Positions 1-64,000 of a stretch of DNA of 64,000 nt are shown piece by piece. Numbering within the stretch: the first letter of the stretch is position 1; each line of letters opens with the position of its first letter. The notes beneath the pieces were generated by a model. The model made no database searches and was not told the DNA's origin. It was given only the letters and a program-made list of their open reading frames with translations. The DNA lies in the NCBI RefSeq assembly GCF_000875975.1, contig NZ_BAWW01000005.1:186001-250000 (forward strand). The letters run 5' to 3'. Origin of the DNA: Parachlamydia acanthamoebae. Lineage in GTDB: Bacteria > Chlamydiota > Chlamydiia > Chlamydiales > Parachlamydiaceae. The translations under genes and the position numbers were made by a program.

Positions 1-655
1 TCACACCATGTTTTTTTAGAAAAGCATCTTTGTATTTCTCTCGAGCAGCCATGATAGCTGAAAAATCGATCTCATTAAAGGTTGTTAGCATGGCTGTGGT
101 TTGTTGAGCTTCTACCAATCGATTCGCAATCACTTTGCGTATCTGAGACATTTTACGTCGCGTTTCGCGCCCTTCCATTTTTTTAGGAGGGGGAGCCTCT
201 TCTTCTAGCTGTGGAATTTCTTGTTCACGTGTTTTTCCCACAGGCACAGATTGTGGAAAATCTTTTTGTTCAGGTTTTACCACATCCTCTAAAAACGCCT
301 CTTTTCCATACCGAATGCCCTGTGAAGGCTGTGGAGCTTCTTGCGGTTTGGCTTGAGCTTTTTCTTCGGTTTTTGGAACAGTAGCTTGAGGTTCTGACGC
401 TGAGCCTTGTGTTGCTTTTGCTTCTGTATCTACAAAGCCGACGACCTGACCAATTGTAACTGTCTCTCCTGGTTTGACCTGCAAAGTTAACACTCCAGAT
501 GCTTTAGCATAAAGAACCTGATTGACCTTGTCAGTTTCCAATTCCAAAATTTCATCATCAACTTGAACTGTTGAACCAGACGGTTTGATTAAGGTTCCCA
601 CAGTTGCTTCAGTAATCGATTCTCCCATTGCAGGGACTTTGATTTCCTCTTTCAT
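1..655 (-). CDS. sucB: Dihydrolipoamide succinyltransferase, E2 of 2-oxoglutarate dehydrogenase (C-terminus outside window)
   Basis: E2 core of the 2-oxoglutarate dehydrogenase complex; it transfers the succinyl group from the lipoyl arm to CoA. The visible 218 codons start with MKEEIKVPAMGES, a typical lipoyl domain with the lipoylated lysine in ELETDKVNQ (about residues 40-48). A Pro/Glu/Gln-rich linker (about 85-155) follows, then the start of the catalytic domain (SQIRKVIANRLVEAQ). I see no peripheral subunit-binding domain between linker and catalytic domain, where enterobacterial SucB has one. The gene lies 19 bp downstream of sucA on the same strand, so the two are surely co-transcribed. 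The catalytic His/Asp motif lies outside the window. Identification is firm; the missing binding domain rests on reading by eye. Confidence 0.93.
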   Translation of the reverse strand, partial: MKEEIKVPAMGESITEATVGTLIKPSGSTVQVDDEILELETDKVNQVLYAKASGVLTLQVKPGETVTIGQVVGFVDTEAKATQGSASEPQATVPKTEEKAQAKPQEAPQPSQGIRYGKEAFLEDVVKPEQKDFPQSVPVGKTREQEIPQLEEEAPPPKKMEGRETRRKMSQIRKVIANRLVEAQQTTAMLTTFNEIDFSAIMAAREKYKDAFLKKHGV

Positions 656-674
656 TTTTTTGTGTGCCTTTGTT

Positions 675-3422
675 TTACTTTGCCTTCTTTCCAAAGATGG
701 CTTGGATGATTTCGGCATGTTCTTGTTTATGCAAAGCGTATGATCCAACGGCTGGGGAAGCTTTACAAGCTCTTCCTATATACTCTAATTCGAGAGTTGA
801 GGGAAGAATTTCTCGCAATTTTGGTCGAATAAAGTTCCAAGCTCCCATATTGCGAGGCTCTTCTTGTACCCAAGCACAGCGGCTAAACCCTTCATATTTT
901 TTTATAATCTCTAATAATTTCTTCACGTTGAGGGGATACAGCTGCTCGATGCGTACAATTACCATGTCCTCCACCCCTTGTTTTTTGCGCTCTTCATCGA
1001 GATCGTAGTAAAAGCGTCCACTACAAAACAGAAGCGTTTTCACTTTCTTTGATGCACGAGGATCATCATAGATGTCTTGGAAAGAGCCATTCACAAAATC
1101 TTGGATGGGATTCTGAGCAGCAGGATGGCGTAAGAGCCCCTTTGGAGTAAAAACCACCAGAGGCTTTAAGGAAGCAAGCATCGTTTGCCGACGTAAGAGA
1201 TGGAAGAATTGAGCAGGCGTCGTCGGATTGACAATTTGCATGTTGCAATCCCCCGCGAGGGTCAAAAATCTTTCGATACGTGCAGAGGAATGTTCGGGTC
1301 CTTGACCTTCATAGCCATGTGGTAAAAGCATAACCAAGCCCACTTTCTGGCCCCATTTTTCTTCTGCGGCAGAAATGTATTGATCGATCACAATTTGCGC
1401 ACCATTCGCAAAATCTCCAAATTGTGCCTCCCAAATCACCAAAGCCTTCGGATTTCCAATGCTATACCCATATTCAAAAGCTAAAACAGCATATTCAGAA
1501 AGTGGCGAGTTGTAGATATTAAAGCGACCTTGTTTCTCCTTTAAATGTTGAAGCGGAAAATAGGGCTGATCCGTCTGTTGATCAACCCACATAGCGTGAC
1601 GATGACTGAAAGTTCCTCGGCAAACATCCTGCCCAGAAATTCTGACACTCACACCATCCCATAGCAGAGTACCGTAAGCAAGTGTTTCGGCCATTCCCCA
1701 ATCAACAGACTTTTGACCGATTCCCATCTGACGACGATCTTGAATCAAATTTTCGAGCTTTCGGTGAATATGAAAATCGGGCGGAATTGTGCTGAGCTTT
1801 TCCGTTACTTCTACTAAAGTATCTTGTGGAACACCCGTCGGATAAGTGACAAACAACTCATCTGCATCTTCGGATTTAACTTTCTTGACTTTTTCAGTCG
1901 GTATTTTCGTTTCTTGCAAAGCTTTTTGTAACGACTCTTTAAACTCGTGTTCTAAAGATTCAGCCATTTGTTTTTCTAGAATCCCTTGGTGAATCAAATT
2001 GTCTCGATATAGCTCTCGAATAGGCTTTTTTTGCCGAATCAGTTGGTATTGATACGGCTGAGTATACGCAGGTTCATCAGTTTCATTGTGGCCAAATTTG
2101 CGATAGCAGTTTAAATCAATAAATACATCACATCGATATTTTTGCCTTAACTGCACAGCTAAAAGAGTCGCGTACACACACGCCTCGGGATCTTCCGCAT
2201 TCACATGAAAAACAGGCGCACGAAATGTCCGTGCAATGTCTGTACAATAATGAGTTGAGCGAGAGTCACGCGGCAACGTGGTAAATCCGATTTGATTGTT
2301 AATCACGACATGGATTGTTCCGCCAGTCGAATAGCCTGGCAAATCATACATTTGCATAGTTTCATAACAAACTCCTTGCCCAGAAATAGCTGCATCCCCA
2401 TGTACCAAAATAGGGAGCACTTTTTTCTTTGTTTCATGATCGCTAGCGAGGATTTGACGAGCATAAACTTCCCCTTCCACTACCGCATCGACCGATTCTA
2501 AATGGCTCGGATTGGGGGGCATCTCCACACGCACTTTATGCCCAGTAGCTGTTTGCACATTGGAAGAGAAGCCTTTGTGATATTTAACATCTCCACTCCC
2601 TTCAAAAGAGTCTGGAATATATCCTTCATCAAATTCTGAAAAAATATCGGCATAAGATTTGTCCAAAATATTACTGAGAACATTTAAACGTCCTCGATGA
2701 GCCATACCCAATACAAACTCTTCCACCCCTTCTTGGCTTCCTTTCTCAATAATCGCATCTAGGATTGGAATAAGAGTCTCTCCACCCTCTAAGGAAAATC
2801 TTTTTTGTCCTGTATACTTTGTGTGCAGAAAGAGTTCAAATAATTCCGACTTATTTAAATGCTGCAGAATCAAGCGCTTTTGCTCAAATGTCAGCTCAAT
2901 TTTAAAGCGTGTGGGCTCAATGTGATTTTGCAACCACTTTTCCATGTCAGGATTTTCCAATCCCATGTATTCAATCCCGATGTTTTCGCAGTAAATCTCG
3001 CGTAAGCAGTTAATCAATTCCTGAAGGGTTGCAGAGGCTTCATTCAAAAGTCCACAAGTGGGAAAACGATGAGACAGTTCTTCTGGAGTAAAACCTAAAG
3101 TCTCTAGCTTGAGCTGCCACGGTTCCTCGATCGGAGCTGTAGCGATTGGATTAACTTTAGCCATGTAATGCCCATATGTCCGATAGGCCTCAATTAAGTG
3201 GTAGATGCGCACTCCACCAGCTGCGACTTGATCGATAAGCATCTGATCGATCCCTCTTCTATCTGAGGGAAAGGTTTGAGTCGCTCCCGGTTTGGCCTCT
3301 TCAAACAAATGACGCCAGGAGGAATCCACACTGTGAGGATCTGCTTGAAATTTTGCATACATTTCGTCGATCAAAGCTAAATTAGCAAAGCCTGATTGAA
3401 TTAAAGCATTATAGGACGTCAT
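675..3422 (-). CDS. sucA: 2-oxoglutarate dehydrogenase E1 component
   Basis: Thiamine-diphosphate-dependent E1 subunit that decarboxylates 2-oxoglutarate in the TCA cycle and passes the succinyl group to SucB. Length of about 915 aa is normal for the family. The N-terminus has the usual short E2-binding helix (SGFANLALIDEMYAKF). Family hallmarks follow: GMAHRGRLNVL (about residue 245), HGDAAISGQG (about 350) with the ThDP/Mg motif, FGHNETDEP (about 455), and the C-terminal transketolase-like part with LPHGYEGQGPEHSSAR (about 735). The reading frame runs open to 3449, but AAAGAGG lies about 8 nt before the ATG at 3422, and MTSYNALIQSGF is the expected N-terminus, so I chose 3422. It is first in an operon with sucB and divergent from the lipoprotein gene at 3605. 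Confidence 0.96.
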   Translation of the reverse strand: MTSYNALIQSGFANLALIDEMYAKFQADPHSVDSSWRHLFEEAKPGATQTFPSDRRGIDQMLIDQVAAGGVRIYHLIEAYRTYGHYMAKVNPIATAPIEEPWQLKLETLGFTPEELSHRFPTCGLLNEASATLQELINCLREIYCENIGIEYMGLENPDMEKWLQNHIEPTRFKIELTFEQKRLILQHLNKSELFELFLHTKYTGQKRFSLEGGETLIPILDAIIEKGSQEGVEEFVLGMAHRGRLNVLSNILDKSYADIFSEFDEGYIPDSFEGSGDVKYHKGFSSNVQTATGHKVRVEMPPNPSHLESVDAVVEGEVYARQILASDHETKKKVLPILVHGDAAISGQGVCYETMQMYDLPGYSTGGTIHVVINNQIGFTTLPRDSRSTHYCTDIARTFRAPVFHVNAEDPEACVYATLLAVQLRQKYRCDVFIDLNCYRKFGHNETDEPAYTQPYQYQLIRQKKPIRELYRDNLIHQGILEKQMAESLEHEFKESLQKALQETKIPTEKVKKVKSEDADELFVTYPTGVPQDTLVEVTEKLSTIPPDFHIHRKLENLIQDRRQMGIGQKSVDWGMAETLAYGTLLWDGVSVRISGQDVCRGTFSHRHAMWVDQQTDQPYFPLQHLKEKQGRFNIYNSPLSEYAVLAFEYGYSIGNPKALVIWEAQFGDFANGAQIVIDQYISAAEEKWGQKVGLVMLLPHGYEGQGPEHSSARIERFLTLAGDCNMQIVNPTTPAQFFHLLRRQTMLASLKPLVVFTPKGLLRHPAAQNPIQDFVNGSFQDIYDDPRASKKVKTLLFCSGRFYYDLDEERKKQGVEDMVIVRIEQLYPLNVKKLLEIIKKYEGFSRCAWVQEEPRNMGAWNFIRPKLREILPSTLELEYIGRACKASPAVGSYALHKQEHAEIIQAIFGKKAK

Positions 3423-3604
3423 TTCGAAAACCTCTTTATAGATCACCACTCAAGTTATGTATTAAAAAATGATGGCAGAGAAAAAGGCAATCCTTATCAC
3501 CATTTTTTTGCACATAGCGTTAATTCTTGTTTAACTCAGAAAAAATTTATTTGGAAGAATAACTGCAATGATTAAGATAGATGACTAAATTGTAGGAAAT
3601 ATCT

Positions 3605-4258
3605 ATGACTTCGCGATTGATTTTCATTCTGTTATGCTTTTTTCTGTGGGGATGCAATACGCCCCCACCTTCCGACCCGCGACAAACCCAAGAAATTGGG
3701 GGGAGAGAAGATGGAAACCCACCGACCCGCTTTCCTGTTTACCAAGCCAAAGTCCCCTTGTCATGGATTCGAAAAGATGCGCTCCACACTCAATCTCTTC
3801 AAGATAGTACTTTACCCATTTGCGAGTTTTTTATTCGAGAGGAACAAAATGAAGTGCGTGTTACGGTGCATAATTTTCCGAATGCATCACTAGAAAGCCG
3901 AGTTCCACCTTTGGCTCAAATTTCTCGCTGGAAAAAACAATTTGAGCAGTTAAATCCTTTGCATCAACATACGCAACCTCAATCATGGGGAGGATTCGTC
4001 GGCCTTTATTTCGAAGGAAGCGGACAGATAAAAGGAGAACAGGTCAAAATGCTTGGCTGGTGTATGCAATTGGCTCGAGACCATTTTTTAAATGTTCAAC
4101 AAAAATTGTTGATTTCTCCTGATCCCTACTTCAAGCAGGCTTTGGCTGACTACACGATTAAGGCTTTAGGACCTAAGGAATTCGTTGAGCAACATCAAAC
4201 TGAAATCGAAGCATTTGCAAATAGTTTTGAACTCATTAAAGAGCTACCTAGACAATGA
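3605..4258 (+). CDS. Predicted lipoprotein upstream of a ResB-like gene
   Basis: A 217-aa protein with a lipoprotein signal: a positive start (MTSR), a hydrophobic stretch (LIFILLCFFLW) and lipobox LWGC with the lipidated cysteine at residue 17. The mature part is soluble, rich in Gln and Pro, and shows no family I can name. Its stop overlaps the start of the ResB-like gene by 4 nt (ATGA at 4255-4258), so the two are translated together and probably work together at the outer face of the inner membrane. A role in cytochrome c maturation or envelope redox chemistry is inferred from that neighbour only. Confidence 0.8.
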   Translation: MTSRLIFILLCFFLWGCNTPPPSDPRQTQEIGGREDGNPPTRFPVYQAKVPLSWIRKDALHTQSLQDSTLPICEFFIREEQNEVRVTVHNFPNASLESRVPPLAQISRWKKQFEQLNPLHQHTQPQSWGGFVGLYFEGSGQIKGEQVKMLGWCMQLARDHFLNVQQKLLISPDPYFKQALADYTIKALGPKEFVEQHQTEIEAFANSFELIKELPRQ

Positions 4259-6888
4259 AGAAATTGATCAAAACCTTTTACCGATTTTTAGGAAGCATTC
4301 AATTTGCTGTCACTTTGATTGCCATCTCTGCTTGTTTCATCGTGGCAGGAACTTGGATTGAATCCCTAACAGATTCTCACCGTTCTGCGGCGCAATTTGT
4401 TTACCAAAATCCGGTCTTTAAATTTTTGCTGATCGCTTTTTTTATCAATATTCTTGTTTCTGCCCTTAATCGCTGGCCATTTAAATGGAAGCATATTCCT
4501 TTTTTAATTACGCACGTAGGCTTGTTAATGATTATAGCAGGTGTGTTTATCAAAAATATGTATGGGGTCCAAGGTTCACTCGAAATTGTCGAAGGCAGCG
4601 GTAGCCACTCCTTTTTCTCTCTTGACAATCCGATTGTTCATTTAGAAAAAAAAGACTCCCCTCTGACAGAAAACTATGCACTTAGATCATCCCCCTTAGG
4701 AAATCTCACTCTTCATGCTCCTGAATCAAAAGCATTTCCAGAAATCTCAGTTGAGCTTTTAAGCTATGCCCCTCATTCGGTTGAAAAAGCCCATACATGG
4801 ATCGATCAAAGCCAAGGCAGAATAGCGGGTTTGAAACCCTTTCCCATTTATCTTTGGGAAGGCAAAGATTCACCCCTTCCTTATAGTTCACAGGTTAAAT
4901 TGCATCACCCGCGCTCTTTCCCATGGCGGATTTATGCATTCCGTACTCCATACGTTGAAGAACTGGCAAAAGAGCTTTTTCTTCATATGACCGAGGTAGC
5001 AATCAGTGACACGACAAATGATCAGCTGCTATGCCATATGCCCTTAAAAACAGCTCTTGAAATACCCATGACTTGGAAAAATGGGAAGGCAACCCTTTCT
5101 TTAGACTTTAATTTTTCAACTCTTGCAGGATTTCAAAATCCCCATATTCTGTTAGAAGGAAAGCACAATAAAAACTTCAAAATTAAAACACAACTTACCG
5201 GTGATCAAGCTATTTTTAATCAAAATGAGCTTGTCACACAAATGGGTAAGGCCCCTGTATCTCTGGATTTAGTTTGTTCTCCCAGTTTAGCTTTCATAGA
5301 AAATGAGGAAGGAGATGTTTATTTACTTGCATTTGATTCAAATGGTGAAGTTCATTCGCAATTTTTTAAAAATGGGGCTTTAGACAAAGTTGTCATTTAT
5401 GACCAAGGATTTGGAGGCTATTTTGCGACAGCAACAATTCCTTTTTCAAACCTACCCAATACACGAAAAGAAAAAGAAGCGGCTCGCCTGCAGGGCTTAG
5501 CTATGCAATTGCGACAAATGCTTAAAAGCGCCTCTCTTTTACCACCACCCGTTCAATTGCTCTCGAAGACATGCCAAAAGGTTCAGAAAGATTTTGTCTC
5601 CTCCTTTTTACTCTTTTTGCATGAGTGGGATAAACAAGGAGGCTGGGTGTTGTCGTCTTCAGACAATTTGCCAGACAAACTGAATGCTTTGCTAACATCT
5701 TTGGACTGGAGTACTCTCTCTCCGATTGATCTTAAAGCTTGTCACTGGATCGCTCTACTTTCCCAAGAAATCGAATCCAAGCTTTGGGCTGGAGAAGATC
5801 TGTCTATTTATTTAAAGGAAAAGGGATGGCCCTATCCAGTCCCTAAATTAGTAGAAAAACAATTTCCTGCTTTTATGACCGATTTCACCCAACAGATTTA
5901 TGCACTTTCGACAGATCTTCCTGCGATTGATACGCAAAATTTATCCAAGCCCCTTCCAGATGCAGCTTTATTATCTGCCTATTTCAGAATTTACTCTCTT
6001 CATCTCAGTCATTTGCAAAATGTTCAGAATCAAGAATCTCTTGCCGATATTTGTCAAAGTTACTTTGCCTCTCAATTTTTAGAATCCCTATTACAAGAAC
6101 GATTAGAAGCTTCTAATCAACCAAATTTTTCTGAACTCATTACAAATCTTGCGGAAGATGATCAAGAATGGTTAACTTTGCAAAAATCTTGTCAAACTCT
6201 TGTTCCTTTCTTTTTTAAGCGGGGGAATGAAGATCAGCTAACAAAAGAAGAGATCCTCCAATTAATTGCTCTTACATTGCCTCTGCCTGTTTGTGAAACG
6301 ACCTATTCAAGTGAGAAAATGCAGATGGATCTGGAAACCTCTTCTCCTGTCACGATCGAATGTCCTTTGACATATAGCTATCAAGCTTTGCCTTCCTTAG
6401 AAAAATTGGAAGCCAATATTCCGATTATTAAACTACTCGTCAAAGATGGCAAAATGGAAGAAACACAAGTTATGTCTTTCAAGCCACATGGGACACATTT
6501 GCGGCAACCGGTTTTGGGGGGTGACTATGTGATTTCTTTCGAGACTAATAAAGAGGAAATCCCTTATCACTTGCGTTTGAAAAACGCCCGACAAATTCAA
6601 TATGCCCAGTCTTCCCAAACCTACAGTTTTGAGAGCGACCTTTTAATTTTGGACCAAAAAAGAGGATCACAAGTTGAAACAACTTTAAGTATGAATCGAG
6701 TTTATGAGACTTGGGACGGATATCGCTTTTACTTAGCAAATATGACTCCCGCTACAGAGAATTCAGCTAAGCGCGTACAAATTGTCGTTAATTATGACCC
6801 CGCTAAGTATATTTTAACTTATCCTGGTGCAATCATCCTTTCTATGGGAATTCTTCTCCTCTTTTGGTCTCCTTACCGAAAGAAATAA
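4255..6888 (+). CDS. ResB-like cytochrome c biogenesis protein with enlarged periplasmic loop
   Basis: An 877-aa membrane protein with the ResB/CcsB topology: three N-terminal membrane segments (about residues 14-38, 57-72 and 82-101), a very large periplasmic loop, and one C-terminal segment (about 850-870). The family's recognisable stretch after the third segment, HVGLLMIIAGVFIKNMYG followed by QGSLEIVEG, is present. ResB with ResC/CcsA delivers haem to apocytochrome c in system II maturation. No CcsA gene is in the window. The loop of about 745 residues looks several hundred residues longer than I would expect, with an alpha-helical insert around 400-690 that I cannot assign. It overlaps the lipoprotein gene by 4 nt. 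Membership of the ResB family is fairly safe; the exact role is not. Confidence 0.8.
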   Translation: MKKLIKTFYRFLGSIQFAVTLIAISACFIVAGTWIESLTDSHRSAAQFVYQNPVFKFLLIAFFINILVSALNRWPFKWKHIPFLITHVGLLMIIAGVFIKNMYGVQGSLEIVEGSGSHSFFSLDNPIVHLEKKDSPLTENYALRSSPLGNLTLHAPESKAFPEISVELLSYAPHSVEKAHTWIDQSQGRIAGLKPFPIYLWEGKDSPLPYSSQVKLHHPRSFPWRIYAFRTPYVEELAKELFLHMTEVAISDTTNDQLLCHMPLKTALEIPMTWKNGKATLSLDFNFSTLAGFQNPHILLEGKHNKNFKIKTQLTGDQAIFNQNELVTQMGKAPVSLDLVCSPSLAFIENEEGDVYLLAFDSNGEVHSQFFKNGALDKVVIYDQGFGGYFATATIPFSNLPNTRKEKEAARLQGLAMQLRQMLKSASLLPPPVQLLSKTCQKVQKDFVSSFLLFLHEWDKQGGWVLSSSDNLPDKLNALLTSLDWSTLSPIDLKACHWIALLSQEIESKLWAGEDLSIYLKEKGWPYPVPKLVEKQFPAFMTDFTQQIYALSTDLPAIDTQNLSKPLPDAALLSAYFRIYSLHLSHLQNVQNQESLADICQSYFASQFLESLLQERLEASNQPNFSELITNLAEDDQEWLTLQKSCQTLVPFFFKRGNEDQLTKEEILQLIALTLPLPVCETTYSSEKMQMDLETSSPVTIECPLTYSYQALPSLEKLEANIPIIKLLVKDGKMEETQVMSFKPHGTHLRQPVLGGDYVISFETNKEEIPYHLRLKNARQIQYAQSSQTYSFESDLLILDQKRGSQVETTLSMNRVYETWDGYRFYLANMTPATENSAKRVQIVVNYDPAKYILTYPGAIILSMGILLLFWSPYRKK

Positions 6889-6967
6889 TTAAAATATTAG
6901 TTTAACTTAATATTGAAATTAATACATTTTTAGTATAAAATAAAAGAAAGCTTTATTAGAGGGCACA

Positions 6968-7705
6968 ATGACTAAACATCCCCCTGATAAATTATTTTAT
7001 CAAAAACTTGAAGTCCATATTCACCCTTCTAAAACAAATTCATCTTCATTTGTTTCGAAATTATTTTCTAAACTCAAACGTAAAATTTTTAGTGAGCCAA
7101 ATCAAAATCCCTTACAAGGAAGAATTCAAGAGCTGCATTGGAATAGCACGCAAATTCGAGAAGAATTGGAAAAGATCAAGGCAGGGGTAGATTTAGATTT
7201 ACAGCCACTTGTTTTTGAAGTGATTGATCCAATGCTTCGCAGTATTCAGCAACTGCACCATATCACACAAAATGCCTCTCTTCCTGCTGTTCATGAAAAA
7301 ACTGTACAACGGTATATGAAGTGGATCGAGCAAGCAAAACTATGGGTTCAGCTATACACGAAAGCAAAAGATAAAGAGGAAGTTTTAAAAGCGGTCATCG
7401 ATCACATCGTTTTAGCGTCCAATCAAATTATCGAACGCGATCTTCAAATTTTAAATGAATACAAAATACAGGCTATTGAATTTTTGGATGGCAATCCCGA
7501 GAAAAAAGAGACTTTACGAAAAAATTTATATGATCAAATGGCACCATTTTTAGACAATCTTGATCAACTTAAGCGTATCAATTGTCCCGAATTTCAAGAT
7601 TTAAAGGCTGTCAGTTCTTGGAAAGCTAAAATTGACAGTCTAAGGCAGGAAAATTTCAATAATGCCTTACATGCTATTGATACTTTCATTGAGGATCATC
7701 GTTAG
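6968..7705 (+). CDS. Hypothetical alpha-helical cytoplasmic protein
   Basis: A 245-aa protein with no signal peptide or membrane segment. Almost the whole length reads as amphipathic helix, with heptad-like spacing around residues 50-75 and 95-240. GAGGG lies about 5 nt before the ATG (6959-6967), which supports the start. I recognise no family. Its last 20 nt overlap the 3' end of uvrC, which converges from the other strand, so there is no room for a separate terminator between the two. No function can be given. Confidence 0.75.
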   Translation: MTKHPPDKLFYQKLEVHIHPSKTNSSSFVSKLFSKLKRKIFSEPNQNPLQGRIQELHWNSTQIREELEKIKAGVDLDLQPLVFEVIDPMLRSIQQLHHITQNASLPAVHEKTVQRYMKWIEQAKLWVQLYTKAKDKEEVLKAVIDHIVLASNQIIERDLQILNEYKIQAIEFLDGNPEKKETLRKNLYDQMAPFLDNLDQLKRINCPEFQDLKAVSSWKAKIDSLRQENFNNALHAIDTFIEDHR

Positions 7706-9530
7706 CCTTAACGGCGAAAAATTGGCGTAGTTGCACAATATTCCCTTCACTGATTCCTTTCATTTTTTTGAGCTCTTCATCGGAAGCTTCTTTTATTTTT
7801 TTTATGCTGCCAAAATGCTTCAAAAGAGCCTTCTTTTTGGCAGGTCCTATTCCTGGCACATCATCGAGAATACTTTTAATGGTTCGCTTTTGCATACGCT
7901 TACGATGAAACTTAATGACGAATCTGTGGGCTTCATCTCGTATCTGTTGCAAAATAAAGAGAATGGGAGAGGTCACTTTTAGAATTAAAGGATCTTTCAC
8001 ATTTGGTAAGAAAACCTGCTCTAGCGTTAATCCTCGGTCGTGGCGCCCCTGCTCTTTCGCAATGCCTATCACATTCACAGAAATGATATCCAATTCGGCC
8101 AAGACTTTAAGGGCAATATTGAGATGCCCCTTCCCCCCATCAATGATCAATAAATCAGGCAAATCATTTTCATCTTTAGCTTTTCCATACCGACGGGTGA
8201 GCACTTCCCGCATAGCCCCATAGTCATCGGAAGGACCGGCTTGCTTGAGTGTATAAGTCCGATAATTTCTTGTGTCTTTTTTACCATCGGTAAAGACAAT
8301 GACTGAAGACACGTGCTCGGTACCAGCAATGTGCGAATTATCAATGCATTCAATTCTTTTTGGATAATTGGTTAAATGAAACTGCTCTTGTATGGCTAAT
8401 AAAATATTTTCACGCAGCGTTTGCTCATTCTTTTCTTTCTTAAAAGAGGCTTCGGCATTCGCTTGAGCCATGTCAATTAAAACACTTTTTCCCCCTCTTT
8501 TAGGAGCATACACTTGAACTTTTCTGGCGCGATTTTCAGATAAAAGTTCGGTGAGAGCAACTTCATCCTCTATTTCTATAGGAAGCAATATTTCATGAGG
8601 TAAAAAATCTCGATTTTGGTAGTGCTGCAAGACAAAAGAAGTCAATAATTCGGCATCATCGTCCGCTATTTTTGTGAAATTGAAACTTTGGGAGGAGGTC
8701 AACCTTCCCTCTCTAAACAACAACTGACAAAGCATCACGTCTTCACCCTGTCGATAAATACCTAAAGCATCGGCGTCTTTACCTGACACACTATCCACAT
8801 ACTGAGGTTCGATCGTTTTTTCAATATAACGTATGGTATCTAACGATTTACCAGCTTTTTCAAATTCCAAATTCTCCGCATAAGTTTCCATTTCCTGATA
8901 CATTTCTTGTAGAATTTCTTTATTTTGCCCGCGCAAAAACTTGATCGTCCGGTCCACTTGTATCTGATACTCTTCTTTTGTGCATTTTTGTACGCACGGA
9001 GCAATACACCGTTTCATGTCATAAAGAATACAGGGACGTGTTCTGCGCGCAAATTCCGCGTCTGAGCATTGACGGAGAGGAAAAAGGCGATGGAGAAGAT
9101 CCAGGGTACGCCGTGCAGCCCCAGCGTGCGTATAGGGACCAAAATAAACACCATCTGCTTTTGGTTTACCACGGTAACGCTCCAGACTAAGCATGGGCCA
9201 AGGATTTTTCACATTAATCTTTAAAGCGACATAACTTTTATCATCTTTTAGTAGGGCGTTATATTTCGGTTTGTGCTTTTTGATTAGATGGCTTTCTAAC
9301 AACAAAGCCTCTTTTTCAGAGGTAACGCTAATCGTTTCAATGGATTCTATTTGGGGAACAAGGAAAGGAATCATTTCGCGGCCGTCACCGCTTGTCATAA
9401 AGTATTGTCGAATGCGGGTGCGGAGATTTTTGGCTTTGCCGACATATAAAATCATCCCGGTGCGATTTTTCATTAAATACACACCAGGATGATTTGGATA
9501 AAGAGAGAGAGTTTTAGGATCAAAAGGCAT
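7686..9530 (-). CDS. uvrC: UvrABC system protein C (excinuclease subunit)
   Basis: UvrC makes both incisions around a lesion in nucleotide excision repair, working with UvrA and UvrB. The 614-aa product has the full domain order: GIY-YIG nuclease (HPGVYLMKN...YVGKAKNLRTR, residues 14-45), a cysteine-rich part (CILYDMKRCIAPC, about 165-180), a UVR motif for UvrB binding (about 203-238), the RNase-H-like nuclease with IDNSHIAGTEH (about 392), and a C-terminal helix-hairpin-helix pair (VPGIGPAKKKALLKHFG, about 560). Length and motifs are normal. The 3' end overlaps the convergent hypothetical gene by 20 nt. It probably shares a transcript with the charged protein gene just upstream. Confidence 0.97.
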   Translation of the reverse strand: MPFDPKTLSLYPNHPGVYLMKNRTGMILYVGKAKNLRTRIRQYFMTSGDGREMIPFLVPQIESIETISVTSEKEALLLESHLIKKHKPKYNALLKDDKSYVALKINVKNPWPMLSLERYRGKPKADGVYFGPYTHAGAARRTLDLLHRLFPLRQCSDAEFARRTRPCILYDMKRCIAPCVQKCTKEEYQIQVDRTIKFLRGQNKEILQEMYQEMETYAENLEFEKAGKSLDTIRYIEKTIEPQYVDSVSGKDADALGIYRQGEDVMLCQLLFREGRLTSSQSFNFTKIADDDAELLTSFVLQHYQNRDFLPHEILLPIEIEDEVALTELLSENRARKVQVYAPKRGGKSVLIDMAQANAEASFKKEKNEQTLRENILLAIQEQFHLTNYPKRIECIDNSHIAGTEHVSSVIVFTDGKKDTRNYRTYTLKQAGPSDDYGAMREVLTRRYGKAKDENDLPDLLIIDGGKGHLNIALKVLAELDIISVNVIGIAKEQGRHDRGLTLEQVFLPNVKDPLILKVTSPILFILQQIRDEAHRFVIKFHRKRMQKRTIKSILDDVPGIGPAKKKALLKHFGSIKKIKEASDEELKKMKGISEGNIVQLRQFFAVKANDDPQ

Positions 9531-9531
9531 A

Positions 9532-10014
9532 TCAGGCTTGCGGATTTATACGATTTGCGTCGATTTGTTTAGTTTTATCCATTAAATTTTGAGAGTGTTC
9601 CCCATGTTTATGGGTTTTCTTTAATTGTTTTTTGAACTCTTGCTTTTTAGCTTCTCGTTGCTCACGCAAATGTTTTTCGTTGCGAATTTCGAGTGTAAGC
9701 TCTTCTTCCGTTTCTAGATTTTTTTTTGTATCTTTAGTCAGGTATTTGGAAAAGATTGCATTAGTCTTTGCTTTATTGCGTTCAAGCTGCGTCGATTTGC
9801 TCTGATTTTCTAGTTGTTCCTCAACATTTTGAGCAGGTTGATCTATTTCACAATCTTCATTTTTGCTATCTTCTCTAGATAGTCCAATTTCTGCCTCAGA
9901 GAATTCTTCTACTGGTTCTTTTTGCTCATCTTGCGATTTATAAAGAGAGCTGTCTTGATTGTAAAATTGCCGAAGAGAATCTCCTCCAGCAGGAGAATTT
10001 AAATTCGTATTCAC
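9532..10014 (-). CDS. Hypothetical highly charged protein upstream of uvrC
   Basis: About 160 aa, extremely rich in Glu, Lys, Gln and Asn, with no hydrophobic segment. The C-terminal half (about residues 95-140) reads as a long charged helix or coiled coil (KNLETEEELTLEIRNEKHLR). The frame is open from a GTG at 10029, but AAGGAG sits 6-7 nt before a second GTG at 10014, so I prefer 10014 as the start. The gene ends one base before the uvrC start, so uvrC is probably translationally coupled to it. No family recognised. It could be a disordered or secreted protein; nothing in the sequence decides this. Confidence 0.65.
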   Translation of the reverse strand: MNTNLNSPAGGDSLRQFYNQDSSLYKSQDEQKEPVEEFSEAEIGLSREDSKNEDCEIDQPAQNVEEQLENQSKSTQLERNKAKTNAIFSKYLTKDTKKNLETEEELTLEIRNEKHLREQREAKKQEFKKQLKKTHKHGEHSQNLMDKTKQIDANRINPQA

Positions 10015-10077
10015 GTTTTTCTCCTTCACTCCAAGTTTTCACTTGCAACACTATTATTATACTAAATAATTCAATAG

Positions 10078-11130
10078 TTAGGCAATTTTTTCTTTCTCAA
10101 GCTCTTGCAATGCTAACTGACCACATGCTGCGGCAATATCATCCCCTTTTGTATAACGACAGGTGTTGACAACTTTCGCTCCAAAAAGAACAGCGCGAAA
10201 TTGTTTAATCGCTTTTTTCTCAGGTCTTTTCAATCTCAAGCCAGGAACGGGGTTGTATGGAATCAAGTTGACGGTAAATTGGCTTTTACCATGCAAAAGA
10301 TGCGTTAATTCAAAGGCATGATCGGGATGGTCATTGATCCCTGCAATTAGAGTGTACTCAAAAGTAATATCCCGTTTTGTCAGTTTTGCATACTCATCCA
10401 TCGCTTCCATAATTGCGTCTAAAGGATATTTACGAGCATAAGGGATGATTTTTTGACGAATATGTTGATTAGGCGCATGTAAGGATAAAACCAGGCTTAC
10501 TTTGAGCTCTTCCCGACTTAAACGCTTGATTCCTTCAACGATGCCCACCGTAGAAACGGTAATACGTCTTTGCGAAAGATTTAAAAGTTCAGGGTTGCTG
10601 AGTAAACGGATTGACTTGATGACTGGATCATAATTTTTGAGAGGCTCACCCATTCCCATATAAACAACGTGAGAAACACGTTCATTTTTGTCTTTCAGCC
10701 ATTGGTTGATGAGGAAAACTTGTTCAACAATTTCATGCGGACGTAAGTTGCGAAAAAAGCCTTGTTTTCCAGATGCGCAAAAAGCACATTTGGCAGGGCA
10801 TCCCACCTGCGAGGACACACACACAGTACGCCGATCTCCGGAGCAAATTAATACAGATTCAACAAGTTTATTATCTTTTAATCGCCATAAAAATTTATAT
10901 GTTTCTAAATCAGCCGATGGTTTTACATGTACAAGCTGTAGATGTGATAGTGAAATTTGCGACTGAAGTAATTTTTTTAGATCAGTGCTAATATTAGTCA
11001 TTTCATTCCAATCAATAATTCCTTTTCCATAAACCCAATCGATTAATTGTTTGGCGTGAAATGGTTTTTGATCGAGAGAAGTCAATAAAGTCTTGAGTTC
11101 TTCTTCTGTCATTTCAAAAAACTGATGCAT
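10078..11130 (-). CDS. rlmN: Dual-specificity 23S rRNA (A2503)/tRNA (A37) C2-methyltransferase
   Basis: Radical-SAM enzyme that methylates C2 of A2503 in 23S rRNA and A37 in some tRNAs. The 350-aa product has the radical-SAM cluster CPAKCAFCASGKQG (about residue 110), the SAM-binding stretch VYMGMGEPLKNYD (about 157), and the C-terminal signature TCRYTKGDDIAAACGQLA (about 322), whose cysteine is the methyl-carrying residue in the family. Length is typical. It lies in the same direction as the charged gene and uvrC, separated by 63 bp from the former. The identification is firm. Confidence 0.96.
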   Translation of the reverse strand: MHQFFEMTEEELKTLLTSLDQKPFHAKQLIDWVYGKGIIDWNEMTNISTDLKKLLQSQISLSHLQLVHVKPSADLETYKFLWRLKDNKLVESVLICSGDRRTVCVSSQVGCPAKCAFCASGKQGFFRNLRPHEIVEQVFLINQWLKDKNERVSHVVYMGMGEPLKNYDPVIKSIRLLSNPELLNLSQRRITVSTVGIVEGIKRLSREELKVSLVLSLHAPNQHIRQKIIPYARKYPLDAIMEAMDEYAKLTKRDITFEYTLIAGINDHPDHAFELTHLLHGKSQFTVNLIPYNPVPGLRLKRPEKKAIKQFRAVLFGAKVVNTCRYTKGDDIAAACGQLALQELEKEKIA

Positions 11131-11341
11131 CTTTTAAATCTCATGATAAATTTTAAATTCGGTCAACTAAAGGAAAAAATTTTATCACATACCCACATAT
11201 TCTTCAATGCTTTGATTTTTTCAGCTTGATATATGAGAATCAAAAAGTTTCATTATTTTTTTAATTAAAACCAAAAAAGATTTTGCTTTTTTCTTGTCGC
11301 TTATTTGCCACTTAGATATTGTTCATGCATAAGAAAATGAT

Positions 11342-11397
11342 CGAGTTGTGGCATCAACTCGTGGATTACATTCTATAAAACCTGTTTAGTAAACAGG
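11342..11397. repeat. Pair of adjacent perfect hairpins
   Basis: CGAGTTG (11342-11348) pairs with CAACTCG (11355-11361) around a 6-nt loop. Twenty bases on, CCTGTTT (11381-11387) pairs with AAACAGG (11391-11397) around a 3-nt loop. Neither is followed by a T-run on either strand, so they are not typical terminators. They could be protein-binding sites or part of a small RNA; nothing in the sequence decides. Confidence 0.5.
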
Positions 11398-11538
11398 CAT
11401 TAATCTTTTGAATCCAGAATTTAACGCTAACAATCGTTGAAATATGTCAAGTATTAACAACATTTAGAAAATAAAAAAATGCACACTTCAGAAGTGCACG
11501 TGGTAGACAACGAGAAATGCGGGCAAAATTTGACAAGC

Positions 11539-11567
11539 TTGCGGAAAACCTCTTGCATCCATATAAT
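11539..11567 (+). promoter_or_regulatory. Candidate promoter of the acidic repeat protein gene
   Basis: TATAAT at 11562-11567 is a perfect -10 hexamer. TTGCGG at 11539-11544, 17 nt upstream, is a weak -35. Transcription would start near 11574 and leave a leader of about 105 nt before the ATG at 11680. A better -35 (TTGACA at 11530) is too far away (26 nt) to be its partner. Confidence 0.4.
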
Positions 11568-11679
11568 TTGTACTTTTCTATTGTTGTGATGGGTTGTTTT
11601 ACTCAAATGCAAGAGTACTCAATTACATGAAAATATAAACTGAAACGATAAGTAACTAAATTGTACACAGGAGTGTCTT

Positions 11680-12330
11680 ATGCTAAAAAAAACTTTTTTA
11701 ATCACAATGCTTTCAATCTTTGCAGCTAGTGCTAGCTATGCGAACGATACCAAGCAAGAAGAAGAAGAAGCTCAAAAGTTTTCAACAGCAATTTATCATC
11801 ACGATGATGAAGAAGAGCATGGCAAAGAGCTAGCAAATCTTCAAGCTGAAGAAGAAGAGCAAAACCTACTCGTTGCTAGTGAAGAAGACGAAGAAGAACA
11901 AAAAAAACTACTCGCTGCTAGTGAAGAAGACGAAGAAGAGCAAAATCTTCTAGCTGCAAGCGATGACGACGAAGAAGAAAACCTTCTCGTTGCTAACGAA
12001 GACGAAGAAGAGCAAAATCTTCTAGCTGCAAGCGATGACGAAGAAGAAGAAAACCTACTCGCTGCTAGTGAAGAAGACGAAGAAGAGCAAAATCTTTTAG
12101 CTGCAAGCGATGACGAAGAAGAAGAAAACCTTCTCGTTGCTAACGAAGACGAAGAAGAGCAAAATCTTCTAGCTGCGAATGATGATGAAGATGAAGATGC
12201 TTTAGCAAAATGCTCTTGCGGTGGAAAAACAAAACAAGATAAATTTTCCGATAATGAAGACGAAGAAGATCAACTTCTCGCTTATTCTTACAATGATGAA
12301 GATGAAGACGAAGACGACGATCTAGTTTAA
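11680..12330 (+). CDS. Secreted acidic repeat protein
   Basis: A 216-aa protein with a clear Sec signal peptide (MLKKTFLITMLSIFAASASYA, cleavage after ASYA). The rest is almost entirely Glu/Asp-rich repeats of about 10 residues, alternating acidic runs with NLLAAS or NLLVAN (about residues 58-168). A short CSCGG segment (about 179-183) and an acidic tail follow. AGGAG lies about 6 nt before the ATG. The acidic tracts suggest cation binding or disorder outside the inner membrane. The gene stands alone between divergent rlmN and a convergent glycosyltransferase and ends in its own terminator. I recognise no family. A secreted role, possibly at the host interface, is inference only. Confidence 0.8.
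   Translation: MLKKTFLITMLSIFAASASYANDTKQEEEEAQKFSTAIYHHDDEEEHGKELANLQAEEEEQNLLVASEEDEEEQKKLLAASEEDEEEQNLLAASDDDEEENLLVANEDEEEQNLLAASDDEEEENLLAASEEDEEEQNLLAASDDEEEENLLVANEDEEEQNLLAANDDEDEDALAKCSCGGKTKQDKFSDNEDEEDQLLAYSYNDEDEDEDDDLV
11850..12180 (+). repeat. Tandem coding repeats in the acidic protein gene
   Basis: The repeat region contains at least two copies of a 147-nt (49-codon) unit starting at 11914 and 12061 (GCTGCTAGTG in both). They differ at only a few positions over the next 110 nt or so. Within each unit shorter 30-nt-like units recur. The low divergence points to recent in-frame duplication, and copy number may vary between strains. Confidence 0.7.
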
Positions 12331-12350
12331 TTTTTATCTCATCTAGATTT

Positions 12351-12384
12351 AGATGGCAGATCACTGCCATCTTTCCTTTCTTAG
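12351..12384 (+). terminator. Rho-independent terminator after the acidic repeat protein gene
   Basis: AGATGGCAG (12351-12359) and CTGCCATCT (12364-12372) form a perfect 9-bp stem with loop ATCA. A T-rich run (TTCCTTTCTTAG) follows on the plus strand. It starts 20 nt after the stop codon. On the other strand the run after the stem is A-rich and mixed, so it mainly serves the plus-strand gene. Confidence 0.7.
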
Positions 12385-13238
12385 TTACCCAGAAAAGCCC
12401 CCCTCACATTTCTCAACCATAGCTTTAAAAAACGCAGAATATCTTTTTGTCTACATAACCATCGAAAAGTTGCATAGAGGCCAAAATAATGAAAAACGGT
12501 TTTCATTGTTTCATAAAAATGAGTTAGAACCATGCGACGTGTCACTAGACGTAAATCATAATCCGTTAACACACGATTAGTTGAAATGCTCTTCAAACGA
12601 CGATTTAAAATAAAGCGACACAACAATTCATAGCCACCTCTCAATTTGTATGAGGTATTGAATTTTCCTAAGACTTTTAATGTATCAGTTTTGAACCAAC
12701 AAGATTGTAAGCTTGTTGGTTGTTGCCCCATTTTCAAAAGCTTTAGATTTAGATGTCGAAATAGCGTCTTAGGTTCCGAGCGGCCATTTCGAAGAAATGT
12801 ACCACAAAAAACCAGATCAGGAGATTGGTGGTTTAAGGCAAGCGTCATCATATATTTTAGGGTTTCACGTCCTAAATAAAAATCACCAGGAAAAAGACAA
12901 TTCAGATACTCGCCTTCCGCTTGAGCAATCCCTTTATTCAGCATCTCATAGCGATGATAACCTGAAACTGAAAAAATCCTAATCCGCTCATCCCGATAAT
13001 TTTTGATCACTTCCAAAGTTCGATCTTTAGAACCCGCATCAACCACCACAATTTCAAAACGCGGGTATAGCTGGTTTAAAATATGATCTAAAGTTAGAGA
13101 AACGGTGTGCACACAGTTAAATGTAGGAACAACAATGGTTACTTTCGGATATGCGTAGTCTTCGTAAGGATAGGGATTCTGAAAATCAGAAGAGAAGTTT
13201 ACCGTGTTATCGTAGATATGTCCTGATTTATCTATCAT
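12381..13238 (-). CDS. Family 2 glycosyltransferase
   Basis: A 285-aa GT-A-fold glycosyltransferase. The N-terminal nucleotide-binding stretch VTIVVPTFNCVHTVSLTLDHIL (about residues 33-54) and FEIVVVDAGSKDRTLEVI (about 61-78) are typical of GT2. CLFPGDFYLG (about 114-123) takes the place of the usual DxD metal motif. The C-terminus (from about 225) is basic and amphipathic, consistent with membrane association. The donor and acceptor cannot be told from sequence; a role in envelope polysaccharide or glycolipid is likely from the family. It lies 26 bp downstream of dnaG on the same strand. Confidence 0.85.
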   Translation of the reverse strand: MIDKSGHIYDNTVNFSSDFQNPYPYEDYAYPKVTIVVPTFNCVHTVSLTLDHILNQLYPRFEIVVVDAGSKDRTLEVIKNYRDERIRIFSVSGYHRYEMLNKGIAQAEGEYLNCLFPGDFYLGRETLKYMMTLALNHQSPDLVFCGTFLRNGRSEPKTLFRHLNLKLLKMGQQPTSLQSCWFKTDTLKVLGKFNTSYKLRGGYELLCRFILNRRLKSISTNRVLTDYDLRLVTRRMVLTHFYETMKTVFHYFGLYATFRWLCRQKDILRFLKLWLRNVRGAFLGN

Positions 13239-13264
13239 ATAAAGAAAGCTATAGCCTTTGTAAT

Positions 13265-15067
13265 CTATTCTTTTGTTGGAATAATGACTTTCAGTTGAGG
13301 CGGATTACGTTTAAGTTCATCAAAACGTTTCGCAAGATCCAAAGCCTCATCATCTGAAAGTTGTCCACTTTGAATTTTCATCTTGATCTCCTCACGCATT
13401 TTCATCCAATTGCGATCTAAAATGCGTTGCACCGTTTCTTTGAAATATCCTTCAGCTTTATCTTTATTGATTTTTTTCTCAAGAATTTCAGAAATGAGTG
13501 TTTGTCCTTCTTCATCATCAATGGCTATCGCTAATGAAAGGAGATCGGGCACCTTCTGATTTTTATATCCTTCTAAAAAAGCCGTGAATAGACGGCCACA
13601 CACCAAATGATAAAAATCTTCTACTTTCAAATTTAAGCAAACCATTTCGATAAAGTGGGGATGTGTCTCACCCATTAATAGCATCCAACGCAATAAATCA
13701 CACTCTAAAATGCGATCAGGGTCAACTTGAGCCGCAGTTCCAATACTTGCTCCTTTTTTCATAAAAGCATGTGAAGAACGAGGAAGCACTCCTTGATTGA
13801 CCATATTTTCAGGCACCTGCATTAAATGCGCCAATTGTCGCAAACTTTCGTGCACCATGACGGGATGGTTCCATTTTTGAATTTGCTCGGTGACAGTCTG
13901 AACCAGTTCACTTTTACCCGCAGGCGAGGCACTATTGAATTTTTTTGATAAATGGGTAACAAGAAAAGAGAGATAATCAATACTTTTTTGCAAAAGGATT
14001 TGAAAACTTTCAGGTCCTTTTTCACGTAAGAAAATATCGGGATCCATTCCAAGGGGAAGTGCAACAATTTTAACATCCACTCCTTCCTTTTGAAAAAGAT
14101 TTCCAATCTTCGCCGCAGCTTCTTGTCCAGCTCCATCGGGATCTAAAGCCAAATAAACAACCTGGACACCGAGCTGCATCAACTCTTTGACATGCCCTTC
14201 TCCAAAAGCTGTGCCCTGTCCAGCAACAGTCATATTGAATCCCGAATAAATTAAACGTAATGCATCGACTTGACCTTCGACAATAATAGCGCGTCGCTCT
14301 TTTGCAATTCTTTTGCGGCAGTAATTCAGACCAAATAGGACTCGAGATTTTTTAAATAAAGGTGTTTCCGCCGTATTGACATACTTACCACCAAATGTTT
14401 CCTCTTTGAATTTTCTCCCTGAAAATCCAATGACGCCTCCAGTTGGATGATGAATAGGAAACAAAATGCGGTCGTAAAAAAAATCCTTTTTTTTCCCTTC
14501 TTTGGTTTCAATTATAAGCCCCGCTTCTAGCATGGCATCATCCGAAATCGAACGCGCATGTAAAACTTTGCGAAGCATGCCAAATGGAGGAGCAAATCCA
14601 ATTTTAAAATATTGAATAAAGGCTAAATCAATCCCTCTTTTATAAAGATACTGCAAGCCTTGATGACCTTCGGGTGTGTGCAAGAGAGCAAAATGATAAA
14701 ATTCAGCAGCCAATGCAAGGGCTTCTCTTAAACGCGCCTTATTGATCGTCTTGGTTTCTTCACCATTTTCAACTTGATCCAAATGTACGTGAAAACGGTT
14801 AGCGAGATATTCTACGGCTTCAAGAAAGCTCATTTTTAAATGGTTCATTAAAAAATGGATGGCGTCCCCATGTGCCCCACAGCCAAAACAGTGATAATGG
14901 CTATCCCCTTTCTGTACCACAAATGACGCAGATTTTTCATCGTGGAAAGGGCAGAGAGATTTATAAGAAGCTCCCGCCCGTTTTAAATCAAGATGCGCGG
15001 ATAGAACATCCACCAAATCAATTCTCTGACGTAAAGTTTCAAGGCTTTCTTTGGTAAAAACTGGCAT
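13265..15067 (-). CDS. dnaG: DNA primase
   Basis: Synthesises RNA primers for replication. The 600-aa product has the N-terminal zinc-binding domain (CPFHDEKSASF...HCFGCGAHGD, about residues 40-69), the RNA polymerase core with the family stretch GFSGRKF (about 220), and the TOPRIM domain (IIVEGQVDAL at about 262, YLALDPDGAGQEA at about 309). The C-terminal region is the helicase-binding part. Length and motifs are normal. The GAGAGG site before its ATG lies inside or at the end of a small upstream frame whose stop is one base away. The uvrC/dnaG proximity recalls chlamydial gene order, which I state from memory. Confidence 0.96.
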   Translation of the reverse strand: MPVFTKESLETLRQRIDLVDVLSAHLDLKRAGASYKSLCPFHDEKSASFVVQKGDSHYHCFGCGAHGDAIHFLMNHLKMSFLEAVEYLANRFHVHLDQVENGEETKTINKARLREALALAAEFYHFALLHTPEGHQGLQYLYKRGIDLAFIQYFKIGFAPPFGMLRKVLHARSISDDAMLEAGLIIETKEGKKKDFFYDRILFPIHHPTGGVIGFSGRKFKEETFGGKYVNTAETPLFKKSRVLFGLNYCRKRIAKERRAIIVEGQVDALRLIYSGFNMTVAGQGTAFGEGHVKELMQLGVQVVYLALDPDGAGQEAAAKIGNLFQKEGVDVKIVALPLGMDPDIFLREKGPESFQILLQKSIDYLSFLVTHLSKKFNSASPAGKSELVQTVTEQIQKWNHPVMVHESLRQLAHLMQVPENMVNQGVLPRSSHAFMKKGASIGTAAQVDPDRILECDLLRWMLLMGETHPHFIEMVCLNLKVEDFYHLVCGRLFTAFLEGYKNQKVPDLLSLAIAIDDEEGQTLISEILEKKINKDKAEGYFKETVQRILDRNWMKMREEIKMKIQSGQLSDDEALDLAKRFDELKRNPPQLKVIIPTKE

Positions 15068-15068
15068 T

Positions 15069-15206
15069 TTAATTCCTCTCGGGCTTCACATTTTCAATTT
15101 GATCGGGACTATTTTGCCGTAAAAAATGTTTGCCTGCAAGTCGGGCATGCGTTTGAAGAAAAAAAGATCTTTCAATATCTGAACAATAAAAGCGATTCCA
15201 TACCAA
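15069..15206 (-). CDS. Possible small protein coupled to dnaG (or a gene remnant)
   Basis: An open frame of at least 45 codons ending in TAA at 15071-15069, one base before the dnaG ATG. It reads like real protein (for example NRFYCSDIERSFFLQTHARL) rather than random sequence. No ATG exists. The frame stays open upstream to about 15240, and a TTG at 15206 without a ribosome-binding site is the best start I can offer. It may be a short translationally coupled protein or the last piece of a degraded gene. No family recognised. Confidence 0.3.
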   Translation of the reverse strand: MVWNRFYCSDIERSFFLQTHARLAGKHFLRQNSPDQIENVKPERN

Positions 15207-15306
15207 ATCTTTTGCATTGATTAGATTGGGTTCTCTTTTTAGACAAAAATATTGTTATTTTTGATCTACATGCCTTCTTTTTTAAAGTTTCTGCATATCA
15301 ATTAAA

Positions 15307-15351
15307 TTTTTCACAGCAATCTGGAAATTTTTTTTTGATTGCTGTGAAAAA
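15307..15351. repeat. Long perfect inverted repeat after the NRPS operon
   Basis: TTTTTCACAGCAATC (15307-15321) is perfectly complementary to 15337-15351, with a 15-nt loop. It begins 8 nt beyond the stop codon of the second NRPS gene. The base following the stem is not a T-run in either direction, so it is not a textbook terminator. It could still stop transcription or protect the 3' end of the mRNA, and it marks the left edge of the cluster. Confidence 0.55.
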
Positions 15352-15359
15352 ATTGAGTG

Positions 15360-18300
15360 CTAAAAGTATGTAGATACTTTCCCGGAAATCTCAAGTACAT
15401 TTTCTGGGTCGAAAAGCTGAGAATGGCATGATGAAAGATGCTCAACTTTTAACTTTTCGGAAACAACTTCCCAACCATTAAATGGGAAATCTTCCTGAGC
15501 AATTTCATCTGATCTTGCTTTAAATAAAGTCACTGACCCTTCATAAGATTTAGGATAAAACTTCCTAGATAACATTGAATTTCTAAGCATTTCATTTTTT
15601 AAATCATCTGCATATTTTGATTCTAAATTAATGGATTTTGCTTTTAGAAAAGAATCAATATTTTTTAAAATTACTTCTTTTGTTCTGAATTGAGATACGT
15701 CCATCACGTGAGTATGATTATAGCTATCAAATAAAAAAACATTTTCTATCTGAAAAAATGATTCTCTTTGCATGTGTCTGGCCATTTCAAAAGCAACATT
15801 TCCACCAAAAGACCACCCTCCTAGATATATACGCCTTGTTGTTAATTTCTGTTTAAGTATGTTCACATACTCTTGAGCCATTTCTTCTATAGATTGAAAA
15901 TGAGCATCTTTTCCAAAATAAGGATTATTAATAGCAAAAATATCTATATTCTCAAGCTGAATCTTTGAGGATAAAAGTGAGTAGGCATATGATAATCCAC
16001 CTCCAGGGTGAATAAGAACTAATGCAGAATCGGAGTTCTTATTTGAAAAACTAATCCATATAGGAAAGCTAACTTCCTTACCCTCTTGCTCTATTAGTGC
16101 TGCTACTGCTTGGATTGTTGGATTTTTTAAAAAATCATGTAAAGATACGGAATAATCAAGGCGCTGTTTTATTTCGGTAAGCATTTTTACCGCCAAAATG
16201 GAGTGTCCTCCTATAGTGAAGAAATTATCCTCAATCCCAATTCCCTCATAATCGAATATTTTCATCCAAATTGCATGTATCTCATATTCCAAATGCGTAT
16301 TTGGCATTTTTTTTATTTTTTTTGTGTTGAACTGGCCAGCCAAAAGTTTTATTTTTTGAAGATCAACTTTGCCATTAGAATTTAAAGGAATACTTGGTAT
16401 TTCTATGTATCTTCCTGGAACCATATACAATGGAAGTTTAGTTTTCACATAATCATAAATCTCCTCGAAAGAGGGACTAAAGTGGTCTGGAACAAAATAG
16501 GCCGTCAAAATATGTTGTTCGGAATCAAAATCTACAACTGCAGCCTTTATATCTCCATGAGAACTTATTGCGTGCTCAATTTCCTCTAATTCTATTCTAT
16601 ATCCATTTAGTTTAATCTGCCTTCCACGTCTTCTTATGTAAACAAGATCCATATCGGTAGATAGACGAACAATATCTCCTGTTTGATATCTTCTACTATG
16701 ATCCTGATCTCTAATAAAAGAAATATCGGTAAGTTTTTCATTCGTATATCCTCTCGCTAGGCCATCTCCGCCAATAAACAACTCCCCTTCTTCAAGAATG
16801 GAACAAAGATTTCCTTCTCCATTTAAGGCAAATAGCTGTGTGTTTGCAATTGGTTTCCCTATTGGAACTGGACCTTTAAGATAAGGCTTTTGATTTTCAC
16901 ATTTAAAAACACAACATCCAACGGTTGCTTCTGTGGGACCATATTCATTGAATATAGAAGGAGAGCATTCTTGATTCATATAGCTATTAATATCTTCATA
17001 AAGCAGTTGCTCGCCCCCCAAAACGAGGTTTTTCACTTTTCTATAAATTTCTGTGCTGGATTCACCGTGATGCAATACTCTTAAATGTGAAGGGGTTAAT
17101 TTGAGAAAGCTAAATGGTTCCGTATCTCTAAGCAAGCTGATAAGATCATTCACCTCTAGACCTTCTGGTAATATATGAAGGGGTTGACCTGCAATTAAAG
17201 GTAAAAATAATGCTGTTATTGACATGTCAAAAGCGATCGAAGAGTGCAATACTGTACCGTTTTGAACGTCAGCAATATAATGTTTAAAGCACCATAAAAG
17301 ATAATTAGCTAAAGCTCGTCTTGGAATGACAACGCCTTTTGGAAGACCTGAGGATCCAGATGTGTAGATCAAATATGCGGCATTTTCATCATTGAGTTCG
17401 TATTCTTCTTTCCTCGTATACTCCCATTTCTCCTTATTTTGAAATTCTTCATCAATGTTAAGAAAATTACATGCGTAATCGCAATCTTTGTAAAAGCTGC
17501 TCGTTATGACAAAATTGCAAAATGAATCTTTTAAAATATAGTCTATTCTTTCCTTTGGAAACTTTGTTTCTATTGGAACAAATGGGATGCCCGCTTTAAC
17601 ACAGCTCCAAGCTGCGAGTGGAAAATAAATAGACCTATCTAAAAAAATTCCTATCGCCTGATGCTGATTGCTATAATTTTTTAGCAACTTAGCTATATAA
17701 TTAGTAAAACAATCAAAATCTAAAAAATTTAACTTTTGGCTTCCCTCAATCAAAGCAATTTTATGTTTATTCAAAGGGCTAAAATTTAAAAGATCATTTA
17801 ATGTTGGCAAAAAATCTGTTTTTGTATCGTTAAAATTTTTCCAAGATTTTTTCTTTTTAAGAGAACAAGATAATTGAATTTCTTTCAAATCACAATCTTC
17901 ATTTTCACACAAATAATTGAGTATATGTTCCCATTGTTGTGCAAAGTTCACAATCATAGCCTGGCTAAAAAATTGAGTATCATAACTCATTTCAATTTTA
18001 ATTCTATCTTCAGGCATTAATACAATAGTTAAGGGATATTCTGTTTCAACTATTGATGCGTATTGACTAGATGGTTGAAGGATTCGTTTTTGTGAATCTG
18101 AAAGATAAGGAAAATTTTCAAAAACTAAAATATGATCAAATACTTCTCGAGATTTCTCCTTAGAAAAAAGATGGATTTCATTTAAAGAAAGCTGCCCATT
18201 AAGCTGAATTTGTGCTGTTCTTAGGTGAGCTTCTTTACAAAGACTTTTAAATGTTTTATTTGCGATTTGTAATCTTAATGGCAAAGTATTAATCAAAACA

Positions 18301-21300
18301 CCTACGATATCTGCTATTCCTTCCAATTCACTCATTCTTCCAGAAAAAGTAATCCCAAAAGCAACATCACTTGTATTTAAATGCTTGTGTAAAAATATGG
18401 CCCATGAAGCTTGTATAATAGCATTAAGAGTTACCCCATAGCTTTTAGCTTTTGCCTTAAGCCTATTTGTTAAACTTTGATCAAATACTCCATCCCAATT
18501 TTCGTATGTCCTTATATGAGATTTTGGCATTGTCCGCCCGATTTCTGAAATAAATGAGGGGGTATATTTATCTAGATATTTATTCCAAAAACTTTCTAGA
18601 TGTTCTTTTTTTGAAACATTCAAAAAATTTACATAATCTTTGTATTGTTTTATTGGTTGAGCATCAGTAACAGTTCCTTGACAGAACTCTTTGTAAGTCC
18701 TTTCGATAAAATCTAACACAAGTACTGAAGACCACCCGTCTATTATGATATGATGAAGAGTCCAGACTAGATAAATTTTATCACTGTGACAAAGCAAAAA
18801 TCGCATTAGAGGTGGATTAGCTAAATCAAATCCTTTCTTTTTTTCATTTTCAGAGATAAGATTTAAATCGCTATCATCTGATAGATCAACCTCATTCCAA
18901 GGAAGATTGCAATTATATAACGTAAATTGATATGGCTGTTCTTTTTCCCACGAGAATCCATTTCTTAGTATATCAAAATGACTAATAGCGCGAATCCAAG
19001 CTTTTTTTAAAAATTCAATATTGACGTTTGCAGAAACTTCAAAAACTCTTTGAATGATGTATCGGTTAGAATCTGCTGACTTCATAGCATTATAAAAAAG
19101 TCCATATTGCAAGGGCCCAAGCGAGTATTCATTTTCTCTCGCTAGATGAATAAGTCTCTTCTCGTGATCATGAGCAGAAAATTTTTCAATTAAATTGTTT
19201 AAGTTAATTTCAAAATCATTTGAAAATTTAATTACCTCACAATCCAATATTTCATTATCATTATAAAACCAATTTAATTTAATTTTTCCATCGTCAATCC
19301 ATGAGTTAATATTCAAAAGGAATGGGAGATGGTTTTTTCTGCTGATATCGTTAAGGGAAATATCTGAAATCAATTGAAAATTTGAATAATTCTTTGTTGA
19401 AGTTTTCCCAAGAAAATTGAAGCAAACTTTTGGATGAAAATCTTGCGATCTTTCGTCATAAGTTATTTGATGGCGTTTTGAATGGATATTTTCAAGAATT
19501 TTATTTAAAGTATCAGATGGATCAAGCTCAATATATGCTGATTCAATATGCGTAAACCATCCAATGGTACTAGAAATATCCAAATGAGCTGGACTTTGCG
19601 ATCTTCCATGACTTTCAATCGCTATACAACAGTGATTATTTTCTTTGAATGCTAGACATAAAGCTGTTATAATGAAGTCTACAGCTTGAAATGGAGGCAA
19701 ATGAATATTTATTTGCTGCAACATTTTTACAGTATTTTCTTTTAAGACCTTAGAAATTATTTTGTTAGCGGGTTGAAAATTTTTTGGCGTAAAATAACTT
19801 TTGCTTTTAGGTAAAGAATCTATCCATGCTGCATATGTTGTCCCATTCGAATCACCTAATTGTTTTCCCTTAAGAATGTCATCAAATTCTCGAAAAAGTA
19901 TTTCCCATGAGATCAGGTCAATAATCAAGTGGTGAAAAATAAATAGAATATAAACTGATCTTTCTGTTTCAAGAACAACAACTTTGCCAATGGGTCCAAC
20001 CATTATATTCAAAGATTCTTGCTCTTGGTTACCTATCAAACGTATCTGTTCAATTTCATTTTCATTTATTTCGAGAGTTCGCTTTCCTATGTCTATTTGC
20101 AAAGACGCATTTTCAACTTGAACCCAGGTTTCATTTTTATGTTTAAAATTTAAAAAAAACACTGAATGTCTGGATAACAGGCTTTTGACCGCAGCTTCAT
20201 AATCCCTTCCTTTATCTGCCTTAATAATTCCACTTTGATTATAATGATCTTGATCGACAAATTCTTGTTCAAAAAACCATCTTTGAATAGGGGATAATGG
20301 ATATTCTAACTGTTTTTTTTCGATCCTGACAGTACTTTCAATAGCTTTATCAACTATTTGACAATGAGGTTCTAAATCTTCAATTGTAGGATATTCAAAA
20401 ATATCCTTTAATTGGATATGGATACCATGCTGCTTTGCCTTCCCAATTAAATGAATGCAACTAATTGAATCCCCTCCTAATTCAAAAAAATTATCTTTAA
20501 TAGAAATATTGCTTTTGCAAAGTACACTTTGCCAGATTTCGCATAATTTTTTTTGAAAGCTTGTTAAGTCTATTATCAGAGGTTGGGCTTTTTTAATAGG
20601 ATTTGGAAGGGATTGGATATCAATTTTTCCGTTCTTCGTCAGTGGAAAATGCTCTAAACTAACAAATTTTTTCGGGATCATGTATCTGGGTAATTGATCA
20701 CGAAGGAATTCTAAAAGTTCATCCTCTGAAGGCGTGAAATCTTTCGCGGTAAAATAAGCAATTAAAGATTGATGAGTTTTATCAAAACAAACATATGCAT
20801 CTTTGATATCTCCATGGAGCTTGAGCGCATGAGAAATTTCACCAAGTTCTACACGATATCCGCTGATTTTTACTTGCTCATCTTTACGCCCTATATAAAT
20901 TAACTTTTTGCCAGGCAAAAGTTTGACTAAATCTCCTGTCTTGTAAAGCCTATATGTTTTGTTAAGTTTTAAAATTGTTTTATTCAGAAATTTTGCGTTA
21001 GTTTGCGAACTGTCTTCAAGATACCCATGTGCCAAACATTCTCCTGCAATAAACAATTCGCCAGCGACTCCTAATGGTACAGGTTCAAAGCTTTCATTCA
21101 AGATAAATAAATGTGTATTCGGTATTGGAAGCCCAATAGGAACAGGTCCATTTTCAATTTCAAAAATTTCAAAAACAGAGCACCCTACTGTGGCTTCTGT
21201 AGGACCATATTCATTAAAAATTCGCATACTTTCGGAAACATCTTTCCAAAAAACTACGTCTTCATAAAAAAGCGGCTCTCCCCCTATAATAAGATTATTA

Positions 21301-22064
21301 ACTTTGTCTTTAAGAGATCTTTCATCAAGCTCTTCTTTAATAATTTTCAAATGAGACGGGGTAAGCTTTAAAAAGTTAAATTTTTTACCACTTTTTAAAA
21401 TATTTAATAAAGATAAAATGGGATTTTCATCGGGTATGATAGTTATTTTTTGCCCTAGCAAAATGGGACAAAATATACTTGTAACCGACATATCATAAGA
21501 TAAAGAAGAATGGAGAACTGTTCCCTCATTCAAGCCCGTAAAATAAGTTGATAAACACCAATTCAAATAACTATATAAAGATTGCTTTTTTATTAAAACG
21601 CCTTTTGGATTACCAGTAGAACCTGAAGTATAAATGCAATAGGCAAATTCGCTTGAATTTGAACTTTCAAGTTCCGTATTAGAACTCCACTGCTCCTCTT
21701 TATCAATTAAGATGGTTTCTATTGAAGAAAAAGTATTTTGGTTGTTCGATGAGGTAATCACATACTTTGCTTTCGAGTTATCTATGATATACTTCACTCT
21801 TGCTTTCGGATCATGCACATCCAAAGGAATATAAGCGTTTCCAGATTTTAATACCCCTAAGATGCTCACAATAAATTCTAATGACCTTTCAAGATAAATA
21901 CCGATAAAATCACCTGAGTGTTTTTTTGATTGAATGTGTTTTGCAAGCCTCTCACTTTTATCATTCAATTCTTCAAAGGTCATCTGCTTGTAACCATCGT
22001 CTAAAGCAATTTTTTTTGAAAATTGCTGTAAACTATCTTTAAGAGCCGTAACCAGATCATTCAT
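15360..22064 (-). CDS. Non-ribosomal peptide synthetase, A-T-E-C-A-T-TE (Asn to D-Asn, then Asn, release)
   Basis: A 2234-aa protein forming the last two modules of the assembly line. By eye: A4 (about residues 10-480; YTSGSTGNPKG at 148), T4 (GGDSIS, about 530), an epimerization domain (SPIQRWFFEQ at about 594, HHLIIDLISW at about 713, SHGRSQ later), C (GPLQYGLF at about 995, HHIIIDGWS at about 1107), A5 (YTSGSSGLPKG at about 1570), T5 (GGHSIL, about 1953) and a type I thioesterase (GWSFGG at about 2085). The ten-residue binding codes I derive are DMTKIGEVGK (A4) and DMTKVGEVGK (A5). Both are one change from known asparagine codes (DLTKIGEVGK type), so the ending is predicted as D-Asn-Asn. 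The gene overlaps the upstream NRPS gene by 4 nt (ATGA). The upstream protein ends in a C domain that would feed A4. Linear or cyclic release cannot be told. Confidence 0.92.
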   Translation of the reverse strand: MNDLVTALKDSLQQFSKKIALDDGYKQMTFEELNDKSERLAKHIQSKKHSGDFIGIYLERSLEFIVSILGVLKSGNAYIPLDVHDPKARVKYIIDNSKAKYVITSSNNQNTFSSIETILIDKEEQWSSNTELESSNSSEFAYCIYTSGSTGNPKGVLIKKQSLYSYLNWCLSTYFTGLNEGTVLHSSLSYDMSVTSIFCPILLGQKITIIPDENPILSLLNILKSGKKFNFLKLTPSHLKIIKEELDERSLKDKVNNLIIGGEPLFYEDVVFWKDVSESMRIFNEYGPTEATVGCSVFEIFEIENGPVPIGLPIPNTHLFILNESFEPVPLGVAGELFIAGECLAHGYLEDSSQTNAKFLNKTILKLNKTYRLYKTGDLVKLLPGKKLIYIGRKDEQVKISGYRVELGEISHALKLHGDIKDAYVCFDKTHQSLIAYFTAKDFTPSEDELLEFLRDQLPRYMIPKKFVSLEHFPLTKNGKIDIQSLPNPIKKAQPLIIDLTSFQKKLCEIWQSVLCKSNISIKDNFFELGGDSISCIHLIGKAKQHGIHIQLKDIFEYPTIEDLEPHCQIVDKAIESTVRIEKKQLEYPLSPIQRWFFEQEFVDQDHYNQSGIIKADKGRDYEAAVKSLLSRHSVFFLNFKHKNETWVQVENASLQIDIGKRTLEINENEIEQIRLIGNQEQESLNIMVGPIGKVVVLETERSVYILFIFHHLIIDLISWEILFREFDDILKGKQLGDSNGTTYAAWIDSLPKSKSYFTPKNFQPANKIISKVLKENTVKMLQQINIHLPPFQAVDFIITALCLAFKENNHCCIAIESHGRSQSPAHLDISSTIGWFTHIESAYIELDPSDTLNKILENIHSKRHQITYDERSQDFHPKVCFNFLGKTSTKNYSNFQLISDISLNDISRKNHLPFLLNINSWIDDGKIKLNWFYNDNEILDCEVIKFSNDFEINLNNLIEKFSAHDHEKRLIHLARENEYSLGPLQYGLFYNAMKSADSNRYIIQRVFEVSANVNIEFLKKAWIRAISHFDILRNGFSWEKEQPYQFTLYNCNLPWNEVDLSDDSDLNLISENEKKKGFDLANPPLMRFLLCHSDKIYLVWTLHHIIIDGWSSVLVLDFIERTYKEFCQGTVTDAQPIKQYKDYVNFLNVSKKEHLESFWNKYLDKYTPSFISEIGRTMPKSHIRTYENWDGVFDQSLTNRLKAKAKSYGVTLNAIIQASWAIFLHKHLNTSDVAFGITFSGRMSELEGIADIVGVLINTLPLRLQIANKTFKSLCKEAHLRTAQIQLNGQLSLNEIHLFSKEKSREVFDHILVFENFPYLSDSQKRILQPSSQYASIVETEYPLTIVLMPEDRIKIEMSYDTQFFSQAMIVNFAQQWEHILNYLCENEDCDLKEIQLSCSLKKKKSWKNFNDTKTDFLPTLNDLLNFSPLNKHKIALIEGSQKLNFLDFDCFTNYIAKLLKNYSNQHQAIGIFLDRSIYFPLAAWSCVKAGIPFVPIETKFPKERIDYILKDSFCNFVITSSFYKDCDYACNFLNIDEEFQNKEKWEYTRKEEYELNDENAAYLIYTSGSSGLPKGVVIPRRALANYLLWCFKHYIADVQNGTVLHSSIAFDMSITALFLPLIAGQPLHILPEGLEVNDLISLLRDTEPFSFLKLTPSHLRVLHHGESSTEIYRKVKNLVLGGEQLLYEDINSYMNQECSPSIFNEYGPTEATVGCCVFKCENQKPYLKGPVPIGKPIANTQLFALNGEGNLCSILEEGELFIGGDGLARGYTNEKLTDISFIRDQDHSRRYQTGDIVRLSTDMDLVYIRRRGRQIKLNGYRIELEEIEHAISSHGDIKAAVVDFDSEQHILTAYFVPDHFSPSFEEIYDYVKTKLPLYMVPGRYIEIPSIPLNSNGKVDLQKIKLLAGQFNTKKIKKMPNTHLEYEIHAIWMKIFDYEGIGIEDNFFTIGGHSILAVKMLTEIKQRLDYSVSLHDFLKNPTIQAVAALIEQEGKEVSFPIWISFSNKNSDSALVLIHPGGGLSYAYSLLSSKIQLENIDIFAINNPYFGKDAHFQSIEEMAQEYVNILKQKLTTRRIYLGGWSFGGNVAFEMARHMQRESFFQIENVFLFDSYNHTHVMDVSQFRTKEVILKNIDSFLKAKSINLESKYADDLKNEMLRNSMLSRKFYPKSYEGSVTLFKARSDEIAQEDFPFNGWEVVSEKLKVEHLSSCHSQLFDPENVLEISGKVSTYF

Positions 22065-25000
22065 AATAAAAAACTCATTTCTTGTAGTTCAAAGTCATAA
22101 TTTTTAAGATTTTTAGAAGGGCAATCAAGCACATCTCGTAAGAGATGAATAAAATGTGAAGACCATTTTTCTATTGTCTCTTTTAAAAACAGTTCTTCTG
22201 CATATTCAAAAATGAAAGAAAGCTCATTATCGCGTTCTTCCACGATAAGCATGAGATCAAATTTAGCATACAAAGAAGGGACTGAAAAATGGCTAAAAGT
22301 CGTACCCATGAAATCTAAAGTTTTATAATCGCCTTGATTTTCAAAGACATACCATACTTGGATCAATGGGGTAATATGTGGCAATCTAGGGATTTCAAGA
22401 AGTTTTATAATTTGATCTAATTGTAAATCCTTATTCTCCTCAACTTCCAATACAGATTCTCTCACATTTATCATCAAATCCTGAAAATTTTGGATACGAT
22501 CAAAAAAAGTTCTTATAGGTAAAGAATTAATAAAATAACCCATAACTTTATTCCAATCCTCTGACCTACGTAGAGTAAAGGGGGTCCCTACAATCACATC
22601 ATTTTGCATTGTAATTTTATTCAAAAAAAACTGAAAAAATGATAGACAAGTAATGTTTAAGGTCATTTTAAATTGGCTGGATAGTTTTTTTATTTTTTGG
22701 GTTTGTTCTTTTCCAAGCATAAATTGATGTCGATTCGCTCTATAAGGCTGCTTTACTCTAGGACAGTCCAAAGGTAGCTCTAAAATAGGGACACAATTAT
22801 CTAAATAATTTTTCCAAAAATTTTGAAGCTCAAGTTTTTTTTCTTCGGCGATGTAATGATTTTGAAAAGCAATATAGTCTCTGTAGACAATGGATTGTTT
22901 TAATGGTTGAGCACTTTGGTTGTAGAACTCATTTAAATCATTAATAAAAATATTAATTGATTTACCATCCATAATGATATGATGAAAAACAAAAAGAAGA
23001 ATTTTGTCATCCATTCCATCAATCAAAAAACAACGAATCAAGATTTCGTTTTCCATTTCAAAGGGGATTGCCGATAATTTTTGACAAATTTCTCTTAAAT
23101 TCTCTCCTTTTTTCAGACAAATTTTTTGAACTTGAAGTTTGCAATACTGAGAATGAAGAATTTCTTGTCTTGGAGAGCCATCCTCAGAAAATATCCTCAC
23201 TCTAAAATTTTCATGACGCTCAATCACCTTTGCTAAGGATAATTCTAAAGCGGAAATATTTAATGCATTTGATACTTCAAATGCTAAAGGCACATTGTAA
23301 ACCCCTCGTTGTTCAAATAATACTTCCAAAATCCATAATCGATTTTGAGCACTTGTTAAATCCACAGTGTCATCTAGAACTTTTTTGATTGGATGTGAAG
23401 TTAAACGATCTTGATTCTGATGTTTTTTTATTAAATTGCCTATTGATCTTGCTGTTGAGGCATCAAACAAGTCTTTCAATAATAGATTTACTTTAAAACG
23501 TTCATTAAGCTGAAAAAGCAGTTGACCTGCTAGTAAGGAATGGCCTCCATTATCAAAAAAGTCACTATCATATGAAATTGCATTTGACCCTAATACCTCT
23601 TTAAATAGGGATGTAATTTCATTTAAAATTGGATCTTCCTCTTGAAATTCTTGCTGAGGCTGGCTGACTGGTAAGGGTAATTTGCCATAGTCTATCTTTC
23701 CATTTTTTGTTAGAGGTATTTTATCAATGGAAAGAACATCTTGCGGTATCATAAAAGCCGGAAGTGTTTTTTTCAAAATCAATTTAAGAGTATGCAAAAT
23801 ATCTTTATGCTTACCAAATGATGCATTAAGGACAACATAAGCATATAAAATTTTCTGATTTTCTGCTTTTTCAAATAACCTTATCATCGCTTTTTCAACT
23901 AAAGGTTGTTCACTTAAAATAGAAATAATCTCACTTGTATCAACTCGAAAACCTCGAATTTTATATTGGTTATCTGCTCTTCCAATAAATTCAATGCTTC
24001 CATGGTGGTAACGCACCAGATCACCTGTTTTATATAACCTAGGAGCATTAGTTTTATCATTTGAAAAAGCATGAATAACAAATTGTTCACTCGTTAAACT
24101 AGCGTCTTTTAGGTACCCTCGAGCTAAGCAATCCCCTCCTATGTGAAGTTCTCCTATCACTCCCTCTGGAACAAGCTCTCCAAGTGAATCTAAAATATAA
24201 GTTTGAATGTTTGGTAAAGCTTTTCCTATATCAGTATGAGATTGATGCGAATGCATCCGTTTCATCGTACAGCCGATTGTGCATTCTGTAGGACCATAGC
24301 CATTATATAAGAGACATTTTTCCGACCAATATTCAACTGTTTTTTTGGAGCATACATCTCCAATTACCATCATAACTTGTACACTGGGGATTTCTTGCTT
24401 TGGTAATAGCTCCAAAGCTCCAGCGGGAATATTAAAATTGTTAATTTTGAATTCATTCAAAGTATCAGCAAGTATATTTCCAGGAACAAGATAACTTTTT
24501 TCTCTCATAATAAGAGTTGCCCCGAGCGACAAAGCTCCAATCCAGTCCCAAATGGAAGCATCAAAGGTTGTGGAAGCTAATTGAAGAATACGAGTACCTG
24601 GCCGAATTTTTAAATTTTCAGCTTTGGTAACTGATCCAACAAGATTGCATAATCCAACATGCTCAATTAAAACACCTTTAGGCTTTCCTGTGGATCCAGA
24701 GGTGTAAATCACATATGCAAGATTTCTTTCTGAAATTGGGAAATCAACATTACTTTCTTTTTCCAAGTCGATCGTTTCAAATTCAGTTTCGTAAAAATTA
24801 GAATCAATAATAAGCTCAAGATTGGTTTCTTCTATAATATAGTCAATACGTTCTTTGGGAAAGCTTGGATCCAAAGGAATGAAACATCCACCAGCTTTAA
24901 GTACTGCTAAAAGAGCGATTATCTGCTCTATGGATCTCTCCATACATATTCCAACAAATGTTTCTAACGTAACCCCTTTTTTTATAAGACGATACGCTAA

Positions 25001-28000
25001 TTGATTAGATCGTACATTAAGCATGTGGTAAGTAATCGATTTATCTTCATAAACTAGAGCAATAGCATCTGGCTGTAAACGCACATTTTCTTCAAAGAAA
25101 GCATGGATATATTTTTTAGGATATGGAACAGAATTATTGTTCATTGTTAGCAATAGTTTTTTCTTTTCATCTTCTTTAAGAAGACAACTAAAACATATGG
25201 GATTTGCTGGATTTTTAATTAACTGATTAAATAGAAACTCAGTGCGATGAAGTAAATCTATAACGGTTTTTTCTTCAAACAAATCTTGTGCATAATGTAT
25301 TTCAAGGCCATATCCTGAAGTTTTTTCTTTTATAATAAAGATAAGATCAAATGCGGAAAAATTTGTATGGCATGCTAGAGGAATAAAAGAAGCATTCCCG
25401 ATCTTTAAATTAATATTTTGTCTTTCTTCAAACACAAACATAACCTGAAAAAGAGGATGAATAGTGGAATTATTATTCCCATTCATATTTCTGATTATAT
25501 GTGATAAGGGCACTTGCGCATGCTCTAAAAGATCTGGAAATGAGGCTTTGAAATTTTCAAAAACATCTAAAAATGAAGTCTTCAAATTAAAATGCATTCG
25601 CAATGGAATGACGTTGACAAAACAGCCAAGAATATCTTCAAACTCTCGTCTATGTCTCATTGATACAGGAGTGCCTGCCACAATATCATTTTGATAAGTA
25701 TGCCGATATAAACTCGAAAAAAATAAACTTAAAAATACCAAAAAAGGTGTTGATTTTGCATTCGTAGCAAAACGCTCGACTGTTGAAGAAATAGAGGCAT
25801 CTAGCAAAATGGAGCAGATAGACATTTTAAGAGAAGGATTTTGAGGTCTTTGTTTGTCCAAGGGTAGTTTGAGAAGATCTGTTGTACTTTCTAAATATTC
25901 TTTCCAAAAATTTAAACCGGCTTCTTGCTTATCGTGCCAAGCTTGGCTTCTTTGCCATTTAACATAATCAGCATATTGAAAAAATTGTTTAGCTTTGCTA
26001 ATGCCAGTACTTAAAAACTCATTTAATTCTTTAAAAAAAATATAAAATGACCTCCTATCTATCCCAACATGATGAAAAGTATATTGTAGCAAATATGTAT
26101 TTTGATCAATTTGGCTCTGCAGCAATCTTATTGGGGGCTCAGTTGTTAAATCAAATAAACGAGATGCCTCCTGAAAAGATAGCTCCTCAACATTTACAGA
26201 TATGGATTCTTTATATGGTAGCGGTCCATTGTAAGGCTTCAAGAACGTACCATTAGAATGTTCTTCAAGCACGGAATTTAAAGAGTCGTGTTTCTTTAAC
26301 ATTTCTTTAAACGCTTCTTTAGCAATTCCTTTGTCCATATTCTTTACAATAAAAGGAAAAGAAATGTTATAAATAGGCAAATGGGGATATAGCTTTTGCA
26401 TAAACAACATCCCTTTTTGTTCTTCTGATAGCTCTCCCTTATATTCACAAGAAAATGGCAAATAGACCTTAAAGTATTTATTTTGAATATAATCTTGAAA
26501 GGATTCTATTGTTGGATATTGAAATAAAATACCTGCTGGTAATTCGATATTTAATTTCTCAGCCAACAAATTTCTTAGCCTGATAGCATTTAGAGAATGC
26601 CCTCCAATGTTAAAAAAGTTATCTTTTGGACTAATTTCCTCTTGTCCCAACACTTCAGACCACATTTGGGCAATTTTTTTTTCAAATTCTGTCTTAGGAG
26701 GCAGAGATTGTTCTTTTTTTTCTAATAGTTCATTCGGTAAAGGTAGTTTGGAGAAATCAATTTTTTTATTAGGGGTTAAGGGGAATTTTTCTAAAATAAT
26801 CAACCTGTTAGGACTCATGTATTTTGGCAAAGTACTTAACAATAAGTCTTTTAGTTTTACTTCGAGCGCTTCTACAGTAAAATTTAAAGGCTTATTGGGT
26901 TCGATATAAGCAATAACTTCTTGAAAGCCTCCAAAATCAATATAAGTCGAAACATGAGCATAATGAACATACTCACATTGTCGGATAACATTTTCGATCT
27001 CGTCCAGCTCAATCCTATGACCGTGTATTTTAACTTGTCTATCTTCTCTTCCTAAACAAACGATCTCTTTATTTTTGTTGATAAATCCTTTGTCACCCGT
27101 CTTATAAACAACGACGAAGCTTTCAGATAGAGGAAAAGGATTACAAACAAACTTTTCCGCGCTTAGGCTGGGATTATAAAGATAGCCTTCTCCAACGCTG
27201 TTCCCTCCAATTACAATTTCTCCAATAGACCCTGGTGGTTGTATCTGTCCAAATGAGTCTAAAACAAGTATACTTGTATTTCCTATGGGGATTCCTGCTG
27301 AGATAGACTCATTTTCTTGTATTCTTTTGCAAGATGACCAGATTGTAGTTTCAGTAGGTCCATACATATTCCAGAAACTTTTTCCCATCTTAACTAACTT
27401 GTTTGCTAGACTCTGATCAAGTTTTTCTCCTCCACAGAGCAAATTCAAACCTACATTTTCAGTAAAACCACTCTCCAATAAAAGTCTCCAATTGCTAGGA
27501 GTAGCTTGTAAATAATTAATTTGAAAATCATTAATTAACTCATTTATAAATTCCCCGTCCTTATGCTCTTTGTTATCCGGAATCACCACAGTTCCTCCCG
27601 CGATTAAGGGAGAAAGCATTTCTAAAAGAAAAATATCAAATGAAACCATTGTATTGAGTAAAAAAGAAGAATTAGCATTTACTCCAAGAGTCTTGTTTAA
27701 ATGAATAAGAGCATTTGCTAGATTGCCGCGAGTCAAAACCACGCCTTTTGGCTCTCCTGTAGATCCAGAAGTGAAAATCGTATAAGCCTTAAAAGAGTTC
27801 GGTATTTCCAAAAAATCTACATGGTCATTGCTCTTTAATGAAGATTCAATCGCTTTTTGAGTTAAAATGAAACATTCCTCCATTTCCCCCGGCGTGTGGC
27901 TAATCAAAGCAAGAGCTTTTGATTGACGTATCATTAAATTGGTTCTAACTTTGGGGATGCTCGTATCAATAGGTAAAAAACACATCCCTGCTTTCATAAG

Positions 28001-31000
28001 TCCGAGGATTAACTCTATAAAAAAAATGGATGGGGATAAAGAGACGGCAATGACTGATTGAAGAGGAAAAGATTTAAAAAAATAAGCCGCAAGTTCATCA
28101 GAACGTTTGTTTAAATAACTATATGTATAATTACCATTTTGATCTATTACCGCAATCTTATCGGAAGATAGTTTTGTTATATTTTTAACCATTGTTTCAA
28201 CAGCTTTTATGGTTTCCGAAGAAATATGAGTCATCTGCCCAACAAATTCTTTCTCTTCTTCCTCTTGCAAAAGTTTTACATCAGCTAGCATCACACTATT
28301 ATTTGAAAATAAGTGGTCAAGGAATATTTGTAATCGTTCTAGCAAGCCTGTTATTGTAGTTTCCTCAAATAGTTCAGAAGAATATTCAATCTCAATAGAC
28401 AAGTTGCCTTTAGCGGATTTCACCAAGAAAGAAAGATCAAATTTAGAATAAGGGTTTTTAATTTCGTAGCGTTTGGTTAAAATTCCGTCAAACTCTAGTT
28501 CCACCCTATCCTCGGCTTCTTCAACTGAAAACCAAACTTGAAAAATAGGATTCATATTCAGTTGGTTTGTTTTAGAAATTGCTCTAACAATCGAATCAAA
28601 ACTAACTCCATGATTGTTCTTCAATTCATAAAACAACTTTCTATATTCATTATAAGTATCTTTGAAAGATTGCAAAGGTTTGTAAACAGAGCGAACTGGA
28701 AGAGCATTGACAAAGTAACCAACAATCTCATCAAACTCTTTATTACTCCTTAATGTGGAAGGAATACCGATATTGAGATCATTTTGTCCTGTCCACTTAT
28801 GTAAAAATACCTGTACAGCAGCCAACATAGTAGAAAATAATGTTCCTTTTTCTCTTTGCAAGAAAGAATAGATCTTCGCACTTAGCCCTTTAGGAAGTTC
28901 AATACGGCATTGATTCCCTAGATATGATAGTTTTTCTGGTCGGAGATAGTCATAGGGTAAAGATATAGAGGAAGAGGCGTCTTTAAGGTATTTTTTCCAA
29001 AAGTTAAGATCTCCTTCAGCTCTGTCTATACTATCACTGTACAAATTTTTAATTTTTTCTTCACAATTATTTAAAAGCTTTAAGGAACCATAATGTTGGC
29101 TCAAATTTTTATATAAAATTTGTAAAGACCATTCGTCAGCAATTAAGTGGTGCACAGTAAAGAGAAGAAATAGAGCTCCATTCACACTGAAAAGCTGTGT
29201 TCTGAATAATGGGCCCTTATATAATTCAAATGGTTGAAGAGCAGCCTGATTAATTTCATCTCGACTAGCTACTGACTGTATTCCCAAATCAGGAAAAATT
29301 TTATCCACAGGCTGGATTTCAAAAAAATATTCATTTTTACTTTTTACCAGTTTCGCTCTAAGAAAAAATTGTTCTTCCAGAACTGATCTGAGAGACTCTT
29401 CAAAAAGATTAATTTTAAAAATGCCTTCAATTTCAAATGCGGAAAAAAGATTATACAAACCGGGTGCTGCTTGCACTTCCTCAAGAAAAACTAATTGTTT
29501 TTGGCCTGATGATAAAGGAATAGTGTTTGATGAATACTTTAGATCCGCTTTTATAATTTCATATTGCTCTAAGGTTTTTCTTTCTGCTATTAGTTCAGAC
29601 AATTTTCGAATAGTTTGTAACACAAAAAATTCAGAAAACTTTAATTGCACAGAATATAGAGAGTTAACGGACATTAAAATCTTTACGCATTTAATCGAAT
29701 TTCCGTCTAAATGGATAAATGCATCATCGATACCAATTTGGTTGTAGCCTAAAACCTGTTCCCAAATTAAACAAAGCTTTTTTTGAATTTCAGTTTCTGG
29801 AGGAGAATAATTTTCTCGGGGAACGACAGGATTATAAAGTTCATTACGTAGAGCTGAGCGATCTAATTTTCCCGATTGACTAACAGGAAATTTTTCCAAA
29901 AAAATAAATTCACCAGGAACAGCAAATAAAGGGAGTTTTTTAATTAAGTATTTCCGCAATGCAAGAGATTCCTGCTCAAAATCTTTTGAATTTGCATCTA
30001 TGATAACAAATGCAGATAGCTTTTCTTCTAAAGGCAACACAATGGCATCTAGCACCCGCGAATGTTCTTTAAGAAAATCTTCAATCTCATTTAAATTGAC
30101 TCTAAAACCATGTATTTTGATTTGAAAATCTTTACGACCTACATATTCGACTAATCCTTCCTGGTTCAGTTTGACCAAATCTCCGGTTTTATATAGCTTG
30201 CTTGAATATTGATAAGAGCTTTCAAACGGATTTTTTACAAATTTGCAGGATGTTAAATTTTCATCGTTAAAGTACCCCCTTACAAGGCGGGGGCCTGTAA
30301 TACAAAGCTCACCTATACATCCTTTCTCGACAGGGTTTAAATTATCGTCTAAAATATAAATTGTTGTATTGGGACAAGGTTTTCCAACAGGAATTTTTTG
30401 ATCTGTTAAATGGTTTTCTAAAACTTCGTGAAAAAGAAATGATGAAGCTTCCGAAGCACCCATTCGATTAATTAATCGAACATTGCTTTTAAAACCACCC
30501 GAAGAGAAAAACTTAAAAGCTGTTTCTCGATCTAAAATTTCTCCACTTAAATCCCATAAATTTAAGTTAGGCAATAGCGCTAGCAAATTTGGGTATTGGA
30601 AAAGCAACAACTTCAGATAAGAAGGCACTAATTCAATGCGTGATACTTTGTAAAAGTTCAATAACTTTACAAAACTCACACAATCTTTCAGATCATTTTC
30701 CTCGGGGATGACTAAAGGAATTCCTTTGGCAAGTGGTCCAAACATTGCCCATAATGATTCGATGGTCCCTAAAGCAGCAGCGAACACACATACCTCGTTA
30801 AATTGAAAAGGAAAATCTTTCCAAGACCATGTAAAACGAGCCAGAATGTTTAGATATTCACCTAAAACTCCCTTAGGCTTTCCAGTAGTTCCTGAGCTAT
30901 AAATCAAATAAGCAAGATCGTGCCTTGATTGTTCTAAATTCAAATTTTGAGGCATATAACTAGTACTATTTACTTGGATATCTTCTACAAAAAAAATGGG

Positions 31001-31414
31001 GGTAGTATGGGAGAATAGCGCATTATAATTTTTGCTTGTAATGACAAGCTTTGGTGAAATATCCTCTAAAAGCATATTGATACGAGCTTTTGGCCAATTA
31101 GGATCTACAGGAACAAATATCGCACGGGATTTAAAAATAGATAGTGTTGATATGACTAAAAAAGGGCTTTTCTCTAGGCAGATAACGATTCTATCACCCT
31201 TTCCAACATCTCGTTTGTCAATTAAAAAGCGAGCAAAACAATTGCTAAGGTCATTTATTTCCTGAAAAGTTTTTGATTGGCCCGAGTGATGTATTGCTAT
31301 ATTATTTGGAGATTGGGAAACTTGCTTTTCAATTAACAAGTTAATTGTTTCTTCTTCTGGAAAATCGTGGCAGCTGGTAGATGTCAGAATGGATAAATTT
31401 GAAGCTAACTGCAT
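22061..31414 (-). CDS. Non-ribosomal peptide synthetase, A-T-C-A-T-C-A-T-C (starter, Gly, unknown)
   Basis: About 3117 aa, three modules. By eye: A1 (SSGTTGKPKG about residue 180), T1 (GNSIKC, about 577), C1 (HHLIADEWS, 764), A2 (FTSGSTGEPKG, 1224), T2 (GGHSLNA, 1614), C2 (HHVGIDRRS, 1792), A3 (YTSGSTGKPKG, 2247), T3 (GGHSLLA, 2634), C3 (HHIIMDGKS, 2820, at the C-terminus). Since A1 has no condensation domain before it, this protein starts the chain. Codes: A1 IEWEDSRSFK, lacking the Asp235 that holds the amino group of alpha-amino acids; A2 DILQLGMIWK, almost the known glycine code DILQLGLIWK; A3 DAWNMIGIGK, not recognised. The frame is open to 31438, but AGGTG lies 5-6 nt before the ATG at 31414, so I prefer that start, within the end of the methyltransferase gene. 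The A1 substrate is the main unknown. Confidence 0.92.
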   Translation of the reverse strand: MQLASNLSILTSTSCHDFPEEETINLLIEKQVSQSPNNIAIHHSGQSKTFQEINDLSNCFARFLIDKRDVGKGDRIVICLEKSPFLVISTLSIFKSRAIFVPVDPNWPKARINMLLEDISPKLVITSKNYNALFSHTTPIFFVEDIQVNSTSYMPQNLNLEQSRHDLAYLIYSSGTTGKPKGVLGEYLNILARFTWSWKDFPFQFNEVCVFAAALGTIESLWAMFGPLAKGIPLVIPEENDLKDCVSFVKLLNFYKVSRIELVPSYLKLLLFQYPNLLALLPNLNLWDLSGEILDRETAFKFFSSGGFKSNVRLINRMGASEASSFLFHEVLENHLTDQKIPVGKPCPNTTIYILDDNLNPVEKGCIGELCITGPRLVRGYFNDENLTSCKFVKNPFESSYQYSSKLYKTGDLVKLNQEGLVEYVGRKDFQIKIHGFRVNLNEIEDFLKEHSRVLDAIVLPLEEKLSAFVIIDANSKDFEQESLALRKYLIKKLPLFAVPGEFIFLEKFPVSQSGKLDRSALRNELYNPVVPRENYSPPETEIQKKLCLIWEQVLGYNQIGIDDAFIHLDGNSIKCVKILMSVNSLYSVQLKFSEFFVLQTIRKLSELIAERKTLEQYEIIKADLKYSSNTIPLSSGQKQLVFLEEVQAAPGLYNLFSAFEIEGIFKINLFEESLRSVLEEQFFLRAKLVKSKNEYFFEIQPVDKIFPDLGIQSVASRDEINQAALQPFELYKGPLFRTQLFSVNGALFLLFTVHHLIADEWSLQILYKNLSQHYGSLKLLNNCEEKIKNLYSDSIDRAEGDLNFWKKYLKDASSSISLPYDYLRPEKLSYLGNQCRIELPKGLSAKIYSFLQREKGTLFSTMLAAVQVFLHKWTGQNDLNIGIPSTLRSNKEFDEIVGYFVNALPVRSVYKPLQSFKDTYNEYRKLFYELKNNHGVSFDSIVRAISKTNQLNMNPIFQVWFSVEEAEDRVELEFDGILTKRYEIKNPYSKFDLSFLVKSAKGNLSIEIEYSSELFEETTITGLLERLQIFLDHLFSNNSVMLADVKLLQEEEEKEFVGQMTHISSETIKAVETMVKNITKLSSDKIAVIDQNGNYTYSYLNKRSDELAAYFFKSFPLQSVIAVSLSPSIFFIELILGLMKAGMCFLPIDTSIPKVRTNLMIRQSKALALISHTPGEMEECFILTQKAIESSLKSNDHVDFLEIPNSFKAYTIFTSGSTGEPKGVVLTRGNLANALIHLNKTLGVNANSSFLLNTMVSFDIFLLEMLSPLIAGGTVVIPDNKEHKDGEFINELINDFQINYLQATPSNWRLLLESGFTENVGLNLLCGGEKLDQSLANKLVKMGKSFWNMYGPTETTIWSSCKRIQENESISAGIPIGNTSILVLDSFGQIQPPGSIGEIVIGGNSVGEGYLYNPSLSAEKFVCNPFPLSESFVVVYKTGDKGFINKNKEIVCLGREDRQVKIHGHRIELDEIENVIRQCEYVHYAHVSTYIDFGGFQEVIAYIEPNKPLNFTVEALEVKLKDLLLSTLPKYMSPNRLIILEKFPLTPNKKIDFSKLPLPNELLEKKEQSLPPKTEFEKKIAQMWSEVLGQEEISPKDNFFNIGGHSLNAIRLRNLLAEKLNIELPAGILFQYPTIESFQDYIQNKYFKVYLPFSCEYKGELSEEQKGMLFMQKLYPHLPIYNISFPFIVKNMDKGIAKEAFKEMLKKHDSLNSVLEEHSNGTFLKPYNGPLPYKESISVNVEELSFQEASRLFDLTTEPPIRLLQSQIDQNTYLLQYTFHHVGIDRRSFYIFFKELNEFLSTGISKAKQFFQYADYVKWQRSQAWHDKQEAGLNFWKEYLESTTDLLKLPLDKQRPQNPSLKMSICSILLDASISSTVERFATNAKSTPFLVFLSLFFSSLYRHTYQNDIVAGTPVSMRHRREFEDILGCFVNVIPLRMHFNLKTSFLDVFENFKASFPDLLEHAQVPLSHIIRNMNGNNNSTIHPLFQVMFVFEERQNINLKIGNASFIPLACHTNFSAFDLIFIIKEKTSGYGLEIHYAQDLFEEKTVIDLLHRTEFLFNQLIKNPANPICFSCLLKEDEKKKLLLTMNNNSVPYPKKYIHAFFEENVRLQPDAIALVYEDKSITYHMLNVRSNQLAYRLIKKGVTLETFVGICMERSIEQIIALLAVLKAGGCFIPLDPSFPKERIDYIIEETNLELIIDSNFYETEFETIDLEKESNVDFPISERNLAYVIYTSGSTGKPKGVLIEHVGLCNLVGSVTKAENLKIRPGTRILQLASTTFDASIWDWIGALSLGATLIMREKSYLVPGNILADTLNEFKINNFNIPAGALELLPKQEIPSVQVMMVIGDVCSKKTVEYWSEKCLLYNGYGPTECTIGCTMKRMHSHQSHTDIGKALPNIQTYILDSLGELVPEGVIGELHIGGDCLARGYLKDASLTSEQFVIHAFSNDKTNAPRLYKTGDLVRYHHGSIEFIGRADNQYKIRGFRVDTSEIISILSEQPLVEKAMIRLFEKAENQKILYAYVVLNASFGKHKDILHTLKLILKKTLPAFMIPQDVLSIDKIPLTKNGKIDYGKLPLPVSQPQQEFQEEDPILNEITSLFKEVLGSNAISYDSDFFDNGGHSLLAGQLLFQLNERFKVNLLLKDLFDASTARSIGNLIKKHQNQDRLTSHPIKKVLDDTVDLTSAQNRLWILEVLFEQRGVYNVPLAFEVSNALNISALELSLAKVIERHENFRVRIFSEDGSPRQEILHSQYCKLQVQKICLKKGENLREICQKLSAIPFEMENEILIRCFLIDGMDDKILLFVFHHIIMDGKSINIFINDLNEFYNQSAQPLKQSIVYRDYIAFQNHYIAEEKKLELQNFWKNYLDNCVPILELPLDCPRVKQPYRANRHQFMLGKEQTQKIKKLSSQFKMTLNITCLSFFQFFLNKITMQNDVIVGTPFTLRRSEDWNKVMGYFINSLPIRTFFDRIQNFQDLMINVRESVLEVEENKDLQLDQIIKLLEIPRLPHITPLIQVWYVFENQGDYKTLDFMGTTFSHFSVPSLYAKFDLMLIVEERDNELSFIFEYAEELFLKETIEKWSSHFIHLLRDVLDCPSKNLKNYDFELQEMSFLL

Positions 31415-32412
31415 TTTGCACCTATAATTAAAGACCAATTTCCAAAATAGTTGACTACCTCAATTTCACCAAAACCAGCTGTTTTTAGCAGTTCAACAAT
31501 TTCAAGCTTGCTAAATTGCTGCCCCTCTGTCCAATAAAGCATTTTTATGTTATAAGCTGCTGTAAGCTCCGGACCTGTCTTGTCATCGTTAAAAAGCATT
31601 TCATTAAGAATGATGCGACCGCCTTTCTTCAGAGACTCATAACTTTTCTTTGCAAGAAATAGACATTTTTCAGGATTCCAATCGTGAAAAATGTCTGAAT
31701 AAAAGTGGATAGATCCTTCGGGAAAGGGGTCCTCCCACATATTTATGGGATAACCTATAATGCGATCTTCTAACTTATTTTTTTTTAGATTCTCTAAAGC
31801 ATAAATTAAGATTTCTTTGAAATCACATAAAATAGCTTTAATAGGATGGGCTTGGCAAACCGAAATTGCATGTACACCAGATCCACAACCAATATCGATC
31901 AATACATCTTGCTCTGTCGTTTTGAGGTATTGCGGCCATGAATGGGCAGAATTGTAACTTTTACGATGCATGGAATTTGTAAAACTTCTACCATGCTCTT
32001 CTTTTTTATTAGATTCAAATAAATGTTCACCTAAATAAACTTGTGGCTTATTTGTTTTGACAGCCATTTCGATGGCTTTTAAGGTGAATTGATCACTTTG
32101 ATCATTATAGAGATCAAAAACATCCCCGAAATAACTAGGACTATTTTGACTTAAATATAGCCTTCCAATACTACTCAAAGTGTAATATCCATGATTACAG
32201 CTAACAAGATTGAAAGCTCCCGCGGCAGATAAAACGGCTTGTGCTGGTCTCAATTCAATGTTTAGCCGTTGAGCTATTTCTTCAATAGGCAGAGATTCTT
32301 TTTCAAGTAAATGGAATAATCCTATTTTATGGGCTGTTAAAACAGCATAACCGATAAAAATAGATCCTGTAATCTTATGCAACATCTCATCGCTCTCATA
32401 GCTAATAAGCAT
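31405..32412 (-). CDS. SAM-dependent O-methyltransferase (small-molecule type)
   Basis: A 335-aa methyltransferase of the plant-COMT/hydroxyneurosporene type: an N-terminal winged-helix dimerization domain (about residues 10-95; GLFHLLEKESLPIEEIAQRL), then a Rossmann SAM domain with DIGCGSGVHAISV (about 173-185), an acidic stretch, and the catalytic-base region FYSDIFHDWNPEKC (about 235-248). Such enzymes methylate hydroxyls on aromatic or polyketide scaffolds. It is first in the NRPS operon and overlaps the next gene, so it is part of the pathway. A natural partner is the flavin hydroxylase encoded divergently at 33831: hydroxylation, then O-methylation of an aromatic unit. That pairing is inference. 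No N-methyltransferase domain is present in the NRPS proteins. Confidence 0.85.
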   Translation of the reverse strand: MLISYESDEMLHKITGSIFIGYAVLTAHKIGLFHLLEKESLPIEEIAQRLNIELRPAQAVLSAAGAFNLVSCNHGYYTLSSIGRLYLSQNSPSYFGDVFDLYNDQSDQFTLKAIEMAVKTNKPQVYLGEHLFESNKKEEHGRSFTNSMHRKSYNSAHSWPQYLKTTEQDVLIDIGCGSGVHAISVCQAHPIKAILCDFKEILIYALENLKKNKLEDRIIGYPINMWEDPFPEGSIHFYSDIFHDWNPEKCLFLAKKSYESLKKGGRIILNEMLFNDDKTGPELTAAYNIKMLYWTEGQQFSKLEIVELLKTAGFGEIEVVNYFGNWSLIIGAKCS

Positions 32413-32451
32413 CTCAATATCCTTTCAAATTATCTTTGATTCCTATAAATT

Positions 32452-32490
32452 TCTTGACATTATTAGGACGAATGAAAAAATATGTCAAGA
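32452..32490. promoter_or_regulatory. Overlapping divergent promoters built on a 9-bp inverted repeat
   Basis: TCTTGACAT (32452-32460) and ATGTCAAGA (32482-32490) are perfect inverted copies, each holding a consensus -35 box (TTGACA). On the minus strand, TTGACA (32488-32483) is followed after 18 nt by AATAAT (32464-32459), a good -10 for the methyltransferase/NRPS operon. On the plus strand, TTGACA (32454-32459) is followed after 16 nt by AAAAAT (32476-32481), a weaker -10 for the tailoring operon. Each -35 lies on or next to the other promoter's -10, so polymerase could occupy only one at a time. Confidence 0.55.
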
Positions 32491-32519
32491 GATTCATAAA
32501 AATTTAGAGGAATAAATTC

Positions 32520-32825
32520 ATGAAAACAGAAAAAAATATTACCTGTCTTGCGGTTGTTCAAATCATTCCTGATAAAAAAAAACAGCTAATCCAAGCCCTA
32601 AATCAAGTCAAAGCAGAAAGCTTCCAGGTAGCGGGATGCATAGACTATCAGGTTTTGGTGGATGAAAATCAGCCTAATATTCTGCTTATAAGGAGTGTAT
32701 ATAAATCCAAACAACATTTTGACAAGCACTTTGAGACAAACCAAATGCAGTGGTTTATGAAAGAAATTAAGCCTTTAACTTGTATCAAGATTAATCATGA
32801 TTTGTACGAAGAAGCTTTCGTTTAG
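32520..32825 (+). CDS. ABM (antibiotic biosynthesis monooxygenase) domain protein
   Basis: A 101-aa protein of the dimeric alpha+beta ABM/YgiN fold: VVQIIPDKKKQLIQALNQVK near the start, a central GCIDYQVLVDENQPNILLIRSVYKSKQHFDKHFET, and an IKPL end. Family members act as cofactor-less monooxygenases or quinol/peroxide-handling proteins, often on aromatic substrates. AGAGG precedes the ATG. It is the first gene of the plus-strand tailoring operon, next to a SyrP-like hydroxylase and a flavin hydroxylase, which suggests a role in modifying the same product. Small ABM proteins also occur in general metabolism, so the exact reaction is open. Confidence 0.8.
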   Translation: MKTEKNITCLAVVQIIPDKKKQLIQALNQVKAESFQVAGCIDYQVLVDENQPNILLIRSVYKSKQHFDKHFETNQMQWFMKEIKPLTCIKINHDLYEEAFV

Positions 32826-32873
32826 TCTATTAAAATCAAATAAAAATTGCAATGACATCGGATAGGAGGCGAA

Positions 32874-33827
32874 ATGCAAACAAACATGACTTCATCAAAT
32901 TTTGTACATGAAGAATGGAAACGAATTAAAATTTATCACGGCTCAAAATCTACCTGCCTCAAAGAATGGATTAGCGGCATGAAAAGTAGCTTAATTCAGG
33001 AAATGACAAATTCTGGAGGAATCCTATTAAGAGGTTTTCCCTTTGATTCAATGTCGGCCTTCGACGATGCATTAGACCTCATCTATCCAAAAAGATTGAA
33101 TTATATCTATCGCTCAACTCCAAGAAAAGAACTAGGGAAAAAAATTTATACAACAACCGAATACCCTGCGCATAAAACAATTCCTCAGCATAATGAGAAC
33201 TCCTATTCAAATGCCTGGCCTGCATATATTATTTTTTATTGCTCTATTCCTTCGCCTGTAGGAGGAAGAACGCCTTTAACCGATAGCCGAATGATATTGC
33301 AAGAGCTCCCTTCCGATATTATAGAAAAATTTGAACGTTTAAAAGTAATGTACATTAGAAATTACACTTACGGCATAGATTTAAGCTGGCAAGAGGTATT
33401 TCAAACGGATGACAAAAAGCAAGTTGAAAAGTATTGTGACGAAAATCAAATTAAGTACTCCTGGAGCTCAAGCGGACCTGAATTAACAACAAAACAAACT
33501 TGTCAATCCACTTTTAGCCATCCCACAACAAAGGAAAAAGTTTGGTTTAATCAAGCTCATTTATTTCATCCAAGCAATTTAGACGAAAACGAAAGATCTT
33601 CATTAGCAAATATTTTAAAACCACATGAATTTCCCAGAAATGCGGTTTATGGCAATGGAGAAGAAATTGAACCAGAGGTTTTGCAGTTAATTAACAAAGC
33701 TTATAATAAACATCTGTTTTCATTTCAGTGGCAAAAAGGAGACGTTTTATTTTTAGATAATGTTTTAACAACACATGGGAGAGAACCTTTCCAAGGTACC
33801 AGAAAAATTGCTGCTGCCATGGTATAA
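32874..33827 (+). CDS. Fe(II)/2-oxoglutarate-dependent hydroxylase, SyrP/AsnO type
   Basis: A 317-aa TauD-superfamily protein. The iron-binding HxE motif is visible in QHNENSYS (about residues 103-110), the distal His and the 2-oxoglutarate-binding Arg in THGREPF (about 301-307), and GGILLRGF (about 49-56) is the usual N-terminal strand. In SyrP, AsnO and relatives this subfamily hydroxylates the beta carbon of Asp or Asn, either on a carrier protein or free. The NRPS in this cluster has two predicted Asn modules, so beta-hydroxyasparagine is the obvious candidate product. AGGAGG lies just before the ATG. It is followed after 3 nt by the flavin hydroxylase gene. The family is firm; the substrate is inference. 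Confidence 0.87.
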   Translation: MQTNMTSSNFVHEEWKRIKIYHGSKSTCLKEWISGMKSSLIQEMTNSGGILLRGFPFDSMSAFDDALDLIYPKRLNYIYRSTPRKELGKKIYTTTEYPAHKTIPQHNENSYSNAWPAYIIFYCSIPSPVGGRTPLTDSRMILQELPSDIIEKFERLKVMYIRNYTYGIDLSWQEVFQTDDKKQVEKYCDENQIKYSWSSSGPELTTKQTCQSTFSHPTTKEKVWFNQAHLFHPSNLDENERSSLANILKPHEFPRNAVYGNGEEIEPEVLQLINKAYNKHLFSFQWQKGDVLFLDNVLTTHGREPFQGTRKIAAAMV

Positions 33828-33830
33828 AAC

Positions 33831-35192
33831 ATGAAAGATATTCCAAATTTAAATCAAGCCATCATTGTAGGGGGGGGAATTAGTGGCCTTTCCCTCAGTT
33901 TAATTCTTGCTCAACATGGCATTAATGTTACTCTACTAGAAAAAGATTCTGAACACCTCCAGAATCAAGAAGACGAACGCTCAGCAAATTTTACTGTGAC
34001 AAATAGAGGTCTTATCCTGCTAGAAAAATTAGGAATTCGCCAACAAGTTCTTGAAAATAGTATTGAATTAACACACCGGGTTATTCATCATCAAAAACAA
34101 ACTATTTACCAAAAATATGGCTCAGATTCTTTAGATCATCCCAGATCAATTCGAAGGTCAGACCTATTACAAATTCTTAAAAATAAGACTGTAAACGCTA
34201 AGAATTTGGCTGTTCGACACAACTCGTGCGTAACAGATTTAAATAAAAATGATACCACGGTAACGATTAGGCATTCTAACACCTTAGAAACATTGAAAGG
34301 TGACATCATTATTGGCGCCGATGGAGCATTCTCGGTTGTTCGTCGATACATAACACAAGGACATTTAATCGATACTAAAATTCACTATTTTGATTGGGTC
34401 TATAAAAAACTAGTCTTTTCTCCTTCAGAAGCGAAGAGCTTAAATCTTTCTTTAAATGGGCTCCATGTATGGCCTAGGAAAGATGGCATTCTATTTGGTT
34501 TGCCAAATCTTGATGGCAGTGTGGCCTGTATTTTTTGTACGAAATTTAATAAGAATATGGACCTGCAGGGAGAATTTTCCAACAGCTACGTATTAAACAC
34601 TTTTAAAAGCCTTTTTCCTTCTTTTAAAGATTTTTCCTATTTATTGAATTCTTTTAATCAAGCCAAAATTTGTGGATTAATTAACATCGAAATATCAAAA
34701 TTTCATTACAGAGAAAAAGTCGTTTTAGTTGGCGATGCGTGCCACGCTGTTTTTCCATTCTATGGTCAAGGAATGAATGCGGCATTAGAAGATTGCTTAG
34801 CCTTGACAGCATCTTTAAAAAAATACGACTTTTGCCTCCATCCAGATGCATTTATTCATTACAATGAGACTCAAAAAAAAAGTGCCGATGCTTTGCAACA
34901 TTTAAGCACTCAACATTTTTTTGAATTAAGAGATCAAGCAGACACCGCTTGGTATGAAGCTAAAGCCAAAGTTTCAAGAGTACTCGAAAAATTATTTCCC
35001 AATATTTGGAAGAATGAATATAGCCTCATTGTGCGTGGAGAACTCACCTATGATGCGGCCTTAAAAAAGATTAAAAGGCAAAAACTATATAAATGGATTT
35101 TTTTGATAAAATTATTTGAGTATTGCTTAGTTCCTTTGATTTTCTTCAAAAGAAAAAAATTAATACTGGCAGAATTCAGGAGGCAAAAATGA
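33831..35192 (+). CDS. FAD-dependent aromatic hydroxylase, kynurenine 3-monooxygenase-like
   Basis: A 453-aa group A flavoprotein hydroxylase: the dinucleotide fold VGGGISGLSLSLILAQHG (about residues 13-30), an active-site stretch resembling kynurenine 3-monooxygenase (TNRGLILLEKLGI, about 57-69), the DG motif IIGADGAFSVVRR (about 160-172), and the second FAD motif GDACHAVFPFYGQGMNAALEDC (about 302-323, only key residues quoted). A hydrophobic C-terminal segment (LYKWIFLIKLFEYCLVPLIF, about 422-441) is also a feature of membrane-bound kynurenine 3-monooxygenase. It may therefore hydroxylate kynurenine or a related aromatic amino acid to feed the cluster. It lies between the SyrP-like gene (3 nt) and the TPR-like gene (4-nt overlap). 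The substrate is inferred. Confidence 0.83.
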   Translation: MKDIPNLNQAIIVGGGISGLSLSLILAQHGINVTLLEKDSEHLQNQEDERSANFTVTNRGLILLEKLGIRQQVLENSIELTHRVIHHQKQTIYQKYGSDSLDHPRSIRRSDLLQILKNKTVNAKNLAVRHNSCVTDLNKNDTTVTIRHSNTLETLKGDIIIGADGAFSVVRRYITQGHLIDTKIHYFDWVYKKLVFSPSEAKSLNLSLNGLHVWPRKDGILFGLPNLDGSVACIFCTKFNKNMDLQGEFSNSYVLNTFKSLFPSFKDFSYLLNSFNQAKICGLINIEISKFHYREKVVLVGDACHAVFPFYGQGMNAALEDCLALTASLKKYDFCLHPDAFIHYNETQKKSADALQHLSTQHFFELRDQADTAWYEAKAKVSRVLEKLFPNIWKNEYSLIVRGELTYDAALKKIKRQKLYKWIFLIKLFEYCLVPLIFFKRKKLILAEFRRQK

Positions 35193-35968
35193 TTTCTCAT
35201 GAAATGCTTAAAAATGGAATTCATTACTATGATTCTTACAGATACGATGAAGCAATAGCCTTTTTTCTATCTTTGAAGCAATCTGAAACAGACCGACTTA
35301 AAATGGCTATTTTAAATCTCTGGATAGGAAAATGCTATTTTCAAAAAAAAGAAGATCCAGATTATAGTTATTCTTCGAATATCGAAGCCTATGAAATCAA
35401 ATTTCATCAGTTTCATCCAACAAATAGCATCCTATATAAGCCAAAAAGATTATTTCATAAAGCAAAGTTTTTTTTTGATTGTGCAATTTTTTGCAATTCC
35501 AACTGCTCTGAAGCATATTTTTGGAAAGGTTTAATCCTTCAACATAAAGGAAAAATAACTAAAGCTTATACTTGCTTTGCTAAAGCCACACTTTTAGCAC
35601 CCCAAAATAAATTCGCTAAATATAGAAGAACTTGCTCCAAATTATTTGCCACATATAAGGATTTACCTTTCTTAGAAACAAGACCGTTAGGTTCAATTAG
35701 CTTAAAAGAAGCCATTGAATTATGCGCATCAAAAGATGCTTATACGCGCTTTGAAGCATGTCAAAGAATTTTTCAAGAAAAAAAGCATCCTCATCAGTTA
35801 TCCAGCATAAAAAATGCAATAACCCCTTTGGCGGGTAAAAGAACACTCTTTTTCTATTTACCTTTTCAAGGCGATGCGGATCATCGGATAAGAGAAATTT
35901 CTCGGAATATTTTGGAAAGTCTCAAAGAAAAGAATGAAAATAGCTTTTTTAGCCTTCTTACAACTTAA
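35189..35968 (+). CDS. TPR-like helical protein in the tailoring operon
   Basis: About 259 aa of helical repeats. GIHYYDSYRYDEAIAFFLSL (about residues 7-26) and SEAYFWKGLILQHKGKITKA (about 107-126) are recognisable TPR-type helices; the C-terminal part (RIREISRNILESLK) looks HEAT-like. The open frame extends upstream to 35123, but AGGAGG precedes the ATG at 35189, which overlaps the stop of the flavin hydroxylase gene (ATGA), so 35189 is the better start. No signal peptide. Position inside the operon suggests it helps assemble or hold the biosynthetic enzymes, but no known NRPS partner protein of this type comes to mind. Confidence 0.65.
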   Translation: MISHEMLKNGIHYYDSYRYDEAIAFFLSLKQSETDRLKMAILNLWIGKCYFQKKEDPDYSYSSNIEAYEIKFHQFHPTNSILYKPKRLFHKAKFFFDCAIFCNSNCSEAYFWKGLILQHKGKITKAYTCFAKATLLAPQNKFAKYRRTCSKLFATYKDLPFLETRPLGSISLKEAIELCASKDAYTRFEACQRIFQEKKHPHQLSSIKNAITPLAGKRTLFFYLPFQGDADHRIREISRNILESLKEKNENSFFSLLTT

Positions 35969-35981
35969 ATAGGAGAATGAT

Positions 35982-36557
35982 ATGAGCATCAATGAAATGG
36001 ACATAACTTATCAAGTGGTTATGAATAGTGAAGAGCAGTATTCCATATGGCCAACTTATAAAGAAGTGCCCCAAGGTTGGAATAATGTAGGGAAGCAAGG
36101 TACAAAACAAGAATGCCTCGATTTTATTAGTAACACATGGGTTGATATGAGACCACTTTCTGTAAGAAAATGGTTGGAAGAAAATGGAGAAAAAATCGCT
36201 GCACATCGCTTAAAGATAACTGGAGATCTGAACAAAGAAAATAGTACTAAAAAATTTTCAAGCCCTACAGTTGAATTTCTTTGTGAGAGGAAACAAGTCG
36301 TGTGTATTCTTGAAAAATCACCAATTGATTTTCAAAATTCCATTAACAAAGGATTTGTTTATTTTAACTTCCCCAATACTAAAGGCGGAACATCTGTGAG
36401 AGTAAGAATAGATAATGCGGTTGCAGATTCTTCTGATTCTATGCATTTAGAAGGTTCATTCATATTGGATTATGTACATTTAAAATGTATTGCTGAAGTT
36501 TCTCTATCAAATTTAAAAGGCTCTGCATTTTTGCATATTCAAAAAATCAATAACTAA
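35982..36557 (+). CDS. MbtH-like protein with an extra C-terminal domain
   Basis: Residues 1-65 are a clear MbtH-like domain: YQVVMNSEEQYSIWPTYKEV, then PQGWNNVG, CLDFISNTW and DMRPLSVRKWLEENG match the family signature (NxExQxSxWP, PxGW, CL, W(T/V)D(I/M)RPxS). MbtH proteins bind adenylation domains and help them fold and work. Members are usually about 60-80 aa, but this one is 191 aa. Residues 70-191 form an additional, apparently beta-rich soluble domain (VYFNFPNTKGGTSVRVRIDN, FILDYVHLKCIAEVSLS) that I do not recognise. AGGAG precedes the ATG. It is the last gene of the tailoring operon and converges with the phosphopantetheinyl transferase gene (11-nt overlap). It probably serves the A domains of this cluster. 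Confidence 0.85.
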   Translation: MSINEMDITYQVVMNSEEQYSIWPTYKEVPQGWNNVGKQGTKQECLDFISNTWVDMRPLSVRKWLEENGEKIAAHRLKITGDLNKENSTKKFSSPTVEFLCERKQVVCILEKSPIDFQNSINKGFVYFNFPNTKGGTSVRVRIDNAVADSSDSMHLEGSFILDYVHLKCIAEVSLSNLKGSAFLHIQKINN

Positions 36558-37254
36558 GGTGCTGTTTTTCATCATATTCGTACATTTTTATGTTAAAAGA
36601 AGGCGAGGCTATGGCAACCGCTCCCACATATTCTTTGTATCCAATATCTACTTTATGTATACAAAATTGGTTATCTTTAATATTTACAAATTTAGGATAT
36701 TCTAAAGGATTAAAAGGAATTTCAACCTCATTTGGGGATATATAGAAACCAGTTCCCAATGCCTTCAAAATAGCTTCTTTACATGCCCATGCATTATAAA
36801 AAGCTCTTTTTTTAGAAGAGCTTTTTATGGTCGTATAAGTTTTTTTCTCCAAATTAGAAAATATATACTCTTCAACCTCTGCACAGATGAAATTCTCTTT
36901 TATTAATTCAATATCTATTCCAATTTCCATCAACTTTGCAAATCCATAAACAACCATATTTCCTGAATGAGAAAGGTTGAATTGCAAACTTTCACCATTA
37001 TCTATGTAAGGCTTTCCCCAGCTTCCATAACGAAAATAGATTTGATCATTTTTTATACTCAAGTACTGGGTAAGCAATCTACGCAAGATCCCTCGGGTAA
37101 CCACGTACTGTTTTTTCAAATAATCAAAAGCAAACTGGCTGGCTCTAAATTTTTCCTGTTCATCAAGTAGGTTATAGTAAATATTTGGCTCTAGAATTTT
37201 ATCTAGATTTACGATCCAAATTTGCACTTCATTACGATTGAGTTGGACTAGCAT
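36547..37254 (-). CDS. Sfp-type 4'-phosphopantetheinyl transferase
   Basis: Loads the phosphopantetheine arm onto the T domains of the NRPS proteins. The 235-aa length is right for the Sfp group. Motifs visible: KPYIDNGESLQFNLSHSG (about residues 82-99), the Mg-binding GIDIE (about 112-116), and FYNAWACKEAILKALGTGF (about 152-170), the WxxKEAxxK motif. It closes the minus-strand operon that starts with the free-standing NRPS module; the gap to the aldolase gene upstream is 15 nt. Housekeeping AcpS is much smaller and different, so this one is dedicated to secondary metabolism. Confidence 0.93.
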   Translation of the reverse strand: MLVQLNRNEVQIWIVNLDKILEPNIYYNLLDEQEKFRASQFAFDYLKKQYVVTRGILRRLLTQYLSIKNDQIYFRYGSWGKPYIDNGESLQFNLSHSGNMVVYGFAKLMEIGIDIELIKENFICAEVEEYIFSNLEKKTYTTIKSSSKKRAFYNAWACKEAILKALGTGFYISPNEVEIPFNPLEYPKFVNIKDNQFCIHKVDIGYKEYVGAVAIASPSFNIKMYEYDEKQHLSY

Positions 37255-37269
37255 GTAAACAACTATTCG

Positions 37270-38310
37270 TTACAGAGTCATTTTTTTTATGGTCTCTAGG
37301 ATTATTTCCACATCATCCTGTGATATATGATAATGTATAGCAGCTCTAATTCTCCCACCGAGGCAGCTCATCCTTATTGAATGTTGTTTTAGCTCAGCTA
37401 AAAACTCATGATTCGTTTTTTCGGTTTCTTTTAATTCAAAGTAGACCATGTTAGTCTCTACTTCATTTAGATCACAGTGTATCCCCTTTATCTTAGTTAA
37501 TCCAGCAGCTAACTGCTTAGCAAGCTTATGATCTTCTGAAAGCCTAGGAATCATTTCTTCTAAGGCAACTAAGCCGGCTGCTCCTAGATAGCCAATTTGG
37601 CGCATTCCTCCTCCTAGCATTTTTCTAAGTCGTCGCACTTCATCGATGAAAGATGCCGACCCTACAACAACAGAACCAGCTGGAGCCGCAAGACTTTTTG
37701 ACAAACAAAATTGCACAGAATCGGCAAATGAAGCTATTTGTAGTGCAGAAATACCCAAAGCAATTGATGCATTAAAAATCCTTGCCCCATCCATATGGAT
37801 ACTTAAATGATTTTTTTTAGAAAAATTGTAAACATCTTTTAAATAGCTTAAAGGTAAAACCCGTCCTCCTCTTAAATTGTGTGGATTTTCTATACAGATA
37901 AGCCTGGTTCTGGCAAATTGGAAATCGCTCAAATCCTTTAGGGAATTTTCTAAATTTTTAACACTTAAGGTTCCATCTTGTTCTGTTTTAACAGGATGAT
38001 AAGCAACCCCTCCAAGTACGCTTGCACCTCCTGCTTCAAACAAAAAAATATCACTTTCATCACCAACTAATGCTTCATAACCTCTTGGACAATGGGCCAA
38101 AATAGAGGTCAGATTCGCCATAGTCCCACTTGGTAGAAAACAGGCATTTTCTTTACCTAAAATCTCGGCGGATCTCTTTTCAAGAGCATTAATCGTTGGG
38201 TCTTCTCCGTAAACATCATCTCCTGTAATGGCGTGCTGCATTGCATAAATCATAGAAGGTGTGGGTTGAGTTACTGTGTCACTGATCAAATCTATTTCTT
38301 TTTTTTTCAT
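37270..38310 (-). CDS. Low-specificity L-threonine aldolase family protein
   Basis: A 346-aa PLP enzyme that interconverts threonine or allo-threonine with glycine and acetaldehyde, or joins glycine to other aldehydes. It starts with the family's DLISDTVTQPTPSM. The PLP-binding lysine is in CLSKSLAAPAGS (about residue 205), and HMDGARIFNA (about 173) is present. It lies in the operon with a threonine kinase and a PLP beta-replacement enzyme, so it may supply threonine or a beta-hydroxy amino acid for the peptide. It could equally provide glycine for the Gly module. Gaps to both neighbours are 12-15 nt. Confidence 0.9.
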   Translation of the reverse strand: MKKKEIDLISDTVTQPTPSMIYAMQHAITGDDVYGEDPTINALEKRSAEILGKENACFLPSGTMANLTSILAHCPRGYEALVGDESDIFLFEAGGASVLGGVAYHPVKTEQDGTLSVKNLENSLKDLSDFQFARTRLICIENPHNLRGGRVLPLSYLKDVYNFSKKNHLSIHMDGARIFNASIALGISALQIASFADSVQFCLSKSLAAPAGSVVVGSASFIDEVRRLRKMLGGGMRQIGYLGAAGLVALEEMIPRLSEDHKLAKQLAAGLTKIKGIHCDLNEVETNMVYFELKETEKTNHEFLAELKQHSIRMSCLGGRIRAAIHYHISQDDVEIILETIKKMTL

Positions 38311-38322
38311 TATGCTTTCACC

Positions 38323-38952
38323 TTAGCTTTTTAAGATTAGTAAGAGAGCAAAAATGCACATCGAGATCCCTGTAACCATTTCGAGAAACCTCATGTTAAA
38401 TTTTTCAAAAAAAACCTTTTTACTATAAGACACCAAAAAAGCTAGCCCGATAAACCACATCGAGTTTAAAAATGCGATCATTCCAACAAAAATGAGAATT
38501 CCATAATAAGCATTAAAATCTTCCAAATAGCTAGGCCCTAAACTTAAGTAAAACAAACCAATATAGGGATTAAATAAATCTAGAAAAAATCCCGATTGAA
38601 AGGCTGAAAAGCCATGAAAGATCTCATTCTCCTCGTCGTTATTATCTAAGCTGCATTTGGTTTTTCTTAAAGCAGTATAAACGAGAGTTATTCCAAAGTA
38701 GCTAATATAAAAAGCACCTAAAACTTTTATCATCCAAAAATATTGGCTAAAACTTGCAATCAAGGTATTGGCAGCTAAAGTCGCAAATATAGCATGCAAA
38801 GTAATTGCAGAAGCTATCCCCAAAGAAGATAAAGCTCCAAACTTCAAACCAAACTTCAATGTGTTTCTAAAAATCAAAGCTGTGTTCGCCCCTGGAATGA
38901 TAAACACCAATAAATGAACAAATGCTAACGATAATGCTTTTTGTAAAGCCAT
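38323..38952 (-). CDS. LysE/RhtB-type amino acid exporter
   Basis: A 209-aa inner-membrane protein with about six hydrophobic segments, starting with ALSLAFVHLLVFIIPGANTALIFRNTL. The PGANT stretch and the following loop are characteristic of LysE/RhtB exporters (usually PGP or PGPN). Such proteins export amino acids or small derivatives driven by the proton gradient. In this operon it could remove a diamino acid intermediate or a finished small product and so provide self-protection. It sits between the aldolase and the ABC exporter genes. Confidence 0.85.
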   Translation of the reverse strand: MALQKALSLAFVHLLVFIIPGANTALIFRNTLKFGLKFGALSSLGIASAITLHAIFATLAANTLIASFSQYFWMIKVLGAFYISYFGITLVYTALRKTKCSLDNNDEENEIFHGFSAFQSGFFLDLFNPYIGLFYLSLGPSYLEDFNAYYGILIFVGMIAFLNSMWFIGLAFLVSYSKKVFFEKFNMRFLEMVTGISMCIFALLLILKS

Positions 38953-38968
38953 GCCTCAAATCCTAAAT

Positions 38969-40705
38969 TTAAACTAATTCAACCTTTTTCACTTGAATAT
39001 CCCACATTTTTTTATAAACCCCATCTAGAGCAAGGAGAGTTTGATGATTACCATGCTCTACTAGGTGTCCTTCGTTTAACACAAATATCTTATCGCAATG
39101 CATGACGTGAGAGAACTTATGAGCAATAATAATAGTCGTTTTATCTCTGCAAAAGTGATCAAGATATTCTAATATTCTAGCTTCCGAATGAGAATCTAAA
39201 GAAGAAGTGACTTCGTCAAGAATAACTATCTCCGGATTTTTTAAAGCAAGGCGAGCAGCCCCAATGCTTTGTTTTTGTCCCCCCGAGAGTGAAATCCCTT
39301 GCTGTCCTATTACTGTATTATAGCCTTGAGAAGTTTGGCTAATAAATGATTCTAAGGAGAGCAATTGCGCAACACTTTTCACTTGCTCTTCTGATGCATC
39401 CGGTTTGCCATAAGAAAGATTATAGAGGAAGGTGTCATTAAATATATTTGTATTCTGTGGAATAATGCCTATATGTTTTTTCAAATCATTAACATCGATC
39501 GAGGAAATCTCTTTTCCATCGATTAAAACTTTTCCTTTCATCGGATCGCATAGTTTTAATAATAATTTTGCAATGGTTGTTTTTCCACTTCCTACCGGTC
39601 CTACAAAGCCAATTTTTTCTCCTTTATGAATTTTGAATGAAATATTTTTTAAAATTTCAGTATCTTTATAACTAAAACTCAAATTTTTAAATTCTATCGT
39701 TTCACAAAAATGCTTTAATGACTGAGAAGCTTTAGGGGGTCTTTGCACATCAAAAATGCTTAGTATAAGTTTTAAATCATTTCCTCCGCGAAAAATATTT
39801 CTAAATACTATTGCCAAAAAGCTGAGAGGATTAAAAAATTGAATCAAATATGTGTTAATTAGAACGAAATCACCTAGATTCATTTTTTTATCAACTATAT
39901 TTACGGCTGTTGAAATTGTTATAATAAAAAATCCTATGCCCAAAATTAAAAACTGAAAAATTCTTACTTTTTCTAAAAAAACTAAACTAGTAATTTCTGC
40001 CTTTTCCCTATTTTCTAAATGCTTTTTGTAATTATCTTGCTCAAGCTTTTCATTTCCGAAATATTTAACAGCCTCAAAATTCATGAGACTATCCGCTAGT
40101 TTTGCATTAACATCACCATCATAACTCTGACTTCTCTTATGAAATAAGACCGCCTTTTTTGCAGACATAACAGTGTAAACCATAAAGACCGTAAAAGTAG
40201 TTAAAAGGATAAAACCACAAAAGTAGAAGTTGTAAATTAATAAAATGCATACGGCACCGATAATTTCAATAAACGGTGGAATTGTGAAGAAAAAAAATCC
40301 CCACAGCATATTTGGTAAGGCAATTTGTGCTTTTTTTAATTTGGCTATTAACTCGCCCGTTTGGGCACTTGAATGGTATTCATAAGAAAGGGCTTGTAAA
40401 TGTTCCATGGTTTGAAGGCTTAGCCTTGAAATTAATCGTTCTGACACAGGAATCATTAAAATTTCCCTTGTAGTCAAACATAGTTGGCAAGCGATCCAGA
40501 TCATTGCATAAATAAAGCTCACCGATAACATTTCATATGAAGAAAATTCTCCATAAGCCAGCTTCACAATATTTTTTGCCTGTATCGGGAGATAAATATT
40601 TAACCCGCAGGCAATCAAAACGAATAAACACGACAAAAAGAAATAGATTCGTAATTTTGTTTCTTCTATTCGTAAAAATTCAAATTTTTTTATTGAAAAT
40701 TGCAT
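38969..40705 (-). CDS. ABC exporter, fused membrane and ATPase domains
   Basis: A 578-aa half-transporter with an N-terminal six-helix membrane domain (about residues 15-310) and an ATPase domain with Walker A GPVGSGKTT (about 371), signature LSGGQKQSIGAARL (about 479) and Walker B PEIVILDEVTSSLDS (about 500). It resembles the Atm1/HMT1 and lipid/peptide exporter groups and works as a homodimer. It overlaps the ATP-grasp/lyase gene by 16 nt and is thus part of the biosynthetic operon. It is the best candidate for product export. No peptidase domain is present, so it does not cleave a leader peptide. Confidence 0.92.
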   Translation of the reverse strand: MQFSIKKFEFLRIEETKLRIYFFLSCLFVLIACGLNIYLPIQAKNIVKLAYGEFSSYEMLSVSFIYAMIWIACQLCLTTREILMIPVSERLISRLSLQTMEHLQALSYEYHSSAQTGELIAKLKKAQIALPNMLWGFFFFTIPPFIEIIGAVCILLIYNFYFCGFILLTTFTVFMVYTVMSAKKAVLFHKRSQSYDGDVNAKLADSLMNFEAVKYFGNEKLEQDNYKKHLENREKAEITSLVFLEKVRIFQFLILGIGFFIITISTAVNIVDKKMNLGDFVLINTYLIQFFNPLSFLAIVFRNIFRGGNDLKLILSIFDVQRPPKASQSLKHFCETIEFKNLSFSYKDTEILKNISFKIHKGEKIGFVGPVGSGKTTIAKLLLKLCDPMKGKVLIDGKEISSIDVNDLKKHIGIIPQNTNIFNDTFLYNLSYGKPDASEEQVKSVAQLLSLESFISQTSQGYNTVIGQQGISLSGGQKQSIGAARLALKNPEIVILDEVTSSLDSHSEARILEYLDHFCRDKTTIIIAHKFSHVMHCDKIFVLNEGHLVEHGNHQTLLALDGVYKKMWDIQVKKVELV

Positions 40706-43359
40706 GTAGTTAATGTCTTTTTAATTTCATTTTCGAATGTTATTTTTGCCATATTCCATTTATCTTCCGCATCTTTAATCAGACTCAAAAAAATATTTAA
40801 GTTTTTTAAAGAAATTGCTATTTGTTTCCTTATGGAACTCGATGAAGGACCTCCCCCATAACAAAGGTGTTTGGAAATGTCATGCAAATAATCAAACTCG
40901 TTATGAAGGATGTTTGTTATATTCTGAAAAGGGTCTTCGTTATGTTCATAAGACTTACGTATGATATCCCCAATTTTTATATGAGCTTCTCGAAAAGAAA
41001 TAGAATCTTGCTTCATAAGCTGATTTGCAATAAAATTTGCAATCGTTAACCCCTTCTTCGATGCAGCAACCATATTAGATGCGATAGGCAAAGCATGGTT
41101 AATAACTAAAATTAGCAAATCTAAAATGTCTAAACATTCAGCCGTCATTTCTTCAATTGCATCATAAGCGGCAGACGAAACTTCGATTGAATTGCCTATT
41201 GGCACCTTATGCATTTTGATAAATGTACCAAACAAATTATTTATGACATTTGCGGTTTTGCTTTTTATTATTTCTAAAATATAGGGATTTTTTTTTTGAG
41301 GCATCATAGAAGATGAACCACAAAGACTATCCGGAAATTCAAAGAACTGGAATTCTTGTGTTGTCCATAGTTGATAATCTTGTGCAATGCGACTTATCGT
41401 GGTACACAAAGTAGCTAAAATAGATTTATAACGAAGAGCAAAATCTCTATTGGCAATAGCATCTAAAGCATTAGGAAAGGTAGATTCAAAACCAAGGATT
41501 TCTGCCACATAATCTGGAGATATAGGAATATCAGTTCCACAGCCCGCTCCAGCACCCAAAGGCGAAGTATTCAAGTATTTTTGAATACCGACTAAATCAT
41601 CAACAATCCTTTGAATGGGTGCATTTATGGCTAAAAGATAAAATGAATAATTTCCGGGAGCAGCTGGTTGATGCTGACTGTAAATTGGAAGAGGAATCTT
41701 TTCTGATAATTGTGCCTGGTTTAATAAAATTTGGCTTAGCTCTAAAATTTTATGAAATATTTCAGAATAGGAATCTCTGCATGATAAATAAAATAAGGTT
41801 GCATTAATGTCATTTCTAGATCTTGCTAAATGGTTATTCCCAACTAAGCCTATCCCAAGTTGATTTTTTAGATGCTTTTCATAAGCATAATAAGTTCCTC
41901 TAGAAAAATCTAAACTTTCAAAATGATCTTTCAAATTTTTTTTAAAATTCTGTATGACCAAAATAATTTTGTCAATTTGTGCAGAGTCTATGAGTTTATT
42001 TCTTGCCAGCATAAGAACATGCGCAAGATCAATTGATGCTATTCTATCTAATTCTTTTAGCCATTTTTCTTTATTTATTGGTGATCTGAGAATTTTTTTT
42101 ATTAAGGGATGAGGCTCTTCACCTAATCTTCCCTCTATGTTATTAATATCAATAAAGAAATGCTGAATAGCATGATCTGCGGATTTTTTTGATTCATTTG
42201 TATTCGAAGATTTTGTAATCAGATAGCCAATACGATCTCTATAATCATGGTTGATCGTAATTAAATCACCAATATTTTTTGTAAAACAAACTTCTTGAAC
42301 GTTACTGCATTTTTTTAACACTTCTTCATTCGTAAGATTTACTATTTTACCTTCATCTTTCACAACAAAAAATCTTATAGAGGCACCTTCGTATTTTAGA
42401 TTTGGAAAATTAACTTCTTGATTTGCAAATAATTTGATAATATGCTCATAAATATCAAATTGGCACGCATAAGTAATCAGCTGAGGAATCATTCCTCCAG
42501 CTAACCTTGGATTTACTTCTATCAATACAACTTGAGTTCCAGTTAGTTTAAATTCTATATGAGCAGGTCCAAAACTAAAATTTAATAGCTTCAAGACAGC
42601 TTTAATTGTGTTCCAAATATTCTCTTCAACGTCTCTTTCAAATGGAGCTGGAAAATCGTGACCCACTTCAATAAAATATTCATCATCAGACGTATGTTTA
42701 GCTGTTAGTCCTAATTCAAAATATTTATCTTTATAAACAAAAATTTCTGCAGAATATTCGGGTCCTTCAACATAAGGTTGGACTAATATGCCAGTGGAAA
42801 ATGATGTTCCATTTTCTTTGCCATCAAGCTTTAGTAATTTTAAAGCATGCTCCTGTACTTCTTGAAAATTTACACACTTTTTTACTCCCACACTTCCGGA
42901 TCCTGAAACAGGCTTTAAAATCACAGGAAAATTCAATTCATTGACTTTTTCATAAAGAATTTTTAAATCATCAATAAATAATGATTTAGGAGTTAAAAAC
43001 GAACTCTCACTTATTTTTTGGCTAAATTTGTTCTTATTTCGACAAAACTCAATGGCTAAAGGGTTATTTCCAGGAAGCCCCAAATTATCAGCAACGTATG
43101 CAGTAACTTCCATGTAGTATTCTGAGGTAGAAAAAACCCCAACTAAATTATCAATTTTTTTTAAAAAATCAAAAACAACGTCTTTATCTTTTGTATCTAT
43201 GTGAATAACATCTACACCTACTTCTTTTAAAAAAAAATATTTAGTTGGGTCACTCGTTAAAAAAACAATCTCCAATCCCATTTCTATAGCTTTATTCAAA
43301 AATAACTGTCCCGTTCCAGTTGTATTACTCTCAATAAATCCAAATTTTTTCTTATGCAT
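40690..43359 (-). CDS. Fusion of ATP-grasp ligase and argininosuccinate-lyase-like domain
   Basis: An 889-aa protein of two enzymes. Residues 1-400 are an ATP-grasp carboxylate-amine ligase: FPVILKPVSGSGSVGVKK (about 142-159), VQPYVEGPEYSAE (about 190) and VVLIEVNPRLAGG (about 275). Residues 410-889 are fumarase/aspartase-superfamily, nearest argininosuccinate lyase: HLARSRNDINAT (about 510), then GSSSMMPQKKNP (about 683), the mobile catalytic-serine loop. In the usual GYTHLQPAQP stretch this protein reads YSQHQPAAP, so the conserved His is Gln with His next to it. It overlaps the genes on both sides (8 and 16 nt), next to a PLP beta-replacement enzyme and a threonine kinase. The lyase half could release fumarate from an aspartate adduct to leave an amine, as proposed for diaminobutyrate in pacidamycin. 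Alternatively the two halves could turn a carboxylate into an amide by way of aspartate. Confidence 0.88.
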   Translation of the reverse strand: MHKKKFGFIESNTTGTGQLFLNKAIEMGLEIVFLTSDPTKYFFLKEVGVDVIHIDTKDKDVVFDFLKKIDNLVGVFSTSEYYMEVTAYVADNLGLPGNNPLAIEFCRNKNKFSQKISESSFLTPKSLFIDDLKILYEKVNELNFPVILKPVSGSGSVGVKKCVNFQEVQEHALKLLKLDGKENGTSFSTGILVQPYVEGPEYSAEIFVYKDKYFELGLTAKHTSDDEYFIEVGHDFPAPFERDVEENIWNTIKAVLKLLNFSFGPAHIEFKLTGTQVVLIEVNPRLAGGMIPQLITYACQFDIYEHIIKLFANQEVNFPNLKYEGASIRFFVVKDEGKIVNLTNEEVLKKCSNVQEVCFTKNIGDLITINHDYRDRIGYLITKSSNTNESKKSADHAIQHFFIDINNIEGRLGEEPHPLIKKILRSPINKEKWLKELDRIASIDLAHVLMLARNKLIDSAQIDKIILVIQNFKKNLKDHFESLDFSRGTYYAYEKHLKNQLGIGLVGNNHLARSRNDINATLFYLSCRDSYSEIFHKILELSQILLNQAQLSEKIPLPIYSQHQPAAPGNYSFYLLAINAPIQRIVDDLVGIQKYLNTSPLGAGAGCGTDIPISPDYVAEILGFESTFPNALDAIANRDFALRYKSILATLCTTISRIAQDYQLWTTQEFQFFEFPDSLCGSSSMMPQKKNPYILEIIKSKTANVINNLFGTFIKMHKVPIGNSIEVSSAAYDAIEEMTAECLDILDLLILVINHALPIASNMVAASKKGLTIANFIANQLMKQDSISFREAHIKIGDIIRKSYEHNEDPFQNITNILHNEFDYLHDISKHLCYGGGPSSSSIRKQIAISLKNLNIFLSLIKDAEDKWNMAKITFENEIKKTLTTCNFQ

Positions 43360-44377
43360 TCAAAACCTTTTGCAATAGCCTTCTGTTCCATTCGATATAA
43401 TTCCAATCTAATGACGACGAATCAATCTCCGATACTTTTTCAATTTTTATAGGCTCGATTTTTTTAAAGTCGCATCCTGATTTTTTTATCCATTCATCAT
43501 CGTATACATTTGAGGAATAGCGGTATCCCATATCTGCGGAGATAAAAACAATTTTCTTTTTTTCTTGTTGCTGAGATACCCATTTTGCAACTTGGTAACA
43601 GGCACCTGTAGTTGGCCCGGCATAAAGAGCTGAACGAGAATATAAATCTCTTGTTGCATGAAACGCCTGTGCAGCAGAAATCCAGTGAATTTGGTCAAAA
43701 AGCTGATGCAACAGATTTTTAGGCATAATGGAATTCCCTAATCCGCGTAGAATGCGATGATTATTCTTAAGCCCAAAAAGAGTGCTACCAAATGTGTCAA
43801 CTCCGATTAAAGAAATAGATGGATTGTATTTTCTTAGCTGCATGATTGTACCACATGAGGAGCTACCAGAGCCCACAGAAGCGACCAAAGTGATATCTTC
43901 CCCCAAACTTTCTATAATATAATCTCCAAAGCTAGCGTAGGCTTTTAAATGATCTGGGTTATCATATTGTTGAGGCCAAAAAAAAGTAGGATTTTTTGAA
44001 AGGTGATCATTCAAAGTTTTAAGCCTTGCAACTTGGTGTCCATTGATAGCATCTGATACAATTTCTACTTTTCCACCCAAATATTCAAGCTGCCGAATTA
44101 AACTTTTGTCCATTACAGGATCACTAATGATATGAAAAGGAAAATGATTTTCGGCGCATATAATAGCAAGTCCCAAAGCATAAGTTCCGCTGGACGTTTC
44201 AATAATGGTTGACCCCTTTTGAAGAGACCCATCGCGAATAGCTTTTTCAATAACATATTTAGCCGGCAACAATTTCATTAACGAAAATGATGCTAAAATT
44301 AAATTTTCTTCAATCTCTATCAAATTGGGTAAACATATCGAATCAGAATATCGTTTAGTTATTTTCAAAGCGCTCAC
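43352..44377 (-). CDS. Cysteine-synthase-like PLP enzyme (beta-replacement)
   Basis: A 341-aa fold-type II PLP enzyme. Visible family elements: LPAKYVIEKAI (about residues 37-47) with the likely PLP lysine, ETSSGTYALGLA (about 59-70) that corresponds to the substrate loop TSGNTG, GSGSSSCGTI (about 168-177) for the PLP phosphate, and GPTTGACYQVA near the C-terminus. Enzymes of this group replace a beta leaving group (acetate or phosphate) with a nucleophile. Between a threonine-kinase-like gene and a lyase gene, the likely reaction is displacement of phosphate from O-phosphothreonine by an amine such as aspartate. It overlaps the downstream fusion gene by 8 nt. SbnA-type 2,3-diaminopropionate chemistry is the nearest alternative. 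Confidence 0.85.
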   Translation of the reverse strand: MSALKITKRYSDSICLPNLIEIEENLILASFSLMKLLPAKYVIEKAIRDGSLQKGSTIIETSSGTYALGLAIICAENHFPFHIISDPVMDKSLIRQLEYLGGKVEIVSDAINGHQVARLKTLNDHLSKNPTFFWPQQYDNPDHLKAYASFGDYIIESLGEDITLVASVGSGSSSCGTIMQLRKYNPSISLIGVDTFGSTLFGLKNNHRILRGLGNSIMPKNLLHQLFDQIHWISAAQAFHATRDLYSRSALYAGPTTGACYQVAKWVSQQQEKKKIVFISADMGYRYSSNVYDDEWIKKSGCDFKKIEPIKIEKVSEIDSSSLDWNYIEWNRRLLQKVLNA

Positions 44378-44383
44378 CTTTAA

Positions 44384-45232
44384 TTAAAGATCATATATTT
44401 CATAATTGTAACCCATACTGCAAACAACATTAGCTAGTTCTCTTATTTTTTTTATAAACATGGGATGTCTTTTATCGACCAAAAAGCCAATATAAGTTCC
44501 ACTGTGAGCAACAACAACCCCTGGCAAGCTTAATTTTGCAGAAATTTCATTAAATTCTTTAAATAGCTTTTTAGGATTAAACTGTTGATTAAGCCCCCCA
44601 CTTTGAGTAGCTACATGGCCAATAATAGATATGTCATTTTTAACTACGGCTTTTTCTATGACTGCATGCAAATAGTCATAAGTTTCTTTGATTTTTTTGC
44701 CATAAGTTCGTGAAACTCTATTATATTCTAGAGTATCAATTGCACCCCCTTCATCAACCCCTAAAATAACCGCATCTTTTAATTTGCCAAGGACTTTATT
44801 CAACTTGACTTGTTTATAATAGTAGGAGACTATTCCCGGATACATTACCCCATCAGTTGGTTCAATCCCTCTGATTGCATCTTCAATATCAAGAGAGTTC
44901 AGGTTTAAAGTGTAAGCATTGCTTAATACTTTAGCCACAGCAACCAAATCAGCTGAAGAACTTCCTAATCCCTTACCAACAGGAAAATGAGTTTCTACTG
45001 AAACAGCTCCTCCCTTTTTTAATTGATATTTTTCGCAAATTTTATCGACCATCATTTGGCATTTATTTTTATCTGGATTTGACACCTCAATTTTTTTGAG
45101 TGAATCGTCAAAAACAAAACTCGCTATGGAATATATCTTAACTGGTGAGGTGATTAAGAAAGGTTGATCGTCACATCCAACTCCTTGCAAAAACTCACCA
45201 AATACACCATTTGAATTAGCTTCAAAAATCAT
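44384..45232 (-). CDS. GHMP kinase, PduX-like (L-threonine kinase)
   Basis: A 282-aa GHMP-superfamily kinase. The N-terminus GVFGEFLQGVG (about residues 9-19) followed by ITSPVKIYSIASF and the ATP-binding PVGKGLGSSSAD (about 83-94) match the PduX/L-threonine kinase pattern (GSCGELxQG, PxGKGMASSTAD) more than homoserine kinase. PduX makes O-phospho-L-threonine for cobamide synthesis. No cobamide gene is nearby, and the neighbours are the PLP beta-replacement enzyme (6 nt away) and a diamino-acid-type NRPS module. I infer that phosphothreonine is an activated precursor for 2,3-diaminobutyrate. Homoserine or another hydroxy amino acid is possible. Confidence 0.83.
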   Translation of the reverse strand: MIFEANSNGVFGEFLQGVGCDDQPFLITSPVKIYSIASFVFDDSLKKIEVSNPDKNKCQMMVDKICEKYQLKKGGAVSVETHFPVGKGLGSSSADLVAVAKVLSNAYTLNLNSLDIEDAIRGIEPTDGVMYPGIVSYYYKQVKLNKVLGKLKDAVILGVDEGGAIDTLEYNRVSRTYGKKIKETYDYLHAVIEKAVVKNDISIIGHVATQSGGLNQQFNPKKLFKEFNEISAKLSLPGVVVAHSGTYIGFLVDKRHPMFIKKIRELANVVCSMGYNYEIYDL

Positions 45233-45237
45233 AAACT

Positions 45238-48200
45238 TTAATCCATTTTACTATAGCTTTCAATTTGCAAAGAAAGTTCTTTAATAGTTGGATACTGAAA
45301 CAAAAAAGTCGAAGGCATATCAATTCCAAATTCTTTCCGAATTTGTGCCATTATTTTCATTCCTTGCAGGGAATGCCCACCGATTTTGAAAAAATGATCT
45401 TGAATTCCAATTTTAGGTAAATTTAGCGTAGTAGACCATAAATCAACCAGATAGTTCTCTAAAATTGTTTCTGGATGACAATATTGGTTTGTGCGTATAT
45501 GTTCATGACTAGGCTTGGGAAAATTTTTCTTATCTAATTTCCCATTAAATAAAAGCGGAAACTGCTGAAGAAAGACTACATCATTTGGAATCATATACTC
45601 AGGCAACATATGACTTAATTCATTTTTTAGAAATTTTACAAATTCTGAAAACTTTTCTTCATCATAAGTATGATGATTGTATAAAATTAAATAGGCAATT
45701 AACCTTTTCTGACCAACGAGATCCTCTCTAATAATGGCTACAGCTTGTGCAACTTCCTTCAAAGTTAATAAAGCACCTTCAATTTCGCCAATTTCAATAC
45801 GATGTCCACGGAGCTTAACTTGGCTATCCTTTCTTCCTAAGTAATCTAAGACGCCATCATGCTGAAAAACTCCCATATCTCCTGTTCTATAAAATCTCCT
45901 ACTAGGAGAAGGTAAAAAGGGATCAGGTAAAAAAGATGCCGCTGTTTTAGCTGGATCATTTAAATACCCCCTGCCCACACCATCGCCACCTATGTAAATC
46001 TCACCCTTACAACCTATGGGCAAAGGGTCCATAAATTTATCCAAAACATATAGCTGTGAATTCATGACAGTACCACTTACAGGCATAATATCAGGATGTG
46101 TATGATAATTTTCCTTTGTCAGGATAAAGTGTGTTGCATCATCAGAAACTTCAGTTGCTCCGTAACCATTCATAATATTGACATTTGGATATATTTTGAA
46201 CCAACGCTTACATATATGCTGATTAAGCCCTTCTCCAGTTAAAAAAAGCCATTTTACACATTGAAAGGCCTGTTCTCTACCATTTTCAAGTTCGTCTAAA
46301 ATAACCATCATATGGCTAGGAACTAATTGTAAAATTTGAGGTGAATGCCTTTCCACAGAATTGACAAGAAATTCAGGTTCACACGCGTCCTGTCCAACAA
46401 AAACACTTACCGTTCCACCTACAAATAAAGGAGTGATAAATTGCCAAATGGATATATCAAAACTTTGAGTTGCCGTTTGAGCGATCTTATTATTTTTTGA
46501 TACGCACAAATCCCGTATCTTTGCATAAGAATGATTTAGCATCCCTTGATGCTCAATAACAGCCCCTTTAGGATTGCCTGTGGAACCCGATGTGTAAATG
46601 ATAAAAGCTACATGATTTCCACATGCAGGATATGTTTCAGGAAACGTTTCCGTTTCTTCAAATAAACATTCAACATTAATAACATTTGCCAGTTTCCCAC
46701 AATCTTCAAGGGCTTTTTTGCTAAATTTTTCATCTGTAATAACCACTTTGGCTTTAGAGTCAAGCAGTATAGTTTCAACGCGTGCTTGTGGCAGGCCTGT
46801 ATCGATAGGCAAATAAATAGCATTAATTTGCCAAATGCCTAGCAAAACCATCCAGTAATTCATATCTCTAGTCATAAATACCGCGATAACATCTTGTTGA
46901 CCGACTTCCAGCTTGAGCAAGTTAGCTCCAATCTTTTTTGAGATTTCCCACAACTCTCCGTAGGTGACATGATGCTCACTATTTTCCATTGCAATGCAGT
47001 CAAAGTACTTACCGACATTATTTTTGAAAACATCCATGAATGGCTTATCCTTAGGGTATTCCATTTCAGTTTGATTCCACTTCTTTACCATCAAATCACT
47101 TTCTTCGTTCATTAATAAACAAATTTGTGAAATTTTCATTTCTTTCGCAAAAGCGTTTTTGCTAAATTCTAAGAAACGTTGTAACAGCAGTCTGAATGGG
47201 ACGTTTTCTTTTTCGCTTTGAAAGCGATGAGAAGACCAAAATAAAGTCATACTGAGAGTCTGAGGATTAAGAGATATAATGACAGGAAAAGCCTTCTGAA
47301 CAATATCAAGTACTTTTTCGCCAATAAAAAGGATTATGGGTGTGTGCAGGTCTAGATGAATTCCGTAATTTCTTTGAACAATATCTTTTGACAACGATAA
47401 AATTTCATTGGCAAAATCATTTTTTATCAAAGATTTGACTTCTGCAATAGTCATATCTGGATTAAGCGGATAAAAAAAAGGAATCCCAGAAAAAACGTAG
47501 GATTCGATTTCATCTGTTAATCCAAGAGTTTCTTGATTAAGAATATTTAGGGTGAATTCCTCATAGTTGTTTAACTTAAAAAGATAGACATAAAGTAAAG
47601 CAACAACTTTTTCTACAAATTCATCTTTGAAAAAATCTAATGAAATACTCATTTGATGATAATTAGAATTGTTTGAATTGTGTTTACCACTATCCAAAAA
47701 AGGAATATCTAAAGATTTTTTTTCGAGAAAATTGCGGCATAAATTGCTTTCAGAGCTTCTGATCACATTTAAATTTTTAAAACTTGATTTCTGTTCACCT
47801 AATTTATTCCCAATGTGAATTTGATGTTTTTCGCATAAATTTTTCAGATTACATTCTTTATTGTCAAAATCTACGATGTGACTAATCTGTACATTTTTAT
47901 CTCTTGTCGAAACAATTAATCCGCCTTCAATTATTTCCAAGAGTCTTCCAGACCCAACGGTCGAATGAGCAAGACAACTCTTTATTTCTTTAACAATAAA
48001 TAAAGAATTCCCAAGGACAATTTTGGGCACATGAAACGGATTTTGATAATCTCCATAATTGCAAGCTCTAAAAAGATCCAAAATCTGCTCTGACGTACTA
48101 TCAAAATCGATTATTCCATGATTCAAAAAATGCTGAGGAATAGCATTGTCGTTCTTATGAAAGGAGGGCTCTCCACTACAATTCATCGTATAATCTTTTA

Positions 48201-48714
48201 TCAATTCTATATATTGAATCATTTCCATGAATGACTCTAAGGCAATCTCAAGACCTTTCATAGATAGTGTTAAAGCCGAATCTTCTTTCTCAACAGAGTA
48301 TTTTTTTTGAAAAATAATCTTTCCGGCATACAAATCCCCCTCACAAGTATGCCAAGTAATCCCGCTTTTTTTTTCAGAGTTTAAAATTACCAAAGAAGGA
48401 GCATACATATGTGGATAATTTGGTAATAAAGAATTTTGACAGTGTATGCGAAGAAACGGCATGCTATAAAAAACTTGAGGAATGTAAACAACGGGATTTA
48501 GCAAAAGCACGCAGCTTGCAAAAGATAAATCATTTAAATAATCTAAGTATTTTTTATACTGCGAAAAATACGGAATAGCATTTTCATGAGCAATTTGAGC
48601 AATTTGAGTATCACTTGAATAAATGCATGAAATACGACGTTTTTGGCTTAAAAGTTGTTTTAGGCATTGAAGGCAAAAATTGCCATTTCCAACCATACTG
48701 TAGACTCGTTCCAT
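45238..48714 (-). CDS. Free-standing NRPS module: degenerate formyltransferase-A-T
   Basis: About 1158 aa. The first ~200 residues resemble the formyltransferase domain found at the front of some NRPS proteins (MVGNGNFCLQCLKQL, SGITWHTCEGDL, ALTLSMKGLEIALESF). Next comes an unassigned segment of about 300 residues, then an adenylation domain (YTSGSTGNPKG, residue ~710) and a T domain (GGHSLQ, residue ~1114). There is no condensation or thioesterase domain. The A code I read is DIWQFTGDD(K), similar to DIWELTADDK, known to me for 2,4-diaminobutyrate. Three catalytic formyltransferase residues appear replaced (see findings). The frame is open from a GTG at 48837, but that start has no ribosome-binding site and adds 41 residues without family similarity, so I prefer the ATG at 48714, which has GAGAAG upstream. 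It is first in the operon with the diamino acid genes. Confidence 0.87.
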   Translation of the reverse strand: MERVYSMVGNGNFCLQCLKQLLSQKRRISCIYSSDTQIAQIAHENAIPYFSQYKKYLDYLNDLSFASCVLLLNPVVYIPQVFYSMPFLRIHCQNSLLPNYPHMYAPSLVILNSEKKSGITWHTCEGDLYAGKIIFQKKYSVEKEDSALTLSMKGLEIALESFMEMIQYIELIKDYTMNCSGEPSFHKNDNAIPQHFLNHGIIDFDSTSEQILDLFRACNYGDYQNPFHVPKIVLGNSLFIVKEIKSCLAHSTVGSGRLLEIIEGGLIVSTRDKNVQISHIVDFDNKECNLKNLCEKHQIHIGNKLGEQKSSFKNLNVIRSSESNLCRNFLEKKSLDIPFLDSGKHNSNNSNYHQMSISLDFFKDEFVEKVVALLYVYLFKLNNYEEFTLNILNQETLGLTDEIESYVFSGIPFFYPLNPDMTIAEVKSLIKNDFANEILSLSKDIVQRNYGIHLDLHTPIILFIGEKVLDIVQKAFPVIISLNPQTLSMTLFWSSHRFQSEKENVPFRLLLQRFLEFSKNAFAKEMKISQICLLMNEESDLMVKKWNQTEMEYPKDKPFMDVFKNNVGKYFDCIAMENSEHHVTYGELWEISKKIGANLLKLEVGQQDVIAVFMTRDMNYWMVLLGIWQINAIYLPIDTGLPQARVETILLDSKAKVVITDEKFSKKALEDCGKLANVINVECLFEETETFPETYPACGNHVAFIIYTSGSTGNPKGAVIEHQGMLNHSYAKIRDLCVSKNNKIAQTATQSFDISIWQFITPLFVGGTVSVFVGQDACEPEFLVNSVERHSPQILQLVPSHMMVILDELENGREQAFQCVKWLFLTGEGLNQHICKRWFKIYPNVNIMNGYGATEVSDDATHFILTKENYHTHPDIMPVSGTVMNSQLYVLDKFMDPLPIGCKGEIYIGGDGVGRGYLNDPAKTAASFLPDPFLPSPSRRFYRTGDMGVFQHDGVLDYLGRKDSQVKLRGHRIEIGEIEGALLTLKEVAQAVAIIREDLVGQKRLIAYLILYNHHTYDEEKFSEFVKFLKNELSHMLPEYMIPNDVVFLQQFPLLFNGKLDKKNFPKPSHEHIRTNQYCHPETILENYLVDLWSTTLNLPKIGIQDHFFKIGGHSLQGMKIMAQIRKEFGIDMPSTFLFQYPTIKELSLQIESYSKMD

Positions 48715-48849
48715 ATTTCTTCTCATATTATTGGGTAAATCCGGATGTTTTAAAACAAAAATAAAAAATTTTCCTCTTTCTAAAGCAAAAGGTATATTTT
48801 TATTTTTTTTTATATTTATCGTCCATTTCAAATTCACAAAATTTAAACT

Positions 48850-49003
48850 TTTTTTGTGTATGTAAAAGATAATTGGCTAGTAAATCGACTCTACGAAGAA
48901 TATGAAGCTATTTTGGATGCTTCTTGCCATGCTTGGAATTGGTTTGTTGATCTACGCGGAAAAAATCCACCAGCTTTGTTCAAGATCGTGGGCTGTTTTG
49001 TGA
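48850..49003 (+). pseudogene. Remnant of an IS630-type transposase C-terminus
   Basis: The frame from about 48850 reads YVKDNWLVNRLYEEYEAIL and DASCHAWNWFV, the end of IS630-family transposases (KDNWLxNRxFxxYxAIxDAxCxAWN). A change of frame near 48946 then gives LIYAEKIHQLCSRSWAVL followed by TGA at 49001, again like the family end (xxIRxLxxRDWA). Only about the last 50 residues remain and the upstream frame has a stop at 48844, so the element is truncated and frameshifted. It lies exactly between the NRPS operon start and the next gene. I saw no terminal inverted repeat. Confidence 0.65.
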
Positions 49004-49101
49004 TTTTAATTTTGGGGAATGGCATTACTTGCCAATTGCAGCTTAAAAAAACCAACGTTCAGATTAACAAGAATTAGAAAAATTATATTTGTCCTTAAAT
49101 T

Positions 49102-52100
49102 TTAAATGGGAAGCAAGCGTACGCCAAAAGGATTCACAACTTTTTGGACACGACCTCTCGAAACGCGGATTTTTAAAGATCCGAAAGGCTCAGCCAGAGA
49201 TTCCGGAGGAGAAGATTTAATAACTGTCGCAGCAATCCAGTGAGCAGTGTGAGGCAATTTGACAAGAATCCGCCTTTCTTTTTTTATGCCATGCATATCT
49301 AGAATTTCAGTCGATTGCAGAGCAATTTCTTTTGAAACAGGATAGCCGTCCACAATTTTATCCTTTGAACCTTCTTCCAAAATCTTTAGTATGGCCGATG
49401 GGAATGCTAAATGTTTGCTATGGATATTTAGATCAACAATCGTTTCATCTTGGTGATGAGAGATAAGGAATTTCGCATAATCGAGTGCCTTGTTTTGATC
49501 ATCTTGTTGCAAAAAATGCTGCAAAATAGACACATGAAGAGCTAAGTAAAAAATTTTTGTCTCTGCAGGATCTTTAGCAGTATATACAAGACGTTCACGC
49601 TGGCTGATCAATAAATCAATCGCATGTACGTCGTTCAAAATATCTTCTAAAGCCCATGCAGAAAATTCATTTAACCCAAAAAATCGATTTTCACTTCCGA
49701 ATGCACAAAATTGGCGTGGATGTGTATGTAAAAAGTTTACTAAAGCAAAAAAGACCTTTGAAAATAAAGGAGAATCCTCTTTTTGAAAATGCAATCCTAT
49801 GTGTGAGAGAATCGCCTGGCATTCTTTTTCCCATTTTTGAGCAAAACATCTTTGCATCAAAGCATGAAAATAAGGTGCCCCGGCTTTAAACCAATGTAAA
49901 GTATTCTCTTTGGAATCCCACAATGTTTTCCAAGTCTGCACATTGCCCTTGTCCAAATTTTCTAACTTGAGCGCTGTTAGCTTCTCCCGCTCTGCTAAAG
50001 TGTCTTCTAATGCCTTGACTAGAACATGAATAATTATTTTGAGTTTTTTTTCAGATTTTATTTCTTCCTCATGAAAACGCCATCTAAAAAGGAGCATTTT
50101 TAAACGCGCATCATATTCTGGATAGATTTCACATTTTAAGTTTTGCGCAATACTCTGCACACACACATTCTTCCCAATCGTTTCCATACGCCCCCCACGA
50201 TTGTGTCCAATGATGCGTACTTCTACTTCCACTTGTTGGGTTAAAAGATGGTAAGTTACATCAATAATCGTGCTATGATTTTTAACGGGGATATTATACT
50301 TCAAGCTAAAGCATGGATAATGATACGACACCCCTACCCAGTTCGCATGAACAGGAACTTGAACTCCTGGTCTAATGAAACAATCCTGTTTGATACTAAG
50401 CAATGCGTGATGCAACGGATAAATTTCTGAAGGTAATTTTCCTTCCCAAAGAGGGATGCATGCAGTCATCTGTGCAATTAAAATGTTTTGGTGCATTAAC
50501 GAACACAAATCTTCTAACGTCGCATGTGTGGGTAATTCTTGGCTTTTGAAGTAGGCGCTACTAATGACTAACGCATTGACGTTAAAACCTGTACTGGGCA
50601 GAAGTTGCTCTTCCCCATTAGAGGTAATCTGATTAAAGCTACGCTGAATGGCTTGAATGATGGTTTGTCGATAGTCTCCTGGTAATTTATCTCCAAATCC
50701 CTCAATTGACCGAATCCATTCTTCGATATTTGCCGATGGAATGTGCGTGACCCAAATTTTCATTAATTCTAAGAAAGGAATAAGCATTTCTCTGAAACGA
50801 AATACCTGAAGAGCTTTGTCATGATACATAGAGCTACTTTTCAGCTCTTTCATGGCAAGATCATACATTTCAATCGATTCTTGCAGGAATTTCAATAAGA
50901 CAACACGTATTAGCCATTGATTGTCTGGAATGGAGAAGAATTGATAGGCAACGTCATTTAATTCAAGTAAGAGACTGATTTTGAATTCTCTCCAAAGTCT
51001 TTCATAATGCTCAGGTAGAGCCCACAGAGCTAATCTGTCTCTAAAGTTATTCCAATTTTGTCGAGCACTCGCAATCTGACGCATAGCTGGAAGGGAAATT
51101 TTAAATTGTGCTTCCAAGTGATTAAGAAGATCTTTGGAAGATTCTGCATACTTTTCCCTCCACGCATACGCAAAAGCTATATTAATCCACTCTTCATTAA
51201 TTTGGTTTTCTTGAATTTCATGAATTAAATATTCCAGTTTTTTAAGCGTTTCGGATTCTAGAAATAACGGCTCGATAAAAGCTTTCCAAGCCATTTTGAC
51301 TTGAGGAAGAACAGCGAATTTTTCCATTTGAAAAATTAAATATTGTTCTTGAAGAATTTCACGTCGCGAATCTGTTTCGACGATATCCACACTTCTTTTT
51401 TGAAAAAACAACGCCTCTAATCTTTTAAGAGCGTGTAAACGCTGTTTACGTGGAACCTCTCTTAAAAAATACATCTGAAGAATTTTATGGGCATGGCTTA
51501 ACAGCACATCCATTCGTTTTTGAAGAATGGGCTTATCTTCAAGCGTTTGCATATCCCATGCCAACGTTCCCACAAGCTTCTGAACGGGTATATTCTCGGT
51601 GAGTCTATGGGCTTCTCTAAATAAAGTCTCTATCTCCTTATCCGTCAGGGCTTGCCGAAAATTCAGTTTTTTTAAGGTCGTCTCTAGTTCATACCGTGGA
51701 ATGGATTCAATCGAAGGAATTGGGTGATAGGTCCAGCCTTCCTCTAAAACGCCCTTTTCGCTTAACCATTCCCACAATTGGGTTTTATCGCGATCTTGGC
51801 CATGTATGATAAATAATTTTCCCTGCTGAGGATCAATCAATGCAAATGCATCGGCACGATCTAGTTCTTCAGGAAGAACATCGATCCCGCACAAAACTTC
51901 AATACCTTGTTCACGTAATGAGCATGCGGCATGGGAAGTTGCAGCTGCAGAAAGTCTCGCAAAAATCGCTTTTGCGGTAGGCTTACTTTCTTGCAGATAA
52001 TGGTTAAATCCTTTCTCCAAAGTAACATCTTGTAAAAGATCATAAGAACCTGTTAATAGGGTCACAGCTCCTTTCGAAGCAATAGTTTCACCTTGATAAA

Positions 52101-53157
52101 CTGTAAAATCCCCTACACAAGCATGTAAATTCGACTCATTCACAAAGCTTGGACCTAGCTTTTTTGTTTCAATCAAAGGCCTGGCCTGAACCAAATAAAG
52201 CGTTTGATGAGAATACACCCATTCCACTTCCATCATTTTTTTGTAGAAAGCTTGAATTTTCCCGGCAATTTGATAAAAAGCAAAAAGTTGTTCGTGATTT
52301 AAAGTCGCACTTGTTCGCAATTCCCACGGATTATCAATTGTAACAAACTCTCCCGCTAAACTAGGAACCATCCTTTTCTTTTTAAAACGAATGATCGCAT
52401 GCACATCGTCTGGATACACATAAAAGCTATCACAAGGCTGAATATTTTTGACTAGAGCTTCGTTATGACCATAAAGGGCCTGTATTTGAATAAGCTTTGG
52501 AGTATGTCCCAAAATTTCTTGGGTGTGCAAAATGCCAGATACAGGAATCCCTAAGCGACAATTTTTTTCATAAATTTCCCCAACCATTACCTGAACAAAG
52601 ACTGATAAAAAAGGAGAAGAATAGGGATCATCCTCACCAAAAATGCGTAAACGCAAAGATTTTACAGAATGATAGGATGCAATCACTTTTCCAATGGCAG
52701 CTGAAATCGCTGCGATTTCTGGCAAAATGCCAGACTCAGAACGGTTTCCCCCTGCATTTGAAAAGGTTTCTCCATCCTCTCTTCCTGTACTCCGAACAAC
52801 AAGCACCTGATTATTTTCGACTTCCTTACCGATAAATGCATCCAAAGCTGGTGATTCAAAAGGATGATTTGCAAACAAATGGATAAGGTTTTCTTGAATC
52901 TTCCATAACGACAATTGCGCATCCGGGCTAAACAGAATTCCTTCTTTCTGAATCTGCGTGAATATCGTCCAATCGTCCAAATATTCAGGGTAGTATTGCT
53001 GAATGTGCGCGAAAATTTCAGAATGCGCAAAGCAAATGAAGGGAGGAACGCGAACCTGAATATCTGGAATGGATAACAAATGGCATAATTCATTCAATTT
53101 AATAAGATTAGCAGCTTTGTGCCCAAAATTAGTTTCCGGAATCACTCTCAGATTCAA
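49102..53157 (-). CDS. Large PEP synthase/PPDK-like protein of unknown substrate
   Basis: A 1351-aa protein. Residues 1-335 are a pyruvate-phosphate-dikinase-type ATP-binding domain (VRSTGREDGETFSNAGGNRSE at about 117, key residues only; ending VEWVYSHQTLYLVQARPL at about 315). Residues about 350-450 resemble the swivelling phosphohistidine domain, with TSHAACSLREQGIEVLCGID (about 405) carrying the expected His. The remaining 900 residues are mainly helical and have no PEP/pyruvate barrel that I can see. It is therefore probably not PEP synthase but a dikinase-like phosphotransferase, in the way of rifampin phosphotransferase or glucan dikinase. It is the last gene of a run that includes the chemosensory genes. 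Substrate unknown. Confidence 0.75.
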   Translation of the reverse strand: MNLRVIPETNFGHKAANLIKLNELCHLLSIPDIQVRVPPFICFAHSEIFAHIQQYYPEYLDDWTIFTQIQKEGILFSPDAQLSLWKIQENLIHLFANHPFESPALDAFIGKEVENNQVLVVRSTGREDGETFSNAGGNRSESGILPEIAAISAAIGKVIASYHSVKSLRLRIFGEDDPYSSPFLSVFVQVMVGEIYEKNCRLGIPVSGILHTQEILGHTPKLIQIQALYGHNEALVKNIQPCDSFYVYPDDVHAIIRFKKKRMVPSLAGEFVTIDNPWELRTSATLNHEQLFAFYQIAGKIQAFYKKMMEVEWVYSHQTLYLVQARPLIETKKLGPSFVNESNLHACVGDFTVYQGETIASKGAVTLLTGSYDLLQDVTLEKGFNHYLQESKPTAKAIFARLSAAATSHAACSLREQGIEVLCGIDVLPEELDRADAFALIDPQQGKLFIIHGQDRDKTQLWEWLSEKGVLEEGWTYHPIPSIESIPRYELETTLKKLNFRQALTDKEIETLFREAHRLTENIPVQKLVGTLAWDMQTLEDKPILQKRMDVLLSHAHKILQMYFLREVPRKQRLHALKRLEALFFQKRSVDIVETDSRREILQEQYLIFQMEKFAVLPQVKMAWKAFIEPLFLESETLKKLEYLIHEIQENQINEEWINIAFAYAWREKYAESSKDLLNHLEAQFKISLPAMRQIASARQNWNNFRDRLALWALPEHYERLWREFKISLLLELNDVAYQFFSIPDNQWLIRVVLLKFLQESIEMYDLAMKELKSSSMYHDKALQVFRFREMLIPFLELMKIWVTHIPSANIEEWIRSIEGFGDKLPGDYRQTIIQAIQRSFNQITSNGEEQLLPSTGFNVNALVISSAYFKSQELPTHATLEDLCSLMHQNILIAQMTACIPLWEGKLPSEIYPLHHALLSIKQDCFIRPGVQVPVHANWVGVSYHYPCFSLKYNIPVKNHSTIIDVTYHLLTQQVEVEVRIIGHNRGGRMETIGKNVCVQSIAQNLKCEIYPEYDARLKMLLFRWRFHEEEIKSEKKLKIIIHVLVKALEDTLAEREKLTALKLENLDKGNVQTWKTLWDSKENTLHWFKAGAPYFHALMQRCFAQKWEKECQAILSHIGLHFQKEDSPLFSKVFFALVNFLHTHPRQFCAFGSENRFFGLNEFSAWALEDILNDVHAIDLLISQRERLVYTAKDPAETKIFYLALHVSILQHFLQQDDQNKALDYAKFLISHHQDETIVDLNIHSKHLAFPSAILKILEEGSKDKIVDGYPVSKEIALQSTEILDMHGIKKERRILVKLPHTAHWIAATVIKSSPPESLAEPFGSLKIRVSRGRVQKVVNPFGVRLLPI

Positions 53158-53178
53158 TCCTTCATATATCGATGTTGA

Positions 53179-53613
53179 TCAACGTTGGTATTTTCCAATT
53201 AAGACAGCTTTCGCAAGGATGTGACCTCCCATAGCATCCAATACACTTTTTTTGGAACTTCCTTTTGGTAAATTAAGCTTAATATCTAGCGCATAAACTT
53301 GGATGACATAGCGATGAGGATTTCCTGGTGGAGGGCAAGGTCCTCGATATTTATCGACTTGAAAACCATTTTTGCCTTCCATTGGAACATGGGCGCCTTC
53401 TTCCAAAAGCTGCGTCGTGGGAGGTAAATTCCAGACAATCCAATGGTCAAATACACCTTTAGGTGCATCTGGATCTTCAATAATCAAAGTTAAACTTTTA
53501 GCACCATCCGGAACATTGTGAAATTCGAGTGGTGGAGATAGGTCCTCTCCTTCACACGTGTATTTTTGGGGAATCTTCTGTTCATGCTCAAATGCAGGAC
53601 TTGCAATTTCCAT
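53179..53613 (-). CDS. YbhB/YbcL family PEBP protein
   Basis: A 144-aa phosphatidylethanolamine-binding-protein-fold protein of the bacterial YbhB/YbcL type. Hallmarks: IPQKYTCEGEDLSPPLEF (about residues 14-31), the ligand-site DPDAPKGVFDHWIVWNLPP (about 48-66), and GPCPPPGNPHRYVIQVYALD (about 92-111, key residues quoted). Length is normal. No signal peptide, so it is cytoplasmic. Its role in bacteria is poorly known. It lies between the helical 137-aa gene and the dikinase-like gene, all on the same strand. Confidence 0.92.
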   Translation of the reverse strand: MEIASPAFEHEQKIPQKYTCEGEDLSPPLEFHNVPDGAKSLTLIIEDPDAPKGVFDHWIVWNLPPTTQLLEEGAHVPMEGKNGFQVDKYRGPCPPPGNPHRYVIQVYALDIKLNLPKGSSKKSVLDAMGGHILAKAVLIGKYQR

Positions 53614-53632
53614 ATATGACTCGATTTAAAAG

Positions 53633-54046
53633 TTATTCTTCAGGTTCGAGAGAATCCACTTTTTCTGCTCGAATTCCCCGTTTATGATCTTCCTTTAAAT
53701 TTTTGATTAAATTTTGAAAATCTTCAATCGTATTCCAAAAAAGAGAGGCTTGTAAGGCTCCTGCTTTTTCTTGTGTAACTTTATCTTTAATCACATGAAT
53801 TTCTGTCAAAAGTTTCTGTATAAGTTGTATTTCCTTTGCAAATTCGGAATGAGATTCAAGAGACTTAACATTGTAATCACGTAAGTTTCTCAGGTTCTTC
53901 AATACGGCATGCGTTTCTTTTAAATGATGAGAAAAATCATCTATCTCTTTTTTAGAAACAGGGGCTTTAGATGTAGAGATGATCTCTATGAAATCCTCAA
54001 GAGTTTTGGAAGCTTGACTCAAAACTTGATGAATAGAATTATCCAT
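53633..54046 (-). CDS. Hypothetical helical protein downstream of cheA
   Basis: A 137-aa protein that reads as one long helical or coiled-coil bundle (for example ETHAVLKNLRNLRDYNV, QLIQKLLTEIHVIKDKV). No membrane segment or signal. It lies 9 nt after the CheA-type kinase gene, in the same direction, so it belongs to the chemosensory operon. It does not look like a CheZ or CheD that I can recognise, though a helical phosphatase or adaptor role would fit. No family assigned. Confidence 0.65.
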   Translation of the reverse strand: MDNSIHQVLSQASKTLEDFIEIISTSKAPVSKKEIDDFSHHLKETHAVLKNLRNLRDYNVKSLESHSEFAKEIQLIQKLLTEIHVIKDKVTQEKAGALQASLFWNTIEDFQNLIKNLKEDHKRGIRAEKVDSLEPEE

Positions 54047-54055
54047 GGTTACACC

Positions 54056-56836
54056 TTATGGTTTTCCGATTAAATCTTCGACAGCATCAACAAGAGATTC
54101 TTCATGAAAACTCCCTTTTGATAAATAATAATTTGCACCCGCTTCCATTCCTAACAAACGATCTTCTTCTTTTTCCTTGTAGGAAACAATCATCACTGGA
54201 AGATTCTTTAGTTTTGGGTCGTTTTTAATGTGGCGCACAAGCTCAATTCCATTCATGCGAGGCATATCAACATCGGTCACAACCAGATGGTATTGCCCAA
54301 TTCTGACCGCATTCCAACCATCCATTCCATTAATTGCAACGTCTACTTCATAACCTTTATTTTGCAAAAGCCTTTTTTCAACTTCTCGAACCGTAATCGA
54401 ATCATCCACAACCAAAATGCGTTTTTTCAAATTTCGTTTTTCTCTTTCTGGTTTAGGACGCAATTTTTCAGGCTGACCTGCAGCTAAAACAGTGTCAATG
54501 GAACGCAACAGATCTTCCACGTCCAAAATCAGCAAAGGCGTGCCATCTTCCATTAAAGCTCCGGCACTTAGATCCATGATTTTGCCTAAGCGAACATCTA
54601 ACTCTTGCACGACAAGTTCTCTTTCACCCAAAAAGGTATCGACAACTAACCCGTAATAGTTAGAAAGATTATTCAACAAAATAACAGAGTATACATCGGC
54701 TGTTTCTTTAGGGGCTTCAACATTTAAAATTTGATGGGCAGAGATTAAACCAATATTAACTCCTTCAAATTTAAAATACTGCCGATTTTCCATGGTCTCA
54801 ATTGACTCTTTTGGCACTAGCAAAGCGGAATCAATCCTTGAAAGAGGAAATGCATATGGCTCCCCAGAAATCTCGACGAGGAGTGCGCGAATGACAGATA
54901 AAGTCAAGGGGAGCTGTAACTGAAAAGAGATCCCTTTTTTTGGTACAAAAGAGATTTGAAGTTTTCCTCCAACCTCGTGAATCATACTTTGAACAATGTT
55001 TAAACCAATTCCTCTTCCCGAAATTTCCGTTACACGCTTCGAAGTGGTGAATCCGGGTACAAACAAAAAATCGAGGATTTCTTTTTCCGTTAGTTTTCTC
55101 ATCGCTTCTGGAGTAACCATTTTTTTGTTGATCAGAACCTGACGCAGTTCATCTAAATCAATTCCTTTTCCATCATCGCTGACCGTGATGATCAACATGC
55201 CGCCACGATGTTCCGCCTCCAATTTGATCCATCCCTCAGGAGGCTTCCCGGCTTTCATCCGTTCTTCGGGTGTAGAGATTCCATGATCGACAGCATTTCG
55301 AATTAAATGGCTAAGAGGCGATTCGAGTTTTTCCAAGATCTCACGATCGACAAGCGTATTTTTTCCGATGATTTGCAGGCGTACTTTCTTTTTTAGTTCG
55401 TGTGCAAGATCTCGTACCATACGCGGAAAGGCTTCAACACCATCAGCAAAGGGTCGCATACGACTCGCAATCACTTCGCGGTATAGGCGATCGGAGAGAT
55501 TGGAATGACGTCTGATAAACATCTCCAATTCGGACAACCGCGCGGAAAGATTTTTAGTGTACTCTTTTTCTTTATTTTGAACTTCATTTAGATAATATTC
55601 AGCATGTTCTGTCAACGCATCTTTATCTAAACTATTGCGTAACTGTTCTAAATTCTCCCCAACTTTGCGTTGTCCTTGATTTAACTTTTGTAATTCTGAG
55701 CTGAAAGGCTGCAGCCAGTGTGATTCCACCAAGGTTTCGCCGGCCAGACCCATTAAACGATTTAAATTTTCGGCTGTAACTCTTAAAACCCGATCCCCTT
55801 CTCTCTCTGAAGCTGGCAATGTTTCATCCAATTTTTTGCTTAGCTTGTCATGAATCTTTGACTCTTCAGATGAAGAAGATGATTCTTCCTTTGTATAAGG
55901 GTTTGTCGACTCCGAACTTGTTAAAGGAATCTCTTCCACGTGCAAGAGATCAGCCACTTTCTTAATCAATTGTGTAATTTTTTGCTCTTGTTGAACCATT
56001 TTCAAGGAGAAGTTGGCAAAAGAGGTTTTGGACAAATCTGATAAAAAATCGACGACCTCTAAAAGGATATCGATGCTCCAAGCAGAGAGAATCATTTTCT
56101 TTTCTTTGGCAGCGACAAAACAATCTTCCATAGCGTGGGCCAATTGGACAATTCCATTCAATGAAACTACCCTTGCAGCTCCTTTAATGGAGTGAGCCGC
56201 CCGCATCAATGTATTTAAAATTTCTGTTGATTCGGCATGCTCTTCGAGAAAAACTAACCCCGTATTGAGCACTGTTGTTTGTACTTGTAATTCAGTCAAA
56301 AAAATTTCTAACATGGCTCGTTCAAGTACAAGCTCTTGCCCAACTTCTTGACTTACATTTCTTAACGGGGAAGGAGGCGAAAATTCTTTAACAATCGGCG
56401 TTGGTTGAGGCTCTTTTAAGGACTTTCTCGTAAAGCTTTGTGCGACTTGATGAGCCAATTCTTGAGCCTTTTTTTCCTCTGCTTTTAGCCAGGTTGACAA
56501 CTGCGCTGACTCAATTTCACAAAATTTCTGCAAAAAATTTAATGTCTCATCCAAAACGGGATTGTCAATTAATGGCTCGTATTGATTGGATTCTTGTACA
56601 TGCTTAAATAGAACTTCTAATGACTTCATCAATTGAAATAAAACATCTTGCTGAATCAGATTGGCTTCTGCTTTCAATTCATGTAAAATCGTGCCAGGCT
56701 TATAGGGAATGTCAAAGTCTTCTCTTTTTCCATCTTTAATCTGTTTGACATATTTTTGAATTTGACTTAATCGCCCTTTTAAGTCTTTTCTAAATAGCTC
56801 TAATACGGGGAGGTTCTTTTCCTCCGATGGATTCAT
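54056..56836 (-). CDS. Hybrid chemotaxis-type histidine kinase CheA-REC (WspE-like)
   Basis: A 926-aa hybrid kinase. Domains by eye: an N-terminal helical region, an Hpt domain with the phosphorylated His in RAAHSIKGAARV (about residues 210-221), a dimerization region, the ATPase domain (LIRNAVDHGIS about 515, DDGKGIDLDEL about 555, GRGIGLNIV about 610), a CheW-like regulatory domain (about 640-780), and a C-terminal receiver domain (ILVVDDSITVREVEKRLL, about 800, with phospho-acceptor Asp in TDVDMPRMNG). AAGGAG lies before the ATG. The receiver fused to CheA is typical of Wsp-type and other alternative-function systems. It overlaps the upstream CheW gene by 4 nt. Confidence 0.94.
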   Translation of the reverse strand: MNPSEEKNLPVLELFRKDLKGRLSQIQKYVKQIKDGKREDFDIPYKPGTILHELKAEANLIQQDVLFQLMKSLEVLFKHVQESNQYEPLIDNPVLDETLNFLQKFCEIESAQLSTWLKAEEKKAQELAHQVAQSFTRKSLKEPQPTPIVKEFSPPSPLRNVSQEVGQELVLERAMLEIFLTELQVQTTVLNTGLVFLEEHAESTEILNTLMRAAHSIKGAARVVSLNGIVQLAHAMEDCFVAAKEKKMILSAWSIDILLEVVDFLSDLSKTSFANFSLKMVQQEQKITQLIKKVADLLHVEEIPLTSSESTNPYTKEESSSSSEESKIHDKLSKKLDETLPASEREGDRVLRVTAENLNRLMGLAGETLVESHWLQPFSSELQKLNQGQRKVGENLEQLRNSLDKDALTEHAEYYLNEVQNKEKEYTKNLSARLSELEMFIRRHSNLSDRLYREVIASRMRPFADGVEAFPRMVRDLAHELKKKVRLQIIGKNTLVDREILEKLESPLSHLIRNAVDHGISTPEERMKAGKPPEGWIKLEAEHRGGMLIITVSDDGKGIDLDELRQVLINKKMVTPEAMRKLTEKEILDFLFVPGFTTSKRVTEISGRGIGLNIVQSMIHEVGGKLQISFVPKKGISFQLQLPLTLSVIRALLVEISGEPYAFPLSRIDSALLVPKESIETMENRQYFKFEGVNIGLISAHQILNVEAPKETADVYSVILLNNLSNYYGLVVDTFLGERELVVQELDVRLGKIMDLSAGALMEDGTPLLILDVEDLLRSIDTVLAAGQPEKLRPKPEREKRNLKKRILVVDDSITVREVEKRLLQNKGYEVDVAINGMDGWNAVRIGQYHLVVTDVDMPRMNGIELVRHIKNDPKLKNLPVMIVSYKEKEEDRLLGMEAGANYYLSKGSFHEESLVDAVEDLIGKP

Positions 56837-57447
56837 AAAATACTCCTTTCAAGACTATGAAAAAGAAGATCCGAGTCAATATAAGCCACATTTTTATTCT
56901 GCCATTTAAACACACCTTGAAGATAATTAACATTAGAGCGCATGACTGTAACGGGCACATTTTCTAAAATGCGACGGTCGAAATGATGCACTCCAAAAAC
57001 TTCGTCGACAGGAAAAACCCATCGCTTGTTAGCTTGTTCAATGGCCAGCATGCGGCTAGCAGGAAAAGCCTTAGATTCAATCGGTTCGTGGGTTAATTCA
57101 ATGTTTAAAAAAACATGCATGTTAACACCCATCCAAAGCTGCCCACGAAAGTTGACCGTGCCTAAAAAAGCAGGGTATGTAACGTGTGGGATGGAGTGAA
57201 ATGGTCGGCGGTTGGTCACTTCTACAAGTACGAATGTTGAAAGCGCAAGCCATTCATTTGAAAGGCGAAAAATCACTGCGGACTCTTCAGCGACGATTTT
57301 TTCTCTTTCTTTAGGTCTCATCAATAAGTCGGTCCATTCCTCAATATAGCTTTCCTCGGGAACTCTATCTAGCAATTTATTTGCAGATACCGCTCCACGC
57401 TGATGATCTAATCCTGGAAATCCAAATTCATCTAAAGATTCAACCAT
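56833..57447 (-). CDS. CheW-type coupling protein (WspD-like)
   Basis: A 204-aa CheW-domain protein with an N-terminal extension of about 60 residues. ANKLLDRVPEESYIEEWTDLL (about residues 22-42, key residues) resembles the start of WspD. FRLSNEWLALSTFVLVEV, FLGTVNFRGQLWMGVNM and RMLAIEQANKRWVFPVDEVFGV are CheW signatures. It couples a receptor to CheA. The Cys-rich segment of Pseudomonas WspD is missing. It lies between the methyltransferase gene (23 nt) and the kinase gene (4-nt overlap). Confidence 0.88.
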   Translation of the reverse strand: MVESLDEFGFPGLDHQRGAVSANKLLDRVPEESYIEEWTDLLMRPKEREKIVAEESAVIFRLSNEWLALSTFVLVEVTNRRPFHSIPHVTYPAFLGTVNFRGQLWMGVNMHVFLNIELTHEPIESKAFPASRMLAIEQANKRWVFPVDEVFGVHHFDRRILENVPVTVMRSNVNYLQGVFKWQNKNVAYIDSDLLFHSLERSIL

Positions 57448-57470
57448 ATTTCAATCCGATGAATAAAACG

Positions 57471-58712
57471 TTAGCCGTTTTTTTCTTTTAGTTTTTTCTC
57501 TATTTTTTCCGCTCGCTGATAAAGTAAAAAGGCATCATCTTTTTCTCCTTTTATCTCAAGGAGTAAAGCTAAATAGGTCAAGGCTTGGTAATGATTAGGA
57601 TTGAGATAAATCGATTTGCGATAAAAAGCTTCAGCCTCATCATTATGTCCGATTGCCTGGTGAAGAACTCCAAGCAAATAATAAGCATCCGCGTTTGCAC
57701 CATGGGTCTGAACAAAAAGCTGACATGTCTGCATAGCCTCATCAAGCTCACCTTTATCTGCATGTTGAAAAGCTTGTTTAAGAAGATCTTTTTCCACATG
57801 TCCATTATTTTGAACCATGGTCGCTAGGCCTTCTCTAAACTTAAAGCTATTTTTCGAAGAAAAAGAGGGTGTTTTTTTGGCTATCTTTGCTTCAATTTTT
57901 TGCGTAGATTTCTTTCTAAAAGCACAAACTCCTGGATCCGCTTCAGGCAAAAAACCGTGCGTACGAAGCAACTCTGTTTCAGCTGGAGCCACAATAAGAA
58001 CACCGTTCTCTTTTAAAAGATGATCCATTAAAAAAATGACATTTTCTTGAGCCTTAGGATTTAAATAAATCAGCAGGTTGCGGCAAAAAATGACATCATA
58101 CAATCTTTTTTTAAGAAATAAATCGGAGTTCACCAGATTATCGTGCATAAAGTGCACTTGAGCTTTTATCTGGTCATCAAGATGATACAGGTTATTTTTC
58201 AATTGAAAGTAGCGTTGTTGAAAAAAGAGGTCTTGCCCCCGAAAAGAGTTATTTTTGTACCTCCCCTGCAAGGCCTTTACGAGAGAGCGATTGCTAATAT
58301 CAACGGCATCAATCCGAAAATCAGAGGGAAGCAATTGTTTATCAAAGAGAGCCATGGCAATGGAATAGGGCTCTTCTCCGGACGAGGCTGCCGCACTCAA
58401 AATGAGAATGGGGCTATTTCCTTCTTCACATTTTTTCTTAGCAAGATCGGCAACGTAATCAATTCCTTTCCTTTCTCGAAAAAACCATGTTTCTGAGTTT
58501 ACAAATAATTCTATAAGCTCTTGAAATTCAGTAGGATTATTTGATAAAAAAGGATAATACTCCTCGACAGGAATGGAGAGAGTGGTCAATCTTTCTTGAA
58601 TACTTTTCTCGAAAAAAGGAAAGCCAAAAAAAGAAAGTTCAATTCCGGTTTTCTCTTCAATGAGGGATTGAATTTTTTTATAAGTTTCAGCGTATGCTTG
58701 TTCCATAAACAT
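57471..58712 (-). CDS. CheR-type methyltransferase with TPR tail (WspC-like)
   Basis: A 413-aa protein with an N-terminal CheR methyltransferase domain (residues 1-270): ETWFFRERKGIDYV (about 73), the SAM-binding SAAASSGEEPYSIAM (about 105), DAVDISNRSLVKAL and VIFCRNLLIYLNPKAQ (about 208). The C-terminus (about 310-405) holds three TPR-like repeats (ADAYYLLGVLHQAIGHNDEA; NHYQALTYLALLLEIKGEKD). CheR methylates glutamates of chemoreceptors. The TPR tail and position between two cheW genes match WspC. No chemoreceptor gene is in the window, so its substrate is encoded elsewhere. Confidence 0.93.
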   Translation of the reverse strand: MFMEQAYAETYKKIQSLIEEKTGIELSFFGFPFFEKSIQERLTTLSIPVEEYYPFLSNNPTEFQELIELFVNSETWFFRERKGIDYVADLAKKKCEEGNSPILILSAAASSGEEPYSIAMALFDKQLLPSDFRIDAVDISNRSLVKALQGRYKNNSFRGQDLFFQQRYFQLKNNLYHLDDQIKAQVHFMHDNLVNSDLFLKKRLYDVIFCRNLLIYLNPKAQENVIFLMDHLLKENGVLIVAPAETELLRTHGFLPEADPGVCAFRKKSTQKIEAKIAKKTPSFSSKNSFKFREGLATMVQNNGHVEKDLLKQAFQHADKGELDEAMQTCQLFVQTHGANADAYYLLGVLHQAIGHNDEAEAFYRKSIYLNPNHYQALTYLALLLEIKGEKDDAFLLYQRAEKIEKKLKEKNG

Positions 58713-58733
58713 CCGACTACCCGCTCGTTTTAT

Positions 58734-59171
58734 TTAAAACAATACAGATTCCATCGACTCAAATAATTTGGGAACTTGCACCATACGAATCATGTCGCCG
58801 TAGTCATTCAGAACCTTACCTAAGAATGGAAGTTCTTCAATGAGAACCCCTGGATCAACAAAGTCTGATAACTCGCGATCAATTGTTTCCGTAACTTTTT
58901 CAGCAATAATTCCCATTGAATGCTGCTTTCCTTCCACCTGATCTGATAAAACAATAATTCGGGTATGCATACAAGCCTGAGAAGGCCTATTTTCGATAAG
59001 TTGGCAAAAATCGATAATGGGGATTGGGCTACCTCCAGAATTTAACAATCCGGCTACATAGGGAGGTGTATGAGGAAGCTCTTTTAGTTTTACATTCGGG
59101 ACAACCTCTACAATGTATTGGCTATCGCAAACATATCTTTCGCGACCCACGTAAAAAAGAAGAAATAACAT
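58734..59171 (-). CDS. CheW-type coupling protein (WspB-like)
   Basis: About 145 aa, a single CheW domain: FLLFYVGRERYVCDSQYIVEVVP near the start, PYVAGLLNSGGSPIPIIDFCQL in the middle, and MGIIAEKVTETI near the end. The frame is open from a GTG at 59189, but GAGGAG lies 6 nt before the ATG at 59171, so that start is preferred. It lies 21 nt before the CheR gene. Pseudomonas-type Wsp operons have the order CheW, CheR-TPR, CheW, CheA-REC, exactly the order seen here. Confidence 0.9.
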   Translation of the reverse strand: MLFLLFYVGRERYVCDSQYIVEVVPNVKLKELPHTPPYVAGLLNSGGSPIPIIDFCQLIENRPSQACMHTRIIVLSDQVEGKQHSMGIIAEKVTETIDRELSDFVDPGVLIEELPFLGKVLNDYGDMIRMVQVPKLFESMESVLF

Positions 59172-59224
59172 ATAGAGCTCCTCAGACACAACCCTAAGCG
59201 ACCATGAAATTGCTCATTCCTTAA

Positions 59225-59455
59225 TCATTCGATAATTCTAAGGTTTGTGGCGACCGCTTCCATCTCTTCATCTTGTTCTTCAATAAAAGTTTGAGCTCCT
59301 TTTAACAGATAAGCTGCTAAAGCAGTATCACCCTCATAACTCATACATACTTGCATATTTCCATCCGCGGAAGGCGGATCACAGGTGATAAGGACATAAC
59401 AAGCATGATTTTTTGCTAATTCTTTTGTAATTTGACTTGCGTCCCGACGCTTCAT
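59225..59455 (-). CDS. Hypothetical small protein leading the chemosensory operon
   Basis: A 76-aa protein with a strong ribosome-binding site (AAGGAG followed by AGGGG and the ATG). The sequence is soluble and has a short Cys-containing strand (CYVLITCDPP), then a helix (TALAAYLLKGAQTFIEEQDEE). It is followed by the CheW gene after about 53 nt. I recognise no family. Its position as first gene suggests a role in the same system. Confidence 0.7.
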   Translation of the reverse strand: MKRRDASQITKELAKNHACYVLITCDPPSADGNMQVCMSYEGDTALAAYLLKGAQTFIEEQDEEMEAVATNLRIIE

Positions 59456-59733
59456 CCCCTCTCCTTAGTAATGGGGTGTCCAAGAAAAAAATGAAAAGAG
59501 CATTCTCTAATCATTTCCCAAAGTCTCTAAAAGGCCTCATCGATCCTGATTTGGATCACTATTCGCCACATTAGCCGAAGCGCTGATTTATTACAAAGTC
59601 AAAACAAAAATTTTTTCGATCGCGATAGTTTATACCTCCTTCTCATTAGATAAAAGAAAAAAAACATTTGTCAGCAGCTTATTTTATTTATATAGTGCAA
59701 ATCAAGCAAATCAACTAACTTGGAGTCATCCTG

Positions 59734-60954
59734 GTGACAAATCACCCTCTACTTTCATACGTCAATTGGATCCAGGGAGAGCAAGAAGACCTGGTTGCGC
59801 TTTTGGAAACATGGACAAACATAAACACTTCCTCGTTCAATCTTGAAGGACTCCAGAAACAAACAACCCTCTTGAAAGAAGCCTTTTCGAAATTGGGCGG
59901 CCACGTAGAAGAAATTGCTTTGCCACCCTGCGAGCAGATCGATTCTAAAGGAAAATGGCGTCAAAAGCCACTCGGCAAAGCCTTATCCATTATTAAGCAT
60001 CCAGAAGCCCCTATTCAAGTTTTTTTAGGTGGGCATATGGATACCGTATTTGCTCCAGAGAGTGCCTTTCAGAAAACACAAAAAATCGATCAAAATATTT
60101 TGCAAGGCCCTGGCGTCGCAGATATGAAGGGGGGACTTATTATTCTTCTGAAGGCTTTAGAAGCTTTAGAGAAGAGTCCCTTTGCAGGAAAAATTGGCTG
60201 GCATGTGTTGATTAACCCAGATGAAGAAATAGGTTCTCCAGGATCTGCTCCACTGATTCGGCAATTCTCCAAAAACAAGCAGCTCGGCTTACTTTTCGAA
60301 CCTGCTTTCTCCGATGGTTCAATCGTTTCAGCTAGAAAAGGCTCTGCCAATTTTACCGTCATCGCTAAAGGCAAATCAGCACACGCAGGCCGAGATTTCG
60401 CCGCTGGACGCAATGCCATTGTGGGGCTTGCACGGTTAATCTGTGAACTCGACGAGCTTAATGACCTTGATCAAAAAGTTACTTTAAATATTGGGAAAGT
60501 GGAGGGTGGCGAAGCTGTCAATGTTGTTCCAGATACTGCCTTATGTCGATTCAATATGCGAGCCTCCCTTCCAGAAGAATTTGTGCTCGTCAAAGAAACC
60601 ATTCATAACATTCTCTCCACGCTAAACGCAAATAAAGAGATTACCCTGACTTTGTACCAACATGGAGAACGCACCCCTAAAATGTTTGATGAAAAACATC
60701 AGACTCTCTTCAAAAATTTGCAACAGACAGCTCAGGCTATGGGAGTTGCGCTCACCTGGAAAGCCTCGGGGGGCATTTGTGATGGCAATATCTTGGCGGA
60801 GGAAGGGATCCCTTCGATCGACACTTTAGGAGCCATAGGAGGAAATATCCATACACATGAAGAATATATTCTCATCAATAGTCTCGTTCAGCGCGCTCAA
60901 TTAACAGCTCTTTTTTTGATGCAATTAGAATCACTTTTCAAAGGAAAATTATGA
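59734..60954 (+). CDS. M20-family metallo-hydrolase (carboxypeptidase G2/deacylase type)
   Basis: A 406-aa zinc-dependent amidohydrolase. Metal-site motifs: GGHMDTVF (about residues 97-104), GPGVADMKGG (about 126-135) and PDEEIGSPGS (about 164-173); KGKSAHAGR (about 213-221) lies in the dimerization domain and FEPAFSDG near it. M20 enzymes of this group cut the acyl or glutamate group from N-acylated amino acids. It starts with GTG at 59734, with GGAG upstream. It overlaps the aminotransferase gene by 4 nt and precedes astA and astD. I infer it hydrolyses succinyl-glutamate or succinyl-ornithine, a job AstE (family M14) does elsewhere. Confidence 0.87.
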   Translation: MTNHPLLSYVNWIQGEQEDLVALLETWTNINTSSFNLEGLQKQTTLLKEAFSKLGGHVEEIALPPCEQIDSKGKWRQKPLGKALSIIKHPEAPIQVFLGGHMDTVFAPESAFQKTQKIDQNILQGPGVADMKGGLIILLKALEALEKSPFAGKIGWHVLINPDEEIGSPGSAPLIRQFSKNKQLGLLFEPAFSDGSIVSARKGSANFTVIAKGKSAHAGRDFAAGRNAIVGLARLICELDELNDLDQKVTLNIGKVEGGEAVNVVPDTALCRFNMRASLPEEFVLVKETIHNILSTLNANKEITLTLYQHGERTPKMFDEKHQTLFKNLQQTAQAMGVALTWKASGGICDGNILAEEGIPSIDTLGAIGGNIHTHEEYILINSLVQRAQLTALFLMQLESLFKGKL

Positions 60955-62333
60955 AAGAATCTTCTTCCTTAATTGCGGATGATCTTTATGCTGACCCAAG
61001 AATTCTTCAGGCTAAGCAGCTGATTATGGAAGCGGTGACTGATCACCAAAAAAAAATCCAGCATATCGCTCCGCCAAAAGAATTTCTGAAAGCCTATTCT
61101 AATCATCTGCTTGCAGAATATGAAGAACTGCGCGGAGGTAAATTATGGTATCCCTTCGTAGGCAGTGGAATTGGAAACGGATGCTTAGTTGAGCTAACAG
61201 ATGGAAGCATTAAATATGATTTAATTAGTGGAATCGGTGTGCATTATTTAGGTCACAGTTCCCCTTTGTTGATTGAATCCAGTATCGACGCAGCTATTAG
61301 TGATACTGTTATGCAAGGAAATCTCCAGCAAAACAGAGATTCCATTGAGCTTGCCCGTATGTTGATTGAGCGTTCCCATATGGATCATTGCTTTTTTTCT
61401 TCCTCGGGAGTCATGGCTAACGAAAATGCCCTTAAATTGGCTTTTCAGAAAAAATCACCAGCTTACCGCTTATTGGCATTTGAGCATGCCTTTGCAGGAA
61501 GAACGTGGGCGCTTTCTCAAATTACAGATAAGCCGGCTTTCAGGGAAGGACTACCCGCAAATGTTTTTGTGGATTACGTTCCGTTTTATGATCCTGAACA
61601 TCCAGAAGAAAGTACAGCAAAAGCTTTAGAAGTGCTAAAAACACACTTAAAGCGCTATCCAAATCAATATGCGGCAATGCTGATCGAATTTGTGCAGGGA
61701 GAAGGGGGTATTTATCCTGGTTCCACGGCTTTTTTTACACCTCTCTTTAATCTCTTAAAAGAAGCTGGAGTCACGATTATTGCTGATGAAATCCAGACCT
61801 TTGGACGAACGCCGCGATTATTCGCTTTTCAACACTTCGGCTTAGATTCTTACATTGATATTGCCACCATCGGCAAACTTTCGCATGTTTGCGCCACACT
61901 ATTTACCAAGGAATTTAAACCTCGGGCAGGACTCTTAAGCCAAACCTTCACCAGTAGTACAACAGCCGTACAAGCTTCCCTTAAAATTTTGACCGAACTT
62001 TTTGAGGGTTCTTACTTTGGTGCAGAAGGCAAGATTATGCAAATACAGGAGCATTTCTTTAAAAATTTTTCTGCGATCGAAAAAAAGTCTCCAGACCTTA
62101 TAAAAGGCCCATACGGGATAGGAACCATGATAGCTTTTACTCCGTTTGACGGTGATAGCCAGCGCACCGCACATTTTGCTCAGGCATTATTTAAGGCTGG
62201 AGTTATGAGCTTTATAGCCGGAACAAATCCTACGCGCATCCGTTTTTTGATCCCTGCAGGAGCCATCAAACCTCATGAAATCGATATCGTCACAAGCATC
62301 ATTGAACACACATTAATCCAAGAGAAAGAGTGA
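60951..62333 (+). CDS. Class III aminotransferase (AstC-like function likely)
   Basis: A 460-aa class III PLP aminotransferase. The PLP site is IADEIQTFGRTPRLFAFQHFGL (about residues 270-291, key residues) with the PLP lysine in ATIGKLSH (about 305-312). HYLGHSSPLLIE and FFSSSGVMANENALKL are also typical. Next to astA and astD it most likely removes the amino group of N2-succinylornithine. Being longer than AstC (about 406 aa), it resembles the diaminobutyrate/lysine aminotransferase branch, so another diamine substrate is possible. It is coupled to the M20 gene by an ATGA overlap and to astA by a 3-nt gap. Confidence 0.82.
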   Translation: MKESSSLIADDLYADPRILQAKQLIMEAVTDHQKKIQHIAPPKEFLKAYSNHLLAEYEELRGGKLWYPFVGSGIGNGCLVELTDGSIKYDLISGIGVHYLGHSSPLLIESSIDAAISDTVMQGNLQQNRDSIELARMLIERSHMDHCFFSSSGVMANENALKLAFQKKSPAYRLLAFEHAFAGRTWALSQITDKPAFREGLPANVFVDYVPFYDPEHPEESTAKALEVLKTHLKRYPNQYAAMLIEFVQGEGGIYPGSTAFFTPLFNLLKEAGVTIIADEIQTFGRTPRLFAFQHFGLDSYIDIATIGKLSHVCATLFTKEFKPRAGLLSQTFTSSTTAVQASLKILTELFEGSYFGAEGKIMQIQEHFFKNFSAIEKKSPDLIKGPYGIGTMIAFTPFDGDSQRTAHFAQALFKAGVMSFIAGTNPTRIRFLIPAGAIKPHEIDIVTSIIEHTLIQEKE

Positions 62334-62336
62334 GCT

Positions 62337-63353
62337 ATGCTTATTGTTCGCCCAATAGAGCTAAAAGATTTATCTGCTTATCAAGAACTTGCTTTTAATG
62401 CTTCCATTGGCATTACTACACTCCCTAAAAACAAAACGCTGCTCGAAAAAAAAGTGCATCTCTCCCTTCAATCGTTTCAAAAAAAAACTCTTTTTCCTGA
62501 AAATGAACTTTACATCTTTGTCTTAGAAGACACCGATTCAAAGTCTGTGGGAGGGACGTGTGCCATCTTTTCTAAAACGGGCATCCAAGCCCCTGCTTAC
62601 TACTACAAAGTGATCACAGAAAAGAGGGATTCCCCTTTTCTAGTTGCAGAATCACGGGTCTTACATCCCATTAGCTATGTTTACGGTCCTTCTGAAGTTT
62701 GTGGAATTTTTCTTAAAAAAGAGTTTCGAAAAGGTGGTCTGGGTAAACTCCTTTCGTTTACGCGCTTTTTATTTATGGCTTCCTTTCCACATTTTTTTAC
62801 AAAGACCATTATTTCATCCATTCGAGGACGTATTGATTCGCAAGGAAATTCCCCTTTTTGGAATAGCCTTGGTCATCATTTTTTATCAAAGTCTTTAGAT
62901 GAAGTATTTCATCTATTAGAAGATCAAAAAATTTCTCACAAAGAAATTATTACGCCTTACCCTGTTCATGGGGCCCTTTTGTCAAAAAAAGCCTGCCAAA
63001 CAATCGGAAAACCACATATGAATTCGACTCCTGCTTTCAAAATGCTAAAAAATCAAGGGTTTTCAATCACAGATGAAATCGATATTTTTGATGGAGGCCC
63101 CAAGTTAATGGCGGAGTTAAGTGATATTCATGCCATCACTAAAAGTCGCACAGGATTTATCAAAAAAATCTCAAGCAATATAGAGAATTCCACCTACTCT
63201 CTTATATGTAATCAAAATCATCCTTTTCGGGTTTGCTATGGAGAAGTCTCTGCTAAAAAAGAAGAAGTGACTCTTTCATCTCAAGTTTGTGAAGCTCTGC
63301 AACTTGAACAAGGGGATGCGGTACGCTACCTTCACATTCCTAAACATCATTAA
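62337..63353 (+). CDS. astA: Arginine/ornithine N-succinyltransferase
   Basis: A 338-aa enzyme of the acyl-CoA N-acyltransferase fold that transfers succinate from succinyl-CoA to arginine or ornithine, the first step of the AST pathway. It starts with the family's LIVRPIELKDLSAYQELA and has GITTLPKNKTLLEKKV (about 28-43) and VCGIFLKKEFRKGGLGKLLS (about 122-141). SRTGFIKKI (about 265) is typical of the C-terminal part. Length is normal. It lies directly after the aminotransferase gene and before astD. Succinyl-CoA would come from the SucAB complex. Confidence 0.93.
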   Translation: MLIVRPIELKDLSAYQELAFNASIGITTLPKNKTLLEKKVHLSLQSFQKKTLFPENELYIFVLEDTDSKSVGGTCAIFSKTGIQAPAYYYKVITEKRDSPFLVAESRVLHPISYVYGPSEVCGIFLKKEFRKGGLGKLLSFTRFLFMASFPHFFTKTIISSIRGRIDSQGNSPFWNSLGHHFLSKSLDEVFHLLEDQKISHKEIITPYPVHGALLSKKACQTIGKPHMNSTPAFKMLKNQGFSITDEIDIFDGGPKLMAELSDIHAITKSRTGFIKKISSNIENSTYSLICNQNHPFRVCYGEVSAKKEEVTLSSQVCEALQLEQGDAVRYLHIPKHH

Positions 63354-63366
63354 TCAGGAAAACAAT

Positions 63367-64000
63367 ATGCCGAACCAACATCGTTTATGCATTCAAAATA
63401 GTTGGGAAAAAGGTTCTGGACCACTTTTTCAATCCTTTAATCCCGCAACAGGAGAGCTTTTGTGGGAAGGAAATGCGGCAGACCGCGAAGATGTCGATCG
63501 AGCCATTGGAGCTGCATTACAAGCTTTTGAAGAATGGGCTAATCTCCCGATCAATGAAAGAATCGATTATCTTTTAAGCTTTCGCGATGAACTTGAAGAA
63601 GAAAAAAATACCCTAGCTTTAGTGATTGCCCAAGAGACAGGCAAACCTTTATGGGAGTCTAAGGGAGAAGTTGATGCAATGCTCGCCAAAATTGCGATTT
63701 CCATCGATGCCTACCAAGTACGTTGCCCAAATACCACACTCCCACAATCGGCAAATGTTGTCAAAACACATCATAAGCCCCATGGCGTCGCCGTTGTTTT
63801 AGGACCCTTCAATTTCCCTGGACATCTTCCCAATGGGCACATTATCCCTGCCCTGCTCGCCGGAAATACAATCGTTTTTAAGCCCAGCGAACTGACCCCT
63901 CTGGTAGGAGAATTTATCGCCCAGATTTGGCAAAGAAGTGGCTTACCAGAAGGCGTGCTGAATCTTGTTCAGGGAGGACGAGACACGGGTAATTATCTGA
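63367..64000 (+). CDS. astD: N-succinylglutamate 5-semialdehyde dehydrogenase (C-terminus outside window)
   Basis: The first 211 codons of an NAD-dependent aldehyde dehydrogenase: WEKGSGPLFQSFNPATGELLWEG at the start (key residues), AIAQETGKPLWES-like ETGKPLWESKGEV (about 97), the cofactor stretch VVLGPFNFPGHLPNGHIIPALLAGN (about 138-162) and FKPSELTPLVGE (about 165). GPFNFPGHLPNGH is typical of AstD. The catalytic Cys and Glu lie outside the window. It oxidises succinylglutamate semialdehyde to succinylglutamate. The gene starts 13 nt after astA. Confidence 0.92.
   Translation, partial: MPNQHRLCIQNSWEKGSGPLFQSFNPATGELLWEGNAADREDVDRAIGAALQAFEEWANLPINERIDYLLSFRDELEEEKNTLALVIAQETGKPLWESKGEVDAMLAKIAISIDAYQVRCPNTTLPQSANVVKTHHKPHGVAVVLGPFNFPGHLPNGHIIPALLAGNTIVFKPSELTPLVGEFIAQIWQRSGLPEGVLNLVQGGRDTGNYL

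Follow-up and report, generated by a model that had tools for sequence, protein, structure and literature searches.

Architecture of the locus

The window is a stretch of 64,000 nucleotides of Parachlamydia acanthamoebae DNA. Four genes on its minus strand, with 5–6 bp gaps or overlaps between them (45238–48837, 44384–45232, 43352–44377 and 40690–43359), encode in the order of transcription a 1,199-residue protein with adenylation (A) and peptidyl carrier (PCP) domains, a GHMP kinase, a PLP enzyme and an 889-residue protein. Downstream follow two exporters, of the ABC and LysE types, then a GntG-family aldolase and a phosphopantetheinyl transferase. The gene coordinates that a sequence-only reading had assigned across 40690–48837 all hold. 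The features of the locus are as follows.

45238–48837, minus strand: 1,199-residue protein with formyltransferase-like domain, linker, A domain and PCP (PF00551, PF02911, PF00501, PF13193, PF00550)
47803–48726, minus strand: formyltransferase-like domain (aligned to four Fmt proteins of chlamydiae and to the fusions of Legionella and Rhizobium)
47143–47685, minus strand: linker that joins the formyltransferase-like domain to the A domain, without a Pfam match
45508–47037, minus strand: A domain, code DIWQFTGDDK, assigned to the 2,3-diamino acid class (codes, clade, control Actinoplanes genomes)
45271–45453, minus strand: PCP domain, site IGGHSL (PF00550, E 4.5e-15)
44384–45232, minus strand: PduX-like GHMP kinase, predicted to act on L-threonine (or allo-threonine) (Pfam, PduX alignment)
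43352–44377, minus strand: SbnA/CysK-like PLP enzyme, predicted to catalyze beta-replacement on phosphothreonine (Pfam, curated models, alignment)
42160–43359, minus strand: ATP-grasp/L-amino-acid-ligase half (LAL_C2) of the 889-residue protein (Pfam, curated models, alignment)
40690–42159, minus strand: argininosuccinate-lyase-like half of the 889-residue protein (PF00206, curated models, alignment)
38969–40705, minus strand: MsbA-type ABC exporter, same operon (Pfam, curated models)
38323–38952, minus strand: LysE-family amino-acid exporter, same operon (Pfam)
37270–38310, minus strand: GntG-family PLP aldolase (threonine-aldolase-like), same operon (NF041359, 455 bits)
36547–37254, minus strand: 4'-phosphopantetheinyl transferase (Pfam)
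22061–31438, minus strand: NRPS 1, A-PCP-C-A-PCP-C-A-PCP-C, codes IEWEDSRSFK, DILQLGMIWK and DAWNMIGIGK
15360–22064, minus strand: NRPS 2, A-PCP-(E-like)-C-A-PCP-TE, codes DMTKIGEVGK and DMTKVGEVGK

Window positions 35982–36557 encode an MbtH-like protein that is extended by ~140 residues at its C-terminus. All condensation-domain matches of the 3.0 Mb genome fall in the NRPS locus at the cassette, and the NRPS codes suggest a product that contains Gly and two residues resembling Asp or Asn. In A domains, Asp235 binds the alpha-amino group of the substrate. NRPS 1 begins with an A domain (window 29800–31438, code IEWEDSRSFK) that is without Asp235; its substrate may be a keto, a hydroxy or an aryl acid in place of an alpha-amino acid. 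A monooxygenase and an O-methyltransferase are encoded near this domain. Biosynthetic gene clusters that include NRPSs are known from Chlamydiota (PMC9666466), thus the phylum alone is no surprise.

The A-PCP protein

An A domain is encoded beside the biosynthetic enzymes, yet its earlier description as free-standing is incomplete, since it follows a degenerate formyltransferase-like domain and a linker and precedes a PCP. Alignment with Fmt proteins shows HCQ in place of N-x-H and YAG in place of D-x-G, such that the first gene lacks the catalytic motifs of an LgrA-type formylating initiation module. The formyltransferase-like domain is probably inactive, and formylation of the loaded residue was rejected because these catalytic residues are lost. 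Formyltransferase-A fusions of Legionella and rhizobia keep N-x-H (L134 12010–16242, L135 2379–6554 and L136 7989–17695). The Legionella and Rhizobium fusions also align with a stretch similar to the linker, which is possibly the remnant of a C domain. The Pfam scan identified no TE domain in the protein. SolG of the solanimycin pathway, which has been presented as a regular serine module that includes a C domain, scored highly against the first gene and was set aside, as the match covers the A-PCP part only.

The cassette enzymes

The kinase contains a GHMP N domain (Pfam, E 4e-11) and aligns with Salmonella PduX over 264 residues, almost the whole length, with 22% identity and an E value of 3e-15. 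A profile of the cassette kinases scores PduX at 103 bits, and other GHMP kinases of the PDB at 30 bits or less.

The PLP enzyme matches PALP (Pfam, E 5e-33), and its best curated model is SbnA. The score of 197.4 bits is below the cut-off of 349.95 of the SbnA equivalog TIGR03945. The PLP lysine is retained, as are the equivalents of SbnA Arg132 and Tyr152, which take part in phosphoserine selection (PMC12414870). The equivalent of SbnA Ser185 is a glycine throughout the cassette PLP enzymes.

The lyase half of the 889-residue protein matches PF00206 (E 1.5e-32) and retains the catalytic serine loop SSSMMPQKKNP and the SRND motif; its argH score (TIGR00838) is 237.4 bits against a cut-off of 279.5. 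In all five GRASP-ASL fusions the T-H motif of the lyase is changed to S-Q, which places a glutamine at the position of the catalytic histidine. Speculatively, this change might suit an amine leaving group.

The first 400 residues of the same protein form an ATP-grasp with an L-amino-acid-ligase C-terminal domain. Residues 4–881 match the ATP-grasp-ASL fusion subfamily NF002563 (PRK02186) with 775.8 bits, above the cut-off of 625, and the typical ATP-grasp catalytic residues are conserved in the cassette proteins according to the alignment. The sequence-only reading had recognized the kinase, the PLP enzyme and the lyase-like domain as a trio. Profile matches confirm the three families, which recur together in 52 loci; however, the set consists of four enzymes, and the ATP-grasp revealed by the LAL_C2 and NF002563 matches had been missed.

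Distribution of the cassette

A scan of named genomes with the kinase alignment yielded 80 loci, to which plasmid and genome loci were added. Kinase, PLP enzyme, ATP-grasp and lyase occur together in 52 loci from several phyla, a co-occurrence far beyond chance. Of these, 5 loci (chlamydiae and rhizobia) have the ATP-grasp joined to the lyase, 17 have it joined to the PLP enzyme and 30 encode it separately. We read it as a component of the predicted pathway because a lyase without an ATP-grasp in reach occurs only in L028 and L054, which are truncated or split loci. The cassette has spread among actinomycetes, bacilli, rhizobia and chlamydiae, and no Dab (2,3-diaminobutyrate) cassette from Chlamydiota was found in the literature searched. 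Homologues of the GntG-family aldolase, with 45–54% identity, adjoin the cassette in ~20 loci of bacilli and actinomycetes and so recur as its fifth partner in these groups.

The cassettes of the three chlamydial loci make up a single clade (support 0.999) that is sister to the rhizobial cassettes (1.0) and lies next to the friulimicin clade. The rhizobial plasmid operons, the nearest relatives, share the ATP-grasp-lyase fusion and the S-Q motif with the chlamydial locus and, unlike it, have no NRPS or A domain alongside; examples are L011 8797–13637 (Mesorhizobium japonicum pMLa) and L146 5878–10700 (Sinorhizobium meliloti pEm1132b). A Sulfuriferula nivalis plasmid (L144 3966–8692) encodes all four enzymes together with a second ATP-grasp, PhzF and a desuccinylase-like gene, without an NRPS, and this locus is a possible pathway to a small Dab-containing peptide. 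Many cassette loci of Bacillota contain no DIWQ-type A domain within 10 kb, therefore it may contribute to two or more products in this phylum. In Streptomyces (L046, L060, L061, L064, L067, L068, L073, L078 and others) the kinase is found beside a divergent PLP enzyme on the opposite strand. Lyase and ATP-grasp are absent from these loci, which apparently represent a different pathway that uses the same kinase family.

The code of the A domain

The code DIWQFTGDD of the earlier reading was reproduced and is extended here to DIWQFTGDDK. All 29 A domains that match D[IV]W[QE]x[TN]xDD fall in one exclusive clade (support 0.917) that spans three phyla and also includes the codes DIWEITADD and DIWEINADD. 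Within the kinase-centered set the association of code and cassette is modest (Fisher p of 0.013 per A domain and 0.054 per locus) because few loci are without the cassette.

As a control, the window A domain was searched against 68 Actinoplanes genomes, and the best matches form two main groups. The code DVWELTADD, of the 2,4-diaminobutyrate (2,4-Dab) type, occurs in two genomes, both without the kinase. The codes DIWQSTADD and DIWQSTTDD occur in three genomes that contain the kinase cassette and in three that are without the kinase. In the latter three, one of which carries DIWQSTTDD, the A domain adjoins SbnA and SbnB homologues that both score above the curated cut-offs (L179 13317–15375, L182 5680–8089 and L183 4668–7934). 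These clusters possibly direct the synthesis of laspartomycin-like peptides with 2,3-diaminopropionate (Dap). Two codes depart from the pattern, DIWEVAMDD in the fourth kinase-bearing genome (G163) and DIWEVTADD in G188, thus the code rule is not perfectly strict. None of five Actinoplanes genomes scored above the cut-off of TIGR00709, the model for diaminobutyrate aminotransferase, which makes this model unusable as a marker of 2,4-Dab supply.

Because Q278 codes accompany either the kinase cassette or SbnA/SbnB, and neither genome with DVWELTADD carries the kinase, Q278 is read as a marker of 2,3-diamino acids made by either pathway, and the kinase cassette as the marker of the threonine-derived one. 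The resulting rule for reading clusters is that Q278 with D330-D331 indicates a 2,3-diamino acid and that E278, in DVWELTADD, goes with 2,4-Dab; under this rule the supply genes distinguish Dab from Dap. The likeness to the 2,4-Dab code DIWELTADDK that had been drawn earlier is accordingly abandoned in favor of the DIWQ-T-DD class, which is present also beside SbnA/SbnB. DVWQMIGDDK is a published Dab signature, associated with beta-hydroxylation (PMC12283262).

Proposed pathway and alternatives

We consider it likely that the operon converts threonine to a 2,3-diamino acid, for which Dab is the foremost candidate, and loads it on its own PCP for the adjacent NRPS. The PduX-like kinase would generate O-phosphothreonine, or phospho-allo-threonine, perhaps by way of the neighboring aldolase. 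The SbnA-like PLP enzyme would expel the phosphate as the amino group of aspartate joins the beta carbon, the lyase domain would free fumarate to leave Dab, and the A domain would activate Dab and transfer it to the PCP. We infer the kinase, PLP and lyase steps, with phosphothreonine, aspartate and fumarate as their reactants and products, from the sequences. The identity of just 22% between the kinase and PduX, and the replacement of the lyase histidine by glutamine in the fused clade, weigh against this pathway. No threonine synthase scored over its cut-off in this genome, compared with a match in 14 of 14 control genomes. The aldolase may supply threonine or allo-threonine from glycine and acetaldehyde, and may in this manner set the stereochemistry of Dab. 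If the pathway is correct, it provides a predicted, testable residue for an NRPS product of Chlamydiota, a phylum noted for its obligately intracellular lifestyle.

The ATP-grasp is superfluous in this simple chemistry. No ATP-grasp was found next to the A domains of SbnA/SbnB type in Actinoplanes, which would tie the enzyme to the threonine route and not to loading. Given its fusion to the PLP enzyme in some lineages and to the lyase in others, its step is probably located between theirs. We put forward, tentatively and at somewhat less than even confidence, that the threonine route is an ATP-dependent pathway of four enzymes, in which the ATP-grasp is obligatory and an aminoacylated or amidated intermediate passes from the PLP enzyme to the lyase. 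If so, the three-step logic of phosphothreonine formation, displacement by aspartate and fumarate release is incomplete. The ATP-grasp ligase thus regularly accompanies the Dab route; the literature searched, mostly non-subscription papers, yielded no description of an ATP-grasp in Dab biosynthesis.

The same enzyme gives rise to the alternative that survives best, although we regard it as unlikely: the product would be different or further processed, in that the ATP-grasp joins Dab or the aspartate adduct to another amino acid, or amidates a carboxylate with aspartate as the nitrogen donor, and the A domain loads the outcome. The ligase-type C-terminal domain and the retained ATP-grasp residues are consistent with such a reaction, as are the presence of the enzyme in nearly every cassette, including those of rhizobia without an NRPS, and its absence beside Dap-type A domains. 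Nonetheless, friulimicin contains plain 2,3-Dab despite the same ATP-grasp in its cluster, and the same code occurs beside SbnA/SbnB, which make plain Dap.

It is less probable still that the kinase phosphorylates serine and that the remaining enzymes make Dap. A Dab route needs a dedicated threonine-type kinase, whereas the Dap route needs none, since phosphoserine comes from primary metabolism. The relation of the PLP enzyme to SbnA and the occurrence of the same code class beside SbnA/SbnB would suit Dap. However, the PLP enzyme scores below the SbnA cut-off and is missing the Ser185 equivalent, the kinase is related to PduX and no counterpart of it was found in the SbnA/SbnB Actinoplanes genomes, and the friulimicin product contains Dab.

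We give very little weight to 2,4-Dab, the residue suggested by the comparison with DIWELTADDK. Six of the nine code positions are common to DIWELTADD, and DIWEITADD and DIWEINADD belong to the same A-domain clade, but SbnA-type enzymes yield beta-substituted products, and the E278 code DVWELTADD is found in kinase-less Actinoplanes genomes, as opposed to the Q278 codes that accompany the kinase cassette or SbnA/SbnB. The residue proposed earlier is thus sharpened, with support from the codes, to 2,3- rather than 2,4-diaminobutyrate. A kinase that merely acts in the PduX role in cobalamin metabolism beside unrelated genes, as its homology to PduX might imply, is scarcely credible, being already contradicted by the tight operon and by the same three partners in 52 loci.

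Comparison with known systems

The uridyl peptide antibiotics of the pacidamycin type, with which the locus had been compared earlier, share the proposed 2,3-Dab logic as it has been described; friulimicin is the nearest characterized cluster among those compared by sequence. An npsG homologue has been proposed for DABA in mureidomycin (PMC4572928); the searched portions of the mureidomycin and sansanmycin papers contain no gene table for Dab enzymes. The SbnA/SbnB pathway to Dap of staphyloferrin B has the SbnA-like PLP enzyme in common with the window, and its code class, in Actinoplanes, is the same. In place of an SbnB-type dehydrogenase, the window operon contains the kinase and the predicted fumarate-releasing lyase.

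The search of 17 cassette-bearing genomes identified no methylaspartate mutase clearly adjoining the cassette; in the Actinoplanes genome G191 the kinase is encoded 2 kb from one. The locus of G191 encodes in a row the PLP enzyme, the lyase, the ATP-grasp, an A(DIWQSTADD)-PCP-TE protein and the kinase. Its downstream NRPS codes correspond to Asp, an A-less module, Pip, MeAsp, Asp, one split domain, Asp, Gly, one domain without assignment, a Val-like residue and Pro, where the split domain lies between fetched loci and was excluded from the code order. This module order fits friulimicin, and in part on this basis we infer that G191 is Actinoplanes friuliensis. Position 2 of friulimicin is (2S,3R)-Dab, and that of laspartomycin is Dap, where the PstA homologue is LpmA (PMC7690785). 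PstA, an A-T-Te protein, acts in trans for a CT module that has no A domain of its own (PMC9113097).

The friulimicin-type cluster and the window have all four cassette components in common; the kinases are 35% identical, the PLP enzymes 39%, the ATP-grasps 32% and the lyases 35%. In both, the cassette neighbors its cognate A domain, and the two A domains belong to one clade and to the DIWQ-T-DD code class. The earlier proposal that substrate supply and substrate code point to one residue is borne out by this cluster, which joins the cassette with its cognate A domain. In the window, unlike the friulimicin-type cluster, the ATP-grasp and lyase are fused, the lyase carries S-Q instead of T-H, and the operon additionally encodes an aldolase and a LysE exporter. 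The window A protein further differs from PstA by the formyltransferase-like N-terminus, which appears dead. As it has no TE, and no A-less module to be served in trans is seen in the window NRPSs, the window represents a variant, and not a copy, of the friulimicin loading arrangement.
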